From an uncultured Actinomycetes bacterium (GTDB lineage: Bacteria; Actinomycetota; Thermoleophilia; Solirubrobacterales; Solirubrobacteraceae): 43,951 nt of DNA. Below are positions 1 through 43,951 of the stretch, one piece after another. Each line of letters begins with the position of its first letter. Position 1 is the first letter of the stretch. The position numbers and the translations under genes are program-made. Location of the stretch: assembly GCA_937888775.1 (NCBI GenBank), contig CALAQT010000501.1, positions 1 through 43,951 on the forward strand, given 5' to 3'. The notes beneath the pieces are model-generated. The model was not told the origin of the DNA and searched no databases. It saw nothing but the letters and a program-made list of their open reading frames with translations.

Positions 1-55
1 CACCTACGCCGATGGCACGACCATCGTCCGCAAGCCCGCCGAGTTCGCAGCGCCG
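1..55. repeat. Terminal direct repeat, left copy (circular assembly join)
   Basis: These 55 bases are identical to the last 55 bases of the window. The reading frame of the HNH gene starting at 43850 continues exactly through the repeat into the frame at position 2. An overlap of this size is typical of a k-mer assembler closing a circle. It most likely reflects a circular or circularly permuted genome rather than a biological terminal repeat. Confidence 0.93.
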
Positions 56-292
56 GGCCAGAAGGGCGAAAGCCGCAGGGCGCGCTACCGGGACTACCTG
101 CGCTCCCAGCAGTGGCAGGAGAGGCGACTAGCGGCCCTGAAACGGGCCAAGAACGCCTGCTCCCGGTGCGGTTCAACCGAGCGACTTGAGGTTCATCACC
201 CGAGTTACGACAACCTCGGCGAAGAGCGTGCGCGCCAGCTGGTTGTGCTCTGTCGCAACTGCCACGCAAAACACCACGGGAAGTCTCCGTGA
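2..292 (+). CDS. HNH endonuclease, C-terminal part (continues from 43850)
   Basis: This is the 3' portion of a gene that begins at 43850 and crosses the assembly join; the whole protein is about 112 residues. The sequence shows a Cys pair (CSRC), a VHH element and a second Cys pair (CRNCH), which is the zinc-bound HNH/HNH_5-like beta-beta-alpha fold. A basic Arg/Lys/Gln-rich helix precedes it. Small HNH proteins of this kind nick or cut DNA and are common in phages. This is the last gene of the long early operon, which is followed by about 180 bases without a gene. Confidence 0.85.
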   Translation, partial: TYADGTTIVRKPAEFAAPGQKGESRRARYRDYLRSQQWQERRLAALKRAKNACSRCGSTERLEVHHPSYDNLGEERARQLVVLCRNCHAKHHGKSP

Positions 293-434
293 GACCAACC
301 ACCATGCCACCGCAGTCATCAGTCTCGCTAGACCTTGAGTGTTTCGTGGGGGGGTTTAGAAAGCCCTCGCGCGACAACAGCGGTTGCGCTGCCAATGCCT
401 ACTACCAGGCTTCCCTTTGCCTTTCGGAGGTTTC

Positions 435-464
435 CCCACCCTTCTCAATAAGGAAAGAGGTGGG
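435..464 (+). promoter_or_regulatory. Possible RBS-sequestering hairpin before the 471 gene
   Basis: CCCACC (435-440) can pair with GGTGGG (459-464), and the downstream arm overlaps the purine-rich ribosome site before the ATG at 471. The rest of 293-470 shows no clear promoter. A role in translation control is only a suggestion. Confidence 0.25.
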
Positions 465-470
465 ACAAGG

Positions 471-731
471 ATGAGCAAGCCCTTCGCGGTTGAACTAGAG
501 GAGCACAAGCGCGTTCTAGATATCCGCAGGCGCCGGCGGATCGCAGAGGCGCACGCGGTGGCGTCCAAATGGATGCCCGACCACGTTGAGCTCGCAACCA
601 TGTCCCTCCTGCTACTTCGGGAAGAACACGGCGCTGGCAAGGTCACGAAGCAGATGGTCCGCAAGCGCTGTGAAAGAAGCTACCCGGATTCATTCAATGG
701 CACGGAGGCCACCCATGAGCACACAGGATGA
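471..731 (+). CDS. Small basic protein, unknown function
   Basis: An 86-residue protein. The start at 471 is chosen for the purine-rich AAAGAGG 11-17 bases upstream and because upstream codons lie in the leader region. Residues 1-35 are strongly basic and helical, with a run of Arg (RRRRR), and residues 45-70 look helical. I recognise no family. It is the first gene after the 293-470 leader and overlaps the start of the mIHF-like gene by 17 bases, so the two are probably co-translated. Confidence 0.6.
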   Translation: MSKPFAVELEEHKRVLDIRRRRRIAEAHAVASKWMPDHVELATMSLLLLREEHGAGKVTKQMVRKRCERSYPDSFNGTEATHEHTG

Positions 732-1059
732 GCAGCGAATGACAGCACTAGCCAAAGCAAACATCGTCCGAACCGACAGGGCAAAGCTCAAGCGATCAAT
801 CGCTGACGGGGAGACGACGATCGCCGAGGCCCTCGAGATGGACTGTGCCCAGTCGATGACCGTCTTTGCGCTGCTTCAATCTCAATGGCTCTGGGGCTCC
901 TCGGGGCGAACCAACAATCGAGGGACGAAGGTGCGCCGAGTCCTCTCCCGCTCACAGCTCGGACCGAACCGACTAGTGCGCGACCTCACCCCGAGGCAGC
1001 GGGAAGCACTGTGCGCCCACTGCCGCAATGCAAACGGTCCAACCCAGAGGAAGAGATGA
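715..1059 (+). CDS. Integration host factor-like DNA-binding protein (actinobacterial mIHF type)
   Basis: A 114-residue protein. The N-terminal helix (RTDRAKLKRSIADGETTI), the central ALLQSQWLWG segment and the C-terminal VRDLTPRQREAL follow the layout of actinobacterial IHF (mIHF), where a basic helix is followed by a helix-two-turn-helix that binds and bends duplex DNA. The central GxGKVRA-like turn is replaced here by a longer SSGRTNNRGTKVRR loop, so the fold assignment is good but not certain. The start follows GGAGG. The last codons (QRKR) overlap the conserved junction that starts the next gene. A phage mIHF could serve recombination, packaging or transcription control, and it points to an actinomycete host. 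Confidence 0.72.
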   Translation: MSTQDEQRMTALAKANIVRTDRAKLKRSIADGETTIAEALEMDCAQSMTVFALLQSQWLWGSSGRTNNRGTKVRRVLSRSQLGPNRLVRDLTPRQREALCAHCRNANGPTQRKR

Positions 1060-1244
1060 GTGAGGAGGGGACAGATCCGGTCGGCGACACCGTTGACCTG
1101 ATCGCAGAGACAATCTTCGATTGGCGTCCTCCCAACCGCCGACGGCTGACCGACGATTATTTCATCGTGCATGAACTCGCCGTGTCCATCTATGACGCGA
1201 TCACGGATACCGATGCATCCCCACCGACCCGGAGGAAGAGATGA
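1056..1244 (+). CDS. Small protein of unknown function in the junction-repeat array
   Basis: A 62-residue acidic protein whose ATG overlaps the previous stop (ATGA) and lies just after the repeated GAGGAAGAG ribosome site. Its C-terminus, SPPTRRKR, is encoded by the next copy of that junction. The body (residues 10-50) looks helical with a WRPPNRR turn. It resembles a short phage HTH-lacking helper protein, but I recognise no family. Confidence 0.6.
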   Translation: MSEEGTDPVGDTVDLIAETIFDWRPPNRRRLTDDYFIVHELAVSIYDAITDTDASPPTRRKR

Positions 1245-1543
1245 TGATCAGCGCCGCTAGTCACCTTGAGTCCGACCTAGAAGCCTCTAAGCAGCGAGTG
1301 AGGGAGTTGACCGCCCAAATCAACGAGCCGGGGACCATTGGGCTTGAGCGCCTTCGCCTAGAGGCAGCCAAGGCCCGAATAGCAGAGCTTGAGGGAGAGC
1401 CAACGCCCGAGGAAGTAGAGGCAGCGGCGAAGGCGCTGTTTGGCGAGGAACATGGGAAGTGGGACGGCCTAGAACAGGCCCACCGCGACGCCTATCTCTA
1501 TGAAGCTCGTGCCGCCCTCCTCGCTGCCCGGAGGAAGAGATGA
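1241..1543 (+). CDS. Coiled-coil protein with EPTxEMVEAAAKAL-type repeat domain
   Basis: A 100-residue protein. Residues 8-55 form a predicted coiled coil (SDLEASKQRVRELTAQI and onward). Residues 56-95 carry the pattern EPTPEEVEAAAKALF followed by W, a YLYEARAALLAA helix and the terminal RRKR from the junction repeat. This helical module recurs in many environmental phage proteins of unknown function. The stretch encoding ARIAELEGEP is nearly identical at DNA level to one in the next gene (31 of 32 bases), so the two are recent partial duplicates. Confidence 0.6.
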   Translation: MMISAASHLESDLEASKQRVRELTAQINEPGTIGLERLRLEAAKARIAELEGEPTPEEVEAAAKALFGEEHGKWDGLEQAHRDAYLYEARAALLAARRKR

Positions 1544-2283
1544 GCGACCTAGATAAACGGGAGGGAGGGTATGACTGGCGCCTTGACGCCCTCACCGCTG
1601 GCTGTGGCAACGTGGCCGAACAACGCGGATGGGATCTAGCAGCAGAGTTTGTGGACAAGGAACTCAAAACGGCCGAGGCCCGCATAGCAGAGCTTGAGGG
1701 AGAGCCAACTGAGGCGATGGTGGAGGCGGCAGCGAAGGCGGTTTGGATGAGCAAGTTCTCTAACCCCGCGTGGGACGAGTTGTCGGAAGCAATGAGGGAG
1801 GAAATGCGAGAACAGGAGCGAGCAGCCCTCACCGCTGCCCTCTCCCCACCTACCGAGGAGAAGCTGCCATCGGTTAGCTATGACGAGGAGGTGGACGCTT
1901 TCTACGTGACTCTGCGCAACGGAAAGCAGGCAACGACGGTAGAAGTCAGCACGGACCTCCTCATCGACCTAGACACAGACGGTCGCACCCTCGGCGTCGA
2001 GGTTCTAACCACGAAAGTCCCACCTACCGAGGAGACGAGGCAGGCGTCGGCGCCTCTGTGGACCCCGATGGCCTTGGAGCCCACGGGAAGCGCACGGCTT
2101 TCTCGGCGGACTCAAAGATATGTCTTCTCCAACCCGGAGGAAGAGATGAGCCTCACTAAATGTCCTATCTGCAAAGGAACCGGCGACCGTGGCTGGCCGC
2201 CCCGTGAGTGCCAAGAATGCGATGGAACGGGTGTCATCGTTGTGAGGGAAGGGCCATCCCCTCCGACCCGGAGGAAGAGATGA
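1540..2283 (+). CDS. Coiled-coil repeat protein fused to a DUF2283-like domain; 3' part possibly frameshifted
   Basis: As read, the product is 247 residues. Residues 45-110 repeat the ARIAELEGEPT and VEAAAKAVW module of the upstream gene. Residues about 112-165 (VSYDEEVDAFYVTLRNG, then LLIDLDTDGRTLGVEVL) match the DUF2283 pattern, a small beta domain of unknown function. After about residue 170 the sequence looks low quality, and the conserved junction at 2132-2149 is read in a different frame (NPEEEM) from all other copies (TRRKR stop). A one-base frameshift between about 2040 and 2130 would restore a normal end, so the real gene probably stops near 2149 and the 2146 ATG starts a separate gene. 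Confidence 0.55.
   Translation: MSDLDKREGGYDWRLDALTAGCGNVAEQRGWDLAAEFVDKELKTAEARIAELEGEPTEAMVEAAAKAVWMSKFSNPAWDELSEAMREEMREQERAALTAALSPPTEEKLPSVSYDEEVDAFYVTLRNGKQATTVEVSTDLLIDLDTDGRTLGVEVLTTKVPPTEETRQASAPLWTPMALEPTGSARLSRRTQRYVFSNPEEEMSLTKCPICKGTGDRGWPPRECQECDGTGVIVVREGPSPPTRRKR
2146..2283 (+). CDS. Small zinc-finger protein (DnaJ-type CxxCxGxG), alternative separate gene
   Basis: This is a 45-residue product if translation starts at the ATG that follows the junction repeat at 2132-2149. It has two Cys pairs, CPICKGTGD and CQECDGTG, the cysteine-rich pattern of the DnaJ zinc-binding region. The C-terminus SPPTRRKR comes from the next junction. In the current sequence it is nested in frame with the end of the 1540 reading frame. 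I favour a separate gene because every other junction copy starts one. Confidence 0.5.
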   Translation: MSLTKCPICKGTGDRGWPPRECQECDGTGVIVVREGPSPPTRRKR

Positions 2284-2450
2284 GGACGCGAAGGCTGACG
2301 TTTTGGTTCTGGCTTTTGGGGAGGTCTACTGCGGGACTACGTAGTTGCGGGTGCCCTGTGGAGTTTCATATGACTGGCGTCCCTCGGTCTTATGGCGCTA
2401 GGGAAACGCATAAAGTCAGCGCGTCTCTGGCGACCCGGAGGAAGAGATGA
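2280..2450 (+). CDS. Small basic protein, unknown
   Basis: A 56-residue reading frame lies between two copies of the conserved ATGA junction and ends ATRRKR. Its N-terminus is hydrophobic (LTFWFWLLG), so a short membrane segment or signal is possible. No family is recognised. Support comes mainly from the ribosome site and the regular spacing of the array; composition is poor evidence. Confidence 0.4.
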   Translation: MRTRRLTFWFWLLGRSTAGLRSCGCPVEFHMTGVPRSYGARETHKVSASLATRRKR

Positions 2451-2914
2451 GCGACGTGAGCGTTGAACGCGAACTCAAACAGGTCGTCTGCGAATTGATG
2501 CTCTGTAGCCACGTCTCAGCAGCGCAGCCGGGAAGCTCGAGCAGAGACGCCTCAGAAGGAATCGGAGGCAAACGTCCACCCGGAGGAATCGACCGCAAGG
2601 ACGACCGCGAGCACGAATGGCCCTTGAAAAGCGCTGGGCACTTCATCGCTCGAATCAACAACGCTCATTCCGAACGCACGCTGATCCTGATCCTGGCCGA
2701 GGCCAAGGCATCGCTCGAGGCCTTCGAGCGCCAACCCAAGCCGACCAAACAGAACGAGCCCGAAGTCTCGAGCCCTCAGTGGAAGCGCTACATCGCAGAA
2801 TCCACGGAGGGCCACGGAACACTCGCCGGCAGATTCGGCGTCAGCAGAGCCTACATCCAACAGATCCGCAAGCGCTACGGCGATGCGAGGGAGGTTGATC
2901 GTGCCGTTGCGTGA
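2447..2914 (+). CDS. Predicted helix-turn-helix protein
   Basis: A 155-residue protein, the last gene started by the repeated junction. Residues 60-100 form a helix-rich region (ARINNAHSERTLILILAEAK). Residues about 115-148 (WKRYIAES, GTLAGRFGVSRAYIQQIRKRYG) are a good helix-turn-helix: a helix, the turn FGV, and the recognition helix SRAYIQQIRK. It may be a transcription factor or a terminase-like DNA-binding protein. The start is fixed by the ATGA overlap and GGAGGAAGAG. Confidence 0.55.
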   Translation: MSDVSVERELKQVVCELMLCSHVSAAQPGSSSRDASEGIGGKRPPGGIDRKDDREHEWPLKSAGHFIARINNAHSERTLILILAEAKASLEAFERQPKPTKQNEPEVSSPQWKRYIAESTEGHGTLAGRFGVSRAYIQQIRKRYGDAREVDRAVA

Positions 2915-3167
2915 TCAAGATCGTGCCGTATGGATTGGCGGCGATGAGGTGCGTGGAATCGGTTCCAGTGGCAAGGTCCGATTCGGAGTCGAGCATGGTC
3001 ATGGAATGGTCTGCGTAGACTGGGGAGGCGGTCTAGAAGGTTGGTACACGCCGAACCGCGACGTCGTGACCTGCAAGCAGGCCGCGAACAAAGGCATCGA
3101 ACCCTGGGCGTCCTGCATGATCTCGATGGCGGAGCGAAAGCGGCGGCGCTTGACAAATGACGTATAG
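2901..3167 (+). CDS. Small protein of unknown function
   Basis: An 88-residue protein from the GTG at 2901, which has GGGAGG seven bases upstream; an ATG at 2883 would overlap more of the previous gene. The middle is beta-rich (GKVRFGVEHGHGMVCVDWGGGLEGWY), and the end is basic (ERKRRRL). The last codons overlap the -35 element of the next promoter. No family recognised. Confidence 0.5.
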   Translation: MPLRDQDRAVWIGGDEVRGIGSSGKVRFGVEHGHGMVCVDWGGGLEGWYTPNRDVVTCKQAANKGIEPWASCMISMAERKRRRLTNDV

Positions 3168-3180
3168 TGTGCGCTAGGTT
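3150..3180 (+). promoter_or_regulatory. Sigma-70-type promoter, TTGACA-19-TAGGTT
   Basis: A perfect TTGACA at 3150-3155 and an actinobacterial-style -10 TAGGTT at 3175-3180 are spaced 19 bases apart. The 19-base spacer is longer than ideal. Transcription would begin near 3187 and serve the 3218-4183 genes and perhaps the terminase block. Confidence 0.5.
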
Positions 3181-3185
3181 GGTCC

Positions 3186-3208
3186 GTTGCGCCCGCAACT
3201 AGCTTCTT
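3186..3208 (+). promoter_or_regulatory. Leader hairpin GTTGC-gccc-GCAAC followed by TAGCTTCTT
   Basis: A perfect 5-bp stem with a tetraloop lies at the expected 5' end of the transcript, just before the GGAGG of the 3218 gene. It may stabilise the message or attenuate transcription. A hairpin followed by the same AGCTTCTT occurs at 33243-33266. Confidence 0.4.
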
Positions 3209-3217
3209 GGAGGTGTC

Positions 3218-3421
3218 GTGTCGACCAAGATCCTGCTGGCACCGACCCATCGTGGCTCATCCTTCATCGCCGCAGTTGACGGTCAGATGCGAGTGATCGA
3301 TCCTCCCAAGCCATGCATGGGCTACGCCAACGCCTGCATCTGCGAATCCTGCAAGGAACGCGCAATAGCACCGCGTACAGCACCAGAGCCCATTCGCCAG
3401 CCTTGGGATGTGGCAGTGTAA
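3218..3421 (+). CDS. Small Cys-containing protein, unknown
   Basis: A 67-residue protein from a GTG preceded by TTGGAGG. The segment CMGYANACICESCKERA (residues about 31-47) has four cysteines and could bind a metal. The rest is Pro-rich. It overlaps the next start by one base (TAATG). No family recognised. Confidence 0.5.
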   Translation: MSTKILLAPTHRGSSFIAAVDGQMRVIDPPKPCMGYANACICESCKERAIAPRTAPEPIRQPWDVAV

Positions 3422-3678
3422 TGGGGTACTCATTCTTCGACACTGACGGGCTGTGCCGCGCACTCCACGAGCTACGATGGAAGTTCGAGAAGGGCGTCGA
3501 GTACCCAGAGCTGGGTCCGTGGCATCCCAATCTCCTCATCGAGGAGGCGATAGACGAACTGCACCGCTTGGATCGCGCTCATGGCACAGCGGCTGACTCA
3601 ACAGTGGACACACCCAATGAGAACGCCACTACGAATCAACCGCTATGCGATGGGCGTACTAGACCCCCGGTTTCTTAG
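3421..3678 (+). CDS. Small protein of unknown function
   Basis: An 85-residue protein. The start shares a base with the previous stop. Residues 1-58 look folded and helical (DGLCRALHELRWKFEKG, LLIEEAIDELHRLD); the tail is Thr/Asn/Pro-rich and probably disordered. No family recognised. Confidence 0.5.
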   Translation: MGYSFFDTDGLCRALHELRWKFEKGVEYPELGPWHPNLLIEEAIDELHRLDRAHGTAADSTVDTPNENATTNQPLCDGRTRPPVS

Positions 3679-3693
3679 GGCGAGGGACACCAC

Positions 3694-3846
3694 ATGATCC
3701 GCCTGCACAACTGGAAACTCATCGTCGTTGACGACTTGGATTACGACCTGGAGAACGCGCCGGGACTTCGGTGCCTGGTCGGCGAAGCGCCAGAACCACT
3801 GACGCCGATTCATTGGATCGTCTGCGACTATGAGAGGCCAGCATGA
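3694..3846 (+). CDS. Short protein (50 aa), unknown
   Basis: A 50-residue frame starting MIRLHNWKLIVVDDLDYDLE. It stops in an ATGA overlap with the next frame, the coupling used throughout this genome, which is the main support. No family recognised. Confidence 0.45.
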   Translation: MIRLHNWKLIVVDDLDYDLENAPGLRCLVGEAPEPLTPIHWIVCDYERPA

Positions 3847-4010
3847 TCCGGTGCGATGAGCGCTCAGATATGCTGGTCATTCTCGTTGCGCGCGAGATTG
3901 TAGCCCAAGCGAAGGATTGGAGTCCGCCGGTAGAAGTCAAGCTACTGGACAACGGTGATGGCACTGTTGAAATGCAGCTACGCACGGTTGATATGGAGAC
4001 CCAGTCATGA
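3843..4010 (+). CDS. Short protein (55 aa), unknown
   Basis: A 55-residue frame with a helical first half (LVILVAREIVAQAKDW) and a beta-like second half (VEVKLLDNGDGTVEMQL). It is coupled by ATGA to both neighbours. No family recognised. Confidence 0.45.
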   Translation: MIRCDERSDMLVILVAREIVAQAKDWSPPVEVKLLDNGDGTVEMQLRTVDMETQS

Positions 4011-4183
4011 TCCGTCTACTACTAGCAATCATCATCCTCACTGAGATCATCTACAGAGCACTGCTTAGAGATTCAGTCCGCCAAGGACTAGGTGTAGAAC
4101 ACGTTGTCACGTGCGATCTAGCGAGCGGTCCCGAACTCGTAGCCCACCAGCACGAAGCAGCCCAGCGAGCAGCCAGACAGTAG
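4007..4183 (+). CDS. Small membrane protein (58 aa)
   Basis: A 58-residue frame whose N-terminus (LLLAIIILTEIIYRALL) is a probable membrane helix, followed by a soluble Ala/Gln-rich tail. It is ATGA-coupled to the gene upstream. It ends the small-gene run; the next 180 bases (4184-4364) hold a short GC hairpin (4270-4283) and no convincing gene. Confidence 0.45.
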   Translation: MIRLLLAIIILTEIIYRALLRDSVRQGLGVEHVVTCDLASGPELVAHQHEAAQRAARQ

Positions 4184-4364
4184 GGCCACGCCTAGTAGGG
4201 TACGCCTAAGGGTCACGCATGGCAGTAGGTGGAGCGAGGGCGAGCACTGAAGCGCCGTGCTCACGACACCCCCCACGCGGGGGTCGAACCTTCACGGTGG
4301 TGGTTGCTGACCCGCACCAGGTCACCATTTCCTTCCGAAGCGAAATAAGCCGCAGGAGACCGTC

Positions 4365-4619
4365 TTGCACCGCACAACGACCCAGAAGGGCTACGGAACG
4401 GCCCACAAGCGCGAAAGAGACCGTATGGCCCGGATCGTGAACGCCGGCGGAGGCTACTGCGTCCGGTGCGGAAACTGGATCGATCCCAGCTTCAAATGGA
4501 TGGCCGGCCACGACCATCACAATGGCGGATACGCCGGCGCGGAGCACTACAAGTGCGGAGTGGGCGAGCGAAACGAACGCCACGCCCGCAGGCGCAAGAT
4601 CAGATCGAGGGTGTGGTGA
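4365..4619 (+). CDS. HNH endonuclease beside the terminase genes
   Basis: An 84-residue protein starting at a TTG eight bases after GCAGGAGA. It has a Cys pair (CVRCG), the GHDHHNGGY element with the catalytic His region, and the EHYKCGVGERNERH terminal helix, which is the layout of small HNH nucleases found just upstream of phage terminases. Such nucleases assist HK97-type terminases in cutting DNA at packaging in some phages. That role fits the position here but is inferred. Confidence 0.8.
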   Translation: MHRTTTQKGYGTAHKRERDRMARIVNAGGGYCVRCGNWIDPSFKWMAGHDHHNGGYAGAEHYKCGVGERNERHARRRKIRSRVW

Positions 4620-4747
4620 TGTCGAGGCTTCTGCTCATAGTGATTGTGGCGTCCTTGATTGCCAGTACCCTGCTGAGCGTGGCCGGCAAACCTACTCCTG
4701 GCGCGCTGTTTCTCATCGCCGCCGGCATCTGGTGGCACGCGCGATGA
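4619..4747 (+). CDS. Small membrane protein (42 aa)
   Basis: A 42-residue frame with two hydrophobic segments (LLLIVIVASLIASTLLSVAG and ALFLIAAGIWW), a likely two-helix membrane hairpin. It is ATGA-coupled to the HNH gene before it and to the next frame. Function unknown. Confidence 0.5.
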   Translation: MSRLLLIVIVASLIASTLLSVAGKPTPGALFLIAAGIWWHAR

Positions 4748-4878
4748 CTATCTACAGGCCGCTGAAAACCGATGGGCGCTACCGAAACGGCAGACGAGTC
4801 TGGTTCTTCGCTAGGGCCAGTCGAGACTACCTGCACCTTGAGATTGGGCCTTGGGCAATACTCCATGTCTGTCGTTGA
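4744..4878 (+). CDS. Short protein (44 aa), unknown
   Basis: A 44-residue beta-rich frame (RVWFFARASRDYLHLEIG) coupled to the gene upstream by ATGA. No family recognised. Confidence 0.4.
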   Translation: MTIYRPLKTDGRYRNGRRVWFFARASRDYLHLEIGPWAILHVCR

Positions 4879-4908
4879 GGTCATCAAACCGAGATAGAGA
4901 GAGTGGTG

Positions 4909-5037
4909 ATGATCCCGCGCTTTGTGACGGACTTTCTAATCGAGTTCCTCGATCGGGACGGCGATCTCTCTCGGCTGAGAATCTACTGGCCGGGGATGAC
5001 GGCAGCAACATGGCCGTGCCACGATGAGCGTCGTTGA
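4909..5037 (+). CDS. Short protein (42 aa), unknown
   Basis: A 42-residue frame overlapping the start of the small terminase gene by 14 bases. A purine-rich GAGAGAGTGG precedes it. It has a helical N-terminus (FVTDFLIEFLDRDG) and a WPG turn. Probably a small coupled frame; weakly supported. Confidence 0.35.
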   Translation: MIPRFVTDFLIEFLDRDGDLSRLRIYWPGMTAATWPCHDERR

Positions 5038-5335
5038 GGCCGTCGAGCGGGACATCGCCGCGATCCGCAAGCGCGATCCGAACCTAGCCGACTCAACCCT
5101 CGCCGCTCTCGCTCTGGCCCTCGCCGCCGAAATCGACGGCAACAACTCGGCCACGTCCAAGAGCATGAACGCCCACCAGCTCCGCGACACGATCGTCAAG
5201 CTGCGCGAACTCGCGCCACCGGAGAAAGTGAGAGACGAACTCGATGAGCTCCGGGACCGCCACGCTCGCGATCGTAGGGAACCAGCGGCCAAGGATAAGC
5301 CACAGCCCAAGATACGGAAGAAGCAGGGGGCCTGA
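5024..5335 (+). CDS. terS: Terminase small subunit
   Basis: A 103-residue protein. The helical N-terminal half (VEAVERDIAAIRKRDPNLADSTLAALALALA) and the SATSKSMNAHQLRDTIVKL segment resemble small terminase subunits of actinophages. The C-terminus is basic (RDRHARDRR, KPQPKIRKKQ). The protein recognises DNA and regulates the large subunit during packaging. Its last 92 bases overlap the large subunit gene in another frame, and the two are probably translationally coupled. Assignment rests on layout and position. Confidence 0.7.
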   Translation: MSVVEAVERDIAAIRKRDPNLADSTLAALALALAAEIDGNNSATSKSMNAHQLRDTIVKLRELAPPEKVRDELDELRDRHARDRREPAAKDKPQPKIRKKQGA

Positions 5336-6794
5336 AGCGATCGAGCTGGCCGCGATGGCTGGCCTTATCCTCGACGATTGGCAGCAGTGGATTCTGACCG
5401 AGGCGCTGGGCGAAACCCCAGACGGGAAATGGACTGCCCGCGAGGTTGGGCTCATGGTCTCCCGCCAGAACGGGAAGGGCGCGCTCCTCGAGGCCCGCGA
5501 GCTTGCGGGGCTGTTCCTACTCGAAGAGGACCTGATCGTCCACACCGCCCAGCAGTTCGACACCGCGAGCGGCCACTTCCGCCGCCTGACCCGCAGAATC
5601 GAAGACACGCCGGCGCTCTCGAGCCGGTTGGCAAAGCGCGGCGGGATTCTCAGGGGTCACGGCAACGAGTCGATCACCCTCGCTCGCAACCCCAGGACAG
5701 GGATTCAGCCGAGGCTCGAGGTCAGGACCCGCACCGGAGTGGGAGGGCTCGGCTTCTCGATCTCCTGCTTGGTCTTCGATGAGGCGATGATCATCTCTGA
5801 CGAGATGCACCAGGCGCTTCTGCCGGCGATGAGCGCCATGCCCAACATCCAGGTCTGGTACACGGGCTCGGCGGTGGACGAGGAAAACCCCTCCCACCAG
5901 GGCGTCCCGTTCGCCAGGATCAGGGAGAAGGGGATCGCCAAGAGTCCCGCCACGGCCTACTTTGAGTGGTCGCTGGATATCGCCAGTCCCGACAAAGCGA
6001 TCGAGGCCGACGAGGAGATCCTGGCGGAGGTCAACCCCGGCCTGGGCATCCGCATCTCAGCGGACTACATCCGCGAAGTGGAGCAGGACTCGCTCTCCTC
6101 TCGGGGCTTTGCCGTTCAGCGCCTCGGGGTCGGAGCGTGGCCGCGTACCGATGGCCTCGACGATGTGGTGATCACGCCCGAAGAGTGGGGCAAATGCTCT
6201 GATCCGCAATCGACTTTCACGGGCGCGATGTGCTTCGCCCTCGACGTGCCTCCCACCCGCTCGAGCGCAGCGATCAGCGTTGCTGGCTTTCGCGAGGACA
6301 AGCTGGTTCATGTCGAGACGATCGAGCACCGCAAAGGCACGGGCTGGGTCATCGAGCGCACCGTGGAGCTCGTCCAGAAGCACGGCCCCGTGGCGATCGT
6401 CCTCGATGGCGTCTCCTCCACCTTCTCGCTGCTGCCTGAACTGATCGAGGCCTTGAAGGATGCGGGTCTCCTGTTCAGCCTCAACGAACATGAAGTCACG
6501 GTCCTCTCATCCAGAGAGCACGGCCAAGCCTGCGGGATGTTCTACGACGCCGTGCAGCAGGACACGCTGAGGCACATCGGCCAGCCCAACCTCGCCGATG
6601 CAGTCAGAGGGGCGATCAAGCGCAATCTGATGGATGCCTGGGCCTGGGACCGCAAAAGCTCGAGCGTCGACATCAGCCCGCTCGTCTCCGCGACCCTAGC
6701 CTTTTGGGGCGTCCAAACCCTGATCAAGCCCGACGCCAAGTTCATCAGCATGGACTCGGTGCTCGAGGAAATGCGGGCGAGGGGAGAACTCTAG
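5244..6794 (+). CDS. terL: Terminase large subunit
   Basis: A 516-residue ATPase and nuclease that packages DNA into the prohead through the portal. After the N-terminal LDDWQQWIL adenine-binding (Q-motif) segment comes Walker A, SRQNGKG (residues 73-79, ATP binding), then Walker B, CLVFDEA with D179/E180. The C-terminal RNase-H-like nuclease includes FALDVPPTRS (about residues 330-340) and VAIVLDG (about 390). Length is normal for the family. It overlaps the small subunit gene and is followed immediately by a GTG start. Confidence 0.96.
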   Translation: MSSGTATLAIVGNQRPRISHSPRYGRSRGPEAIELAAMAGLILDDWQQWILTEALGETPDGKWTAREVGLMVSRQNGKGALLEARELAGLFLLEEDLIVHTAQQFDTASGHFRRLTRRIEDTPALSSRLAKRGGILRGHGNESITLARNPRTGIQPRLEVRTRTGVGGLGFSISCLVFDEAMIISDEMHQALLPAMSAMPNIQVWYTGSAVDEENPSHQGVPFARIREKGIAKSPATAYFEWSLDIASPDKAIEADEEILAEVNPGLGIRISADYIREVEQDSLSSRGFAVQRLGVGAWPRTDGLDDVVITPEEWGKCSDPQSTFTGAMCFALDVPPTRSSAAISVAGFREDKLVHVETIEHRKGTGWVIERTVELVQKHGPVAIVLDGVSSTFSLLPELIEALKDAGLLFSLNEHEVTVLSSREHGQACGMFYDAVQQDTLRHIGQPNLADAVRGAIKRNLMDAWAWDRKSSSVDISPLVSATLAFWGVQTLIKPDAKFISMDSVLEEMRARGEL

Positions 6795-7001
6795 GTGTTC
6801 GGCAACCGTGAGAACCGCAAGGTGCGGATGTACTTGCAGGACGGCCCGACGATCGAGGGCGTGCTGGCCGGCAAAACTCGCACGGAGTACATCATCTGGG
6901 CGCCGAAGGTGGTGACCGGCGAGAAGGACGACGCGGTGGAGGTTTCAGGCCATGTGGAGATCCCCCGTGAGAGATGCCTCTGGTATCAGATCATCGCGTA
7001 G
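6795..7001 (+). CDS. Small protein between terminase and portal
   Basis: A 68-residue protein from a GTG directly after the terminase stop. It is beta-rich: RKVRMYLQDGPTIEGVLAGK and EYIIWAPKVV suggest an Sm-like or small barrel fold. Genes of this size lie between terminase and portal in many actinophages, with no known role. Confidence 0.6.
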   Translation: MFGNRENRKVRMYLQDGPTIEGVLAGKTRTEYIIWAPKVVTGEKDDAVEVSGHVEIPRERCLWYQIIA

Positions 7002-7007
7002 GCTCGC

Positions 7008-8327
7008 ATGAGCGGGCACATCCTCGCCGCCCGCGGCGGCGGCAACGTCGAGCTCCGCGGCGCGAACCCATACCAGGAATTTGGCTCAACGGCCCCGCCC
7101 CCACCAGGCTCCGTGGGCGGCAACATCGGCGGCCTGGGCGTCACGACGGAATCCGCCACTCAGATCGCCGCGGTCTATGGCTGCGTCGGACTCCTCGCCG
7201 ATTCCGTTTCGAGTCTGCCGATTCGCGTACTGGACAAGCCGGCCACGGTCAACACGGCCAAGGAACTTCACCTACCCACATGGCTCGAACGTCCCTACGA
7301 GCCAATCTCCCTTACCGACTGGATCGTCTGCTTCGTCTGGAGCCTCGCGCTCAGAGGCAACTTCATCGGCTGGATCGTCGAACGAGACAAGAAGCTGGGC
7401 TACCCAACGCAGATCATGCCCGTGAACCCGGACGAGGTGGGAGTCCGCGCCAAGCCGGAGAATGGCGAGCTTGAGTGGCGCTTCGCCGGCAAATTGGTGC
7501 CCACGGAGGACGTATTCCACGTCCGGTACCAGTCCATGCCGGGGCAGATCCTCGGGTTGAACCCGATCCAGATCATGCGCTTCCCGCTGGGCCTCGCTCA
7601 TGTCCTCGATGTCCACGCCGAGAAATACTTCACGAACTCCGCGAAGCCCGATGGTGTGATCCAGGTTCCCGGGCAGCTCTCGGATAGCGCCATACGACAG
7701 ATGTCGGCTGACTGGGCTTCCAAGCACCAGGGGGTCCAGCAGTCCAGTCTGCCCGGATTCCTGACCGAGGGTGCCGAGTGGAAGGAGATTTCTATCACGC
7801 CGGCCGATCAGCAGCTCCTCGAAAGCCGCAAATTCGGCCAAGAGGAAATCGCCGGGATCATCTTCCGCATCCCGCCGCACATGCTGGGCCTGAACGAACG
7901 CTCGACAAGCTTCGGGCGCGGGATAGAGCAGCAGGAGCGCACCTTTGTGCAAAACACGCTCTCTGGCTATCTAACCCGCGCCTCAAGATCTCTGACGGAA
8001 TGTCTCCCCCGCGGCCAGTACGTCGACTTCGACATCCGCCACCGGATCAGGGGCGACTCGCTCCAGCGGGCGGAAGTCGCCTACAAGATGGTCCTCTGCG
8101 GCTCCTTCTTCCCCGACGACGCGCGCGAACTGTTCGACATGCCGCCGCTCCCCAACGGCGAAGGCAAAATCCTTCACGCGCCGACGAATGCAGAACTGCT
8201 CCAGATGCAGCTCGAGGAGCTCAAAAAGCTCGAAGCGGCTCCTGATGTGCCACCGCCGCCCACGGTAGTCGCGCCACCGGCCAACGGCCACGGTCCATCG
8301 CAGAATGTCCCAGTCCCGACCAAGTAG
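7008..8327 (+). CDS. Portal protein (HK97 family)
   Basis: A 439-residue protein with family features: TESATQIAAVYGCVGLLADSVSSLPIRV in the first 80 residues, the LALRGNFIGWI segment, the stem region and the glutamine-rich EQQERTFVQNTLSGYL helix near residue 300-320. Twelve copies form the channel for DNA entry and tail attachment. The C-terminal 60 residues are Pro/Glu-rich and likely flexible. The start at 7008 follows the previous stop by six bases. Confidence 0.95.
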   Translation: MSGHILAARGGGNVELRGANPYQEFGSTAPPPPGSVGGNIGGLGVTTESATQIAAVYGCVGLLADSVSSLPIRVLDKPATVNTAKELHLPTWLERPYEPISLTDWIVCFVWSLALRGNFIGWIVERDKKLGYPTQIMPVNPDEVGVRAKPENGELEWRFAGKLVPTEDVFHVRYQSMPGQILGLNPIQIMRFPLGLAHVLDVHAEKYFTNSAKPDGVIQVPGQLSDSAIRQMSADWASKHQGVQQSSLPGFLTEGAEWKEISITPADQQLLESRKFGQEEIAGIIFRIPPHMLGLNERSTSFGRGIEQQERTFVQNTLSGYLTRASRSLTECLPRGQYVDFDIRHRIRGDSLQRAEVAYKMVLCGSFFPDDARELFDMPPLPNGEGKILHAPTNAELLQMQLEELKKLEAAPDVPPPPTVVAPPANGHGPSQNVPVPTK

Positions 8328-8333
8328 GTGCCC

Positions 8334-8546
8334 ATGACTGATAGCACCATGCAGCTAGGTGAACGTCGCAAGGACCCTTTCGGCGAGTACGAGGAGCGGT
8401 GGATGGTCGAGCCGCCCGCCGAGGGCGTCTCATACCGCGTGCTGGAGGAGTCGTGGAGCGGGGACTATACGGTGCGGACAATCTGGCGATTTGCGCTATC
8501 GGAGGAGTCCACCCCGCCCACCCCCGGAGGTGCCCATGCCAGATGA
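8334..8546 (+). CDS. Small protein between portal and protease, unknown
   Basis: A 70-residue protein. The ATG at 8334 is preferred over the GTG at 8328 because it is correctly spaced from AGTAGG at the portal stop. Residues 10-58 look like one small beta domain (RWMVEPPAEGVSYRVLEESW, YTVRTIWRF). It overlaps the protease start by 11 bases. No family recognised. Confidence 0.5.
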   Translation: MTDSTMQLGERRKDPFGEYEERWMVEPPAEGVSYRVLEESWSGDYTVRTIWRFALSEESTPPTPGGAHAR

Positions 8547-9483
8547 ACACAAGCCCGGCTGGACCCACGAGGACGGCAAGCTCTACGTGCGCGTAGATGG
8601 CAAGCCCATAGACGTGACCCCGATCGTGGAGCCCCTGCTTGTGCAGCGCGGTCTTCTGACCGGCGACGAGAGCCGCGTTGCCGGAGACTGCCTCGCCTGC
8701 AACGGCACGGGCGAAGTCAACGGTGAAACCTGCGGCGTATGTAGCGGGTCGGGCGAACAGACGAGCATCGCCGGCCAGCAGCAGAACGCGGCCGGTCTGA
8801 TCTCCGACGAGGCCATGATCATCCCCGACCCCGAGCTCGAGCAGCGCAAGTCGCGGGTGGCGCTGCTCGATGGGATGACGGAGACACGCCAATTCCACGC
8901 CTCGGCGGAGATTCGCAAGACCTCGGACGGGGGTCTGCGCTTCACGGGCTGGCCGTCCGTGACCGAGCGCGCCTATGAGGTCTCCGATTTCCAGGAGACA
9001 ATCGCGCGGGGAGCATTCAAGCGGACGCTGGGTGAAGATCCGGATGTCTTCTTTCGGATCGAACACGCCCAGCTTCCTATCGCTCGGACCAAGAGCGGAA
9101 CGATGACCCTCTCCGAAGACTCTCGCGGCCTGCGGGTGGATGCTGACCTCGAGCCCAGCGACCCCGACGTGCAGGCGCTTATGCCGAAGATGGAACGCGG
9201 CGACGTGACCGACATGTCCTTTGCCTTCAGGGCCACCGAGCAGGCCTGGAACGAGGATCGCACCGAGCGCCTTATCCGCTCGGTCTCACTGCATAAAGGC
9301 GACGTGAGCATCGTAACGGCCGGAGCTAACCCGGCGGCCACCGGCGAGCTGTCTCATCGCTCAGCTGATACCGAGGAGGAGAGGCCGGAGCCCGAGGAGA
9401 AGCCGGAGCCGCCGAAGGTCGTAGTTCGTAGCTATATCGAGACGGCAAAGGCCCGCAGGGCGAAACTTAGGAGAAGCCGATGA
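8536..9483 (+). CDS. Prohead maturation protease (HK97/U35 family) with N-terminal zinc-finger motif
   Basis: A 315-residue protein from an ATG after CCGGAGG. Residues 120-280 are the HK97-type serine protease that cleaves capsid scaffold domains: FTGWPSVTERAYEV, FRIEHAQLPIA with catalytic H177, DMSFAF with catalytic S228, and the C-terminal VSIVTAGANPAA. Unusually, residues 52-73 contain two Cys pairs (CLACNGTG and CGVCSGSG) of the DnaJ zinc-binding type. The Glu/Pro-rich tail may be removed during maturation. It overlaps the first capsid gene by ATGA. Confidence 0.9.
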   Translation: MPDEHKPGWTHEDGKLYVRVDGKPIDVTPIVEPLLVQRGLLTGDESRVAGDCLACNGTGEVNGETCGVCSGSGEQTSIAGQQQNAAGLISDEAMIIPDPELEQRKSRVALLDGMTETRQFHASAEIRKTSDGGLRFTGWPSVTERAYEVSDFQETIARGAFKRTLGEDPDVFFRIEHAQLPIARTKSGTMTLSEDSRGLRVDADLEPSDPDVQALMPKMERGDVTDMSFAFRATEQAWNEDRTERLIRSVSLHKGDVSIVTAGANPAATGELSHRSADTEEERPEPEEKPEPPKVVVRSYIETAKARRAKLRRSR

Positions 9484-10697
9484 CCGATGTACTTCAGGCG
9501 GTCATCGCCGCCACCGAGCTCCCCGACGAGGTTCGCGTACTTGCCGAGACGGCGGAGGCGAACGGCCACCGAGCCGTCAAGGAGCCGCTGGTCTACCAGC
9601 TCCATGAGGAACGCTCCTACTTCGCCGACCTTGCGCTGAGTAGCTTGAACGGGGACAGCGCAGCCGGTGAACGCATCGAGCGCCACACCCGGCAGATGGC
9701 CGCGATCCCGAGACTTGAGACACGGAGCGTGCCGGGGGCCGAGTACGAGTACCGGGTCAACCCGAACCTTGAAGCGGGCCACGGGCTTGAGTTCACGGCC
9801 CCGCTCTGGCTGAACCAGTTCTTCGCCGGCGCCCCGAGGCCCGGCGAGTGCATTCAGCGTCTCGTGCGTGAAAAGGGCAATGAGTTCGAGCTGCCCCAGG
9901 GTGTGTCCTCGATCGCCCTGCCGCGACTGACGACTGGAACGCTCGTCAACGACCAGACGCCGAACGTCGCCGTGGACAGGGAAGATGTCGTGACCAAAGA
10001 AGTCAAGGCGCAGGCCCTCGTCTACTCGGGCGAGTCTGACTGGTCGCTACAGGGCTTGGAGCAGTCACCGGCGGGAGCGCATCTGGACTGGGCGATGTTC
10101 AAGGATCTAGCGGAGTCCCTCGATCAGGGCCTGGAGACGGACCTCATCACGGGCAAGGGCGAAGCTGCCAACGAAGCCTTGGGTCTCCTGGAAATCACTG
10201 GCACCAACGAAGTCGCCAATACCGGAGCGGTGGAACCGAAAGTGGCGTTCGGCGAACTCGCCAAGGCCAAGGGCGCCATTGGGCGCAACCGCAAGAAGCC
10301 GCCGGATGGGTGGCTGATGACCACTGCTCGCGAGGCATGGCTCGGAATGGGGCCGGACACCGAACAGCGCCCGTTGATCCTTACCGACAACGTGGGCGTG
10401 GAATGGCCCGAGGCGAGCATGGGCGGAACGGCGGTCTATCTCGACGACGCCATCCCGATCACCTGGAAAACGAACCAGGAGCCGGTCTTCTGCGTCCGCG
10501 CCGATGACTTCATCCTTTGGCACTCGCCGATCCGGACGGCGGTCATGGAGGAGCCCCTGTCGGGCAGCATGGGCGTTCGCTTTCTGCTCTACCGCACCAC
10601 CGCCTCGATGCTCCACCGCTACCCGTCCGGCATCAGTGTCGTGACGGGCGTGGGCATGAAAGCCCAGCAGGGCGCCACCGAATACTCGTACGCCTGA
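9480..10697 (+). CDS. Major capsid protein 1 (HK97 fold), no scaffold domain
   Basis: A 405-residue protein of the HK97 capsid family. After a short N-terminal region (VKEPLVYQLHEERSYFADL) come PNLEAGHGLEFTAPLWLNQF, the SIALPRLTTG strand of the E-loop region, a QALVYSGESDWSLQGLEQS helix and ESLDQGLETDLITGKG of the spine helix and P domain. It lacks the long coiled coil of the second copy. The two share VKEPLxY and HxRQM landmarks and the same order of core motifs. It is translationally coupled to the protease. Confidence 0.88.
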   Translation: MTDVLQAVIAATELPDEVRVLAETAEANGHRAVKEPLVYQLHEERSYFADLALSSLNGDSAAGERIERHTRQMAAIPRLETRSVPGAEYEYRVNPNLEAGHGLEFTAPLWLNQFFAGAPRPGECIQRLVREKGNEFELPQGVSSIALPRLTTGTLVNDQTPNVAVDREDVVTKEVKAQALVYSGESDWSLQGLEQSPAGAHLDWAMFKDLAESLDQGLETDLITGKGEAANEALGLLEITGTNEVANTGAVEPKVAFGELAKAKGAIGRNRKKPPDGWLMTTAREAWLGMGPDTEQRPLILTDNVGVEWPEASMGGTAVYLDDAIPITWKTNQEPVFCVRADDFILWHSPIRTAVMEEPLSGSMGVRFLLYRTTASMLHRYPSGISVVTGVGMKAQQGATEYSYA

Positions 10698-10811
10698 CCT
10701 TCTCGTAACACCCCGCGTTGGACCCCGCCTGGCTTGGCGTTGCAGACCTCTGCGCCCTGAGCTGTCGCCGGACCCCGCTCGGAGACCTAACACACCCCCG
10801 AAGGGAGAATC

Positions 10812-12431
10812 ATGTCTGACACAGCAACCAAGCCCACGCTCCTGGAGGACCTGCGCTCGCGCGCGGACGCCCTCAACGCGGAACTCGACACACTCATTGA
10901 TGAGCGCGAGGAAGGCCGCACCACGTTTGAGGCCCTCGAGGGGCCCTCTGAGGACCAGCGCACCGCCGAGCAGGCCTCAGAGGACGAGTTCCGCTCGAGC
11001 TCGGAGGACAAGACGGCCGAACTGGAGTCGCTGAACGAGCGCGTCGAGCAGCAGACGGCCAAAGTTGAGCGGCGCAAAGTAGCCGAGGAATCGGCTATCG
11101 GTGAGGTCACGGTCAAGGAGCCGCTCATCTACCGCGAAGACAACGCACACGAATTCTCCTACATGAAGGACCTGATGGCGACGGACCAGAAAGTCCAGCA
11201 GGCCATGATCGGGGACTCTCGCGCAGCACTCGAGCGTCTCCACAAGCATGGACGCCAGATGGAAGAGCGCATCCCGCAGGAGGAGGCGGAGCGCAAGCGC
11301 GCCGGCGAAGCTCGCGTCGAAGAGGCTGAGCGGGAGTTCCGTGGCAGTCTGGCCCACAAGGGCGTGGCGGAACGCGAACTGGTCTCTCCGTTTGAGCGCC
11401 GCGTATCGCCGAACAGGGCACCGGGCCAGGGCGGGGAGTTCATTCCGCCGAAATGGGAAATCGACCAGTACGCCCCGTACCTGCGTGCGGGAAGGGTCGT
11501 CGCTCCGCTCACAAGGAACATGCCGCTACCTCCCGGCACGGATGTCGTGAAGATTCCGCGCGTCAAGGGTCCGACCGAAGTGGCCCCGCAGCTCGCAGAT
11601 AACGCCGGGATCGCGTCGAAAGACCTCGAAACCGAATCGATCGAAGCTCCGATCAAGACGATTGCAGGGATGCAGGATGTCGCCCTGCAGGCGATCGAGA
11701 TGAGCCCGAACCAGATCTTCGGGCGGATGGTGCAGGAGGACCTTCTGGCGGACTGGAACCGCAAGGTGGACCTCGAAGTCATCGCGGGCCAGGGAACGAA
11801 CTACACGACCCTGAACGCCGGCACGATCAAGGGCTTGGCTCCTGCCGCTAACTGGGGCGGGGAAGCCCACGAATCGGGCTCGGCCGCCTCGGGGCAGACC
11901 ATTCTCCAGGGGTTGGGCTGCAACCGGGCGTTCATCGCCACGAAGCGGTTCAACACGGAGGGCGTCGTCCACGTCCTGCACCCGAAGCGTGGCGAGTACC
12001 TGATGAACACGTACGACATCACCTCGGAAACGGGGCGCAGGCTGATCGAGCCTTCGTCGTTCGCACAGTTCAACGTCTCGGCCAAGAGCGAGGGTGTCAG
12101 CCCAGCAGAGGGGCACATCCTGAGCCTGCCGTCGGGTTCTGACGTGTACCAGTCGGCGAACATCCCGGTCACGTTCAACAAAGCCGGGACGGCGATCAAA
12201 TCGGAAACCTACGACGCCGGCCTGACGTTCAAGGGCGACGACGTGTGGTTCTTCGAGTCGGACGCCCGGATGGGCGTCTTCTCCGAGGTGCTGTCCGGCA
12301 CGCTGACGGTCAGATACCGGATCTACTCCTACATCGGGATGCTGGTCCGCTTCGAACCGTCGGTGCAGGTCTGCGGCGGCACGCCGTTCGTCAAAGAACC
12401 ATCCTTGGGCGGCTACAAATACGGCGCATAG
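10812..12431 (+). CDS. Major capsid protein 2 (HK97 fold) with N-terminal scaffold coiled coil
   Basis: A 539-residue paralogue of the preceding capsid protein. Residues 1-190 are a charged coiled coil (the delta or scaffold domain) that the protease would remove. The mature domain starts near VSPNRAPGQGGEFIPPKWEI. It continues through VKIPRVKGPTEVAPQ, IAGMQDVALQAIEMSPN and the spine helix MVQEDLLADWNRKVDLEVI. The start has GAAGGGAG upstream, after 114 bases that hold no hairpin, only two copies of GGACCCCGC. A very strong hairpin follows the gene. This copy is the more canonical shell protein. Confidence 0.92.
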   Translation: MSDTATKPTLLEDLRSRADALNAELDTLIDEREEGRTTFEALEGPSEDQRTAEQASEDEFRSSSEDKTAELESLNERVEQQTAKVERRKVAEESAIGEVTVKEPLIYREDNAHEFSYMKDLMATDQKVQQAMIGDSRAALERLHKHGRQMEERIPQEEAERKRAGEARVEEAEREFRGSLAHKGVAERELVSPFERRVSPNRAPGQGGEFIPPKWEIDQYAPYLRAGRVVAPLTRNMPLPPGTDVVKIPRVKGPTEVAPQLADNAGIASKDLETESIEAPIKTIAGMQDVALQAIEMSPNQIFGRMVQEDLLADWNRKVDLEVIAGQGTNYTTLNAGTIKGLAPAANWGGEAHESGSAASGQTILQGLGCNRAFIATKRFNTEGVVHVLHPKRGEYLMNTYDITSETGRRLIEPSSFAQFNVSAKSEGVSPAEGHILSLPSGSDVYQSANIPVTFNKAGTAIKSETYDAGLTFKGDDVWFFESDARMGVFSEVLSGTLTVRYRIYSYIGMLVRFEPSVQVCGGTPFVKEPSLGGYKYGA

Positions 12432-12436
12432 CCGGC

Positions 12437-12472
12437 TTGGGGGGCAGCCTTTACTGGAGGGCTGCCCCCCAA
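12437..12472 (+). terminator. Strong 13-bp hairpin after the second capsid gene
   Basis: A perfect 13-bp inverted repeat (arms 12437-12449 and 12460-12472, GC-rich with TTGGGGGG/CCCCCCAA ends) with a 10-base loop begins five bases after the capsid stop. It lacks a long U tract, but actinobacterial terminators often do. It may also protect the 3' end of the capsid message. The following 118 bases lead to the decoration gene. Confidence 0.75.
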
Positions 12473-12590
12473 CTGTAAACCCACCTACGAAGCGTCACGA
12501 GCTCGCATCGAGTCGAGCGGGTTGGCGTAAGGAACCGCCCTGCGTAAGGGCCAAACAGGGCTGTTCTAACCGCTCTGAAAGGAGCAACCA

Positions 12591-13208
12591 ATGACCGATC
12601 TAGCATCCGGGCGCTATGGCGCCTATGACCCCGTATGGCTGATGCTCGGGAAGCCGAACAACGCCACCCAGAGCAACGTGCCGGTCCGCAGCAACGCCTC
12701 GGTGATCGGGCTCTCGACGCTCGTAGACAATGCCACTCAGGCAACGAAAAAAGGCACCCTCGTCGCGGTCCCCGTTCAGGAAGGGGATGTGATCACGAAG
12801 GTCACGCATCTGGTCGGAGCGACGGCTGGCAAAACGGGTCCGTTCTCGTTTGTGGCGCTGTACTCGGGCACCACGGAAAAAACGGAAGCGAAACTGCTCG
12901 GTCAGAGCGCCAACAAATCCACGGAAATCAAAGCGTCGGAACCGTGGACGCAGGAACTCGAAAAAGCCGTCCTGATTACGTCCACGAACGCGCCGAACGG
13001 GTATATCTTCGCCGGCCTTGTCTTGGAAGCGACGACGATCGAGACGCTGGTTGGCGTGAAAATCCCGACGGCCTGCCAGAAGGTGTGGTTTCCCGGCTGC
13101 CCCGAAGTGCTGGCTGTCGCTACGACCCAGAAAGCGAAAAGCGAAGCGGCCCTGACCACCCCAACGGAAACGGCGCTGGAACTCGTGCCGCTCGTTTTCC
13201 TGAGCTAG
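12591..13208 (+). CDS. Probable capsid decoration or head fibre protein, copy A
   Basis: A 205-residue beta-rich protein starting MTDLASGRYGAYDPVWL after a GAAAGGAG ribosome site. It has VAVPVQEGDVITKVTHLVGATAG, a FVALYSG strand and a NAPNGYIFAGLVLEATT strand pair. The pattern (GDVI...VG...FVALYSG...LLGQS) is that of small beta-sandwich virion surface proteins. The position right after the capsid gene suggests a decoration protein. It is a clear paralogue of the next gene, roughly 40-50% identical by eye. Confidence 0.6.
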   Translation: MTDLASGRYGAYDPVWLMLGKPNNATQSNVPVRSNASVIGLSTLVDNATQATKKGTLVAVPVQEGDVITKVTHLVGATAGKTGPFSFVALYSGTTEKTEAKLLGQSANKSTEIKASEPWTQELEKAVLITSTNAPNGYIFAGLVLEATTIETLVGVKIPTACQKVWFPGCPEVLAVATTQKAKSEAALTTPTETALELVPLVFLS

Positions 13209-13218
13209 AAAGGAAACC

Positions 13219-13848
13219 ATGACCGATCTAGTCGTAGGACGCTATGGGGCACAGGACCCGATGTGGTTGATCTACGGGAAGCCCGCCAACGCCGTGCAGT
13301 CGAATGTGCCTGCTAGGAGCAACGTGTGGGGGCAGAAGCTCTCGGCCGTCTCCGATGGTGCGCTGGCGATCACCGAAGTCGGCTGCCTAGCGGCCGTGCC
13401 GGTTCAGGAAGGCGACGTTATCTCCAAGGCCACCTACCTCATCGGCGCTACGGCCGGTGTGGAATGCGAAGCGGGCTATGTGGCCCTCTACGCTGGCAAA
13501 GCAACCGGCAAACTGCTCGCCCAGTCCAAATCCAAAAAATACACCACGCAGGTCGAAGCGAGCAAGCCGAGCGTGTTTGAACTGGAAAAACAGGTTCCTA
13601 TCACGCCCACGAATGCCCCAAACGGCTACGTCTACGTAGTGCTGGTGTTTGAATCCCCGACGGGGGTTGCGGGAGTGATCCCCACAGCGGTCTCGTCGGC
13701 CGTTCCGAAAGCCTGTCAGTACGAATGGTTCACAGGCGCCCCGGAAGTCCTCGCGGGCACGGTGGGCACGGGCCTGAAAACCACAGCGGAAGCGACGCTC
13801 GGATCGGTCACGTCGAAGGCCGTGGCTCCGCTGGTGTTCCTCCAGTAA
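13219..13848 (+). CDS. Probable capsid decoration or head fibre protein, copy B
   Basis: A 209-residue tandem paralogue of the preceding gene. The N-terminus (MTDLVVGRYGAQDPMWLIYGKP), AAVPVQEGDVISKATYLIGATAG, YVALYAG, and TPTNAPNGYVYVVLVFES all align. The C-terminus ends APLVFLQ against VPLVFLS in copy A. GAAAGGAAACC precedes the ATG. With the two capsid genes before it, the pair suggests one decoration protein per capsid type, but this is inference. Confidence 0.6.
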   Translation: MTDLVVGRYGAQDPMWLIYGKPANAVQSNVPARSNVWGQKLSAVSDGALAITEVGCLAAVPVQEGDVISKATYLIGATAGVECEAGYVALYAGKATGKLLAQSKSKKYTTQVEASKPSVFELEKQVPITPTNAPNGYVYVVLVFESPTGVAGVIPTAVSSAVPKACQYEWFTGAPEVLAGTVGTGLKTTAEATLGSVTSKAVAPLVFLQ

Positions 13849-14117
13849 TGACTCAGGTCTACGAAGCAACGAAGCGCGGCCATATCGAAATGTTCCAGGA
13901 GGCGCGCGCCCATGCTCTCGCTCGAGGGGACGCGGGCATGGTGCGGGCGATGAACGTGGAGCTCGCCACGCTGGGCGTCTTCGAGACCACACAAGGCCCA
14001 GAGATGGAGCACGCGGTCCCGGAGAAGCCACGCCGGGGCCGCAGACCACTCCCACGCTGCGAGCACGACATGATCGCCGCTCGCTGCCTCGACTGTAGTC
14101 CAGAGGAGCTGATCTGA
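13848..14117 (+). CDS. Small protein with C-terminal Cys/His motif, unknown
   Basis: An 89-residue protein starting in a TAATG overlap. The first 45 residues are helical (YEATKRGHIEMFQEARAHAL). The end has CEHDMIAARCLDC, a possible metal-binding knuckle. It lies in the head gene block and may be a minor head or assembly protein. Confidence 0.5.
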   Translation: MTQVYEATKRGHIEMFQEARAHALARGDAGMVRAMNVELATLGVFETTQGPEMEHAVPEKPRRGRRPLPRCEHDMIAARCLDCSPEELI

Positions 14118-14524
14118 TGGCCCTACCGGCGAAGCCCAAGAAGGCGGCCAAACCTAAGCCGACCAAATCCAAGGCAGCCAAGCCCAAAGAGGCAGTAGCC
14201 AAGCCCAAAGAGACAGCGGCTGCCAGCAAGACGGAAGCACAGACACAGACGGCCGCCCCGAGCGTACGGACGGTCGGGGCCCTACCGACCAAACCCAAAA
14301 AGGCAGCTGAAGCGCTCGCCGCGCTGAAGGCCAAGGCTGCCACTCAGGCTGAAGCACAGACGGCCGTGGCGACTGCAAGGGCTCTCGTGGAAGACCCGGA
14401 AACGCCTATGGGGACGCGGTCGCTGGTGGGCTGGTATCGCGTCGAACTCGAATACGCCACGAACGACACGGCACGCAGGGAAGCTCTGATGGCTGCGCTG
14501 ACGGGCATCGCGAGCCAGCTCTGA
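14117..14524 (+). CDS. Lys/Ala/Pro-rich (histone H1-like) protein
   Basis: A 135-residue protein. Residues 1-75 are low complexity, built of KPKKAAKPKPTKSKAAKPKE-like repeats as in histone H1 tails and actinobacterial HupB tails. Residues 80-135 are an Ala-rich helical domain (TRSLVGWYRVELEYATNDTARREALMAAL). Its place among head genes suggests DNA or capsid association in the virion, but it could also be a flexible linker protein. The start overlaps the previous stop. Confidence 0.5.
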   Translation: MALPAKPKKAAKPKPTKSKAAKPKEAVAKPKETAAASKTEAQTQTAAPSVRTVGALPTKPKKAAEALAALKAKAATQAEAQTAVATARALVEDPETPMGTRSLVGWYRVELEYATNDTARREALMAALTGIASQL

Positions 14525-14880
14525 TGGCCGGCACGCTTACGCTGGGAGGCATGGCAGACGGCCTCTTGGTGGGGCAGGAGACGGTCGGCCCGCTGTCCAT
14601 GAACGGCAAACGGGCTATCGGCAAGATCGAAGAAGTCACGCTCGAAGCCAACGTGGACTACACGATCAAGGTCCCAAGCGAAGCCGTGGCCTACGCGATC
14701 TCCTTCACGTTCACCACCTCGTCGCCCGAAGTCAAAATCGGCTCGAACCTTGTGATGACCACGAACGGGATGCCAGTGCCGTCACAGGGCTTCTTCGCCG
14801 CGCCGCTGCTCAGCACGATCACAGAACTGAAGTTCAAGGCAGCAACCCCGCCGTCCGCTTTCCAGCTCATCTTCATCTAA
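14524..14880 (+). CDS. Small beta-rich virion protein, unknown
   Basis: A 118-residue protein beginning MAGTLTLGGMADGLLVGQE. It is mostly alternating strands (VDYTIKVPSEAVAYAISFTF, PSAFQLIFI). The overlap with the upstream stop shows co-translation. It is possibly a fibre or decoration subunit; no family recognised. Confidence 0.5.
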   Translation: MAGTLTLGGMADGLLVGQETVGPLSMNGKRAIGKIEEVTLEANVDYTIKVPSEAVAYAISFTFTTSSPEVKIGSNLVMTTNGMPVPSQGFFAAPLLSTITELKFKAATPPSAFQLIFI

Positions 14881-14890
14881 GGAGTCCCTT

Positions 14891-15376
14891 ATGGCCGCTG
14901 GTGGATCGAGTCTCTTCGAGAAGGAAATCGCCGAATACCTGAAAGCAGGCACGGCGCTCAAAGCGATCGGCGCGGAAAAACTCTATCTCGGGTTCTGCGA
15001 AGTTGAATCCAAGAAACAGGCCGACTTCGCGGTGATGAAAGAGCTGGAAGGCGAAGGCGGCAAAGGCTACGCCGCCCGGCTGGAAATCGGCGCGGCGGCG
15101 CTGAAAATGGAAGTCAAAGAACAGCTGGGCAAACTCGGGGAAGCCGGGAAAGGCGCAAGGCTGATAAACAGCGCGGAATCCAAAATCTTCACAGCCGTTC
15201 CTGGCACGGTCACAAACCCCAAAGTCAACTTTGCGTTTATCGCTCGCTATACGACTACCACGTTCGCTAAAGGCGAACTGCTGGACATGATCCCGGTGTC
15301 GCCGATGGTGGAAATCCTGTCTACGACTACGGAATTCAGTTTCGCGATTGGCGAACTCAACTTCGAAATCCTCTAG
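14891..15376 (+). CDS. Virion structural protein, unknown
   Basis: A 161-residue protein preceded by AAGGAG. It begins with a helix (SSLFEKEIAEYLKAGTALKA), continues with Lys/Glu-rich segments and ends with beta strands (NFAFIARYTTTTF, FSFAIGELNFEIL). It uses mostly GAA and AAA for Glu and Lys, like the tail genes. No family recognised. Confidence 0.5.
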   Translation: MAAGGSSLFEKEIAEYLKAGTALKAIGAEKLYLGFCEVESKKQADFAVMKELEGEGGKGYAARLEIGAAALKMEVKEQLGKLGEAGKGARLINSAESKIFTAVPGTVTNPKVNFAFIARYTTTTFAKGELLDMIPVSPMVEILSTTTEFSFAIGELNFEIL

Positions 15377-15388
15377 CTGAAGTAACCG

Positions 15389-16318
15389 ATGGCCATCCTC
15401 GTAGGACAGGAAGGGGAAGGCGCGTCGGCAGCGATTGCGACTTCGCAGGAAGTACCCCGCTATTATCGTATCGAAGCAGCTCATACGGGGACCGTTACAG
15501 AATTACACGTGAAGCACTCGGTTGCGTATACGGGCAAAACCGATGTGGCGATTTGTACGGATAATGGGGCGGCCGCAGTCCCCGGAGAAGTCAAGGGGGA
15601 AGCTCAGGTCGTTCTGGCAGCCGAAACACTGGCAACCGTCTCGATTGCTGGAGTCAAAGTTACGAAAGGCGCGTTCTACTGGTTGGCGTTCGAGGATTTG
15701 CTGGCCGGGAAATTCAAGCAGGGCGTAGGCGCCGGGAACCTACGTACCGGCAAAACTGCTCACACGAAAATCTCTGAACAGACCGAATGGGTTGCGGTAT
15801 CGGAAAACAAACAGCCATGTTCGATTTGGGCGACGGGGACGGAAGAAGAAGGTGGAGCACCCGTCACCGGCAAAGCCACCGGGGCCGTCCTTCTCACGGG
15901 TACGGCAAAAGGCACGGCAGCGCAGCGGGTAGAAGGCAACGCTGGCGGGAATCTGGTGTCCAACGCTCTGATCCTTACGGGGTCGGCAAAAGGACAGACG
16001 GCCGAAGTCCTATCAGGCAAAGCAACTGGTGCTCTCCTCCTAGCCGGGACGTCGAAAGGAACCGCAGTACAGCGGGTCGCAGGCAAAGCCACAGGCGCGC
16101 TGACACTGAACGGAACGGCGAAAGGCAGTCTAAAGGCAGTCGTCACGGCCTCCGCAGCGGGCACGCTTTATCTGACTGGATCTGCCAGGGCCGGCGCGGA
16201 AGTAATCGTCAACCGTCCAGGCCTTGTCTCGCCTCACTCGCTAGGAGGTCAGGGCTCGCCTCATTCGCTCGCTGGCCTCGTCGCTCCCCATTCGCTAGGA
16301 GGCGAAGATGCCAGCTGA
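15389..16318 (+). CDS. Fibre-like protein with about 22-residue repeats
   Basis: A 309-residue protein. Residues 1-150 form a beta-sandwich-like domain (YYRIEAAHTGTVTELHVK, VAICTDNG, TVSIAGVKV, YWLAFEDLLAG), a pattern seen in surface and carbohydrate-binding proteins. From about residue 158 to 280 there are five imperfect repeats of the form GKATGALLLAGTSKGTAVQR. The C-terminus repeats PHSLGG or PHSLAG three times; the last copy encodes the CTAGGAGG ribosome site of the next gene. It is likely a head or neck fibre. Confidence 0.55.
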   Translation: MAILVGQEGEGASAAIATSQEVPRYYRIEAAHTGTVTELHVKHSVAYTGKTDVAICTDNGAAAVPGEVKGEAQVVLAAETLATVSIAGVKVTKGAFYWLAFEDLLAGKFKQGVGAGNLRTGKTAHTKISEQTEWVAVSENKQPCSIWATGTEEEGGAPVTGKATGAVLLTGTAKGTAAQRVEGNAGGNLVSNALILTGSAKGQTAEVLSGKATGALLLAGTSKGTAVQRVAGKATGALTLNGTAKGSLKAVVTASAAGTLYLTGSARAGAEVIVNRPGLVSPHSLGGQGSPHSLAGLVAPHSLGGEDAS

Positions 16319-17267
16319 CTGGACACTGCCACAGGGCACCCTGATCCCGATCTTGGAAGACACGCTCACGTACTCCAACGGGACGATCGCGGAACCCGAA
16401 TCGGTCGAATTCGTCATGCGGGCGATCACCGCCAACGAACCCGTGACCCTCTCGGGCACGGCAGCGGTCGTCTCCAAAGTCAAAGGCGAAGTCTCCTACA
16501 CCCCCGGAACCGGAGACTCAGACATCCCGGGCAACTACCTCGGTCAGTGGCTCGCCAAAGTCAACAAAAAACCGATGATGTTCCCGACCACGGGATACGC
16601 CTGGGTCACGGTGCCGGAGAACCTGAGCACCAAGGGCGGAGCGACGCTCGTGGGGCTGCCGGAAGTTCTCGACCACCTGAAGGTCCCCGCCAACGACCGC
16701 ATCCACGACAACACGCTTCTGGAATACATCGAAGCGGTCAGACCCCTGATCGAAAACCTCACCGGGCCGATCATCCCCGAACGCTACGACGAGTGGTACG
16801 AAGGCGGGCATGTCTCGATCAGCCTACGCCACAAGCCGTCCTTCGGCTACGGCACAACCCCGATCTTCAATGTCATGGCGGTCTCTGAGTACCGGGGGCC
16901 GATCGAGTACAACCTGAGCCTGGTCGGGACCCCCACACAGGGCTCGGTCTACTCGGGGATGTCCAACGACGAACTCGGGATCATCGTCCGCAGAAGCGCA
17001 GGCGGTGCCTCAACACCCTTCTGGCGTGATCCCAACCACCCTCAGCAGAGCGTCCACGTCGTCTACCAGGCGGGGCAGGAAAGGGTCCCGGCCAATGTCC
17101 GCAGGGCGGCGCTCGAGACGGTCCGCTGGTGGTACCAGACCACGGAGGCGGTCGGACGTGGGGGCCTGACTAGATCGGACGATGAACAGATCCGCCCGAT
17201 GGTGGCGCTGCCCTACCACTGCGAAGCGATGCTGGCCCCGACTCGCAGACACCCGGCGCTCGCGTGA
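16308..17267 (+). CDS. Head-tail connector with BppU-like N-terminal domain
   Basis: A 319-residue protein. Residues 1-95 (WTLPQGTLIPILEDTLTYSNG, SVEFVMRAIT) resemble the N-terminal domain of baseplate upper proteins (DUF2479/BppU). Residues 108-165 (LVGLPEVLDHLKV, TLLEYIEAVRPLIENLTG) match gp6-like adaptor proteins that bind below the portal. The C-terminal VPANVRRAALETVRWWYQT helix and DEQIRPMVALPYHCEAML complete the connector. If both readings are right, this is an uncommon fusion. The start overlaps the previous gene by 11 bases. Confidence 0.6.
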   Translation: MPADWTLPQGTLIPILEDTLTYSNGTIAEPESVEFVMRAITANEPVTLSGTAAVVSKVKGEVSYTPGTGDSDIPGNYLGQWLAKVNKKPMMFPTTGYAWVTVPENLSTKGGATLVGLPEVLDHLKVPANDRIHDNTLLEYIEAVRPLIENLTGPIIPERYDEWYEGGHVSISLRHKPSFGYGTTPIFNVMAVSEYRGPIEYNLSLVGTPTQGSVYSGMSNDELGIIVRRSAGGASTPFWRDPNHPQQSVHVVYQAGQERVPANVRRAALETVRWWYQTTEAVGRGGLTRSDDEQIRPMVALPYHCEAMLAPTRRHPALA

Positions 17268-17908
17268 GCATCTTCGGCGAAATTATCTCCACATATGACG
17301 TGGAGCAGGCCGCGGTCAAGACGCTCCGCGAATGGACCAACGACTACCTCGCCGAGATCGAGCGCAAACGGGGACTGCCAAAGAAGACGATCCCTCGCCC
17401 ACCCGCCTTTGAGAGCTATCACGGCGGCGTCGACCTCGAGAGCTGGACCCAGGACGTAGCTCCCGAGGTCATGGTCATCTGCAAACCCCTCGGCGCCCCC
17501 GAGATCCGTGGTCAGGGAGGCTACGGCCAGGGCTACGACCTCACCGTGGGCTGCCTATGGGTCGGAACGGGCTCAGCGCTGGCAGAACGTCCAGAGGATG
17601 AAGCGAGAGCCGTAGCAAGCTACCTGGGGGCCGCCTCGATGCTCCTGGTGCAGCAGCCGACACTCGGAGCACTCTCGGAGCGCCTGCGGATGACCGCACC
17701 GCCCACAATCTCCCTGCCCAACCCCGACCGCCGAGACATCGCCCTCGCTACCACGCAGTTCGAGGTCTGGGTCGCAACGATCATCGAAGAGGGCGAAGGC
17801 CCGCTTGCCCTAGGCCAAGAACCCGAAGAACCGTACCCCGAAGGGCCCGAAGTCGAAACCACGAGCGAGACCGTCAAGGCCGAGCCCGTGACAGAAGCAA
17901 TCCACTAA
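17264..17908 (+). CDS. Tail terminator or tail completion protein
   Basis: A 214-residue protein from a GTG overlapping the connector stop. A helical N-terminus (VEQAAVKTLREWTNDYLAEIERK) is followed by a beta domain (PEVMVICKPLG, YDLTVGCLWVG), LSERLRM and ATTQFEVWVATI. This fits the family that caps the tail tube in the neck. The last 35 residues are Glu/Pro-rich. The position between connector and sheath supports it. Confidence 0.6.
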   Translation: MSIFGEIISTYDVEQAAVKTLREWTNDYLAEIERKRGLPKKTIPRPPAFESYHGGVDLESWTQDVAPEVMVICKPLGAPEIRGQGGYGQGYDLTVGCLWVGTGSALAERPEDEARAVASYLGAASMLLVQQPTLGALSERLRMTAPPTISLPNPDRRDIALATTQFEVWVATIIEEGEGPLALGQEPEEPYPEGPEVETTSETVKAEPVTEAIH

Positions 17909-17921
17909 GGAGGCGTCCGCT

Positions 17922-19379
17922 ATGGCTGGACCCAAGGTAGAAGTACGCACCGCCGAGACGCCTCAGTCCGCTGGCCTCTCTCAGAGCACCGGAACAGCAT
18001 TTGTTGCTGCCGCGGCCTCTTACGGGCCGGAAGTCCCGACCCTCGTCAGAAGCCTTGGCGAAGCCGTGGCCCAGTTCGGCCCTCGAACGGAAGCGGCATC
18101 GACCGAACTCTACGACTGGCTGAACACCTTCTTCAGTCTCGGAGGCTCAAAGGCCTACGTCAACCGTGCCCTCGGTGCTGGCATCAAAGTCGGCGAACTC
18201 GCCGTTGAATCGGCGGCCAAAAAAGCCCTGATCGTGGAATCAAAGTACAAGGGCGTCTACGCCAACAAAATCAAAGTCGAAGTCTTGGCTAACGGGGCGC
18301 TTGAGATCCTGAACCCCGAAAGCGAAGTGCTCGAATCCTCCGGGGCAGCTACGAAAGCCTCTGAAGTGTTCGAATACTTCAAAGGCAAAGAAGCCTATGT
18401 GATCGTCAAGGAAGGCACCGAATACGCCGCAGCCAAAGGCGAACAGCTGAAAGTCCTAGCGGCCAAAGCCCTGGCCGGTGGCGTGAACCCGACCGTCACC
18501 GAAGCCACGGTCAAGACGGCGATCGAAGGCTTCCCTAAAGCGTCGGGTCCAGGCCAGATCGCAGTGGCGGAAAAAACCAACGGCGTCAAAGAAGCCGTCC
18601 ACATTGCAATGGCCGAAGCGGCGCAGAAAGGCAACCGGATCGCCCTGTGCGATCTGAAAGAAGCGGCCGTGGCCTCAACTTCCGTTGCAACGCTGACCGC
18701 GGAAAAAGGTACCTACACGACCGAACTCTCCAAGTACATGCTCTTCACTGCCTCCGCCTGCATCGTGCAGGGCGTGACGCTTGGGACCACCCGTACGGTC
18801 CCGGGCTCCGCAGCGGTGGCAGGGCTCTGCGCGCGAGTGTCCCAGACCGGCAATGACAACCAGGCTGCCGCTGGCGAAGACTGGCCGCTCGGCCCGTTCG
18901 TGACCGGCTTCACGAACCCCTACAAACAGACCGAAATCGAAGAACTCTCGACTGCGGGGATCAACGCCTTCAAGGAAGTCGTCGGCATCCCGTGCCTGTT
19001 CGGGTTCGTTACGGCCTGCTCGAAGGAAAAAGACCTGATCTTCTGGCAGGCATCGGCCTCAAGGGAGCGCATGGCACTCGTCTTCGCCGCCGAACTGATC
19101 GGCAACGGCTACCTGTTCAAGACCATCGACGGCCGCAAACGCCTGATCGCCAGATTCCAAGGTGACCTCCAAGGCGTCGTCAAAAAGCATTGGGAAGCCA
19201 ACGCCCTGTTTGGCGAAACGGCTCCCGAAGCCGGGCTCGTGCAGTGCGGCGAACCCGTGAACACGCTCACGACGATCGCCAATGGCGAACTGAATGCCGA
19301 ACTGATCGTCCGCATCTCGCCCTACGCCAACGTCGTGAGCATCCTGATCGTGTCAACCCCCGTCACGGAAGCGGTCTGA
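17922..19379 (+). CDS. Tail sheath protein
   Basis: A 485-residue contractile sheath protein. The N-terminus (GTAFVAAAASYGPEVPTLVRSLGEAVAQFG, TELYDWLNTFFSLGGSKAYVNRA) is the typical sheath start. The C-terminal third (EIEELSTAGINAF, DLIFWQASASRERMALVFAA, GELNAELIVRISPYANVVSIL) is the conserved core that forms the handshake between subunits. This gene shows that the virion is a myovirus. AAGGAGG lies nine bases before the ATG. Confidence 0.95.
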   Translation: MAGPKVEVRTAETPQSAGLSQSTGTAFVAAAASYGPEVPTLVRSLGEAVAQFGPRTEAASTELYDWLNTFFSLGGSKAYVNRALGAGIKVGELAVESAAKKALIVESKYKGVYANKIKVEVLANGALEILNPESEVLESSGAATKASEVFEYFKGKEAYVIVKEGTEYAAAKGEQLKVLAAKALAGGVNPTVTEATVKTAIEGFPKASGPGQIAVAEKTNGVKEAVHIAMAEAAQKGNRIALCDLKEAAVASTSVATLTAEKGTYTTELSKYMLFTASACIVQGVTLGTTRTVPGSAAVAGLCARVSQTGNDNQAAAGEDWPLGPFVTGFTNPYKQTEIEELSTAGINAFKEVVGIPCLFGFVTACSKEKDLIFWQASASRERMALVFAAELIGNGYLFKTIDGRKRLIARFQGDLQGVVKKHWEANALFGETAPEAGLVQCGEPVNTLTTIANGELNAELIVRISPYANVVSILIVSTPVTEAV

Positions 19380-19380
19380 A

Positions 19381-19803
19381 ATGCCTACTTACATCAGAAG
19401 CGATCAGGCTGAGATCCATGTTTCGCCCAGCGTGATCGCCCTTGACAAAGAATCCTGGGACATGATGGAGGGCGGCGATCCGGTGGCAACGGAGACTCCG
19501 ATATTCCCCGGTGGCATGGAGCCACAGGTGGAGCTCGGGGGCCTGCCGAAGTGGACCCCGCTCACAATCGAACGCGCTTGGTCAGAAACGCTCGCGGGCG
19601 TCTACAAGGCCCTCGCTAACGCCGCTGGCTCAGAACCCATAACGGCCAGCTACATCATCCTCGGCGTGAACAAGATCCCAACTGGGCAGGTCTACACCTA
19701 CACGGGTGTCCTGCTGAGTTGCGAACGCCCGAAATACAAAGCCTCCGAATCCGTCGAGGCGATGCTGAAGATCACCGTAGGGATCAACGGCCAAGTGTCC
19801 TAA
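19381..19803 (+). CDS. Tail tube protein
   Basis: A 140-residue protein one base after the sheath stop. The content (PQVELGGLPKWTPLTIERAWSETL, YTYTGVLLSCERPKYKASESVEAMLKITV) fits tube proteins of contractile tails, with T4 gp19-like beta-sandwich layout. Hexamers of it stack to form the inner tube. The size is normal for the family. Confidence 0.82.
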   Translation: MPTYIRSDQAEIHVSPSVIALDKESWDMMEGGDPVATETPIFPGGMEPQVELGGLPKWTPLTIERAWSETLAGVYKALANAAGSEPITASYIILGVNKIPTGQVYTYTGVLLSCERPKYKASESVEAMLKITVGINGQVS

Positions 19804-19825
19804 TGACCAACGGGGAGGAAAACCC

Positions 19826-20284
19826 ATGAGCACATCGCTAGGAGAGCGCCTGCTAGCGGCGCGGTCCAAGAAACAGGCAGCGCATGAGGAGGTCTTCGAG
19901 GTCCCGGGCTACGGTGGGCAGCTGTTCGCCCGCTACCGCCCGCTGGACTTCCGCGAGGCCCGTAGGATCGGCCAGCGCCATGAAGCCCTGCGCGATGAGG
20001 TCGAGAAGGAACTCCGCGTAGCTGCGGATACCCTCGCCTCGGCTTGCATCTCATGTGAGGCTCACATCGACGGCGAGGTCAAGGAGCTGCCCCCGCTGGG
20101 GCTGAAACTCTGCGAGGACATCGGCCTCGACGGGCCGGAGACGCCGATCCAGGCGGTCCTTGAGATCTTCCCTTCGGAGATGTCCGTCGTGAGGCAGTTC
20201 GTGGAGCTTCAGGGCGCAGAAGAGACCTCTAACGGGGCGATAGATGGTGAGCTGGAAAACTCGCAAGCCGCGATGGGCTCATAG
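19826..20284 (+). CDS. Tail assembly chaperone, zero-frame product
   Basis: A 152-residue, mostly helical protein (RPLDFREARRIGQRHEALRDEVEKELRVAADTLA, PIQAVLEIFPSEMSVVRQFVEL) located between the tube and the tape measure genes, the position of lambda G and P2 E-type chaperones. These proteins coat the tape measure during assembly. A -1 reading frame is open from 20251 to 20427 and overlaps its 3' end, so a longer frameshift product is likely. GGGAGG precedes the ATG. Confidence 0.78.
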   Translation: MSTSLGERLLAARSKKQAAHEEVFEVPGYGGQLFARYRPLDFREARRIGQRHEALRDEVEKELRVAADTLASACISCEAHIDGEVKELPPLGLKLCEDIGLDGPETPIQAVLEIFPSEMSVVRQFVELQGAEETSNGAIDGELENSQAAMGS

Positions 20285-20427
20285 AGCTTGCCGCGGCTTG
20301 TTCTGTTTACGGGGTCGCGGTAGATGCTTCAAGGCTCTACGACGAGATCGAGCCCACCTACGCCATCTTCCTCAGAGCCGTAGTTGACCGTGTAGCGGAG
20401 ATCCACAGGGAGGCGAGCGATGGCTAA
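20251..20427 (+). CDS. Tail assembly chaperone, -1 frameshift extension
   Basis: In the -1 frame relative to the chaperone gene, no stop occurs from 20251 to the TAA at 20425-20427. The encoded peptide (GLIELAAACSVYGVAVDASRLYDEIEP and onward) is a good helical protein sequence with no start codon or ribosome site of its own. Slippage would have to occur between 20251 and 20284. The best candidate is GGAAAAC at 20254-20260, read as GAA AAC in frame zero. The heptamer is not fully canonical because GAA-to-GGA re-pairing has a mismatch. Confidence 0.65.
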   Translation, partial: AGKLASRDGLIELAAACSVYGVAVDASRLYDEIEPTYAIFLRAVVDRVAEIHREASDG

Positions 20428-20905
20428 GGTCGAAACCACCACCGTCCTGGGCCATGAGGGCGTGGATACCAAGGAACTCCGCAAGCTAACCAAGGACTTC
20501 CACGACTGGAAACCCGACAAGGCACTGCACAAAGCCCTCAGAGTCGCTGGCGAGCTGATCGCCGACGATGCTCGAGCGATCGCCTCTACGCACTCGCAGA
20601 AGATCCCGCCGACGATCAAAGTCCGCGTGAGCAAAACGAGGATCAGCGTCGTCGCCGGCGGTCAGGGGGTCCCGACCGGGGGTCTGTTCGAGCTCGGCAA
20701 CAAAGGCCGGGGCAAATCACAGGTAGCAGCGCGGGGCGGGAAGTTCCGCCACCCCGTCTTCGGAAACAGATCGGTCTGGGTCAACCAGGATATGCACCCC
20801 TACCTGCTCCCGGCGGCCAAGATGAACGAACGCAAGATAGAACACCTCGAGGGCGAGGCTGTCGCTGAAGCCTTCCGCGAATCTGGCTTCAAGGTGAGCG
20901 GATGA
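20420..20905 (+). CDS. HK97 gp10-like neck or tail completion protein
   Basis: A 161-residue protein overlapping the end of the frameshift extension. The pattern DWKPDKALHKALRVAGELIADDARAIA followed by VRVSKTRISVVAGGQGVPTGGLFELGNKG matches the HK97 gp10-like (minor tail/completion) family. The HPYLLPAAKMNERKIEHLEGEAVAEAF helix closes it. An insert of a completion gene between the chaperone and tape measure genes is a little unusual. Confidence 0.65.
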   Translation: MAKVETTTVLGHEGVDTKELRKLTKDFHDWKPDKALHKALRVAGELIADDARAIASTHSQKIPPTIKVRVSKTRISVVAGGQGVPTGGLFELGNKGRGKSQVAARGGKFRHPVFGNRSVWVNQDMHPYLLPAAKMNERKIEHLEGEAVAEAFRESGFKVSG

Positions 20906-22428
20906 GCCCGGAGCGCCAGGTAAAGGTCACGCTGGTCATTGACGAGAAGGGCGCCGTGAAGGCCATGCGCTCGGCGGGCGAGGAGTCCGGCCGCACCGAA
21001 GGCAAGCTCAGCAAGCTGGACAAGTCGGTCCACAAACTCGGCGGCAGCTTCGGTGGCCTGAAATCCATGATCGGCATGGGCCTCGGCGCCCTGGGCGTCG
21101 GCGGCCTCGCGTTCGGTCTCTCCTCGGTCGCCAACAAGACCAAGGAAATCGCCACCGAAACCGAGAAGTTCCACGCCATCACAGGCATTGGCGCGTCCTC
21201 TTCGCTCGCCTACTCGCAGGCATTGAAGGCCCGCGGGCTGAGCGGGGAAACCGTCACCAAAGCCTTTGGATTCCTCGCCAAGAACATGAAGTCTGCCGAA
21301 CTTCAGGAAACCAAATACGCCCTCTCCCAAGGCACCGCGGCGGCCAAAGGCAAAGCCTCGACAGCCGTGCTCGGCCGCCAGGCGCAGGCGCTCAAGGAAC
21401 TCGGGATCAACCTCGCCGGCTTCAACCAGCTAACCGAACAGCAGAAGCTCGAAAAGATCACCAAGAGCTTTGAAGCCCTCGCGCCCGGGATGAAGAAGAC
21501 GCGCCTCGAGCGTGAACTGTTTGGCCGCGGCGGCAACCAGCTCTCCACGGTCCTAGAACACAACAACCTCGGCCTCTCCCACCAGATCGACCTCGTCAAA
21601 AAGTTCTTCCCGACCATCAAAGGCGGGGCGAACGCGATGAACGAACTGCTCGAAAAGCAGGCCGAATCGAAAATGGCCTGGGAAGGCTTGGAGTTCACGC
21701 TCGGGCAGAAGCTCATTCCGGTGATGACCGACGTCATGGGCTGGTTCTCGAAGGTCACGCTCGAAGTCGAGCACGGCAAAGGGGCGTGGGGTCAGCTCGG
21801 CTCGGCGATCTCCGGCGTCGTGGGCTTCCTGAAAGGGATCTGGACGGGCTTCGAAAGCATCGTCGGTCCCGCCAAAGCTGTGGAGATCGTCGTGGGCGGG
21901 CTGGTAGCCGCAATGGTCGTGAGCAAGGTTGCGGCCTTCGGTGCGGCCTTCGGTCCCCTGGGCCTGGAGATCGCTGGCATCGCAGCGGGAATCTACGGGG
22001 CGAAAAAGGCACTGGAAGCTCTCGGCATAACCAAGCGCGCGGAATCCCTGATTGACACGATGGTCAAACATCCGCAGGTGATCACGGCCTCGAGCCTGAA
22101 GGAACTACCGTCCAAGCAGCTCTCCGAACTGCAGCACATGGCGCGCGTCGACCCGGAAAAGAAGCGCTATCCCAAGGAGCTGTTCAAGAGTCCGTCGCAG
22201 ATCGCCGCCGATGCTCAGCATGAAGCGGGAGCGAGCGCGAGCGCGATGGCGAAAGTCGAACGGCAGTACAACAACCCAGCCCCACAGCACCTCGTCGCCG
22301 AGGTCCACATGGACAGTGTGAAGGTTGCCGAAGCGCTGTTCAAGAACCCACGAGCGGTGCGACTGTCTGGCGAACTGATGACCAAGGCGGCCCTTCAGAT
22401 GGCAGCCAGGGGACCGGGAGCGCGCTAA
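20902..22428 (+). CDS. Tape measure protein
   Basis: A 508-residue protein, long-helical with a Gly/Ala-rich membrane-like region (GGLKSMIGMGLGALGVGGLAFGL, about residues 48-75) and a second hydrophobic stretch (VVGGLVAAMVVSKVAAFGAAFGPLGLEIAG, about 330-365). It sets tail length and is ejected into the host. At about 1.5 angstrom per residue the tail would be near 75 nm, short for a myovirus. The start overlaps the upstream stop. Confidence 0.88.
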   Translation: MSPERQVKVTLVIDEKGAVKAMRSAGEESGRTEGKLSKLDKSVHKLGGSFGGLKSMIGMGLGALGVGGLAFGLSSVANKTKEIATETEKFHAITGIGASSSLAYSQALKARGLSGETVTKAFGFLAKNMKSAELQETKYALSQGTAAAKGKASTAVLGRQAQALKELGINLAGFNQLTEQQKLEKITKSFEALAPGMKKTRLERELFGRGGNQLSTVLEHNNLGLSHQIDLVKKFFPTIKGGANAMNELLEKQAESKMAWEGLEFTLGQKLIPVMTDVMGWFSKVTLEVEHGKGAWGQLGSAISGVVGFLKGIWTGFESIVGPAKAVEIVVGGLVAAMVVSKVAAFGAAFGPLGLEIAGIAAGIYGAKKALEALGITKRAESLIDTMVKHPQVITASSLKELPSKQLSELQHMARVDPEKKRYPKELFKSPSQIAADAQHEAGASASAMAKVERQYNNPAPQHLVAEVHMDSVKVAEALFKNPRAVRLSGELMTKAALQMAARGPGAR

Positions 22429-23240
22429 TGCCACCGACGATCGTCAAACAGACCTCCCAGCCCACCTCGGGCTCAGGCAAACCCCCAGCGGGCCTGCGCT
22501 ATCGCAGCCAGTACATCATCTTCGAAGCCTCAGACCCCAAAGCGATGCGGATCGAAGTGCTAGCGGGCGAAGCTGCCCCCACGGCCTCGGGCGGCTATGC
22601 GAAATGGGCGCACATCCCCCGCCCGCAGCGGATCGGGCTGACGGTCTTCGAAGGTTACGAACCGATGACCTTGACGGTGCCGATCCTCTTCGATGCGGTG
22701 CGTGAAAACGGCGAACAAGAAGACGTAGAGGATCAGATCCAGCGCCTTGAATGGATGGGCGGGCGTGGAATCAAGCACCACGAAGGCTTCACGGTCGGCG
22801 TTGGCAAACCATTCCTGCTTCAGGTCTACAGCGCTGCCGGCAACAAGGAAGTGGCGATCCCTCTGGTGCCCGTCCAATTTCAGAAAGCCTATCTCAAATG
22901 GTTCATCGACGACATAACCTGGGATGAACATCCGCTCAGATCGGGGGGCGGCCATCGCATCCGCCAAGCAGCCACCGTCAAGCTGATCGAATACGTCATA
23001 GATCCCTCGGCGCTGGAACAGAAGAAAGAAAGCTTCACGGTCCACCACACGACCAAGAGCCTGCCCTCGCTCCGCAAGCTGGTGGCCTTCTGGGCTCGAG
23101 GTAACCCGGCCAGGATCAAAGAAGCGATCAAGGTCACGCTCGCTGAAAACTCCCACAACAAAGCCATCGGCTCCAACCCGGACAAGACGCTCAAGGAACA
23201 CACCGCCATCCGCATAGCCAACCGCTTCCTCCATGTCTGA
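22428..23240 (+). CDS. Baseplate/tail tube initiator protein (gp53 or LysM-type)
   Basis: A 270-residue protein between the tape measure and hub genes. The N-terminal half (YIIFEASDPKAMRIEVL, RPQRIGLTVFEGYEPMTLTVPILFD) is beta-rich. The C-terminal part (SLPSLRKLVAFWARGNPARIKEAIKVTLAEN, RFLHV) resembles the LysM-like end of baseplate proteins such as those of phage Mu or T4 gp53. These join the hub to the tube. The last codons overlap the hub start. Confidence 0.65.
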   Translation: MPPTIVKQTSQPTSGSGKPPAGLRYRSQYIIFEASDPKAMRIEVLAGEAAPTASGGYAKWAHIPRPQRIGLTVFEGYEPMTLTVPILFDAVRENGEQEDVEDQIQRLEWMGGRGIKHHEGFTVGVGKPFLLQVYSAAGNKEVAIPLVPVQFQKAYLKWFIDDITWDEHPLRSGGGHRIRQAATVKLIEYVIDPSALEQKKESFTVHHTTKSLPSLRKLVAFWARGNPARIKEAIKVTLAENSHNKAIGSNPDKTLKEHTAIRIANRFLHV

Positions 23241-25284
23241 ACCAACGCTCGGCCCGCTCGACCTTCCCGCATTCCTGGTCAAGCAGCTCAAGCCCGAAAA
23301 GCACGGCCTGACTGAACTGAATCTCGTCCAGGCGATCCAAGAGATCGAAATCCAGACGCAGATCCTCGGTGCCAGCTTCATCAAAGTCCATGTCATCGAC
23401 CCCGAATGGACGATCATGACCTCCGGGCTACTCAAGGTCAACGAAGACGGACTGCTGAATGAACTAGAGGTGGAATTCCCCCACAAGACGGGCTACTTCT
23501 GGCGGTTCTGCGCAGTTGAAGGCTCAACCGAACTCTCCCAGGCCAACCTGATCCTGACCTTCGAGGATCGGGTCGTGGCAAACCTCCGGGAGCAGTGGGG
23601 CCACAAGACCGCAAGCCCGGGCGCCTCGACTCGAGCGGAGTTCATCAAGGCCCTGGTCGATGAGGCCAACCTGAAGGACCCCTCCAAACCGCGCATCCAC
23701 TTCGTCTCTCCGGGCCTGCACCGCAAGGAACCCGTGGCCGAAGCCAAACCGACGAAAACCAAAGTCTCCAAACAGATCGAAGAAGCGGCGGCGAACAAGG
23801 AACGGGGCGTCCACGCTGGGGCGAATGTCAAAGTCAAGACGGCGGCTGCGACCTCGACCCAGCTTGCGCTTATCAACGAAGTGCTGGGCATCGCCAACGA
23901 ACTCAACGCTGGCCCTCTCGCCACCGAAGCCTTGATCGAGGCGTGCATCGACGAGAACGACTTTACGAACAACCCTGGAGGAGGCGGCGGCTCGAGCGGC
24001 CTATTGCAGATGATCCCCTCGACGGCGGCTGCTGTCGGAATCAGCCAGCTAGATGTCAAGGGTCAGGTCACGGCCTTCCTGACGAACACGCTCTACCACA
24101 GCGTCCCTGGTGGGGCAATTGGCTACGCCAAGGCTCATCCGAACGCCTCGGCCGCTGAGGTGGCGACAGCGCTTCAGGGCAACGCGGCGGGCGCGTCGGT
24201 CTACCAGGAATGGCAGGCCAACGCTCAGGAAATCATCCACGCCGGCGGGGGAGTGCGGGCGGGCGGCACGAGCCCCACGAGCTCCAACGAATCTGACGTA
24301 GGCCAGCTCTCCAGGGGCACGACGACCAACCCGGACGAGGACTCCTGGGACTGCATCGTGCGCCTAGCGCAGCAGGTCAACTGGGACCTGTTCACGGACG
24401 GACGCGACACCGTCTTCTACATGGATGGCCCCGACCTCATCGCCCAGAGGCCCGTCCTCTACATCAACGTCAAGGACAACCACATCATCAAGGAGGACAA
24501 AGGCGGTCAGAAGATCGAAGAATACGGAGCCCTGATCCGGCCGCTGTCCTTCACCTACGACAACACGACCTTCGAATACCGGGCCACGCACAAGGTCAAA
24601 CAGAAGCTCCAGCGCAAGTCCAAGATCTCAAAGCCCCAGACCCCCTCAGAGGTCAGGATGCTCATGCTCTGTGGACTCACGGAGTACCACGCCGGCGACG
24701 TGTTCGTGTTCAGCCACTGCGGTCCGATCTCCGAAAACGGGGGCCGGTGGATAGTGGCAGACGCGACCAGGGAGACGATGAAGTATCCCTACACGAAATT
24801 CATCCTTGTCCCGCCGACCCTGCCGCTGCCGGAGCCGAAAGCCGAAGCCATCACACCGGGGGGCGGAACGAGCGCAGCGGGAGCCGCAGGGGCCGCACAG
24901 AAGGCGCTGGGGGAAAAAGCGAAGTACCGCTACTCCCAGGCCAACCGGGAAAACAACGGCTCGCTGTTCGGCCCAGAACCGCGCCTGATGGACTGCTCGT
25001 CCTTCGTGACGCTCTGTTACAAAGAAGCCGGTCTACCCGATCCCAACGGCATGAGCTACAAGCCCATCGGCAACACAGACTCCCTGATCCACCACATGAA
25101 AAAGACCGCCAACCCCCAACCCGGGGATCTCGCGTTCTTCGGCTCGAGCGAAGCGGCCACCGATCACGTCAACATAGTCATCGGCGGCGGGAAGTCGATC
25201 TCGATGGGCAAAGAAGGCGATCCCTCGGAAGGTGCCTCCGAATCTCTCGGCCCTTCCGGCTTCCTCGGATACTGGACTCCCTGA
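23233..25284 (+). CDS. Baseplate hub with lytic transglycosylase-like and NlpC/P60 domains
   Basis: A 683-residue multidomain protein. Residues 1-150 are a gpD-like hub domain. Residues about 215-340 carry an SLT-like module: EALIEACIDENDF with probable catalytic E241, then SSGLLQMIPSTAAAVGI. Residues 360-545 return to hub folds. Residues 560-683 form an NlpC/P60 endopeptidase: MDCSSFV with catalytic C588 and TDHVNIVIG with H645. The two hydrolases should cut glycan strands and peptide stems of the host wall during DNA entry. Confidence 0.88.
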   Translation: MSEPTLGPLDLPAFLVKQLKPEKHGLTELNLVQAIQEIEIQTQILGASFIKVHVIDPEWTIMTSGLLKVNEDGLLNELEVEFPHKTGYFWRFCAVEGSTELSQANLILTFEDRVVANLREQWGHKTASPGASTRAEFIKALVDEANLKDPSKPRIHFVSPGLHRKEPVAEAKPTKTKVSKQIEEAAANKERGVHAGANVKVKTAAATSTQLALINEVLGIANELNAGPLATEALIEACIDENDFTNNPGGGGGSSGLLQMIPSTAAAVGISQLDVKGQVTAFLTNTLYHSVPGGAIGYAKAHPNASAAEVATALQGNAAGASVYQEWQANAQEIIHAGGGVRAGGTSPTSSNESDVGQLSRGTTTNPDEDSWDCIVRLAQQVNWDLFTDGRDTVFYMDGPDLIAQRPVLYINVKDNHIIKEDKGGQKIEEYGALIRPLSFTYDNTTFEYRATHKVKQKLQRKSKISKPQTPSEVRMLMLCGLTEYHAGDVFVFSHCGPISENGGRWIVADATRETMKYPYTKFILVPPTLPLPEPKAEAITPGGGTSAAGAAGAAQKALGEKAKYRYSQANRENNGSLFGPEPRLMDCSSFVTLCYKEAGLPDPNGMSYKPIGNTDSLIHHMKKTANPQPGDLAFFGSSEAATDHVNIVIGGGKSISMGKEGDPSEGASESLGPSGFLGYWTP

Positions 25285-27080
25285 TGGACCCAACCCAGCT
25301 AGTCCGCCAGGACATCCACATCGAATACGCGCCCGTGCAGCGCGGCCACATCTCCAAGGTGCTGCCATCCGTCACCGAAGGCGTGATGGTCATCCTGCCC
25401 GAAGGCTCGACCGAACATCTCTACGGCCCCTGCAAAGTGGCGGCGCTATGGGGGATCACGACGCCTGAAGTGGGCAAGGCATGCGTCGTGGTTTTCGATG
25501 AACAGAACCAGCCGACGGTGGTCTGGTGGGATGGCGTCTATGGCGGCGAAGGCGGGATCGTCAGCGTCAAGGACTACGGGGCGACGGGGGAAGGTGAAGC
25601 CTCCTACGCTGCGGACCTCGTGGCCTTCGATGCGGCGTTTGCCACAGTAGCGGCTCTAGGTGGGGGGACCGTCTTCGTCCCAGATGGCGTCTACGTTCCG
25701 CCAGCCCTCGGCTATCGCGTGCCATCCAACGTCACGGTGCAGTTGGCAGACGGCGCGATCATCCGGCCGAACATGGTTCACGGTGGTACTAACGCCTGTG
25801 GCTTTCAGAACACTAAAGCGGGCTGGGGCGAAGACCCGACACCGTACAACGGTAACGACAACATCCACATCGAAGGCGGCTGGATCGACCTGACGGAAGT
25901 GGATGCGAAAACGGGAAACATAGGCATCGAGCTACTTGGGTGTCGTGATTCCAGCGTGGATTGCAAGTGCACCGGCGGGGCTTACGGAGTCATTCTGGGC
26001 GGCGCCGGGACGGCGGGCGAGACTCCATGCCAGCGGATCAAGGTTAGAGGCACCTTCTTCCCGTTGAACGCCAACAGCACGGGTGGGGTGGCCGTGACCA
26101 ACTGCGAAGACTACGACGTGGATGTCATGGTCCGGTGCCCCGACGCCTCGGGAACGACGCTTTGCCTGGACTGCGAGCCCAACGCGCCCACCGACACGCT
26201 CAAGGGCGGGCGGATCAAAGGGAACTTCTACGGCGGCCGGGTCATAACCCAATCAGCAGCGGCGACCGACCCCGATCGCATGGCGGGTATTGACCTGTCC
26301 GGTATCAACCTGCATGACGGGGCGACAATGACCATCGCCACGCCCGGAACGGTCGTCAATGGATACACCGTTACCGCGAGCGGCAGCCCCGCCGGTGGAT
26401 TCCCCAACGTTGCCATCAGCGTTGAACGCACCGCTCCCAGCGCAACGATGGCCGCTGACGGCACCACGATCAGCGGGGGAACCATCAGGGATGTCCCCGC
26501 CTCCAATACCTTCCCCGGCATCAAGGTCCAGGATGCCTCCTACTGCATGATTGCCGGCAACGCCGTGGTGGATGACCGCCCGACCTCCTACACGACCTAC
26601 GCCGTCGAAGAGAAGGTCTTGCTGGAGCATGTTGTCTCAGGATGCGCGGCGAGCGCCGGTGCGGGCATGAAAGTCAAAGTCGCCGCCGGGGAAGTTGAAT
26701 CCGAAGCCAAAGCGAAACAGGCCGTGGCGGGGAACGAAGTCACGATCGAAGCTGCTGACGCACTGAAAGAACGCGTGGACCTGATCGTGGTCAAACTCAG
26801 CACGGGGGTTGCCAGCATCGTCAAAGGCGGCTACCCGGTGCAGCCCGAATTGCCCGCACCGGCCCTTCTCGCGGCAGCTCCATACACCCCCGCAGGCTAC
26901 ACCCCCGTCGCGCGGGTTGTCGTCAAAGCGGCTGTGACGGAAATCAAAGCGGCGAACATCCTCGATAACCGCCTGTTCGCCACGAACAACAACGTGCTTG
27001 GCCCCACTGTGGCGAGAGGGACGCTCTCCGGCACACACAAAAAGGTGGGGGCGAATACCAAGGAAGTGGTACCCACCTGA
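25284..27080 (+). CDS. Baseplate spike (OB-fold) fused to a beta-helix tailspike-like domain
   Basis: A 598-residue protein coupled to the hub stop. Residues 1-90 (VQRGHISKVLPSVTEGVMVILP, YGPCKVAALWGI, GKACVVVFDEQNQPTVVWW) are a gpV/gp5-type OB domain that binds the hub. Residues 95-445 begin VSVKDYGATGEGEASYAADL, the start of pectate-lyase-like right-handed beta-helices, and continue with repeated strand-turn units. The C-terminal 150 residues are Ala/Lys/Glu-rich. A single-chain spike plus beta-helix could pierce and degrade a surface glycan; enzyme activity is not shown. Confidence 0.78.
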   Translation: MDPTQLVRQDIHIEYAPVQRGHISKVLPSVTEGVMVILPEGSTEHLYGPCKVAALWGITTPEVGKACVVVFDEQNQPTVVWWDGVYGGEGGIVSVKDYGATGEGEASYAADLVAFDAAFATVAALGGGTVFVPDGVYVPPALGYRVPSNVTVQLADGAIIRPNMVHGGTNACGFQNTKAGWGEDPTPYNGNDNIHIEGGWIDLTEVDAKTGNIGIELLGCRDSSVDCKCTGGAYGVILGGAGTAGETPCQRIKVRGTFFPLNANSTGGVAVTNCEDYDVDVMVRCPDASGTTLCLDCEPNAPTDTLKGGRIKGNFYGGRVITQSAAATDPDRMAGIDLSGINLHDGATMTIATPGTVVNGYTVTASGSPAGGFPNVAISVERTAPSATMAADGTTISGGTIRDVPASNTFPGIKVQDASYCMIAGNAVVDDRPTSYTTYAVEEKVLLEHVVSGCAASAGAGMKVKVAAGEVESEAKAKQAVAGNEVTIEAADALKERVDLIVVKLSTGVASIVKGGYPVQPELPAPALLAAAPYTPAGYTPVARVVVKAAVTEIKAANILDNRLFATNNNVLGPTVARGTLSGTHKKVGANTKEVVPT

Positions 27081-27388
27081 TGCCCATTACTTCACCGCAT
27101 AACGCTCCCACCTTCTCGATCGGTCAGAAAGGCACAGCCGTGGTCGAACAGGGCTCTGAAGGGGATCTGCTCGCGCGCGCCAAGAACGTCTGCGTCTGCC
27201 CGATCGGCTTTCGCGAGGACAACCCTGAATTCGGCATCCCGTCCCTGCTGTTCAAGACGACTCCGTTGGACATCTCCTCGGTGCAGACCGAAGTCGAACG
27301 CTGGGCCGAGGTAGACCTCACGGTTTCCGAATACGCCGAAGGGCTCCAGACCGCCATCCGCAACATCCTCGCCGAAGTGGGTCCCTAG
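27080..27388 (+). CDS. Baseplate wedge protein, gp25/gpW family
   Basis: A 102-residue protein with the family pattern: an early NVCVCPIGFREDNPEFGIPSLLF, then a helix TEVERWAEVDLTVSEYAEGLQTAIRNIL. The EF-G-IP-LLF region is the lysozyme-like fold shared by T4 gp25 and P2 W. It joins sheath to wedge. The start overlaps the spike stop and the J gene follows with no gap. Confidence 0.85.
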   Translation: MPITSPHNAPTFSIGQKGTAVVEQGSEGDLLARAKNVCVCPIGFREDNPEFGIPSLLFKTTPLDISSVQTEVERWAEVDLTVSEYAEGLQTAIRNILAEVGP

Positions 27389-28816
27389 ATGGCTTACGTC
27401 GAAGTTGAAATCACCACCAACGAACAGACGATCCGCGAAGAAGGAATCGCCAAGCTCAAAGAACTCCTAGAAGCCAAGGGGCTGGTGGGCTGGGAAGCCA
27501 ACGAAGCCGACCTCTCGGTCATCCAGATCGCCACGGACGCCAGCATGGTCCCGATCGTGGCTCAGATCGCAGCCGTGGTCCCGCCGGCCATCTTCCGCAA
27601 ATTCGGAACTGAACTCATCAAGGTCCTCTACAACGAAGGCGCAGCGGCGACGGTCACGACCAAATGGACGCTGGTGGAAGAAGGCGGCGAATACCCAGCG
27701 CATACGATCGAAGTGGGCACGCAGCTCTCGATCGGGGAACTGGCCTTTCTGGTGCAAGCCAACACATCGGTAGCCAAAGGCGAATCCACGAAGAACGTCG
27801 TCCTCGTCGCCGCCGAACGCGGGACCGAATTCAACAACCTGACTGGCACCGTCCAGCTCGTCAACGCCCTGAGCTACGTCAAAGAAGTTACCATCATCGG
27901 CGAAACCTCGGGCGGGGTCAACCAGGAAACCGACGAAGAATACGAGAACCGCCTCCAGGCAGCGCTGAAGCTTCAGGCCCCGCGGCCCGTTACCGCCGCC
28001 AACTTCGCGGAAATGGCCTTGCAGGTTCCCTCGAGCATCGTTCCGACGGGCGTGGTGGTTGGACGCACCACAGCGATCGACGGCTACAACCCGGCGACGA
28101 ACGAACCGGAAGCAAAAGTCACATCGGGGTCAACGGAAATCAACGAAATCACGAGCGAAACGGGACTGACCGTCAACACGGAAGTCGTCGGCACGGGTGT
28201 CCCGGCAGGGACATTGCTGGTGTCGAAAACCAAAGCGGGCGAATGGAAAATGTCCGCCAAAGCTACGTCAAGCCCTGCAAAAGGGAAATATCAGTTCATC
28301 GGCTCGTACGAAAACCAGCGCACGGTCACGACGTTCGTGACCGACAAAAAAGGCAAAGCTCTGACGACGGAAGCGATGGAGTCGATCGAAGACTGGCTCG
28401 AGGAATTTCGCGAGATCAACTTCCTCCCTCCCGTTCGGGCGGCCAAATACTCCGAAGTGAGGGTCACGACTCAGGTCCACGTACTCCCCGGCTACACCGC
28501 GGCCTCGGTCGAAGCCAACGTCAAAACCGCGATCGAAAAGTTCCTCAACCCGGAAACCTTCGGCAACCCGACAGGGCAGACCACCGGCGCGAACTCCTGG
28601 CTGAACATCATCCAGGGCTACTCGATCGTCCGCTACAACACGATCCTCGGCGTCATCGAGGCGGTCCCCGGCGTGCAGTACGTGTTCACCGGCTCAACGG
28701 GTCTGGCGATGGGCCTCGAAGAAGCGCCGGGGGCCAAAGTGGCCGACATCGTTCTACCCGGGCCAGCGCCGCTGCCAGAAACCAAAGCAGCCGAAGTCAA
28801 AGTGACCTCAGCGTGA
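27389..28816 (+). CDS. Baseplate J-like protein
   Basis: A 475-residue protein. The N-terminal AEGIAKLKELLEAKGL-like helices, the TNNLTGTVQL strand, ETSGGVNQETDEEYENRLQAALKLQAPRPVTAANFAEMAL and the C-terminal VRVTTQVHVLPGYTAASVEANVKTAIEKFLNP are the hallmarks of gpJ/gp6-type wedge proteins. A Thr/Lys-rich insert of about 60 residues (near 240-300) looks like an added surface domain. Confidence 0.92.
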   Translation: MAYVEVEITTNEQTIREEGIAKLKELLEAKGLVGWEANEADLSVIQIATDASMVPIVAQIAAVVPPAIFRKFGTELIKVLYNEGAAATVTTKWTLVEEGGEYPAHTIEVGTQLSIGELAFLVQANTSVAKGESTKNVVLVAAERGTEFNNLTGTVQLVNALSYVKEVTIIGETSGGVNQETDEEYENRLQAALKLQAPRPVTAANFAEMALQVPSSIVPTGVVVGRTTAIDGYNPATNEPEAKVTSGSTEINEITSETGLTVNTEVVGTGVPAGTLLVSKTKAGEWKMSAKATSSPAKGKYQFIGSYENQRTVTTFVTDKKGKALTTEAMESIEDWLEEFREINFLPPVRAAKYSEVRVTTQVHVLPGYTAASVEANVKTAIEKFLNPETFGNPTGQTTGANSWLNIIQGYSIVRYNTILGVIEAVPGVQYVFTGSTGLAMGLEEAPGAKVADIVLPGPAPLPETKAAEVKVTSA

Positions 28817-29418
28817 GCTACACCGCCACCACGATCTACGGCAAACGCCGGGAAGAACGCCTCGAACCCTGGCTCGACCCCGCCGGCGACCTCGCGCGCC
28901 TGTGCGATGCGGTCGGTCAGATGTACCAGGCCATCCTCGAAGTCGCCGAAGAATCGGGGGAAGACGGCTCAGCAGGCTACGTCCCGCCCTGGGGGAAGCT
29001 CCTAGACCCCGTGAACTGCCCAGCCAAGGATTTGCCCTACCTGGGCCAGTTCGTGGGCGTAGAAGTCCCCAAAGGGGCCACGGGAGCAGAAGCAAGGGAA
29101 GCGGTCAAACACGAGGCCGGTCTCGAACGCGGGACGCTCGCCTCGATCGAAGCGGCCATAGAACGGATCATCGGCGCTGCGCCCTACACGATCCAGGAGC
29201 GCACGGAAGCGAACGGCTCGGAAGGCGCGTACCACTTCAACGTCCTTGTCGGCACTGGCAAATCCTCGACGGCGCTGAAAGAAGCGATCGAAGCCGTCAA
29301 GCCGGGCGGAGTGTTTTTCTCGATCCTCGAAGTCAAAAACTCCTGGCTACAGGCCGTCAAAATCTGGTCAGCAACTGGCGCCACGGCCTGGTCGGCAGCC
29401 AAAGAAGGGAACACCTAG
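28813..29418 (+). CDS. Tail protein I-like
   Basis: A 201-residue protein from a GTG overlapping the J stop. It contains LCDAVGQMYQAILEVAEES, CPAKDLPYLGQFVGVEVP and RGTLASIEAAIERIIGAAPYTIQER, the layout of phage tail protein I, the wedge component between J and the fibre. The C-terminal KSSTALKEAIEAVKPGGVFFSIL fits too. The last residues (WSATGATAWSAA) repeat a W-S-A motif. Confidence 0.8.
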   Translation: MSYTATTIYGKRREERLEPWLDPAGDLARLCDAVGQMYQAILEVAEESGEDGSAGYVPPWGKLLDPVNCPAKDLPYLGQFVGVEVPKGATGAEAREAVKHEAGLERGTLASIEAAIERIIGAAPYTIQERTEANGSEGAYHFNVLVGTGKSSTALKEAIEAVKPGGVFFSILEVKNSWLQAVKIWSATGATAWSAAKEGNT

Positions 29419-30075
29419 ATGGCTAACAAAACTGCGGCACCATGGGAAATCCCATATCCCGAAGCGGCCGACGAAATCAAAGTCTACCCGACGCTGGCGA
29501 AAGAACTCGCGGAACGTGTCGCCAAACTGCTCGGCGAACACGTCCTGACCTACAAAGCCCACGCCGCTTCCTACGAAGCTAAATCAGGCGAACTCGGGGA
29601 ACTCACGAAAACGGGGCAGACCGTCACCCTGCCCCTGGCAGCCACGGCCAATCAGATCATCGGTATCTGGATGGGAACCAGCGGAAGCGTCAAAATCACG
29701 ACCTCGGGGGGCGTGAACATCTTCGGTGACTTCATCACGGGGCAGGCCACTATCGAACTGACCGCCTATCAGCACGTCATCCTTCAATCCAATGGCGCGG
29801 GCTGGCTCATCCTCGCTGGTGAACCGAAGCGGACAGAAACCTACAGTGCCGCAAAAACCTTTACCAAAGCAGAAGCAGAAGCCGGGGTCGAACCGAGCGC
29901 CGCACGTCCTGCCTTTGTCCTCCTGGAAGGAGTCGGAGCGGCTGGCTCGACCGTCACCGTTGGAGGCGTCAATCTGAAAACTATGCCGAAAGAATCACGC
30001 CTTAGCTTTATTGTTCCACCGGGACAGAAATGGACTGCCGCCATAGAAGTCGTAGAGAATCACCTGCTTCTCTAA
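29419..30075 (+). CDS. Tail fibre or receptor-binding protein
   Basis: A 218-residue protein directly after the I-like gene, the usual fibre position. Residues 1-45 are helical and may attach to the baseplate. Residues 65-145 (QTVTLPLAATANQIIGIWMGTSGSVKITTSGGV, QHVILQSNGAGWLIL) and 170-218 are beta-rich. It is short for a fibre. It is the last virion gene; its stop touches the stop of the convergent minus-strand gene with no bases between. Confidence 0.65.
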   Translation: MANKTAAPWEIPYPEAADEIKVYPTLAKELAERVAKLLGEHVLTYKAHAASYEAKSGELGELTKTGQTVTLPLAATANQIIGIWMGTSGSVKITTSGGVNIFGDFITGQATIELTAYQHVILQSNGAGWLILAGEPKRTETYSAAKTFTKAEAEAGVEPSAARPAFVLLEGVGAAGSTVTVGGVNLKTMPKESRLSFIVPPGQKWTAAIEVVENHLLL

Positions 30076-30585
30076 CTACCGTCGGTGGTGCTTAGGTGCG
30101 TGGTGGTGCTTAGGGTGGTGGACGATGGGGGCTATGCAGCCAACCGAAAGCTCCTGCTCTTCTTCCTGCTGCCCCGACGCAAGTGGGCCGTCTCCTGGCT
30201 CACCTCCGCCGTACATGATGTTCGTTGGATCTGGACTATGCGCTGGATCGCTGGGGTTAGTCGCAGCAAAGTAGGATGTGCCAAGCACCAGATGGCCGAA
30301 CTCGTGAACGTAGTTACGACACATGTAGGCCGGGAAGGCTCTCCAGTCAAGGGCGGCCGAGAATGTGATTCCACAGGCGGTGAGGTCGGCGTAGGCGGGC
30401 TCCGTCGAGGGGATCACTGTGGCGAGGGTGAACGTCTCTCGTCCGCACGGTGGCTGGGAGACATGCCAGTAGGCGACCGCTACGCCGCGAGCCCAGGTTA
30501 TCTCCGCTGTGATTGGTCCTTCGGCTACCGCACTCCCCGGTAGAGCCAAGGCAAGAGCGGTGAGGATAAGGACTAGACGCTTCAT
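30076..30585 (-). CDS. Secreted metzincin-like zinc metalloprotease with His-rich tail
   Basis: A 169-residue protein from the ATG at 30585, coupled (TGATGA) to the lipoprotein gene. Residues 1-22 are a signal peptide (MKRLVLILTALALALPGSAVA). The zinc motif HEFGHLVLG has H94, E95 and H98. H116 (DPAHSPDP) is the likely third ligand, followed by NIMY with M124 as the Met-turn. Spacing to the third His is longer than the usual HExxHxxGxxH, so it is a divergent matrixin-like member. The tail is HHPKHHHAPKHHRR. Export and proteolysis at the host envelope are inferred. Confidence 0.72.
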   Translation of the reverse strand: MKRLVLILTALALALPGSAVAEGPITAEITWARGVAVAYWHVSQPPCGRETFTLATVIPSTEPAYADLTACGITFSAALDWRAFPAYMCRNYVHEFGHLVLGTSYFAATNPSDPAHSPDPTNIMYGGGEPGDGPLASGQQEEEQELSVGCIAPIVHHPKHHHAPKHHRR

Positions 30586-31049
30586 CAGCAACCCCTAACG
30601 CCCGAGCTAGCGAGACACGCTTCTTCTCGGGCTTCGATTCGACGGTTTTCCTGTTCGGCTTCTTGGTTCGCCTGTAGTTCCGCGAGGGTCCCGTGCGGGG
30701 CTTCGGGAGGACACGGTTCCGGTTCGCCCCGTTCAACGGCTTCACGGTTGTGATCGCCTTCTTCTTCTGAGGCTTTGGCGGTGGCCGGATGCCCGCATTC
30801 ACTGTGGGGTGTGGTGGTGGCTTCCGAGGGAGCGTGCTGGGCTTCTTCCTCGGCTTTGCGTGCATCATGCGATCGATCGGGTTTCTGGATGACGGGCCTC
30901 GGCTGATGTATCGGCATCTTGCCGAATGCTGGCGGCGCGTTCTGCGTTACGGCGGCTGGCGTGACCCTCGTGACGGCCGTCCGAGCCGAACCACAACCGG
31001 ACACCACGAGCAAGATAAGCACGGCAATGAGGGAGTAGGAGAGCTTCAT
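30585..31049 (-). CDS. Predicted lipoprotein
   Basis: A 154-residue protein. The ATG at 31049 is chosen because GGAGGG lies eight bases upstream and the ATG overlaps the previous stop. The signal MKLSYSLIAVLILLVVSGC ends in a lipobox with lipidated C19. The rest is Glu/Ala/Pro-rich, with further Cys residues and a charged coiled coil (ELQANQEAEQENRRIEAREE). Possible roles include surface exclusion or a lysis accessory; no family recognised. Confidence 0.65.
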   Translation of the reverse strand: MKLSYSLIAVLILLVVSGCGSARTAVTRVTPAAVTQNAPPAFGKMPIHQPRPVIQKPDRSHDARKAEEEAQHAPSEATTTPHSECGHPATAKASEEEGDHNREAVERGEPEPCPPEAPHGTLAELQANQEAEQENRRIEAREEACLASSGVRGC

Positions 31050-31231
31050 CCTTCGGCCCTCCGATCCCAACGCCTGCGCTCAGCGAGTCCGACCCGTTCG
31101 ATCTCGGCCGGCGTGGCGCTCATGCGCTCGAAGACGCCCTCAATGCGACGGCGGTCCTCTTGGGTCCTGCGCTCCTCCATCGTGCGGGACTCTACTACTG
31201 CGTCGGGTGGGGCTGTAGTCTGGGCTTGCAT
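31046..31231 (-). CDS. Small charged helical protein, first gene of the minus-strand unit
   Basis: A 61-residue protein, very rich in Glu and Arg (ESRTMEERRTQEDRRRIEGVFERM), predicted to be one long helix. AGGAGGT precedes the ATG and the 3' end overlaps the lipoprotein start. It could be an adaptor or regulator for the unit. No family recognised. Confidence 0.5.
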   Translation of the reverse strand: MQAQTTAPPDAVVESRTMEERRTQEDRRRIEGVFERMSATPAEIERVGLAERRRWDRRAEG

Positions 31232-31254
31232 GGGAGTCGTACCTCCTGTGCCAT

Positions 31255-31283
31255 GCCCCCGGACGTTGATCCGTCGCGGGGGC
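31255..31283 (-). ncRNA. 5'-leader hairpin element, copy A
   Basis: Read on the minus strand, a 7-bp stem GCCCCCG/CGGGGGC, a single bulged C, a 4-bp stem GACG/CGTC and a 6-base loop lie between the promoter and the ribosome site. AAGC precedes it and ATGG follows. Copy B at 36289-36317 has the same flanks, bulge and loop size but an inner stem of GCTG/CAGC, a compensatory change. This supports a functional RNA structure. Confidence 0.7.
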
Positions 31284-31299
31284 GCTTGATGTCCTCAGA

Positions 31300-31328
31300 G
31301 CAATAGCACTTGACCGCAGCCCTGTCAA
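31300..31328 (-). promoter_or_regulatory. Promoter of the minus-strand unit, TTGACA-17-TATTGC
   Basis: On the minus strand a perfect TTGACA (31323-31328) and TATTGC (31300-31305) are separated by exactly 17 bases, with an extended TGC before the -10. It is the best promoter in the window and would start transcription about 15 bases before the leader hairpin. Confidence 0.75.
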
Positions 31329-31361
31329 GCACCCTGGACAAACGTACTAAGGAGGCTCCTC

Positions 31362-31439
31362 ATGGGAGCACTAATCGATGTGCTGGTCTTCGTCGTCTTC
31401 GTCGTCGTGCTGGTCTGGGTAATCAAGCAGTTTGTCTAA
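31362..31439 (+). CDS. 25-residue membrane peptide
   Basis: A tiny frame after AAGGAGG: MGALIDVLVFVVFVVVLVWV then IKQFV. It is a single membrane helix with very short ends. The ribosome site is near perfect, and the next gene also has one, so it is probably real. It may be a lysis-associated or toxin-like peptide; function unknown. Confidence 0.55.
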   Translation: MGALIDVLVFVVFVVVLVWVIKQFV

Positions 31440-31455
31440 CGCAAGGAGGGCAAGG

Positions 31456-32088
31456 ATGGCCGATGAGACAATAACGTCCACGTCTCACCCGAAGAACGGT
31501 AACGACCCGTCCAGGAACGTCCTCGATCTCGTCGAGGCTGGGAATCAACGCCAGGACGACCTTCGCGTCTCAGAGGGCCTTCATGTCCGCGAGATAATCA
31601 ACCTACGCGCCGAGGAGCAGTCGAGCGAGACCGCGGCGATGCAATACGTCGAGCGGCTTCGGGCCGACCATGCGACGGAGCTACGCATAGCCGAGGCCGA
31701 GCGCATCAACGCGATTCGTGCGGTGGACGTGCAGGCGGTTCAGCAGGCCGCCCAAGTGCAGGACACCCGAGCGACGGCGCTTGCCGCGCAGGTGGCAGCG
31801 TCAGCGGAGGCGATGCGTTCACAGGTCGCCGCTACCACCTCAGCCGCCGCAACAGCGCTCGCTACGGCGCTTGCCCCGATCACGACCAGCATCGAGCAGC
31901 TTCGCCAGGCGATGTACGAGGCGCAGGGGCAGAAGACCCAGGTGGTCGAGACGCGGGCCAAGGGCGCGAGCATGGGTATGTGGTGGGGCGTCGTGCTCGC
32001 TGGCGGGATGGCGTTCCTGACGGTGCTCGTGGTCATCCTCATGGCTATCTCGGTTGCGGCGGTGGCTACTCACGGGTTCACGAAATGA
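31456..32088 (+). CDS. Coiled-coil protein with C-terminal membrane segment, lysis region
   Basis: A 210-residue protein from the ATG after AAGGAGGG. A long coiled coil (about residues 40-170) includes AERINAIRAVDVQAVQQAAQVQ and TALAAQVAASAEAMRSQVAA, a pattern I know from proteins beside phage lysis genes, of unknown role. The C-terminus (MWWGVVLAGGMAFLTVLVVILMAISVAAV) is a membrane helix or hairpin. It may work with the holin or anchor the lysis machinery. Confidence 0.65.
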   Translation: MADETITSTSHPKNGNDPSRNVLDLVEAGNQRQDDLRVSEGLHVREIINLRAEEQSSETAAMQYVERLRADHATELRIAEAERINAIRAVDVQAVQQAAQVQDTRATALAAQVAASAEAMRSQVAATTSAAATALATALAPITTSIEQLRQAMYEAQGQKTQVVETRAKGASMGMWWGVVLAGGMAFLTVLVVILMAISVAAVATHGFTK

Positions 32089-32201
32089 TCCACTTCCTCG
32101 CTTGGCTGCAACCGCGCAGCTCATCGACGAGTCTCAACCAAATGTCCCGGCAGGGATGCGGCTCATCCTCCCCGTCCGTTCCTGTCGGGGCAACTAACTA
32201 G
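32085..32201 (+). CDS. Possible 38-residue protein before the lysin
   Basis: A short frame with ATGA coupling to the coiled-coil gene, rich in Ser and Gln. Its end contains a CCCCG/CGGGG hairpin (32170-32190) before the AGGGAGG of the lysin gene, so this stretch may instead be a leader. Weak support. Confidence 0.25.
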   Translation: MIHFLAWLQPRSSSTSLNQMSRQGCGSSSPSVPVGATN

Positions 32202-32210
32202 GGAGGCATC

Positions 32211-32861
32211 ATGAACCTCACTCAACTCCGCGCCTCACTCGCACTCTGGCGCTCCCGGCTCCTTTACCGCTCCGCTCGCTGGAAGTTCTGGCAGGCGGCT
32301 CACAACAAGGCCGGCGTAGCCAAGTGGGAGAAGCTGCGCCTAGAAGCCATCGACCGGATCAACCTCCGCAAGAAGCAGATCGAAGAACTCCTACAGCCCA
32401 AGACGCTCACGATGTACGACAGCGTCGACGTGAGCACCGTGCCCGCGAACCCCCAGGCGGTCGCTGGTTACGTGGACGGCAAATACCAGACCTTCAACGG
32501 TCTGGTGAAGGCATTCCCGCACGCTCATCACCTTTCGATCGCAGTCTTCGCATCCGGCGATGGCGACTGCCTCGACGTAGAGACCGGCGACGCAAGCCCA
32601 TCCGAGGCCCCGGCTTGGGTTCGCCGCCAGAAAGCGAGAGGCGTCAAACGCCCATGCCTGTACGCCAACCTCTCGACGATGCCAGCTGTGAAAGAGGCGC
32701 TGTTGAACGGGCGCATCGGACGCCATGAAGTCCGGCTCTGGGTAGCCCACTGGACGAAACAGCCGCATATCCCACCGGGCTTCGACGCGTGCCAATACGA
32801 CGATGCCGCGCTAGGCCGAAATCTCGACGCCAGCCTCTGTGTCGGGAGCTTCTTCCGGTAA
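32211..32861 (+). CDS. Endolysin, GH25-like glycoside hydrolase
   Basis: A 216-residue protein after AGGGAGG. Residues 1-65 are basic and helical. Residues 66-216 form the hydrolase-like domain: MYDSVDVSTVPANPQAVAGYV, LSIAVFASGDGDCLDVETGDA with acidic catalytic candidates, RPCLYANLSTM, and FDACQYDD near the end. Such domains act as phage lysins on actinomycete walls. The end CVGSFFR is duplicated (PVGSFFN) at 33249-33272, beyond the HNH gene. Confidence 0.78.
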   Translation: MNLTQLRASLALWRSRLLYRSARWKFWQAAHNKAGVAKWEKLRLEAIDRINLRKKQIEELLQPKTLTMYDSVDVSTVPANPQAVAGYVDGKYQTFNGLVKAFPHAHHLSIAVFASGDGDCLDVETGDASPSEAPAWVRRQKARGVKRPCLYANLSTMPAVKEALLNGRIGRHEVRLWVAHWTKQPHIPPGFDACQYDDAALGRNLDASLCVGSFFR

Positions 32862-32870
32862 AATCTCGAC

Positions 32871-33239
32871 ATGGGTTACTTCGACTGTTGGGAATGGGAA
32901 GCAGGTTGTACGGCTGCAGGATACGGCATGATCACGACCAAGCAGCAGCATCGTTATGTCCATCGCTTGGCCTATGAAGAACTGGTGGGGCCAATCCCCG
33001 CTGGTCACCTGATCCACCACACCTGCTGCAACCGGGCTTGCTACAACCCGGCGCATCTAGCACTCTGCACCAATGCGACGCATCCCGACAATAGGCCGGG
33101 AAAAGAACGGGCTAAGACGCATTGTGTCAACGGCCATGTCTTCGATGACGAGAACACCTATGTTCAGCGCAATGGTCATCGCAAGTGCCGACGCTGTAAT
33201 CGCGAATACATGCGCCGTCGGCAACTAGCTGCAGCCTAA
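32871..33239 (+). CDS. HNH_3-type homing-like endonuclease after the lysin
   Basis: A 122-residue protein. The core VHRLAYEELVGPIPAGHLIHHTCCNRACYNPAHL is the HNH_3 pattern (H, then H, then N/H in a zinc-linked fold). The C-terminus (CVNGHVFDDENTY, HRKCRRCNREYMRRR) is a second zinc knuckle. It starts ten bases after the lysin stop and appears to be inserted between the lysin and a copy of its 3' end. There is no ribosome site of note, so it may be poorly translated. Confidence 0.85.
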   Translation: MGYFDCWEWEAGCTAAGYGMITTKQQHRYVHRLAYEELVGPIPAGHLIHHTCCNRACYNPAHLALCTNATHPDNRPGKERAKTHCVNGHVFDDENTYVQRNGHRKCRRCNREYMRRRQLAAA

Positions 33240-33272
33240 TCGTCCCGCCCTGTCGGGAGCTTCTTCAACTAG
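33240..33272 (+). pseudogene. Displaced copy of the lysin 3' end and terminator-like hairpin
   Basis: Directly after the HNH stop, TGTCGGGAGCTTCTTC (33251-33266) is identical to 32840-32855, the last codons of the lysin gene. In the same frame it reads RPVGSFFN stop, against CVGSFFR stop in the lysin. The same bases also form a TCCCG/CGGGA hairpin with a T-rich tail, so it may act as a terminator. Confidence 0.5.
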
Positions 33273-33284
33273 CAGGGAGGTGCC

Positions 33285-33545
33285 ATGCACAACGGCACCG
33301 ACAGGCACGCCGAACACCAGGACCGCGTCTCCACCGAGCGTCTGATCGCTCAGCGCAACCAAGCGCGTCTAGAACGCGACGACCTGCACCTCATTCTCAA
33401 GGAGCTGGTCCGGCTGAAGCTCGCCCCCAACTCAGCGCATTACAAGGCGGTAAGGATCGCCGCATGGCAGGCCGCTCGTAACGCAATCAACCCACAGGAG
33501 GAACCATGCTCGCCACCCTCACCGCCTCACCCGCCTCACATCTAG
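33285..33545 (+). CDS. Small helical protein before the holin
   Basis: An 86-residue protein after AGGGAGG. It is largely helical (RLIAQRNQARLERDDLHLILKEL) with a Pro-rich end. The holin start lies within its last 40 bases in another frame, so expression may be coupled. It may be a holin partner, but no family is recognised. Confidence 0.5.
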   Translation: MHNGTDRHAEHQDRVSTERLIAQRNQARLERDDLHLILKELVRLKLAPNSAHYKAVRIAAWQAARNAINPQEEPCSPPSPPHPPHI

Positions 33546-33832
33546 CCCTGCCCGTCGCCCAGATATGGGTGATCGTCGTGGCGCTCTTTACGCCCCTGCT
33601 CGGCTATGTCGTCAACACCAAGTTCTGGAAGGCAGCTCCTGAACCCGTGAAGGCTCTTGTGCAGATCGTGGTGGCCGCAGTTGCCGCTGGGATCACCACG
33701 GCAATCTCGACCAACGTGTTCGGGATCAATGCGGCGACCCTCCAACTCGTCATCACCGGCATCGTGACCGCTCTCGGAGCACACGCTTGGCTGTGGCGTC
33801 CATCCGGAGTCAGCGCTCATCTAACGAAGTAG
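33506..33832 (+). CDS. Holin
   Basis: A 108-residue membrane protein after AGGAGG. Hydrophobic segments lie at about residues 18-36 (IWVIVVALFTPLLGYVV), 50-68 (LVQIVVAAVAAGITTAI) and 80-98 (LQLVITGIVTALGAHAWLW), followed by a short polar tail. It should pore the membrane to release the lysin. The tail PSGVSAHLTK reappears as PSGVQAHLTK at 34431-34460 after the next HNH gene. Confidence 0.75.
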   Translation: MLATLTASPASHLALPVAQIWVIVVALFTPLLGYVVNTKFWKAAPEPVKALVQIVVAAVAAGITTAISTNVFGINAATLQLVITGIVTALGAHAWLWRPSGVSAHLTK

Positions 33833-33837
33833 AACGG

Positions 33838-34404
33838 ATGGCACTGACTCCAGGGCGGAAACGCGAGCGGAACCGCGTTCGGATGCGGGAATACCGCGCT
33901 GCACATCCCGAGAAGACGCGGGAGGTTGCGCGTCGTTACCGCGAAAGGTATCCGGAGAGGGTTCGCGCTGGGCTGCAGGCATGGGCAGCGAAGAACGCCG
34001 AGAAGAAGGCGGCCTACATGCGCCAATGGGCCGCCGAGAATGCCGAGGCACAGCGCGAGTATCAGCGTCGCTACTACGACGAGCACAAGGACCACAAGAA
34101 GCGGCTCATCAAGGAGGCCCGTCAGCGGCGTCGGCGCGCTGATCTAACGCGGTCCGCTTGGGAGACCCGTGCGCGCAAGTTGAAAGACCCTGACGCAATC
34201 GAGTTCGCGCGCGTGCTCCTCCACGACCCATGCGCCTACTGCGGACAGCCCGCGGCTCACATCGATCACATCGAACCGCAGTCCAAGGGCGGCGCGAACC
34301 ACTGGGACAACCTCACCGCTGCCTGTGGGCACTGCAACCCCCGCAAGCACACACGGTCGCTGCTCACCTTCCTGCTAACCCGCAAGCCAATGGAGGCAAT
34401 CTAA
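33838..34404 (+). CDS. HNH endonuclease with basic repeat domain, after the holin
   Basis: A 188-residue protein starting six bases after the holin stop. Residues 1-110 are a basic helical domain with imperfect repeats (RRYRERYPERVRAGLQAWAA, AYMRQWAAENAEAQREYQRR), probably for DNA binding. Residues 125-175 (CAYCGQPAAHIDHIEPQSKG, NLTAACGHCN) are a clear HNH domain with DH as the catalytic pair and two Cys pairs for zinc. It splits the holin from a copy of its 3' end. Confidence 0.88.
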   Translation: MALTPGRKRERNRVRMREYRAAHPEKTREVARRYRERYPERVRAGLQAWAAKNAEKKAAYMRQWAAENAEAQREYQRRYYDEHKDHKKRLIKEARQRRRRADLTRSAWETRARKLKDPDAIEFARVLLHDPCAYCGQPAAHIDHIEPQSKGGANHWDNLTAACGHCNPRKHTRSLLTFLLTRKPMEAI

Positions 34405-34460
34405 TGACTCTCGGAGAAATCATCGCGCCCTCAGGTGTCCAAGCGCACCTCACAAAATGA
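34404..34460 (+). pseudogene. Displaced copy of the holin C-terminus (18 codons)
   Basis: A short frame with its own GGAGG site reads MTLGEIIAPSGVQAHLTK. It parallels the holin end TALGAHAWLWRPSGVSAHLTK, with a three-residue deletion. Nucleotide identity is only moderate, so it is an old or differently derived end. It overlaps the next start by ATGA. Confidence 0.6.
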
Positions 34461-35185
34461 CTCGCGCTCTCGGCTGCATCATCCCGAAGGACAAATCCCA
34501 CGTCACCGCCAAACCGCTACGGGGGCTTGACAAACCGCCGGTGGATGTGCCGGCGGTCGTTGGCGTGAACTGGTACGACAGCTTCGACAACCCCAAAGAA
34601 ATGGCCTCCACGGCGGAAGGCATCTCCTACCACCTGCCGGATGTGGAAAAAGGCGAAAGCCTTGGCTCGGTCCGCGGTGGTCACTGCTTCTGCTTGGAGC
34701 CGATGGGAGCGGTCAAGGTCAATCGTGAGTCGCTGCGCGTCTTCTACAACCAAGGCGAAGAAGGCGCCTGCGTCGGTTTCGGCCACGCTCGAGCGCAGAG
34801 CATCATGCGTGGCTACAAGCTGTTCGACGCCTTCTGGCTCTACGACGAAGCGCGCAGACTGGAAGGCAACACGGGCGAAGGCTCGACGTGCCGCTCCGCC
34901 GTGCAGGTGCTCGAGACGCTCGGCCTGCGTGAACAGAACGGCAACGAAGTCTGCCTGCGCGATACGGGAGACGGGCCGGTTAATCCGAAGCTGGGGATCA
35001 AGACGGCTCGCTGGGCTACCACGGCCGATGAAGTCATGGCAGCTCTGGCACGTCCGAATGCCCAGGCCGTCCCGTTCACGAACAACTGGGGCGACGGCTA
35101 CCCGCTGACCTGCTGGCTGCCCGTCGCCACCCTTCAACGCCTCCTGGATGAGTCGGGGGAATGCGATGTGGAGACGGAGCTATGA
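34457..35185 (+). CDS. Papain-like (C1) protein with permuted catalytic segments
   Basis: A 242-residue protein. It has all main papain-like landmarks: NQGEEGACVGFG with Q99 and C105, RGGHC with H76, and FTNNWGDGYPL with N210. In known C1 proteases the order is Gln-Cys-His-Asn. Here the His segment (VVGVNWYDSFDNP to RGGHCFCL, residues 34-80) lies before the Cys segment. Residues 185-235 (RWATTADEVMAAL, then NNWGDGYPLTCWLPVATLQRLL) join directly, as if the His block were cut out and moved to the N-terminus. Whether it is active is unknown. Confidence 0.65.
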   Translation: MTRALGCIIPKDKSHVTAKPLRGLDKPPVDVPAVVGVNWYDSFDNPKEMASTAEGISYHLPDVEKGESLGSVRGGHCFCLEPMGAVKVNRESLRVFYNQGEEGACVGFGHARAQSIMRGYKLFDAFWLYDEARRLEGNTGEGSTCRSAVQVLETLGLREQNGNEVCLRDTGDGPVNPKLGIKTARWATTADEVMAALARPNAQAVPFTNNWGDGYPLTCWLPVATLQRLLDESGECDVETEL

Positions 35186-35835
35186 CCGAACACGAAGTGG
35201 TCACGGGCATGGTGCCCGTCAAGGCCTGGAGTCGGATTCCGGGCCTCTCATTGCAGAAGTTCAGCCTCAACGACCTAGCCCAGTTCACTCGGGAGAAGTC
35301 CTTTGACCCAAAGGACTCCGAAGACTTCCGCGTGCTCTACGTCGGCAGGGATGACGTGCACGATGCCCTCGCCTACGTCCTGAGTCGTTGCACGCGCAAC
35401 CTCAAGATGAACATGTTCGGCTACGACGACGATGGCCTGAACGGGATCATCGCCGGCCTAGTTGACAACGACCATGTCTTCGTCCAAGGCACGTTGGACA
35501 AGTCCCAGTCGGGTGGGATTCACGAGAAGAAGATCCTCGAAGGTTGGGACTCGGCAACCCGAGCCTCATTCGCCATCGGCGAGTCAGCCACCCATCAGAT
35601 CAGCCACACGAAGGGCGGAGTGATCGACGGCGTGCTCGCGTGGGAGGGCTCGACCAACTGGTCGGGCTCAGGCGAGGGGACCATCATCGCAGCAGATGGC
35701 TCAGACACTGGGCGTAAGGCCCAGAACAACACCTGCGCCTTCTACGTCAACCCGATCGAGATCATCAAGTTCTCCAACGAGCTCGACGAGGAGCACGCGA
35801 CCGTTCTTCAGCAGCAGTTGGCAGCAGCCGCGTAG
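35182..35835 (+). CDS. Phospholipase-D-like protein with one HKD motif
   Basis: A 217-residue protein starting in an ATGA overlap. The HKD motif is ISHTKGGVIDG with H142, K144 and D149 (HxKxxxxD), followed by the usual GSTNWSGSG. The first half (DDVHDALAYVLSRCTRNLKMNMFGYDDDGL) matches the N-terminal part of PLD-like nucleases, which act as dimers. Nuclease or phosphatidyl transfer are both possible. No signal peptide is seen, so it likely acts in the cytoplasm. Confidence 0.75.
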   Translation: MTEHEVVTGMVPVKAWSRIPGLSLQKFSLNDLAQFTREKSFDPKDSEDFRVLYVGRDDVHDALAYVLSRCTRNLKMNMFGYDDDGLNGIIAGLVDNDHVFVQGTLDKSQSGGIHEKKILEGWDSATRASFAIGESATHQISHTKGGVIDGVLAWEGSTNWSGSGEGTIIAADGSDTGRKAQNNTCAFYVNPIEIIKFSNELDEEHATVLQQQLAAAA

Positions 35836-35837
35836 CC

Positions 35838-36176
35838 ATGCTCGCCGCTCTTGCGGTCGTAGCACTGGTCAACCGAGAACGAGCGAGACACGACGAGCGC
35901 CCGCTGCTCATCTCAACAGCCCTCCAACGCGAAGCCCAGTCCCACCACGGTACCCAGCACACCCGCATACGAGCATGTAGAGGACCGAGGGGCCAGAACC
36001 TCGCGTGGGGATACGAGACGCCTCGAAATGTCGTAGAGGCATGGATGGCCTCTCCGGAGCATCGAGCGAACGTGCTCGATCCGGCGTACGTCTCGACAGG
36101 GGTCGGGGTCAGGACCGCGGGTGCGGCGACGGTTTACGTCGAGGACTTCTGCGGAAAGGGCGATCTTCCGTCTTGA
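35838..36176 (+). CDS. CAP/SCP-domain protein (YkwD-like)
   Basis: A 112-residue protein with the CAP core: ALVNRERARHDERPLLIST, GQNLAWG (residues 52-58), VVEAWMASPEHRANVLDP (65-82) and GVGVRTAG with VEDFCG. CAP proteins are common in actinobacteria as secreted proteins. Here no full signal peptide is seen; the N-terminus is short and hydrophobic (MLAALAVVALV), so it may be clipped. A virion or envelope role is unknown. Confidence 0.72.
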   Translation: MLAALAVVALVNRERARHDERPLLISTALQREAQSHHGTQHTRIRACRGPRGQNLAWGYETPRNVVEAWMASPEHRANVLDPAYVSTGVGVRTAGAATVYVEDFCGKGDLPS

Positions 36177-36268
36177 GCACCTGCTTGGCTGCCGCATCCC
36201 GCTACGGCGGATGACGCCGACTCGGGCGTAACCGGGCCGCCCCGTGGGCGAGCCGACCATAGACAGGG

Positions 36269-36274
36269 TAGACT
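36269..36274 (+). promoter_or_regulatory. Possible -10 element TAGACT before leader copy B
   Basis: TAGACT lies 14 bases before leader hairpin copy B, a spacing close to that of the minus-strand promoter. No good -35 element is present, so this is tentative. Confidence 0.35.
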
Positions 36275-36288
36275 CCGAAGCACAAAGC

Positions 36289-36317
36289 GCCCCCGCGCTG
36301 ATTGCACAGCCGGGGGC
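36289..36317 (+). ncRNA. 5'-leader hairpin element, copy B
   Basis: The hairpin has a 7-bp stem GCCCCCG/CGGGGGC, one bulged C, a 4-bp stem GCTG/CAGC and a 6-base loop. It is preceded by AAAGC and followed by ATGG. All of these match copy A at 31255-31283 (minus strand) except the inner stem, where both sides change together. It stands before the GGAGG of the HNH gene at 36346. Confidence 0.7.
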
Positions 36318-36345
36318 ATGGCCACACCTACGACGGAGGTGCGAC

Positions 36346-36750
36346 GTGCCGAAGGGTATTCCCCATCCCGAGCCATGCATGGTCGATGGTTGCAATGAGG
36401 CTCATTATTGCCGCGGCTACTGCGTCAAGCACCACGCGCGCTGGAAGCGTCATGGCGATCCCGATGTTGTGCTCCGGGAGCGAGGGCAATTCTGGGACCG
36501 CATCGACAAGGAGGTCGCGGCACCGTGCTGGCTCTGGACCGGCTCGCAGGACGGCAAAGGTTACGGCAAGACCGGCCGCGGTCGAGTGCATCGCGTCGTG
36601 TATGAGGCGCTCACCGGGTCTATCCCAGCCGACCTTCAACTCGACCATCTCTGCCGAGTCCGCAACTGCGTCAACCCCGCGCATTTAGAACCCGTCACGC
36701 CTCGCGAGAACGTACGGCGTGGACAACGCTGGCCTCAGACTTCCGCCTGA
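36346..36750 (+). CDS. HNH_3 endonuclease with N-terminal zinc finger
   Basis: A 134-residue protein from a GTG after GGAGG. Residues 10-40 (CMVDGCNEAHYCRGYCVKHHARWKRHG) are a Cys/His-rich finger common in homing nucleases. Residues 55-125 (PCWLWTGSQDGKGYG, HRVVYEALTGSIPADLQLDHLC, NCVNPAHLEPVTPREN) are the HNH_3 core with LDHLC and NPAHLE. It has its own leader hairpin and is flanked by a structured region, so it is likely a mobile insertion. Confidence 0.88.
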   Translation: MPKGIPHPEPCMVDGCNEAHYCRGYCVKHHARWKRHGDPDVVLRERGQFWDRIDKEVAAPCWLWTGSQDGKGYGKTGRGRVHRVVYEALTGSIPADLQLDHLCRVRNCVNPAHLEPVTPRENVRRGQRWPQTSA

Positions 36751-36816
36751 CTTTGGGCGAAGGCCCCCGCTACTCAAGGGGGGCGTAAGGGGCACGCCTG
36801 CTGGGTCTGCCCAAAG
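36751..36816 (+). other. Cloverleaf-like inverted-repeat structure
   Basis: An outer 8-bp inverted repeat CTTTGGGC (36751-36758) and GCCCAAAG (36809-36816) encloses two further hairpins: GCCCCC/GGGGGC (about 36763-36784) and GGCGT/ACGCC (about 36782-36798), which share a few bases. It begins at the base after the HNH stop. It is not a tRNA. It may be a terminator, a processing signal or part of a mobile element. Confidence 0.45.
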
Positions 36817-36854
36817 CGCAGAAAGGAAACCATTGACCGATCTACGTTGCCCTT

Positions 36855-37265
36855 GTGATAACGCTCGCGCTCATTGCGCCGGCGCATACGAACTCCAAGC
36901 CCATTCCAAGGAACTCCAAACATTTGGATCAGCACCACGCCTGCCGAACGGAGTTCTGCAAGCACCACGTAGGCATCGAGTGGGCCCGACGCCATAGACC
37001 GAAGTTCCGCATGACCGCATTCGAGGTCTGCGACGCCAACATGGAGAGCGGAGCGCCTGAAGACCCGTACAACCCGAGCCACATCAACTGGCGGATGGAA
37101 AGCGGGGGCTACGAAGGCGCGTTCTCGTGGCTGCCCTCAACGTGGGAACGTCAGCGCTTCCCCGGCTATCCATCGAGAGCCGTCGACGCCTCACCCGAAC
37201 GGCAGACCCTCGTGTTCCGCCGCTACAAAAACGTCGGCGAATGGCCCACGATGGCGAAATGCTGA
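36855..37265 (+). CDS. Transglycosylase/resuscitation-factor-like wall hydrolase
   Basis: A 136-residue protein, start uncertain (GTG at 36855 is the first possible start after a stop in frame). Residues 55-136 contain EVCDANMESGAPEDPYNP with probable catalytic E64, then NWRMESGGYEGAFSWLPSTWERQ and RQTLVFRRYKNVGEWPTMAKC, matching lysozyme-like transglycosylases of the Rpf/SLT group. The short hydrophobic start (MITLALIAPAHT) could be part of a signal. A fragment copied from the decoration gene start lies just upstream. Confidence 0.65.
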   Translation: MITLALIAPAHTNSKPIPRNSKHLDQHHACRTEFCKHHVGIEWARRHRPKFRMTAFEVCDANMESGAPEDPYNPSHINWRMESGGYEGAFSWLPSTWERQRFPGYPSRAVDASPERQTLVFRRYKNVGEWPTMAKC

Positions 37266-37338
37266 CCCAGACTTGGGCGTGCCCTCTCGCCCAATACAAC
37301 GGCCAACCGCTGAAAAGCGCGGCCGATAGCAGACAACG

Positions 37339-37376
37339 ATGCGCCGTCCTCTTCCTCGTGGGGGGCGGCGCATTTT
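37339..37376 (+). terminator. Intrinsic terminator after the lysis/accessory block
   Basis: A perfect 8-bp stem ATGCGCCG (37339-37346) and CGGCGCAT (37366-37373) is followed by TTT and a T-rich GTCGTTCTT. It lies about 75 bases after the last gene of the block, so it should end late transcription. Confidence 0.75.
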
Positions 37377-37554
37377 GTCGTTCTTAGTCTACGGTCCGAC
37401 CGTGATTTAGGCGCTCATGGTCTTTCCTCTCTTAGGGCGGAACACGGGGAGGTGATGGCAATGCCGTCGCCTCCTAGCTAGATGAATCTCCGGGACCAGC
37501 ATACACCCACTTGACGAGAGCGCTACGCTCCGCAAACGTAGTCAAACATAAGGT

Positions 37555-37585
37555 GCCCCGGCAGCGCGCTAGAACGCCCCGGGGC
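37555..37585 (+). other. Leader-type hairpin, copy D
   Basis: GCCCCGG (37555-37561) pairs with CCGGGGC (37579-37585). The arms and the preceding CG-rich right flank resemble copy C about 150 bases downstream. No clear promoter precedes it, so it could be a leader, a terminator for either strand or a protein site. Confidence 0.4.
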
Positions 37586-37679
37586 CGTCATCGAGAAGAC
37601 AGTCTCGACGCCGGGCCAGCATACCGAGGCTGTCCTCTCTCGGAAAATGGGGTATCTACTTAGCTGGCCCGATCTGTGG

Positions 37680-37685
37680 TACAAT
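37680..37685 (+). promoter_or_regulatory. Extended -10 element TGGTACAAT of the early operon
   Basis: TACAAT preceded by TGG forms an extended -10. No good -35 is present, as expected for extended -10 promoters. It lies 20 bases before leader hairpin C and about 70 bases before the first early gene. Confidence 0.55.
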
Positions 37686-37705
37686 CCAGCTACAGAACGA
37701 AAAGC

Positions 37706-37734
37706 GCCCCGGCGACGTGCAACCGCCCCGGGGC
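37706..37734 (+). ncRNA. 5'-leader hairpin element, copy C
   Basis: GCCCCGG (37706-37712) pairs with CCGGGGC (37728-37734); an alternative fold uses GCCCC/GGGGC plus GGCG/CGCC. It is preceded by AAAAGC, as in copies A and B, and lies between the -10 element and the AGGAGGAA site of the first early gene. The inner part differs from A and B, so it is a looser relative. Confidence 0.55.
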
Positions 37735-37756
37735 CTGACACCAGGAGGAACCCCTG

Positions 37757-37963
37757 ATGCAAGCCAAGCTTAGCCGGTACAAAGCCTTCCCGATGCCTGG
37801 AAACGGCTATCGCGTGTGGGACACGAAGCACCAGAGGAACGTGGCGCTGTTCCCGCTCGGCCGCTTTACAGCCGACGAGGCGCGCGATGAGGCCGAGGAA
37901 TGGGCGGCCCAGCGCAACGCGGGCAACGACATCGCCGCCCCGGAGGCTGATTCGCATGCCTAG
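37757..37963 (+). CDS. First early gene, small protein of unknown function
   Basis: A 68-residue protein with a strong AGGAGGAA site. It begins MQAKLSRYKAFPMPGNGYRVWDTKHQ and ends in an acidic helix (TADEARDEAEEWAAQRN). First in the early transcript, it may act in host takeover or regulation. No family recognised. It overlaps the next start by eight bases. Confidence 0.6.
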   Translation: MQAKLSRYKAFPMPGNGYRVWDTKHQRNVALFPLGRFTADEARDEAEEWAAQRNAGNDIAAPEADSHA

Positions 37964-38168
37964 GGGTGGGCAGTATGAGTTGGTGTTGCCCTTTGGCGAT
38001 CTACCCGTAGGCACGATCCTCTCTCCGACCGGCAAGGACGCGTTTGACTTCCTGGCCGGAGGTTCCACGGTCGCTATTGAGGTTGAGATCGACGGACGGC
38101 GACAGTGGCTCCACGCGCGGGCCGATGGGCCGCTGCGCGTCCGAAAGGTCGAGGAGCAGCCCGCATGA
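37956..38168 (+). CDS. Small beta-rich protein, unknown
   Basis: A 70-residue protein (YELVLPFGDLPVGTILSPTGKDAFDFLAGG, VAIEVEIDGRRQWLHARADGPLRV). It has the look of a small barrel. CGGAGG precedes the start and ATGA links it to the next gene. No family recognised. Confidence 0.5.
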   Translation: MPRGGQYELVLPFGDLPVGTILSPTGKDAFDFLAGGSTVAIEVEIDGRRQWLHARADGPLRVRKVEEQPA

Positions 38169-38341
38169 CGCCCGCTGCGAGCGCGGACTACCCGCGCACC
38201 TTCAAGGACTTCATCGAGCGGTTCGACACGGAGGAGGCGTGCCTCGCCTACGTCGAGCAGGGTGATGGATCAGAGGCCGGTGGGGGAGGTGCTCAAGAAC
38301 TTTCCTCGAGAGCCCTTGACAAGCCCGAGACGATCGGCTAG
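38165..38341 (+). CDS. Short protein resembling the start of IS1595-family transposases
   Basis: A 58-residue frame. Residues 9-31 (YPRTFKDFIERFDTEEACLAY) match the N-terminal pattern of the IS1595-type transposase zinc-ribbon domain (P-T-xxF-xRF-xxEEAC-xxY). The CPxC zinc ribbon and the rest of the transposase are missing; the tail is Gly-rich. It may be a remnant of an IS1595 element or a reused adaptor. It ends inside the promoter of the next gene. Confidence 0.45.
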   Translation: MTPAASADYPRTFKDFIERFDTEEACLAYVEQGDGSEAGGGGAQELSSRALDKPETIG

Positions 38342-38344
38342 CGT
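38316..38344 (+). promoter_or_regulatory. Internal promoter TTGACA-17-TAGCGT
   Basis: A perfect TTGACA (38316-38321) and TAGCGT (38339-38344, TAnnnT type) are separated by 17 bases. The predicted start at about 38351 is only four bases from the ATG at 38355, so the message would be leaderless or nearly so. Confidence 0.65.
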
Positions 38345-38354
38345 GGCGATATCA

Positions 38355-38519
38355 ATGGATGCGCAAGCGAGCAAAGATCAATCGGCGATTCTAGTCCGGC
38401 TACCACGCCAAACGCACGACGCGTTGAAAGCACTGGCGGACCAGGAACAGCGCACGATGGCGGGCCAACTCCGCTATCTCATCGAGCAGGCCACGGGTCT
38501 TCGAGAGGCCGCGGCATGA
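38355..38519 (+). CDS. Ribbon-helix-helix regulator
   Basis: A 54-residue protein (ILVRLPRQTHDALKALADQEQRTMAGQLRYLIEQA) with the Arc/MetJ ribbon-helix-helix pattern: a beta strand, helix 1, a turn and helix 2. These bind DNA as dimers. The ATG at 38355 is preferred because it follows the promoter; an in-frame ATG at 38262 would give 85 residues. It may repress its own promoter and other early genes. Confidence 0.68.
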   Translation: MDAQASKDQSAILVRLPRQTHDALKALADQEQRTMAGQLRYLIEQATGLREAAA

Positions 38520-38884
38520 ACTCTTTTTTTGAGCCTCCGGTTTACATAACATGCAGTCCCGAGCGAAGCGGTCTGCCCCAGCGGTTCATCAATAAGTGCG
38601 AGATCGGGGCTGTCCCAGAGCATCGGCCGGACCTTGGACCGTGCTGGCTTTGGACAAGCTCAGTCTATCTGAAATACGGCCGATTCTGGTTCCAAGGTCG
38701 GAACGTCCTCGCCTACAAACTGGCCTATGAGCTGACCGTTGGCTCCGTGCCTGACGGGCTGGTGCTCGACCATCTCTGTCGCAACGAGCCATGCGTCAAT
38801 CCGGGCCACTTGGAGCCCGTGACGCAGCGCGTGAACCTGCTGCGTGGGCTGGGCACATCCGCAGCCAAGAGGCTCATCGCATGA
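38516..38884 (+). CDS. HNH_3 endonuclease in the early operon
   Basis: A 122-residue protein, ATGA-coupled to the RHH gene. The core PCWLWTSSVYLKYGRF, VLAYKLAYELTVGSVPDG and LVLDHLCRNEPCVNPGHLEPVTQRVN is the HNH_3 pattern with LDHLC and NPGHLE. It contains somewhat more A and T near its start (CTCTTTTTTTGAG) than its neighbours. It is probably a free-standing mobile nuclease. Confidence 0.85.
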   Translation: MNSFFEPPVYITCSPERSGLPQRFINKCEIGAVPEHRPDLGPCWLWTSSVYLKYGRFWFQGRNVLAYKLAYELTVGSVPDGLVLDHLCRNEPCVNPGHLEPVTQRVNLLRGLGTSAAKRLIA

Positions 38885-39258
38885 CTCTCGCCAAGTCGCT
38901 CCCCGCGGTGCTCGCCTTCGCCCTCCTGTCATTCTCCGCCACGGCGAGCGCGCATTCCCGTCGGCACCACGGCAAGCACCACGTAGCAGCTCATCGCGTC
39001 CGGCATCATCCGCCGCGCAGCGCGGGCATCAACGATCTTCCGACGGGAAGCCCAGGTAAGGGAGCCAGTGGGACGCCACAAGCGCAAACGGCTCCCTTAC
39101 CGCAACCCGAGCCCGAAGGCCCGGCCATGGTATTCGAGGAACACGTTACAACTCCCGCCGAACTAGAGGAACTGTATCGAGACGTAGAAGCGTCTGAAGC
39201 AGGCGGCGAACCGCCTACGCCCGCGGAAGAAGAACAGAGCGTGGAACCGGAACCATGA
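38881..39258 (+). CDS. Secreted His-rich protein
   Basis: A 125-residue protein. Residues 1-24 (MTLAKSLPAVLAFALLSFSA, cleaved after TASA) are a signal peptide. Residues 25-48 are His/Arg-rich (HSRRHHGKHH), followed by a Pro/Gln/Glu-rich linker and an acidic tail with a helix (TTPAELEELYRDVEASE). Metal binding is possible. Exported small early proteins of this kind may change the host surface. Confidence 0.6.
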   Translation: MTLAKSLPAVLAFALLSFSATASAHSRRHHGKHHVAAHRVRHHPPRSAGINDLPTGSPGKGASGTPQAQTAPLPQPEPEGPAMVFEEHVTTPAELEELYRDVEASEAGGEPPTPAEEEQSVEPEP

Positions 39259-39464
39259 CCCCGACCGCCTTCACCGTCGTCGCAACCGTCGCCGCCTTCG
39301 GCCTGCTTGCGCTCTGCGCCCTGTTTGTGATCGCTCTGGCCCGCGTAGCCCGCGATGGCGACGAGATGGCCCGCGAACACGCAGCGGGCAAGAGGGCGGA
39401 GAAGCTCGTCGAGCTCGAGGACCTATACGCAAGCCCTCCCTACGAGCACGGGTCGGTTCGATGA
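39255..39464 (+). CDS. Small membrane protein
   Basis: A 69-residue protein with an N-terminal membrane helix (FTVVATVAAFGLLALCALFVIAL) and a charged helix after it (EMAREHAAGKRAEKLVELEDLY). ATGA-coupled at both ends. No family recognised. Confidence 0.55.
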   Translation: MTPTAFTVVATVAAFGLLALCALFVIALARVARDGDEMAREHAAGKRAEKLVELEDLYASPPYEHGSVR

Positions 39465-39667
39465 GCTGGCTCATCCCCGAGTGGATTTCCCCGCTCACCG
39501 TTCGCCGCTACCAAGAGGTAGACGCGAGAGCACAAGAGCGGGAGGTTGCCGCTCAGCTACGACCCCGCTCAGGACAAGTGGAGACCGGCTCAGTCCTCGA
39601 GGGAGTAGATGACCTCTTGGCAGCTGCGGAGCGTTTCGACCGCGCACTAGGCGAGGGAAGACGATGA
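39461..39667 (+). CDS. Small protein, unknown
   Basis: A 68-residue protein starting MSWLIPEWISPLTVRRYQEV, helical and acidic in the second half (SVLEGVDDLLAAAERFDRAL). ATGA-coupled to the gene before and to the methyltransferase. No family recognised. Confidence 0.5.
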   Translation: MSWLIPEWISPLTVRRYQEVDARAQEREVAAQLRPRSGQVETGSVLEGVDDLLAAAERFDRALGEGRR

Positions 39668-40227
39668 AGTACCGCACCATAGTTGCTGATCCTCCGTGGC
39701 AAGTGCATCAGCCGCCACCGTGGAACTACGGAAATCCGGGTGGCAACCGCAACCGCCCGGTCCCATATCCGACAATGAGCCTGCCCCGGATACGCGCGCT
39801 GCCCGTCGAGGCTATGGCCGACGAGGACGCTCACCTTTACATCTGGACGATCAACCGCTACGTCGAGAGAACCTACGATTTGGCTCGGGCGTGGGGCTTC
39901 AAGCCCTCGACGCTGCTTACGTGGTGCAAGCCCCGCAAGGGCCTCGGTGTTGGTGGCGCATACGCCCTCAACACGGAGCACATTCTGTTTGCACGGCGAG
40001 GGTGTGATTGTGTCCAGCGACGCGAGGGCGCGACCTGGTTTCAGTGGCCGCGAGGCGAGCACAGTGATAAGCCTGACGGCTTCCTCGACGTAGTAGAGCA
40101 GGTCAGCCCAGGCCCCTACCTAGAGCTTTTTGCCCGCAGAGCAAGGTTCGGCTGGGACTACGCGGGTGATGGCTCACTCGGGACCGTCGAGCTTGCGGGA
40201 CTACGCAACCCCGGAGAGGCCGCGTGA
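39664..40227 (+). CDS. DNA N6-adenine methyltransferase, MT-A70 family
   Basis: A 187-residue protein. The catalytic motif DPPW is at residues 9-12, typical of MT-A70 enzymes, which transfer a methyl group from S-adenosylmethionine to adenine N6. Other matches are LYIWTINRYVERTYDLARAWGFKPSTLLTWCKP, NTEHILFARRG, HSDKPDGFLDVVEQVSPGPYLELFARR and WDYAGDG. Length is normal for phage versions. No partner restriction enzyme is seen, so it probably protects phage DNA or alters its regulation. Confidence 0.92.
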   Translation: MKYRTIVADPPWQVHQPPPWNYGNPGGNRNRPVPYPTMSLPRIRALPVEAMADEDAHLYIWTINRYVERTYDLARAWGFKPSTLLTWCKPRKGLGVGGAYALNTEHILFARRGCDCVQRREGATWFQWPRGEHSDKPDGFLDVVEQVSPGPYLELFARRARFGWDYAGDGSLGTVELAGLRNPGEAA

Positions 40228-40868
40228 TGACACATCCTGAACACCCGCCCCGACGGGTCGTGGAATTACTCCTAGAGACAACGGAGGAATTGCGAGCTGT
40301 ACAAGAGGGCTTCGACGGTCTGGGTGTACGGCTCAACGACGCCGAAGCTGATCGTGAGGCAGCCGAGCTAGCTGCCGTCAAGTGGAAGCAGGCTTTTGAG
40401 GATCGGCTGATTTCAAGTGCAACGGGCCAAACTGAGGCGGGCAGACAGATTGCAGACATTGTCGCCCGAGCCGAGAGGGCCGAGCAGCTTGCGGAGCGGC
40501 GCCTTGCTGAGTACAAGCGCATAGATGTGGACCTCACGAAGCAGATCAATCGAGCCCTAACTGCCGAGGCTCGACTAGAGCAGCTTGGGGAGGTGATGGC
40601 GAATCTGGACCGTGATCGCTCGGAGTCCACAGACGCTCAGCAGGATGGCGAACACCGAGTAGCCGAGTTAACCGCAGCTAACGAGTCTCTTAGCTTCCAC
40701 CAAGGGCGCATGCTGTGCGCCTGTGGACATAGCTGTGACGATCACGCCCCGGCCAGCACGGAGGAGATCGAACAAGGTGAATGCACGGTTTGCAAGTGCC
40801 AGGATTTTGAGGACCCCGAGCCATACAGTCTAGCCGCCGAGGAGGGCCACGGTGGAACTCGTGAATGA
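40224..40868 (+). CDS. Coiled-coil protein with C-terminal zinc-binding motif
   Basis: A 214-residue protein (GTG at 40224, or ATG at 40227). Residues 10-155 are a long coiled coil (AELAAVKWKQAFEDRL, ARAERAEQLAERRLAEYK). The end has CACGHSCDDHAP and ECTVCKCQDFE, a Cys/His cluster likely to bind zinc. It may be a scaffold or nucleic-acid-binding protein. No family recognised. Confidence 0.55.
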   Translation: MMTHPEHPPRRVVELLLETTEELRAVQEGFDGLGVRLNDAEADREAAELAAVKWKQAFEDRLISSATGQTEAGRQIADIVARAERAEQLAERRLAEYKRIDVDLTKQINRALTAEARLEQLGEVMANLDRDRSESTDAQQDGEHRVAELTAANESLSFHQGRMLCACGHSCDDHAPASTEEIEQGECTVCKCQDFEDPEPYSLAAEEGHGGTRE

Positions 40869-41148
40869 TGATCTAGAGGGGGCGTTCGACACCTTCATTG
40901 AGGGCTACCGTGTGGAGGAACCGTCACCCAAAGACGCCTTCGCGGCAGGCTTCCTTGCCGCTCAGGCTTCATCGAAGCCCGAGAAGGGCAGGAGGCGGTG
41001 GAGACTGGAAACAGCACCATACGCCTACACTGACGACACCCACTGGGTGGGGCCTCCAATCGCCGAAGGCGAGTCCGTCGAGGTTGTCGAGGTATCAGCG
41101 ATGACTAACCTCGGCATGGGCGTACAGATGCCAGAGGCCGTGGCATGA
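40852..41148 (+). CDS. Small protein, unknown
   Basis: A 98-residue protein from a GTG after GAGGAGG, within the end of the coiled-coil gene. Residues 1-45 (LEGAFDTFIEGYRVEEPSPKDAFAAGFLAAQA) are a helical pattern common in phage proteins of unknown role. The rest is beta-like. Confidence 0.5.
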   Translation: MELVNDDLEGAFDTFIEGYRVEEPSPKDAFAAGFLAAQASSKPEKGRRRWRLETAPYAYTDDTHWVGPPIAEGESVEVVEVSAMTNLGMGVQMPEAVA

Positions 41149-41294
41149 ATCCCCGCGAGGAATCCGAACGCCTCTTGGACCTCCAAGCCTTCGACGAACT
41201 GATCGAAGACGACCGCGAACGCGATGAACGCGACTGCGAGAAGTCATCCCAGCTCGACCGCAAAATCGAGGCGATCGAGTGGAGCAAGCCATGA
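41145..41294 (+). CDS. Short acidic helical protein (49 aa)
   Basis: A 49-residue frame rich in Glu, Asp and Arg (ESERLLDLQAFDELIEDDRE), a probable single helix. ATGA-coupled on both sides. Unknown function. Confidence 0.45.
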   Translation: MNPREESERLLDLQAFDELIEDDRERDERDCEKSSQLDRKIEAIEWSKP

Positions 41295-41479
41295 GCGACA
41301 CACCTACGCAAAGCCAAGGAGTGCTCAGCACCATGAAGGATCTGCGGGAAGCCTTGGACCGGATTCAGTATGAGGTGGCGGAACAGCTAAGCAAGGGTGC
41401 GGTTGACCCCGATCTTCTGAACGCCGAGCAAAGCGCACGGGATGCACTCAGGTACCTCGCGCATGTGGGGCGACCCTGA
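41291..41479 (+). CDS. Small helical protein (62 aa)
   Basis: A 62-residue protein (MKDLREALDRIQYEVAEQLSKG, LNAEQSARDALRYLA), two helices. The start overlaps the previous stop (ATGA), and its own stop overlaps the next start (TGATG). No family recognised. Confidence 0.5.
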   Translation: MSDTPTQSQGVLSTMKDLREALDRIQYEVAEQLSKGAVDPDLLNAEQSARDALRYLAHVGRP

Positions 41480-41892
41480 TGCCTGACTTCACGATCCGAG
41501 AGGTCCTGGGCGAGGAACGCTTCACGATCGAGGGTAAGGGCGAGTTCGTTGCCTACAACGTCACGTTCGACGGCGAGCAGGGTTCAGGCACGGCCCAGCA
41601 CAAACGCAAGGCGTCCAGCCCCGCCCCGACCGTCGGAGAGGTCATAGACGGAGAACTCGTCCAGCGCAACGGCAAGACCGAACTCAAGCGCGTCTGGAAG
41701 GACAAGCCGCCAACCGGAGGCGGCCGCAGTCCACAGGACACCAAGCAGATCGTCCGCCGACACAGCCAGCACATGGCGATGCTGCACGTCGCCTCGATGG
41801 AACGCCGAGGCAATCTCCCTGAGAATTGGAACCTGGACGCGCTGAAGAAAGTCATCCAGTGGTATCAGGACGACGCCGAAGGTGTGGCATGA
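41479..41892 (+). CDS. Possible single-strand or OB-fold nucleic acid-binding protein
   Basis: A 137-residue protein. The first part (FTIEGKGEFVAYNVTFDGEQGSGTAQHKRKA) is beta-rich. Residues 85-130 (SPQDTKQIVRRHSQHMAMLHVASME, NLDALKKVIQWYQDD) resemble the C-terminal helical part of a phage family thought to bind single strands. The identification is by general resemblance only. Confidence 0.4.
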   Translation: MPDFTIREVLGEERFTIEGKGEFVAYNVTFDGEQGSGTAQHKRKASSPAPTVGEVIDGELVQRNGKTELKRVWKDKPPTGGGRSPQDTKQIVRRHSQHMAMLHVASMERRGNLPENWNLDALKKVIQWYQDDAEGVA

Positions 41893-42134
41893 GGATTCGC
41901 CGCTCCCTCGAAGCCGAACCCCTCCGCGAAGAGCGCGAGGAGATGGAGATGGACGCCCGCGAGGCGCAGCGGGAACACGAAGAGCGGGCGGAGGAAGGGC
42001 CGTACAGCGACCGCGAAGCCGCAGAAGCCGAGCGCCTGCACGACCAGCACCCAGGCAGATGGGGAGACCACGCATCACCGGCCCGTATGAGGCGTGACAT
42101 CGAACGGGACCGCGAGGAGGAGCGCTACCGATGA
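41889..42134 (+). CDS. Highly charged small protein
   Basis: An 81-residue protein, over half Glu, Arg, Asp and Lys (REEREEMEMDAREAQREHEE). A long helix or disordered polyampholyte. ATGA-coupled on both sides. Function unknown. Confidence 0.5.
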   Translation: MRIRRSLEAEPLREEREEMEMDAREAQREHEERAEEGPYSDREAAEAERLHDQHPGRWGDHASPARMRRDIERDREEERYR

Positions 42135-42421
42135 GCCAGTTTGCGCGTGAACACCCCGAGGACTACGAGGAGCGCTTCGACGCCATGGTGGAGGGTGCCG
42201 ATCTAGCACGGAAGGCGGCCAAGGAGAACCTCGTGCCCTGGACCGAACGCGTCCCTCCGATCCCCTTTGAGCCTTGGTGGGAAGACCTCAAAGAGGTGGG
42301 CCGCCTCTACCGCTGGCTGGTGCAGTTCGATCGCACTCCCGAGGACGTAGGCGACTTCATCGAGAACGCACAGACGTGGCAAGAGGACTACGCGCGGATG
42401 CTCCGGTGGACGGACCAATGA
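42131..42421 (+). CDS. Small protein, unknown
   Basis: A 96-residue protein with many aromatic residues (PFEPWWEDLKEVGRLYRWLVQF, AQTWQEDYARMLRW), mostly helical. Located before the recombination genes. No family recognised. Confidence 0.5.
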   Translation: MSQFAREHPEDYEERFDAMVEGADLARKAAKENLVPWTERVPPIPFEPWWEDLKEVGRLYRWLVQFDRTPEDVGDFIENAQTWQEDYARMLRWTDQ

Positions 42422-42744
42422 CCACGGCAACCCTCTCCGACCCCGCCTCGGTTCAGATCCGCCTAGAAGAGATCGATGGCGAACTGGCGATCCTCCAGAA
42501 CGACCTCGAGGACGCCGCGCTGACGTGGTTCAAAGCCAAGAAGAACCGCGAGCAAGCCCACGCCGCCGCCTTTATCGCGGCAGAGGGTCCTGTCGCCGAA
42601 CGCACCGCCAAGGCTGATCTGGCTATGGCCGGCCTCGGAATAGCTGAGGAGGCTTGCTACGAGGCTCTGAAGGCCAAGTCTCGGGTGCTAGAGGCTCGGG
42701 CTTCAATTGGGATGTCGATCCTGAGATCGCAGGGGCGCTCGTGA
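42418..42744 (+). CDS. Helical protein next to the resolvase
   Basis: A 108-residue helical protein (SVQIRLEEIDGELAILQNDLEDAALTWFKAKK, EEACYEALKAKSRVLEARASIGMSIL). Similar coiled proteins often sit just before phage resolvase or nuclease genes, so it may be a recombination accessory. Its 3' end overlaps the resolvase start. Confidence 0.5.
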   Translation: MTTATLSDPASVQIRLEEIDGELAILQNDLEDAALTWFKAKKNREQAHAAAFIAAEGPVAERTAKADLAMAGLGIAEEACYEALKAKSRVLEARASIGMSILRSQGRS

Positions 42745-43103
42745 CCCTCAAACGCACGCCCTTGAAACGCCACAAGCCCTTGAAAGCCAAGCCCCGCTCA
42801 AAGGGCAACCGAGGCGAGCTCGCCGTCCGCGAAATCCTCCGCGACCGTGGCTACACCTCAACCCGCCGCAACTTCCAATCAGGCGGCCAGGGCGGGGGAG
42901 ACCTCATCGAAGGCATCCCCGGCGTCCACCTCGAGGTCAAGCACCAGGAGCGGCTGGCGATCTGGGACTACATAGAACAGGCGAAGGCTGACGCGCGCCC
43001 CACCGACATCCCAGCCGTCGTCTTCCGCTCCAACCGCCGCGACTGGCATGTGGCGATTCCGTTTGAGGACTTCCTTAGGCTGGTCGAGGAGGCGCGGGCG
43101 TGA
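42741..43103 (+). CDS. Holliday junction resolvase-like PD-(D/E)XK nuclease
   Basis: A 120-residue protein from a GTG. After a basic N-terminus (TPLKRHKPLKAKPRSKGNRGE), the nuclease core is E29-like in GELAVREIL, then GGGDLIEGIPGVHLEVKHQE with the D and ExK catalytic residues, and WDYIEQAKADA. It should resolve branched DNA before packaging or during recombination. This is one of the few clear DNA metabolism genes here. Confidence 0.85.
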   Translation: MTLKRTPLKRHKPLKAKPRSKGNRGELAVREILRDRGYTSTRRNFQSGGQGGGDLIEGIPGVHLEVKHQERLAIWDYIEQAKADARPTDIPAVVFRSNRRDWHVAIPFEDFLRLVEEARA

Positions 43104-43270
43104 CCTGGCTGCAGCTACAGCAGGAGACACGCGAGAGCCCCTGCATCGCCGTTGGGCACAAGTGGATCGCAACCGCCTGGGAGGCAAAGGACCGCCATGG
43201 CATCGAAAGCCCCGATGACGTGCTGGCTTGGGAATGCCTGCGGTGCGGAGCGGAGGCGACGAAACTATGA
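43100..43270 (+). CDS. Short protein with Cys pair (56 aa)
   Basis: A 56-residue frame (GTG start overlapping the resolvase stop). It includes CIAVGHKWIATAW and ECLRCGAEATK, half a zinc ribbon. Both ends overlap neighbouring genes. Unknown function. Confidence 0.5.
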   Translation: MTWLQLQQETRESPCIAVGHKWIATAWEAKDRHGIESPDDVLAWECLRCGAEATKL

Positions 43271-43614
43271 GCCGCAAATGGCTCCTCCTACGGCTACTCA
43301 AAGACGCCGGCTCGGTCGGAGCCACGACGGCCGATCTCCTCGCCGCAGGGGTGGGCTCACGCTACGGAGCGAGGCTTCTGGAACTTCGAGACCATGGCTA
43401 CGTCATCGAGTCCCGCCGAGAGCGCCAGTCGTCCTTCCGTTACATCCTTACCGACGAGCCCGGCGTTGAAGCACCCGCAGGCAGGCAACTCACCCCCCGT
43501 CCGGGTGAGTCAGAAGCCCTCCAGCCCTCCTGCGGGTGCTTGAGCGCCGAGCTGACGTTGTTCGAGCAGCAGATCGAGAAAGCTAAGCCGACTCCGCACT
43601 GGAAGGCCGCATGA
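43267..43614 (+). CDS. Winged-helix DNA-binding protein
   Basis: A 115-residue protein. Residues 1-62 (LLLRLLKDAGSVGATTADLLAAGVGSRYGARLLELRDHGYVIESRR, then SSFRYILT) are a winged helix: helix 1, an ATTADL helix, the recognition helix SRYGARLLEL and a beta wing. The rest is Pro-rich with a short helix (ELTLFEQQIEKAK). It is likely a transcription or replication regulator. Confidence 0.62.
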   Translation: MSRKWLLLRLLKDAGSVGATTADLLAAGVGSRYGARLLELRDHGYVIESRRERQSSFRYILTDEPGVEAPAGRQLTPRPGESEALQPSCGCLSAELTLFEQQIEKAKPTPHWKAA

Positions 43615-43853
43615 TGACGACGAGTCCGGTGGCCGCGATGACGATGAAGGGGAGCGCCTACGACCCGCATACGCCTCGCGCTCGCAAGCGTCGCAGCGAA
43701 GGGCGGTGCGGCTACTGCGGGCATCCCGCGCACTGGGTGCTGAATGGCTGCGAGGTGTGTGGTCCCGAACGCTGCCCAGTGATCTTCGAAGTCACCGACT
43801 CGAGCGTCATCGAGAAGATCGCCACCACGTTTCCAGACCAAGAGGCGGCATGA
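43611..43853 (+). CDS. Small zinc-finger protein
   Basis: An 80-residue protein. Residues 33-55 hold CGYCGHPAHWVLNGCEVCG, a CxxC...CxxC zinc site, followed by a beta-helix unit (CPVIFEVTDSSVIEKIATTF). It overlaps the terminal HNH gene by ATGA. No family recognised. Confidence 0.5.
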   Translation: MMTTSPVAAMTMKGSAYDPHTPRARKRRSEGRCGYCGHPAHWVLNGCEVCGPERCPVIFEVTDSSVIEKIATTFPDQEAA

Positions 43854-43951
43854 GCCAGCCCAAGATACTGCGCTACAAAGGGGGGCCAATCAAGGTCACC
43901 TACGCCGATGGCACGACCATCGTCCGCAAGCCCGCCGAGTTCGCAGCGCCG
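43850..43951 (+). CDS. HNH endonuclease, N-terminal part (continues at position 2)
   Basis: The first 34 codons (MSQPKILRYKGGPIKVTYAD and onward) of the HNH gene completed at 2-292 across the circular join. The start overlaps the previous stop by ATGA. This part is beta-like and basic and precedes the nuclease domain. Confidence 0.85.
   Translation, partial: MSQPKILRYKGGPIKVTYADGTTIVRKPAEFAAP
43897..43951. repeat. Terminal direct repeat, right copy
   Basis: Identical to bases 1-55, so the contig overlaps itself. Removing one copy gives a circle of 43,896 bp. Confidence 0.93.

Follow-up and report, generated by a model that had tools for sequence, protein, structure and literature searches.

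The window, that is, the whole 43,951-nucleotide stretch analyzed here (contig CALAQT010000501.1, from an uncultured member of the Solirubrobacteraceae), carries four copies of a hairpin-bearing element. Copies A (31255–31283, minus strand), B (36289–36317, plus strand), and C (37706–37734, plus strand) were found as the original prediction had described them, down to the paired change of the upper stem from GACG/CGTC in A to GCTG/CAGC in B and to a distance of 14–16 nt between -10 element and stem, claimed for A and B and counted from the sequence as 16 and 14 nt, respectively (20 nt in C). In copy C, the upper stem includes one A.C, which becomes U.G on the opposite strand. The motif AAGC followed by GCCCCSG...CSGGGGC occurs three times in the window and in 0 of 100 dinucleotide shuffles, and an architecture-only scan leaving the stem sequence unspecified returned exactly A, B, C, and a fourth, previously overlooked copy, D, against 1 match across 10 block-shuffled windows. 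The hairpin of copy D (37555–37585, plus strand in the sense reading) scores 29.1 bits (E 3.7e-5) with the covariance model R1 described below.

Three of these copies lie at the start of a gene. Copy A precedes a minus-strand gene of 61 aa (31046–31231) for which no PHROG match was found, with a putative sense promoter seen by eye at 31300–31328 (minus strand; TTGACA, 17 nt, TATTGC). Copy B precedes a plus-strand HNH endonuclease gene (36346–36750, GTG start at 36346; HNH_3, Pfam E 5.6e-13), and copy C the first gene (37757–37963, plus strand, 68 aa; weak Arm-DNA-bind_3 match, under the curated cut-off) of the right-hand plus-strand ORF block, when copy D shows neither a Shine–Dalgarno sequence nor an ORF on the facing strand. 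Throughout the window, every Rfam family, RNA-OUT included, stayed below its gathering score; at E ≤ 5, the sole match in 36100–37900 was P10, which is sub-threshold. Isolate phages offered no near relative of 30000–39000: the best-ranked of 1792 isolate-phage terminases is 40.3% identical, and none reaches 60%, the closest viral contig, L001, standing at 55%.

Copies of the element and their opposite-strand -10 box

The original prediction had named a covariance-model search of relatives as its test, and such a search, run with a model (R1) built on 19 hand-picked sequences, brought up many covarying copies adjoining promoters, which supports the claim of a structured RNA element repeated at the promoters of unrelated genes. 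At least 99 further distinct copies with strong compensatory change were gathered from viral contigs and chromosomes, mostly of Thermoleophilia; the 102 distinct copies (103 matches) analyzed below come from an R1 search of 100 sources chosen for already having matches and do not therefore constitute a survey. The element had been called phage-encoded, but it is not confined to phages: it also resides in bacterial genomes, occurring in 39 of 151 Solirubrobacterales genomes (E ≤ 1e-5, including 5 carriers already identified), a frequency drawn from separate searches of overlapping genome groups in which the centre genome is always counted in. A strong R1 match (L222, 41 bits) was also seen in a MAG labelled Rokuibacteriota.

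Ordinary AAAGC...GCTTT terminators were many among the listed matches to a first search pattern and were excluded by eye. The invariance of the outer stem, considered as a functional trait, was set aside as largely a search artefact: 17 of 125 architecture matches depart from GCCCCSG counted from the first pair, of which, judged by eye, 7 are the standard stem lengthened by one G-C pair, 8 keep other outer pairs via compensation, and 2 seem to be spurious; another copy (L151) also keeps different outer pairs via compensation. A strict diversification of loops within genomes is unsupported, since P1 (the hairpin of the original prediction) is identical in the two complete copies of the cultivable Solirubrobacter soli DSM 22325 (G022; L346/L352) and in two copies of genome G029 (L359/L366). 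The 5' hairpins of the RNAs proposed below differ among the copies listed per genome.

The motif ANNNTA, which on the other strand reads TANNNT, the actinobacterial -10 box, lies 27–38 nt after P1 in 99 of the 102 distinct copies (the exceptions being L403, L405, and the L191 match at 11139), against 0–2% in other 19-nt windows. Its enrichment ratio, computed with a pseudocount, is 44, when the next motif of equal shape reaches 2.6 and sense-strand TANNNT occurs in only 8 of 102 copies in the same downstream window. Since this position lies outside model R1, the search did not select for it, and the motif is found in 82 of 85 clusters when copies are grouped by unrelated downstream DNA, as well as at 85 of 87 ORF starts of the copies versus 13 of 326 control gene starts. 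Conservation at the peptide level was rejected because the motif is spread over the three reading frames (55, 15, and 13 of 83). Among the 87 copies with a usable ORF, the 57 strict sense TANNNT boxes (copy A has none) and the 85 antisense ones are alike in having C or G at position 3, a G two bases upstream (70% and 54%, respectively), and an A directly after the box in only 1%. Enrichment of a -35 element is marginal on either strand, and a promoter scan of 30900–38100 found no site; transcription start site mapping in M. tuberculosis is reported to place TANNNT before 73% of primary and 76% of antisense start sites, with no conserved -35 (PMC3898074). The base at which pairing of the 5' hairpin begins is 7–9 nt from the last T of the antisense -10 in 98 of the 99 RNAs having that hairpin (100 folded), which puts the expected +1 at the hairpin base. 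At the level of sequence, 99 of 102 copies carry the opposite-strand promoter box by which a cis-encoded antisense RNA would be recognized.

In the window, the predicted RNAs, whose 5' ends are placed via the -10 spacing, can be located as follows. At copy A, a putative -10 TAGTCT (31216–31221, plus strand; AGACTA on the mRNA strand, within the ORF) would drive an RNA of ~65 nt (31228–31292, plus strand), which faces the 5' UTR, Shine–Dalgarno, and start codon of the 61-aa gene, folds as (((((((((......)))))))))...(((((((((((......)))).))))))) at -35.5 kcal/mol, and has P1 (31255–31283, here read on the plus strand) as its predicted terminator stem. At copy B, TACCCT (36353–36358, minus strand) is followed by a predicted RNA of ~67 nt (36280–36346, minus strand; terminator stem 36289–36317, minus strand) facing the leader of the HNH gene and the first base of its GTG start; at copy C, TAAGCT (37767–37772, minus strand) is followed by one of ~64 nt (37697–37760, minus strand; terminator stem 37706–37734, minus strand) facing the 68-aa gene at its leader and start codon. 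Copy D, with TATGCT (37618–37623, minus strand) 32 nt after P1, would yield a free-standing RNA of the same family (37546–37611, minus strand; -33.8 kcal/mol).

A start codon with a Shine–Dalgarno-like motif lies between P1 and the antisense -10 in 87 of the 102 copies according to an automatic rule; the other 15, of which 13 had no usable start codon and 2 no usable P1, were left out of the ORF-based counts. The extent originally given to the element was incomplete in this regard: beside the hairpin already described, a second one, P2, spans the Shine–Dalgarno, and the element continues ~20 nt into the ORF, so the predicted RNA covers the Shine–Dalgarno and reaches the start codon. Pfam assigned HNH_3 to 10, Phage_integrase to 3, Endonuclease_7 to 1, and Bro-N, a domain of phage antirepressors, to 1 of 56 phage-side targets (the last preceded by the L020 copy; E 2.4e-21), and Phage_integrase to 3, DDE transposase to 2, Resolvase to 1, and Cas1 to 1 of 28 chromosomal targets. 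This range of endonucleases, recombinases, and transposases indicates that the targets are not, as a whole, a toxin family; many small proteins without an assigned function are also among the targets, and those without a Pfam match could be toxic.

Strand of folding and competing readings

Several observations bear on the strand that folds. The conserved AAAAGC lead-in, as its reverse complement, reads as the U-tail of the putative antisense RNA, with a mean of 5.3 U in the 9 nt after the GC-rich hairpin (87 copies); the U-tract begins 2 nt past the stem and is broken up in copy A (GCUUGAUGU). A simple terminator scan, whose rule does not extend to bulged stems, picked out none of the P1 hairpins themselves and marked just an overlapping 5-bp stem at B; its 8 hits in total are near the shuffled mean (5.5, sd 2.1). 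P1 has 16 A.C cells on the sense strand (13 at a single pair) versus 2 G.U cells, and in 71 of 87 copies it is the antisense strand that gives P1 the lower energy. For P2, the antisense strand has the lower energy in 62 and the sense strand in 24 of these 87; in the folded P2, there are 176 G.U pairs on the antisense and 13 on the sense strand, and out of 100 folded copies, the antisense strand has more P2 pairs in 87 and fewer in 3, and a lower total folding energy in 93, when 326 control leaders show the opposite tendency (sense lower in 179, antisense lower in 126). The imperfect pairs of both hairpins thus fit folding of the opposite strand.

Covariation was examined in both hairpins. In P1, 18 cells are altered on both sides among the 19 seed sequences (5.5 in shuffles) and 98 in the model-fitted alignment of 102 rows (23.7 in shuffles); in this alignment, the 5 pairs with a double change (vs. 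3.6; 42 of 500 shuffles reached as many) and the 11 further pair types (vs. 9.9) do not stand out, since the lower stem is strongly conserved, partly through how the copies were found. P2 forms stems of at least 4 bp in 86% of 87 copies, against 45% when halves are swapped between copies (maximum 59% in 200). A pseudoknot between the P1 loop and the ORF was sought by eye, and none was found.

The original prediction had read the hairpin as a sense-strand 5' leader RNA acting in message stabilization, attenuation, or the binding of an antitermination or regulatory protein (put-like), a reading which would suit the detected sense -10 mostly starting ~20–26 nt before P1, which brings the hairpin near the predicted mRNA 5' end, and the conserved linker and Shine–Dalgarno that follow P1. 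It leaves unexplained, however, the fixed-spacing ANNNTA inside the ORF, the sense-strand bias toward A.C over G.U, and the fact that the sense strand folds less strongly, and it was dropped in view of a TA and, exactly four bases before it, an A, present inside ORFs in differing frames; together with the U-tail made from AAAAGC, these features make the folded product better read on the opposite strand, and we regard a sense leader as very unlikely. For put-type antitermination RNA (HK022), a structure of the sense transcript, the same G.U/A.C asymmetry favors the other strand. That the facing promoter-like boxes, ~90–110 bp apart, instead act through colliding polymerases or as an insulator against readthrough, the short RNA doing little, would agree with a terminator-like hairpin able to halt antisense transcripts; but interference needs no 5' hairpin, when two covarying hairpins and an expected RNA 5' end at the hairpin base imply selection on the RNA, so that we hold this for improbable.

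The RNAs might also act mainly in trans, through multicopy inhibition among relatives or through control exerted by phage copies over host genes, with D as a free-standing member or decoy. A scaffold common to many loci, the P1 shared by two copies in G022 and in G029, the lack of an ORF at D, and the predicted noncognate pairing of D and C (-20 to -21 kcal/mol), which is among the better ones, speak for this; yet predicted net pairing in the window is far stronger for cognate (-86 to -98 kcal/mol) than for any noncognate combination (-2 to -25 kcal/mol), and the 5' hairpins are unlike among the copies listed per genome, which leaves a mainly trans action unlikely. An activating antisense RNA that opens an mRNA hairpin over the Shine–Dalgarno has been described for Asr9 of ISPpu9 (PMC8450116), and the sense version of P2 pairs or encloses the Shine–Dalgarno in most copies listed, as judged by eye. 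Our predicted RNA, however, itself spans the Shine–Dalgarno and extends as far as the start codon; both would be masked within a duplex, and activation appears the least probable of the accounts considered here.

A putative antisense brake on mobile genes

The statistics over the copies show an antisense -10, a GC-rich hairpin with a U-rich tail behind it, two antisense-folded covarying hairpins, and an overlap with the ribosome-binding site. On the basis of the opposite-strand -10, the G.U asymmetry, and AAAAGC as U-tail, we consider it highly probable that the copies are small genes for cis-encoded antisense RNAs, each superimposed on the beginning of a protein gene whose translation its RNA would block; transcription, termination, pairing, and repression are what we infer. 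RNA polymerase would start at the TANNNT -10 within the first ~20 nt of the ORF and read the opposite strand, producing an RNA of ~60–70 nt whose 5' end lies at about the target start codon. This RNA would fold into a 5' hairpin, in which its own 5' end is paired, and the GC-rich 3' hairpin of the original prediction, and its synthesis would stop in the U-tract, as at an intrinsic terminator. Since the mRNA that starts at the facing promoter has a 5' UTR and Shine–Dalgarno to which this RNA is fully complementary, as far as the start codon, the two would pair, probably from loop contacts; this should bar ribosome binding and leave the duplex open to RNase III, such that the target gene would remain silent unless its mRNA outruns the antisense RNA.

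To our knowledge, known cis-antisense brakes on mobile genes mostly comprise one RNA per locus, and P22 sar and lambda OOP are single-locus enterobacterial phage RNAs forming no recurrent family at unrelated genes. By analogy, the mode of action should resemble that of IS10 RNA-OUT or P22 sar. RNA-OUT, also a short opposite-strand RNA against the translation initiation region of a mobile element, is described as 69 nt long, its first 35 nt being complementary to that region and their pairing stopping ribosome binding (PMC5006887); unlike it, with its one transposase, the present scaffold serves many unrelated genes, comprises two hairpins, and carries at the mRNA 5' edge a terminator-like end of its own. 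Phage-encoded antisense RNAs on control genes are likewise reported, sar inhibiting antirepression and OOP (77 nt) promoting cII mRNA decay, as is antisense RNA in cis to its target in SymR/SymE and other type I toxin–antitoxin systems (PMC5415839), from which our case differs in that the recognizable targets are endonucleases, recombinases, and transposases, with no toxin family. Asr9 also opposes the 5' UTR of a transposase gene, but it is presented as an activator of ~180 nt acting on a 244-nt 5' UTR (PMC8450116).

More broadly, we would give even chances to the view that a single antisense-RNA gene design has been repeatedly recruited as a built-in brake on genes that are unrelated and often mobile, in a whole bacterial class as well as in its phages, with the 3' terminator hairpin as common scaffold and a 5' hairpin co-evolved with each ribosome-binding site, and with solo copies like D as freed trans-acting regulators or decoys, so that phage and host RNAs of the family can cross-regulate. 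In the literature searched, we found neither a description of the module nor a regulatory-RNA study of Thermoleophilia, a soil class. What recurs, in phages and Thermoleophilia chromosomes, is one compact module (two facing promoters and two hairpins, ~110 bp in total) at many unrelated genes, from HNH endonucleases, integrases, transposases, and a resolvase to a Bro-N gene, a Cas1-domain gene, and small proteins. It may be a means by which phages and mobile elements keep dangerous genes quiet, and it offers a way of searching soil metagenomes for mobile cassettes, together with dozens of natural antisense/target pairs that look orthogonal and a case in which phage–host RNA cross-talk can be put to the test.

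Hairpin copies in the window and in related genomes

The three hairpins of the original prediction, A (31255-31283, minus strand), B (36289-36317, plus strand) and C (37706-37734, plus strand), have the positions, stems, bulge, loops and flanks described for them, and 100 shuffles contain no instance of their core pattern, of which the window has three. Here, a covariance model (R1) was built from 19 full-anatomy sequences, the window copies among them; it scores A, C and B, which are among its own seeds, at 63.3, 59.6 and 56.7 bits, and finds a fourth match, copy D (37547-37602, plus strand, 29.1 bits, E 3.7e-5). A scan for the architecture only, with the outer-stem sequence left free, recovers exactly A-D in the window, and the Rfam scan of the window gave no family at gathering score. 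The window resembles an actinophage genome that lacks close isolates: all 1,792 isolate terminases compared are below 60% identity, the best-ranked at 40.3%, and no near DNA match to 30000-39000 was found in the phage collection.

An initial pattern scan of viral contigs gave at least 120 stretches, and the contexts of the listed matches fall into two classes, namely ordinary terminators and about 20 full-anatomy copies (-10, AAAGC, hairpin, linker, GGAGG and start codon, in this order). At E<=1, R1 matched all 21 records (16 of them the source of its seeds, and G021 reaching only 0.006), and gave 45 matches in 66 further viral loci, as well as 21 in 80 and 10 in 38 genome loci. Contigs with genome matches above 45 bits are labelled Solirubrobacterales, Solirubrobacter, Conexibacter, Thermoleophilia or Actinomycetota, and one 41-bit match lies in a MAG labelled Rokuibacteriota. 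At E<=1e-5, in overlapping groups sampled under strict filters, 39 of 151 genomes from the order of Solirubrobacter soli were positive (5 of the 39 being already known carriers), as were 36 of 299 from its class and 10 of 396 from its phylum. Because of these matches, the element, first called phage-encoded, is not phage-specific: bacterial genomes carry it too. Copies with the same hairpin also occur in a Brachybacterium contig (L248, 4774-4829, plus strand) and an IMG/VR contig (L196, 719-774, plus strand), at 29.1 bits each, which suggests that the element extends beyond Thermoleophilia.

Two covarying hairpins and the strand on which they probably fold

The covariance-model search proposed with the original prediction returned many further copies, with double-sided stem changes above shuffles. 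For this hairpin (P1), 94.7% of the cells are paired in the 19 seeds, with 18 changed on both sides versus 5.5 in shuffles; among 102 distinct rows, in an alignment fitted to the model, these values are 97.8% and 98 versus 23.7, but neither the number of pairs that vary on both sides nor that of additional pair types stands out there. The architecture-only scan gave 125 matches in 757 kb of hit loci versus 4 in 809 kb of other loci. In 8 of these 125, judged by eye, the outer pairs differ but are maintained through compensatory changes, so that variation reaches the lower stem as well, if rarely. Between P1 and the start codon there is a second hairpin (P2), whose arm or loop holds the Shine-Dalgarno. 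Among the 87 of 102 matches with a clear start codon (15 were dropped), 86% have perfect P2 stems of at least 4 bp, versus 45% (maximum 59%) when halves are swapped between copies; the figure is 35% in 326 control leaders.

What is a G.U pair on one strand reads as an A.C mismatch on the other. Read on the sense strand, that of the target-gene mRNA, P1 has 16 A.C cells, 13 of which fall at a single pair, versus 2 G.U cells, and its energy is lower on the antisense strand in 71 of 87 cases. P2 has 176 G.U pairs on the antisense versus 13 on the sense strand; in 87 of 100 copies the antisense strand forms more P2 pairs than the sense strand, and in 3 it forms fewer. Control leaders lean towards the sense strand. 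Of the structured 5'-leader originally proposed, for stability, attenuation or antitermination, the covarying hairpin is retained, but G.U pairs and energies favor folding on the antisense strand.

Inside the ORF, 83 of 87 copies versus 53 of 326 controls have a TA at +10 to +21, which falls in all three reading frames; in 82 of 83 an A stands precisely four bases ahead of its T. Read on the other strand, ANNNTA is TANNNT, the -10 box of actinobacteria. Measured from P1, at a position that R1 does not include and independently of ORF calls, ANNNTA is found 27-38 nt downstream of P1 in 99 of 102 matches (0-2% in other windows); the sense-strand motif TANNNT is found there in 8 of 102. The enrichment ratio of ANNNTA is 44, against 2.6 for the next motif of the same shape, and it is kept in 82 of 85 clusters of unrelated downstream DNA. 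Sense and antisense -10 boxes have common secondary preferences, and a clear -35 was found for neither; in Mycobacterium tuberculosis, where a conserved -35 is absent, TANNNT stands upstream of 73% of the primary TSSs and 76% of the antisense ones (PMC3898074).

Folded from 7 nt past the -10 through the U-tail, the antisense RNAs of 99 matches and D have a predicted length of 60-71 nt and nearly all, by eye, adopt a 5' hairpin of about 9 bp, a short linker, P1 and a tail (exceptions: L166 and L218). RNAalifold predicts both hairpins from 68 antisense sequences, and 9 of the 15 pairs show a double-sided change in one sequence or more. Pairing begins 7-9 nt past the antisense -10 in 98 of 99, which places the hairpin base at the start site predicted by promoter spacing. 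Behind P1, the tail averages 5.3 U in 9 nt; the AAAAGC lead-in is present as first described, but its reverse complement forms this U-tail, which argues against a sense-leader role. A simple terminator scan of the window did not flag P1 itself.

Copy D (37546-37623, minus strand) has both hairpins and the antisense -10, with no Shine-Dalgarno or ORF on the facing strand, about 150 bp upstream of C; it is possibly a free-standing RNA or a decayed copy. Inverted repeats of the form TTGAC...GTCAA, found ahead of D (37511-37545, plus strand) and at the A promoter (31310-31328, minus strand), may be a shared operator. A conventional terminator-like site, with a 15-bp stem and a T-rich tail, also lies upstream of D (37338-37374, plus strand).

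Genes behind the element

In the window, the gene opposite copy A codes for 61 aa, that opposite B for an HNH endonuclease, and that opposite C is the first of the right-hand plus-strand ORF block, in which a DNA methyltransferase and a RusA-like resolvase are also encoded. Four HNH endonuclease genes of the window lie within about 6 kb (32871-33239, 33787-34404, 36346-36750 and 38516-38884), and a CAP-domain gene (cysteine-rich secretory protein family, 35838-36176) directly precedes B. Among 56 phage-side targets, Pfam matches are HNH_3 (10), Phage_integrase (3), Endonuclease_7 (1) and Bro-N (1, L020); among 28 of 31 chromosomal targets (leaving out L412, L350 and a 78-aa call in L399), they are Phage_integrase (3), DDE transposase (2, L351 and L411), Resolvase (1, L345) and Cas1 (1, L343). 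Many targets are small uncharacterized proteins, and by eye several of these begin like signal peptides.

Three IS-like loci (L351, L411 and L423) carry two facing elements about 1.4 kb apart, one preceding a DDE transposase-type gene (by Pfam in L351 and L411, by sequence only in L423) and, in L411, the other a small ORF. In L343 (1561-2673, plus strand), the element is upstream of an ORF whose product has a Cas1 domain (E 1.2e-18) after an N-terminus that by eye is zinc-finger-like. Two recurrent kinds of proteins of about 90-240 aa, alike by eye within each kind, follow chromosomal copies, one in L340, L341, L371, L344, L373 and L411, the other in L342, L359, L396, L404 and L362; Pfam gave no matches for those of L340, L341, L342 and L373.

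A candidate antisense RNA family

The best-supported reading of these sequence patterns is that the element encodes a cis-acting antisense RNA that would block translation initiation. The predicted RNA would cover the Shine-Dalgarno and reach the start codon, and its pairing may thereby prevent initiation, in the manner of IS10 RNA-OUT. The predicted pairing strongly favors cognate partners, with net energies of -86 to -98 kcal/mol for cognate versus -2 to -25 kcal/mol for non-cognate ones. Action of the RNAs in trans is possible, as is transcriptional interference. Activation of the target has a precedent in Asr9, reported as an activating antisense RNA (PMC8450116), but is less likely because the duplex would hide the ribosome-binding site.

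A block of initiation by antisense RNA is a mechanism of an already known kind. RNA-OUT, given in PMC5006887 as 69 nt long with 35 nt complementary to the TIR, is alike in this respect, the RNA being here predicted from sequence; sar of P22, an antisense RNA which inhibits antirepression (PMC5415839), is a phage parallel. Titles and abstract starts of the open-licence literature gave no relevant regulatory-RNA or TSS work for Conexibacter, Solirubrobacter, Solirubrobacterales or Thermoleophilia, and the broader antisense-RNA literature gave, among the matches listed, the systems compared here. The family itself appears to be new, in that one scaffold is placed before many unrelated genes, in phages and in chromosomes of one class.
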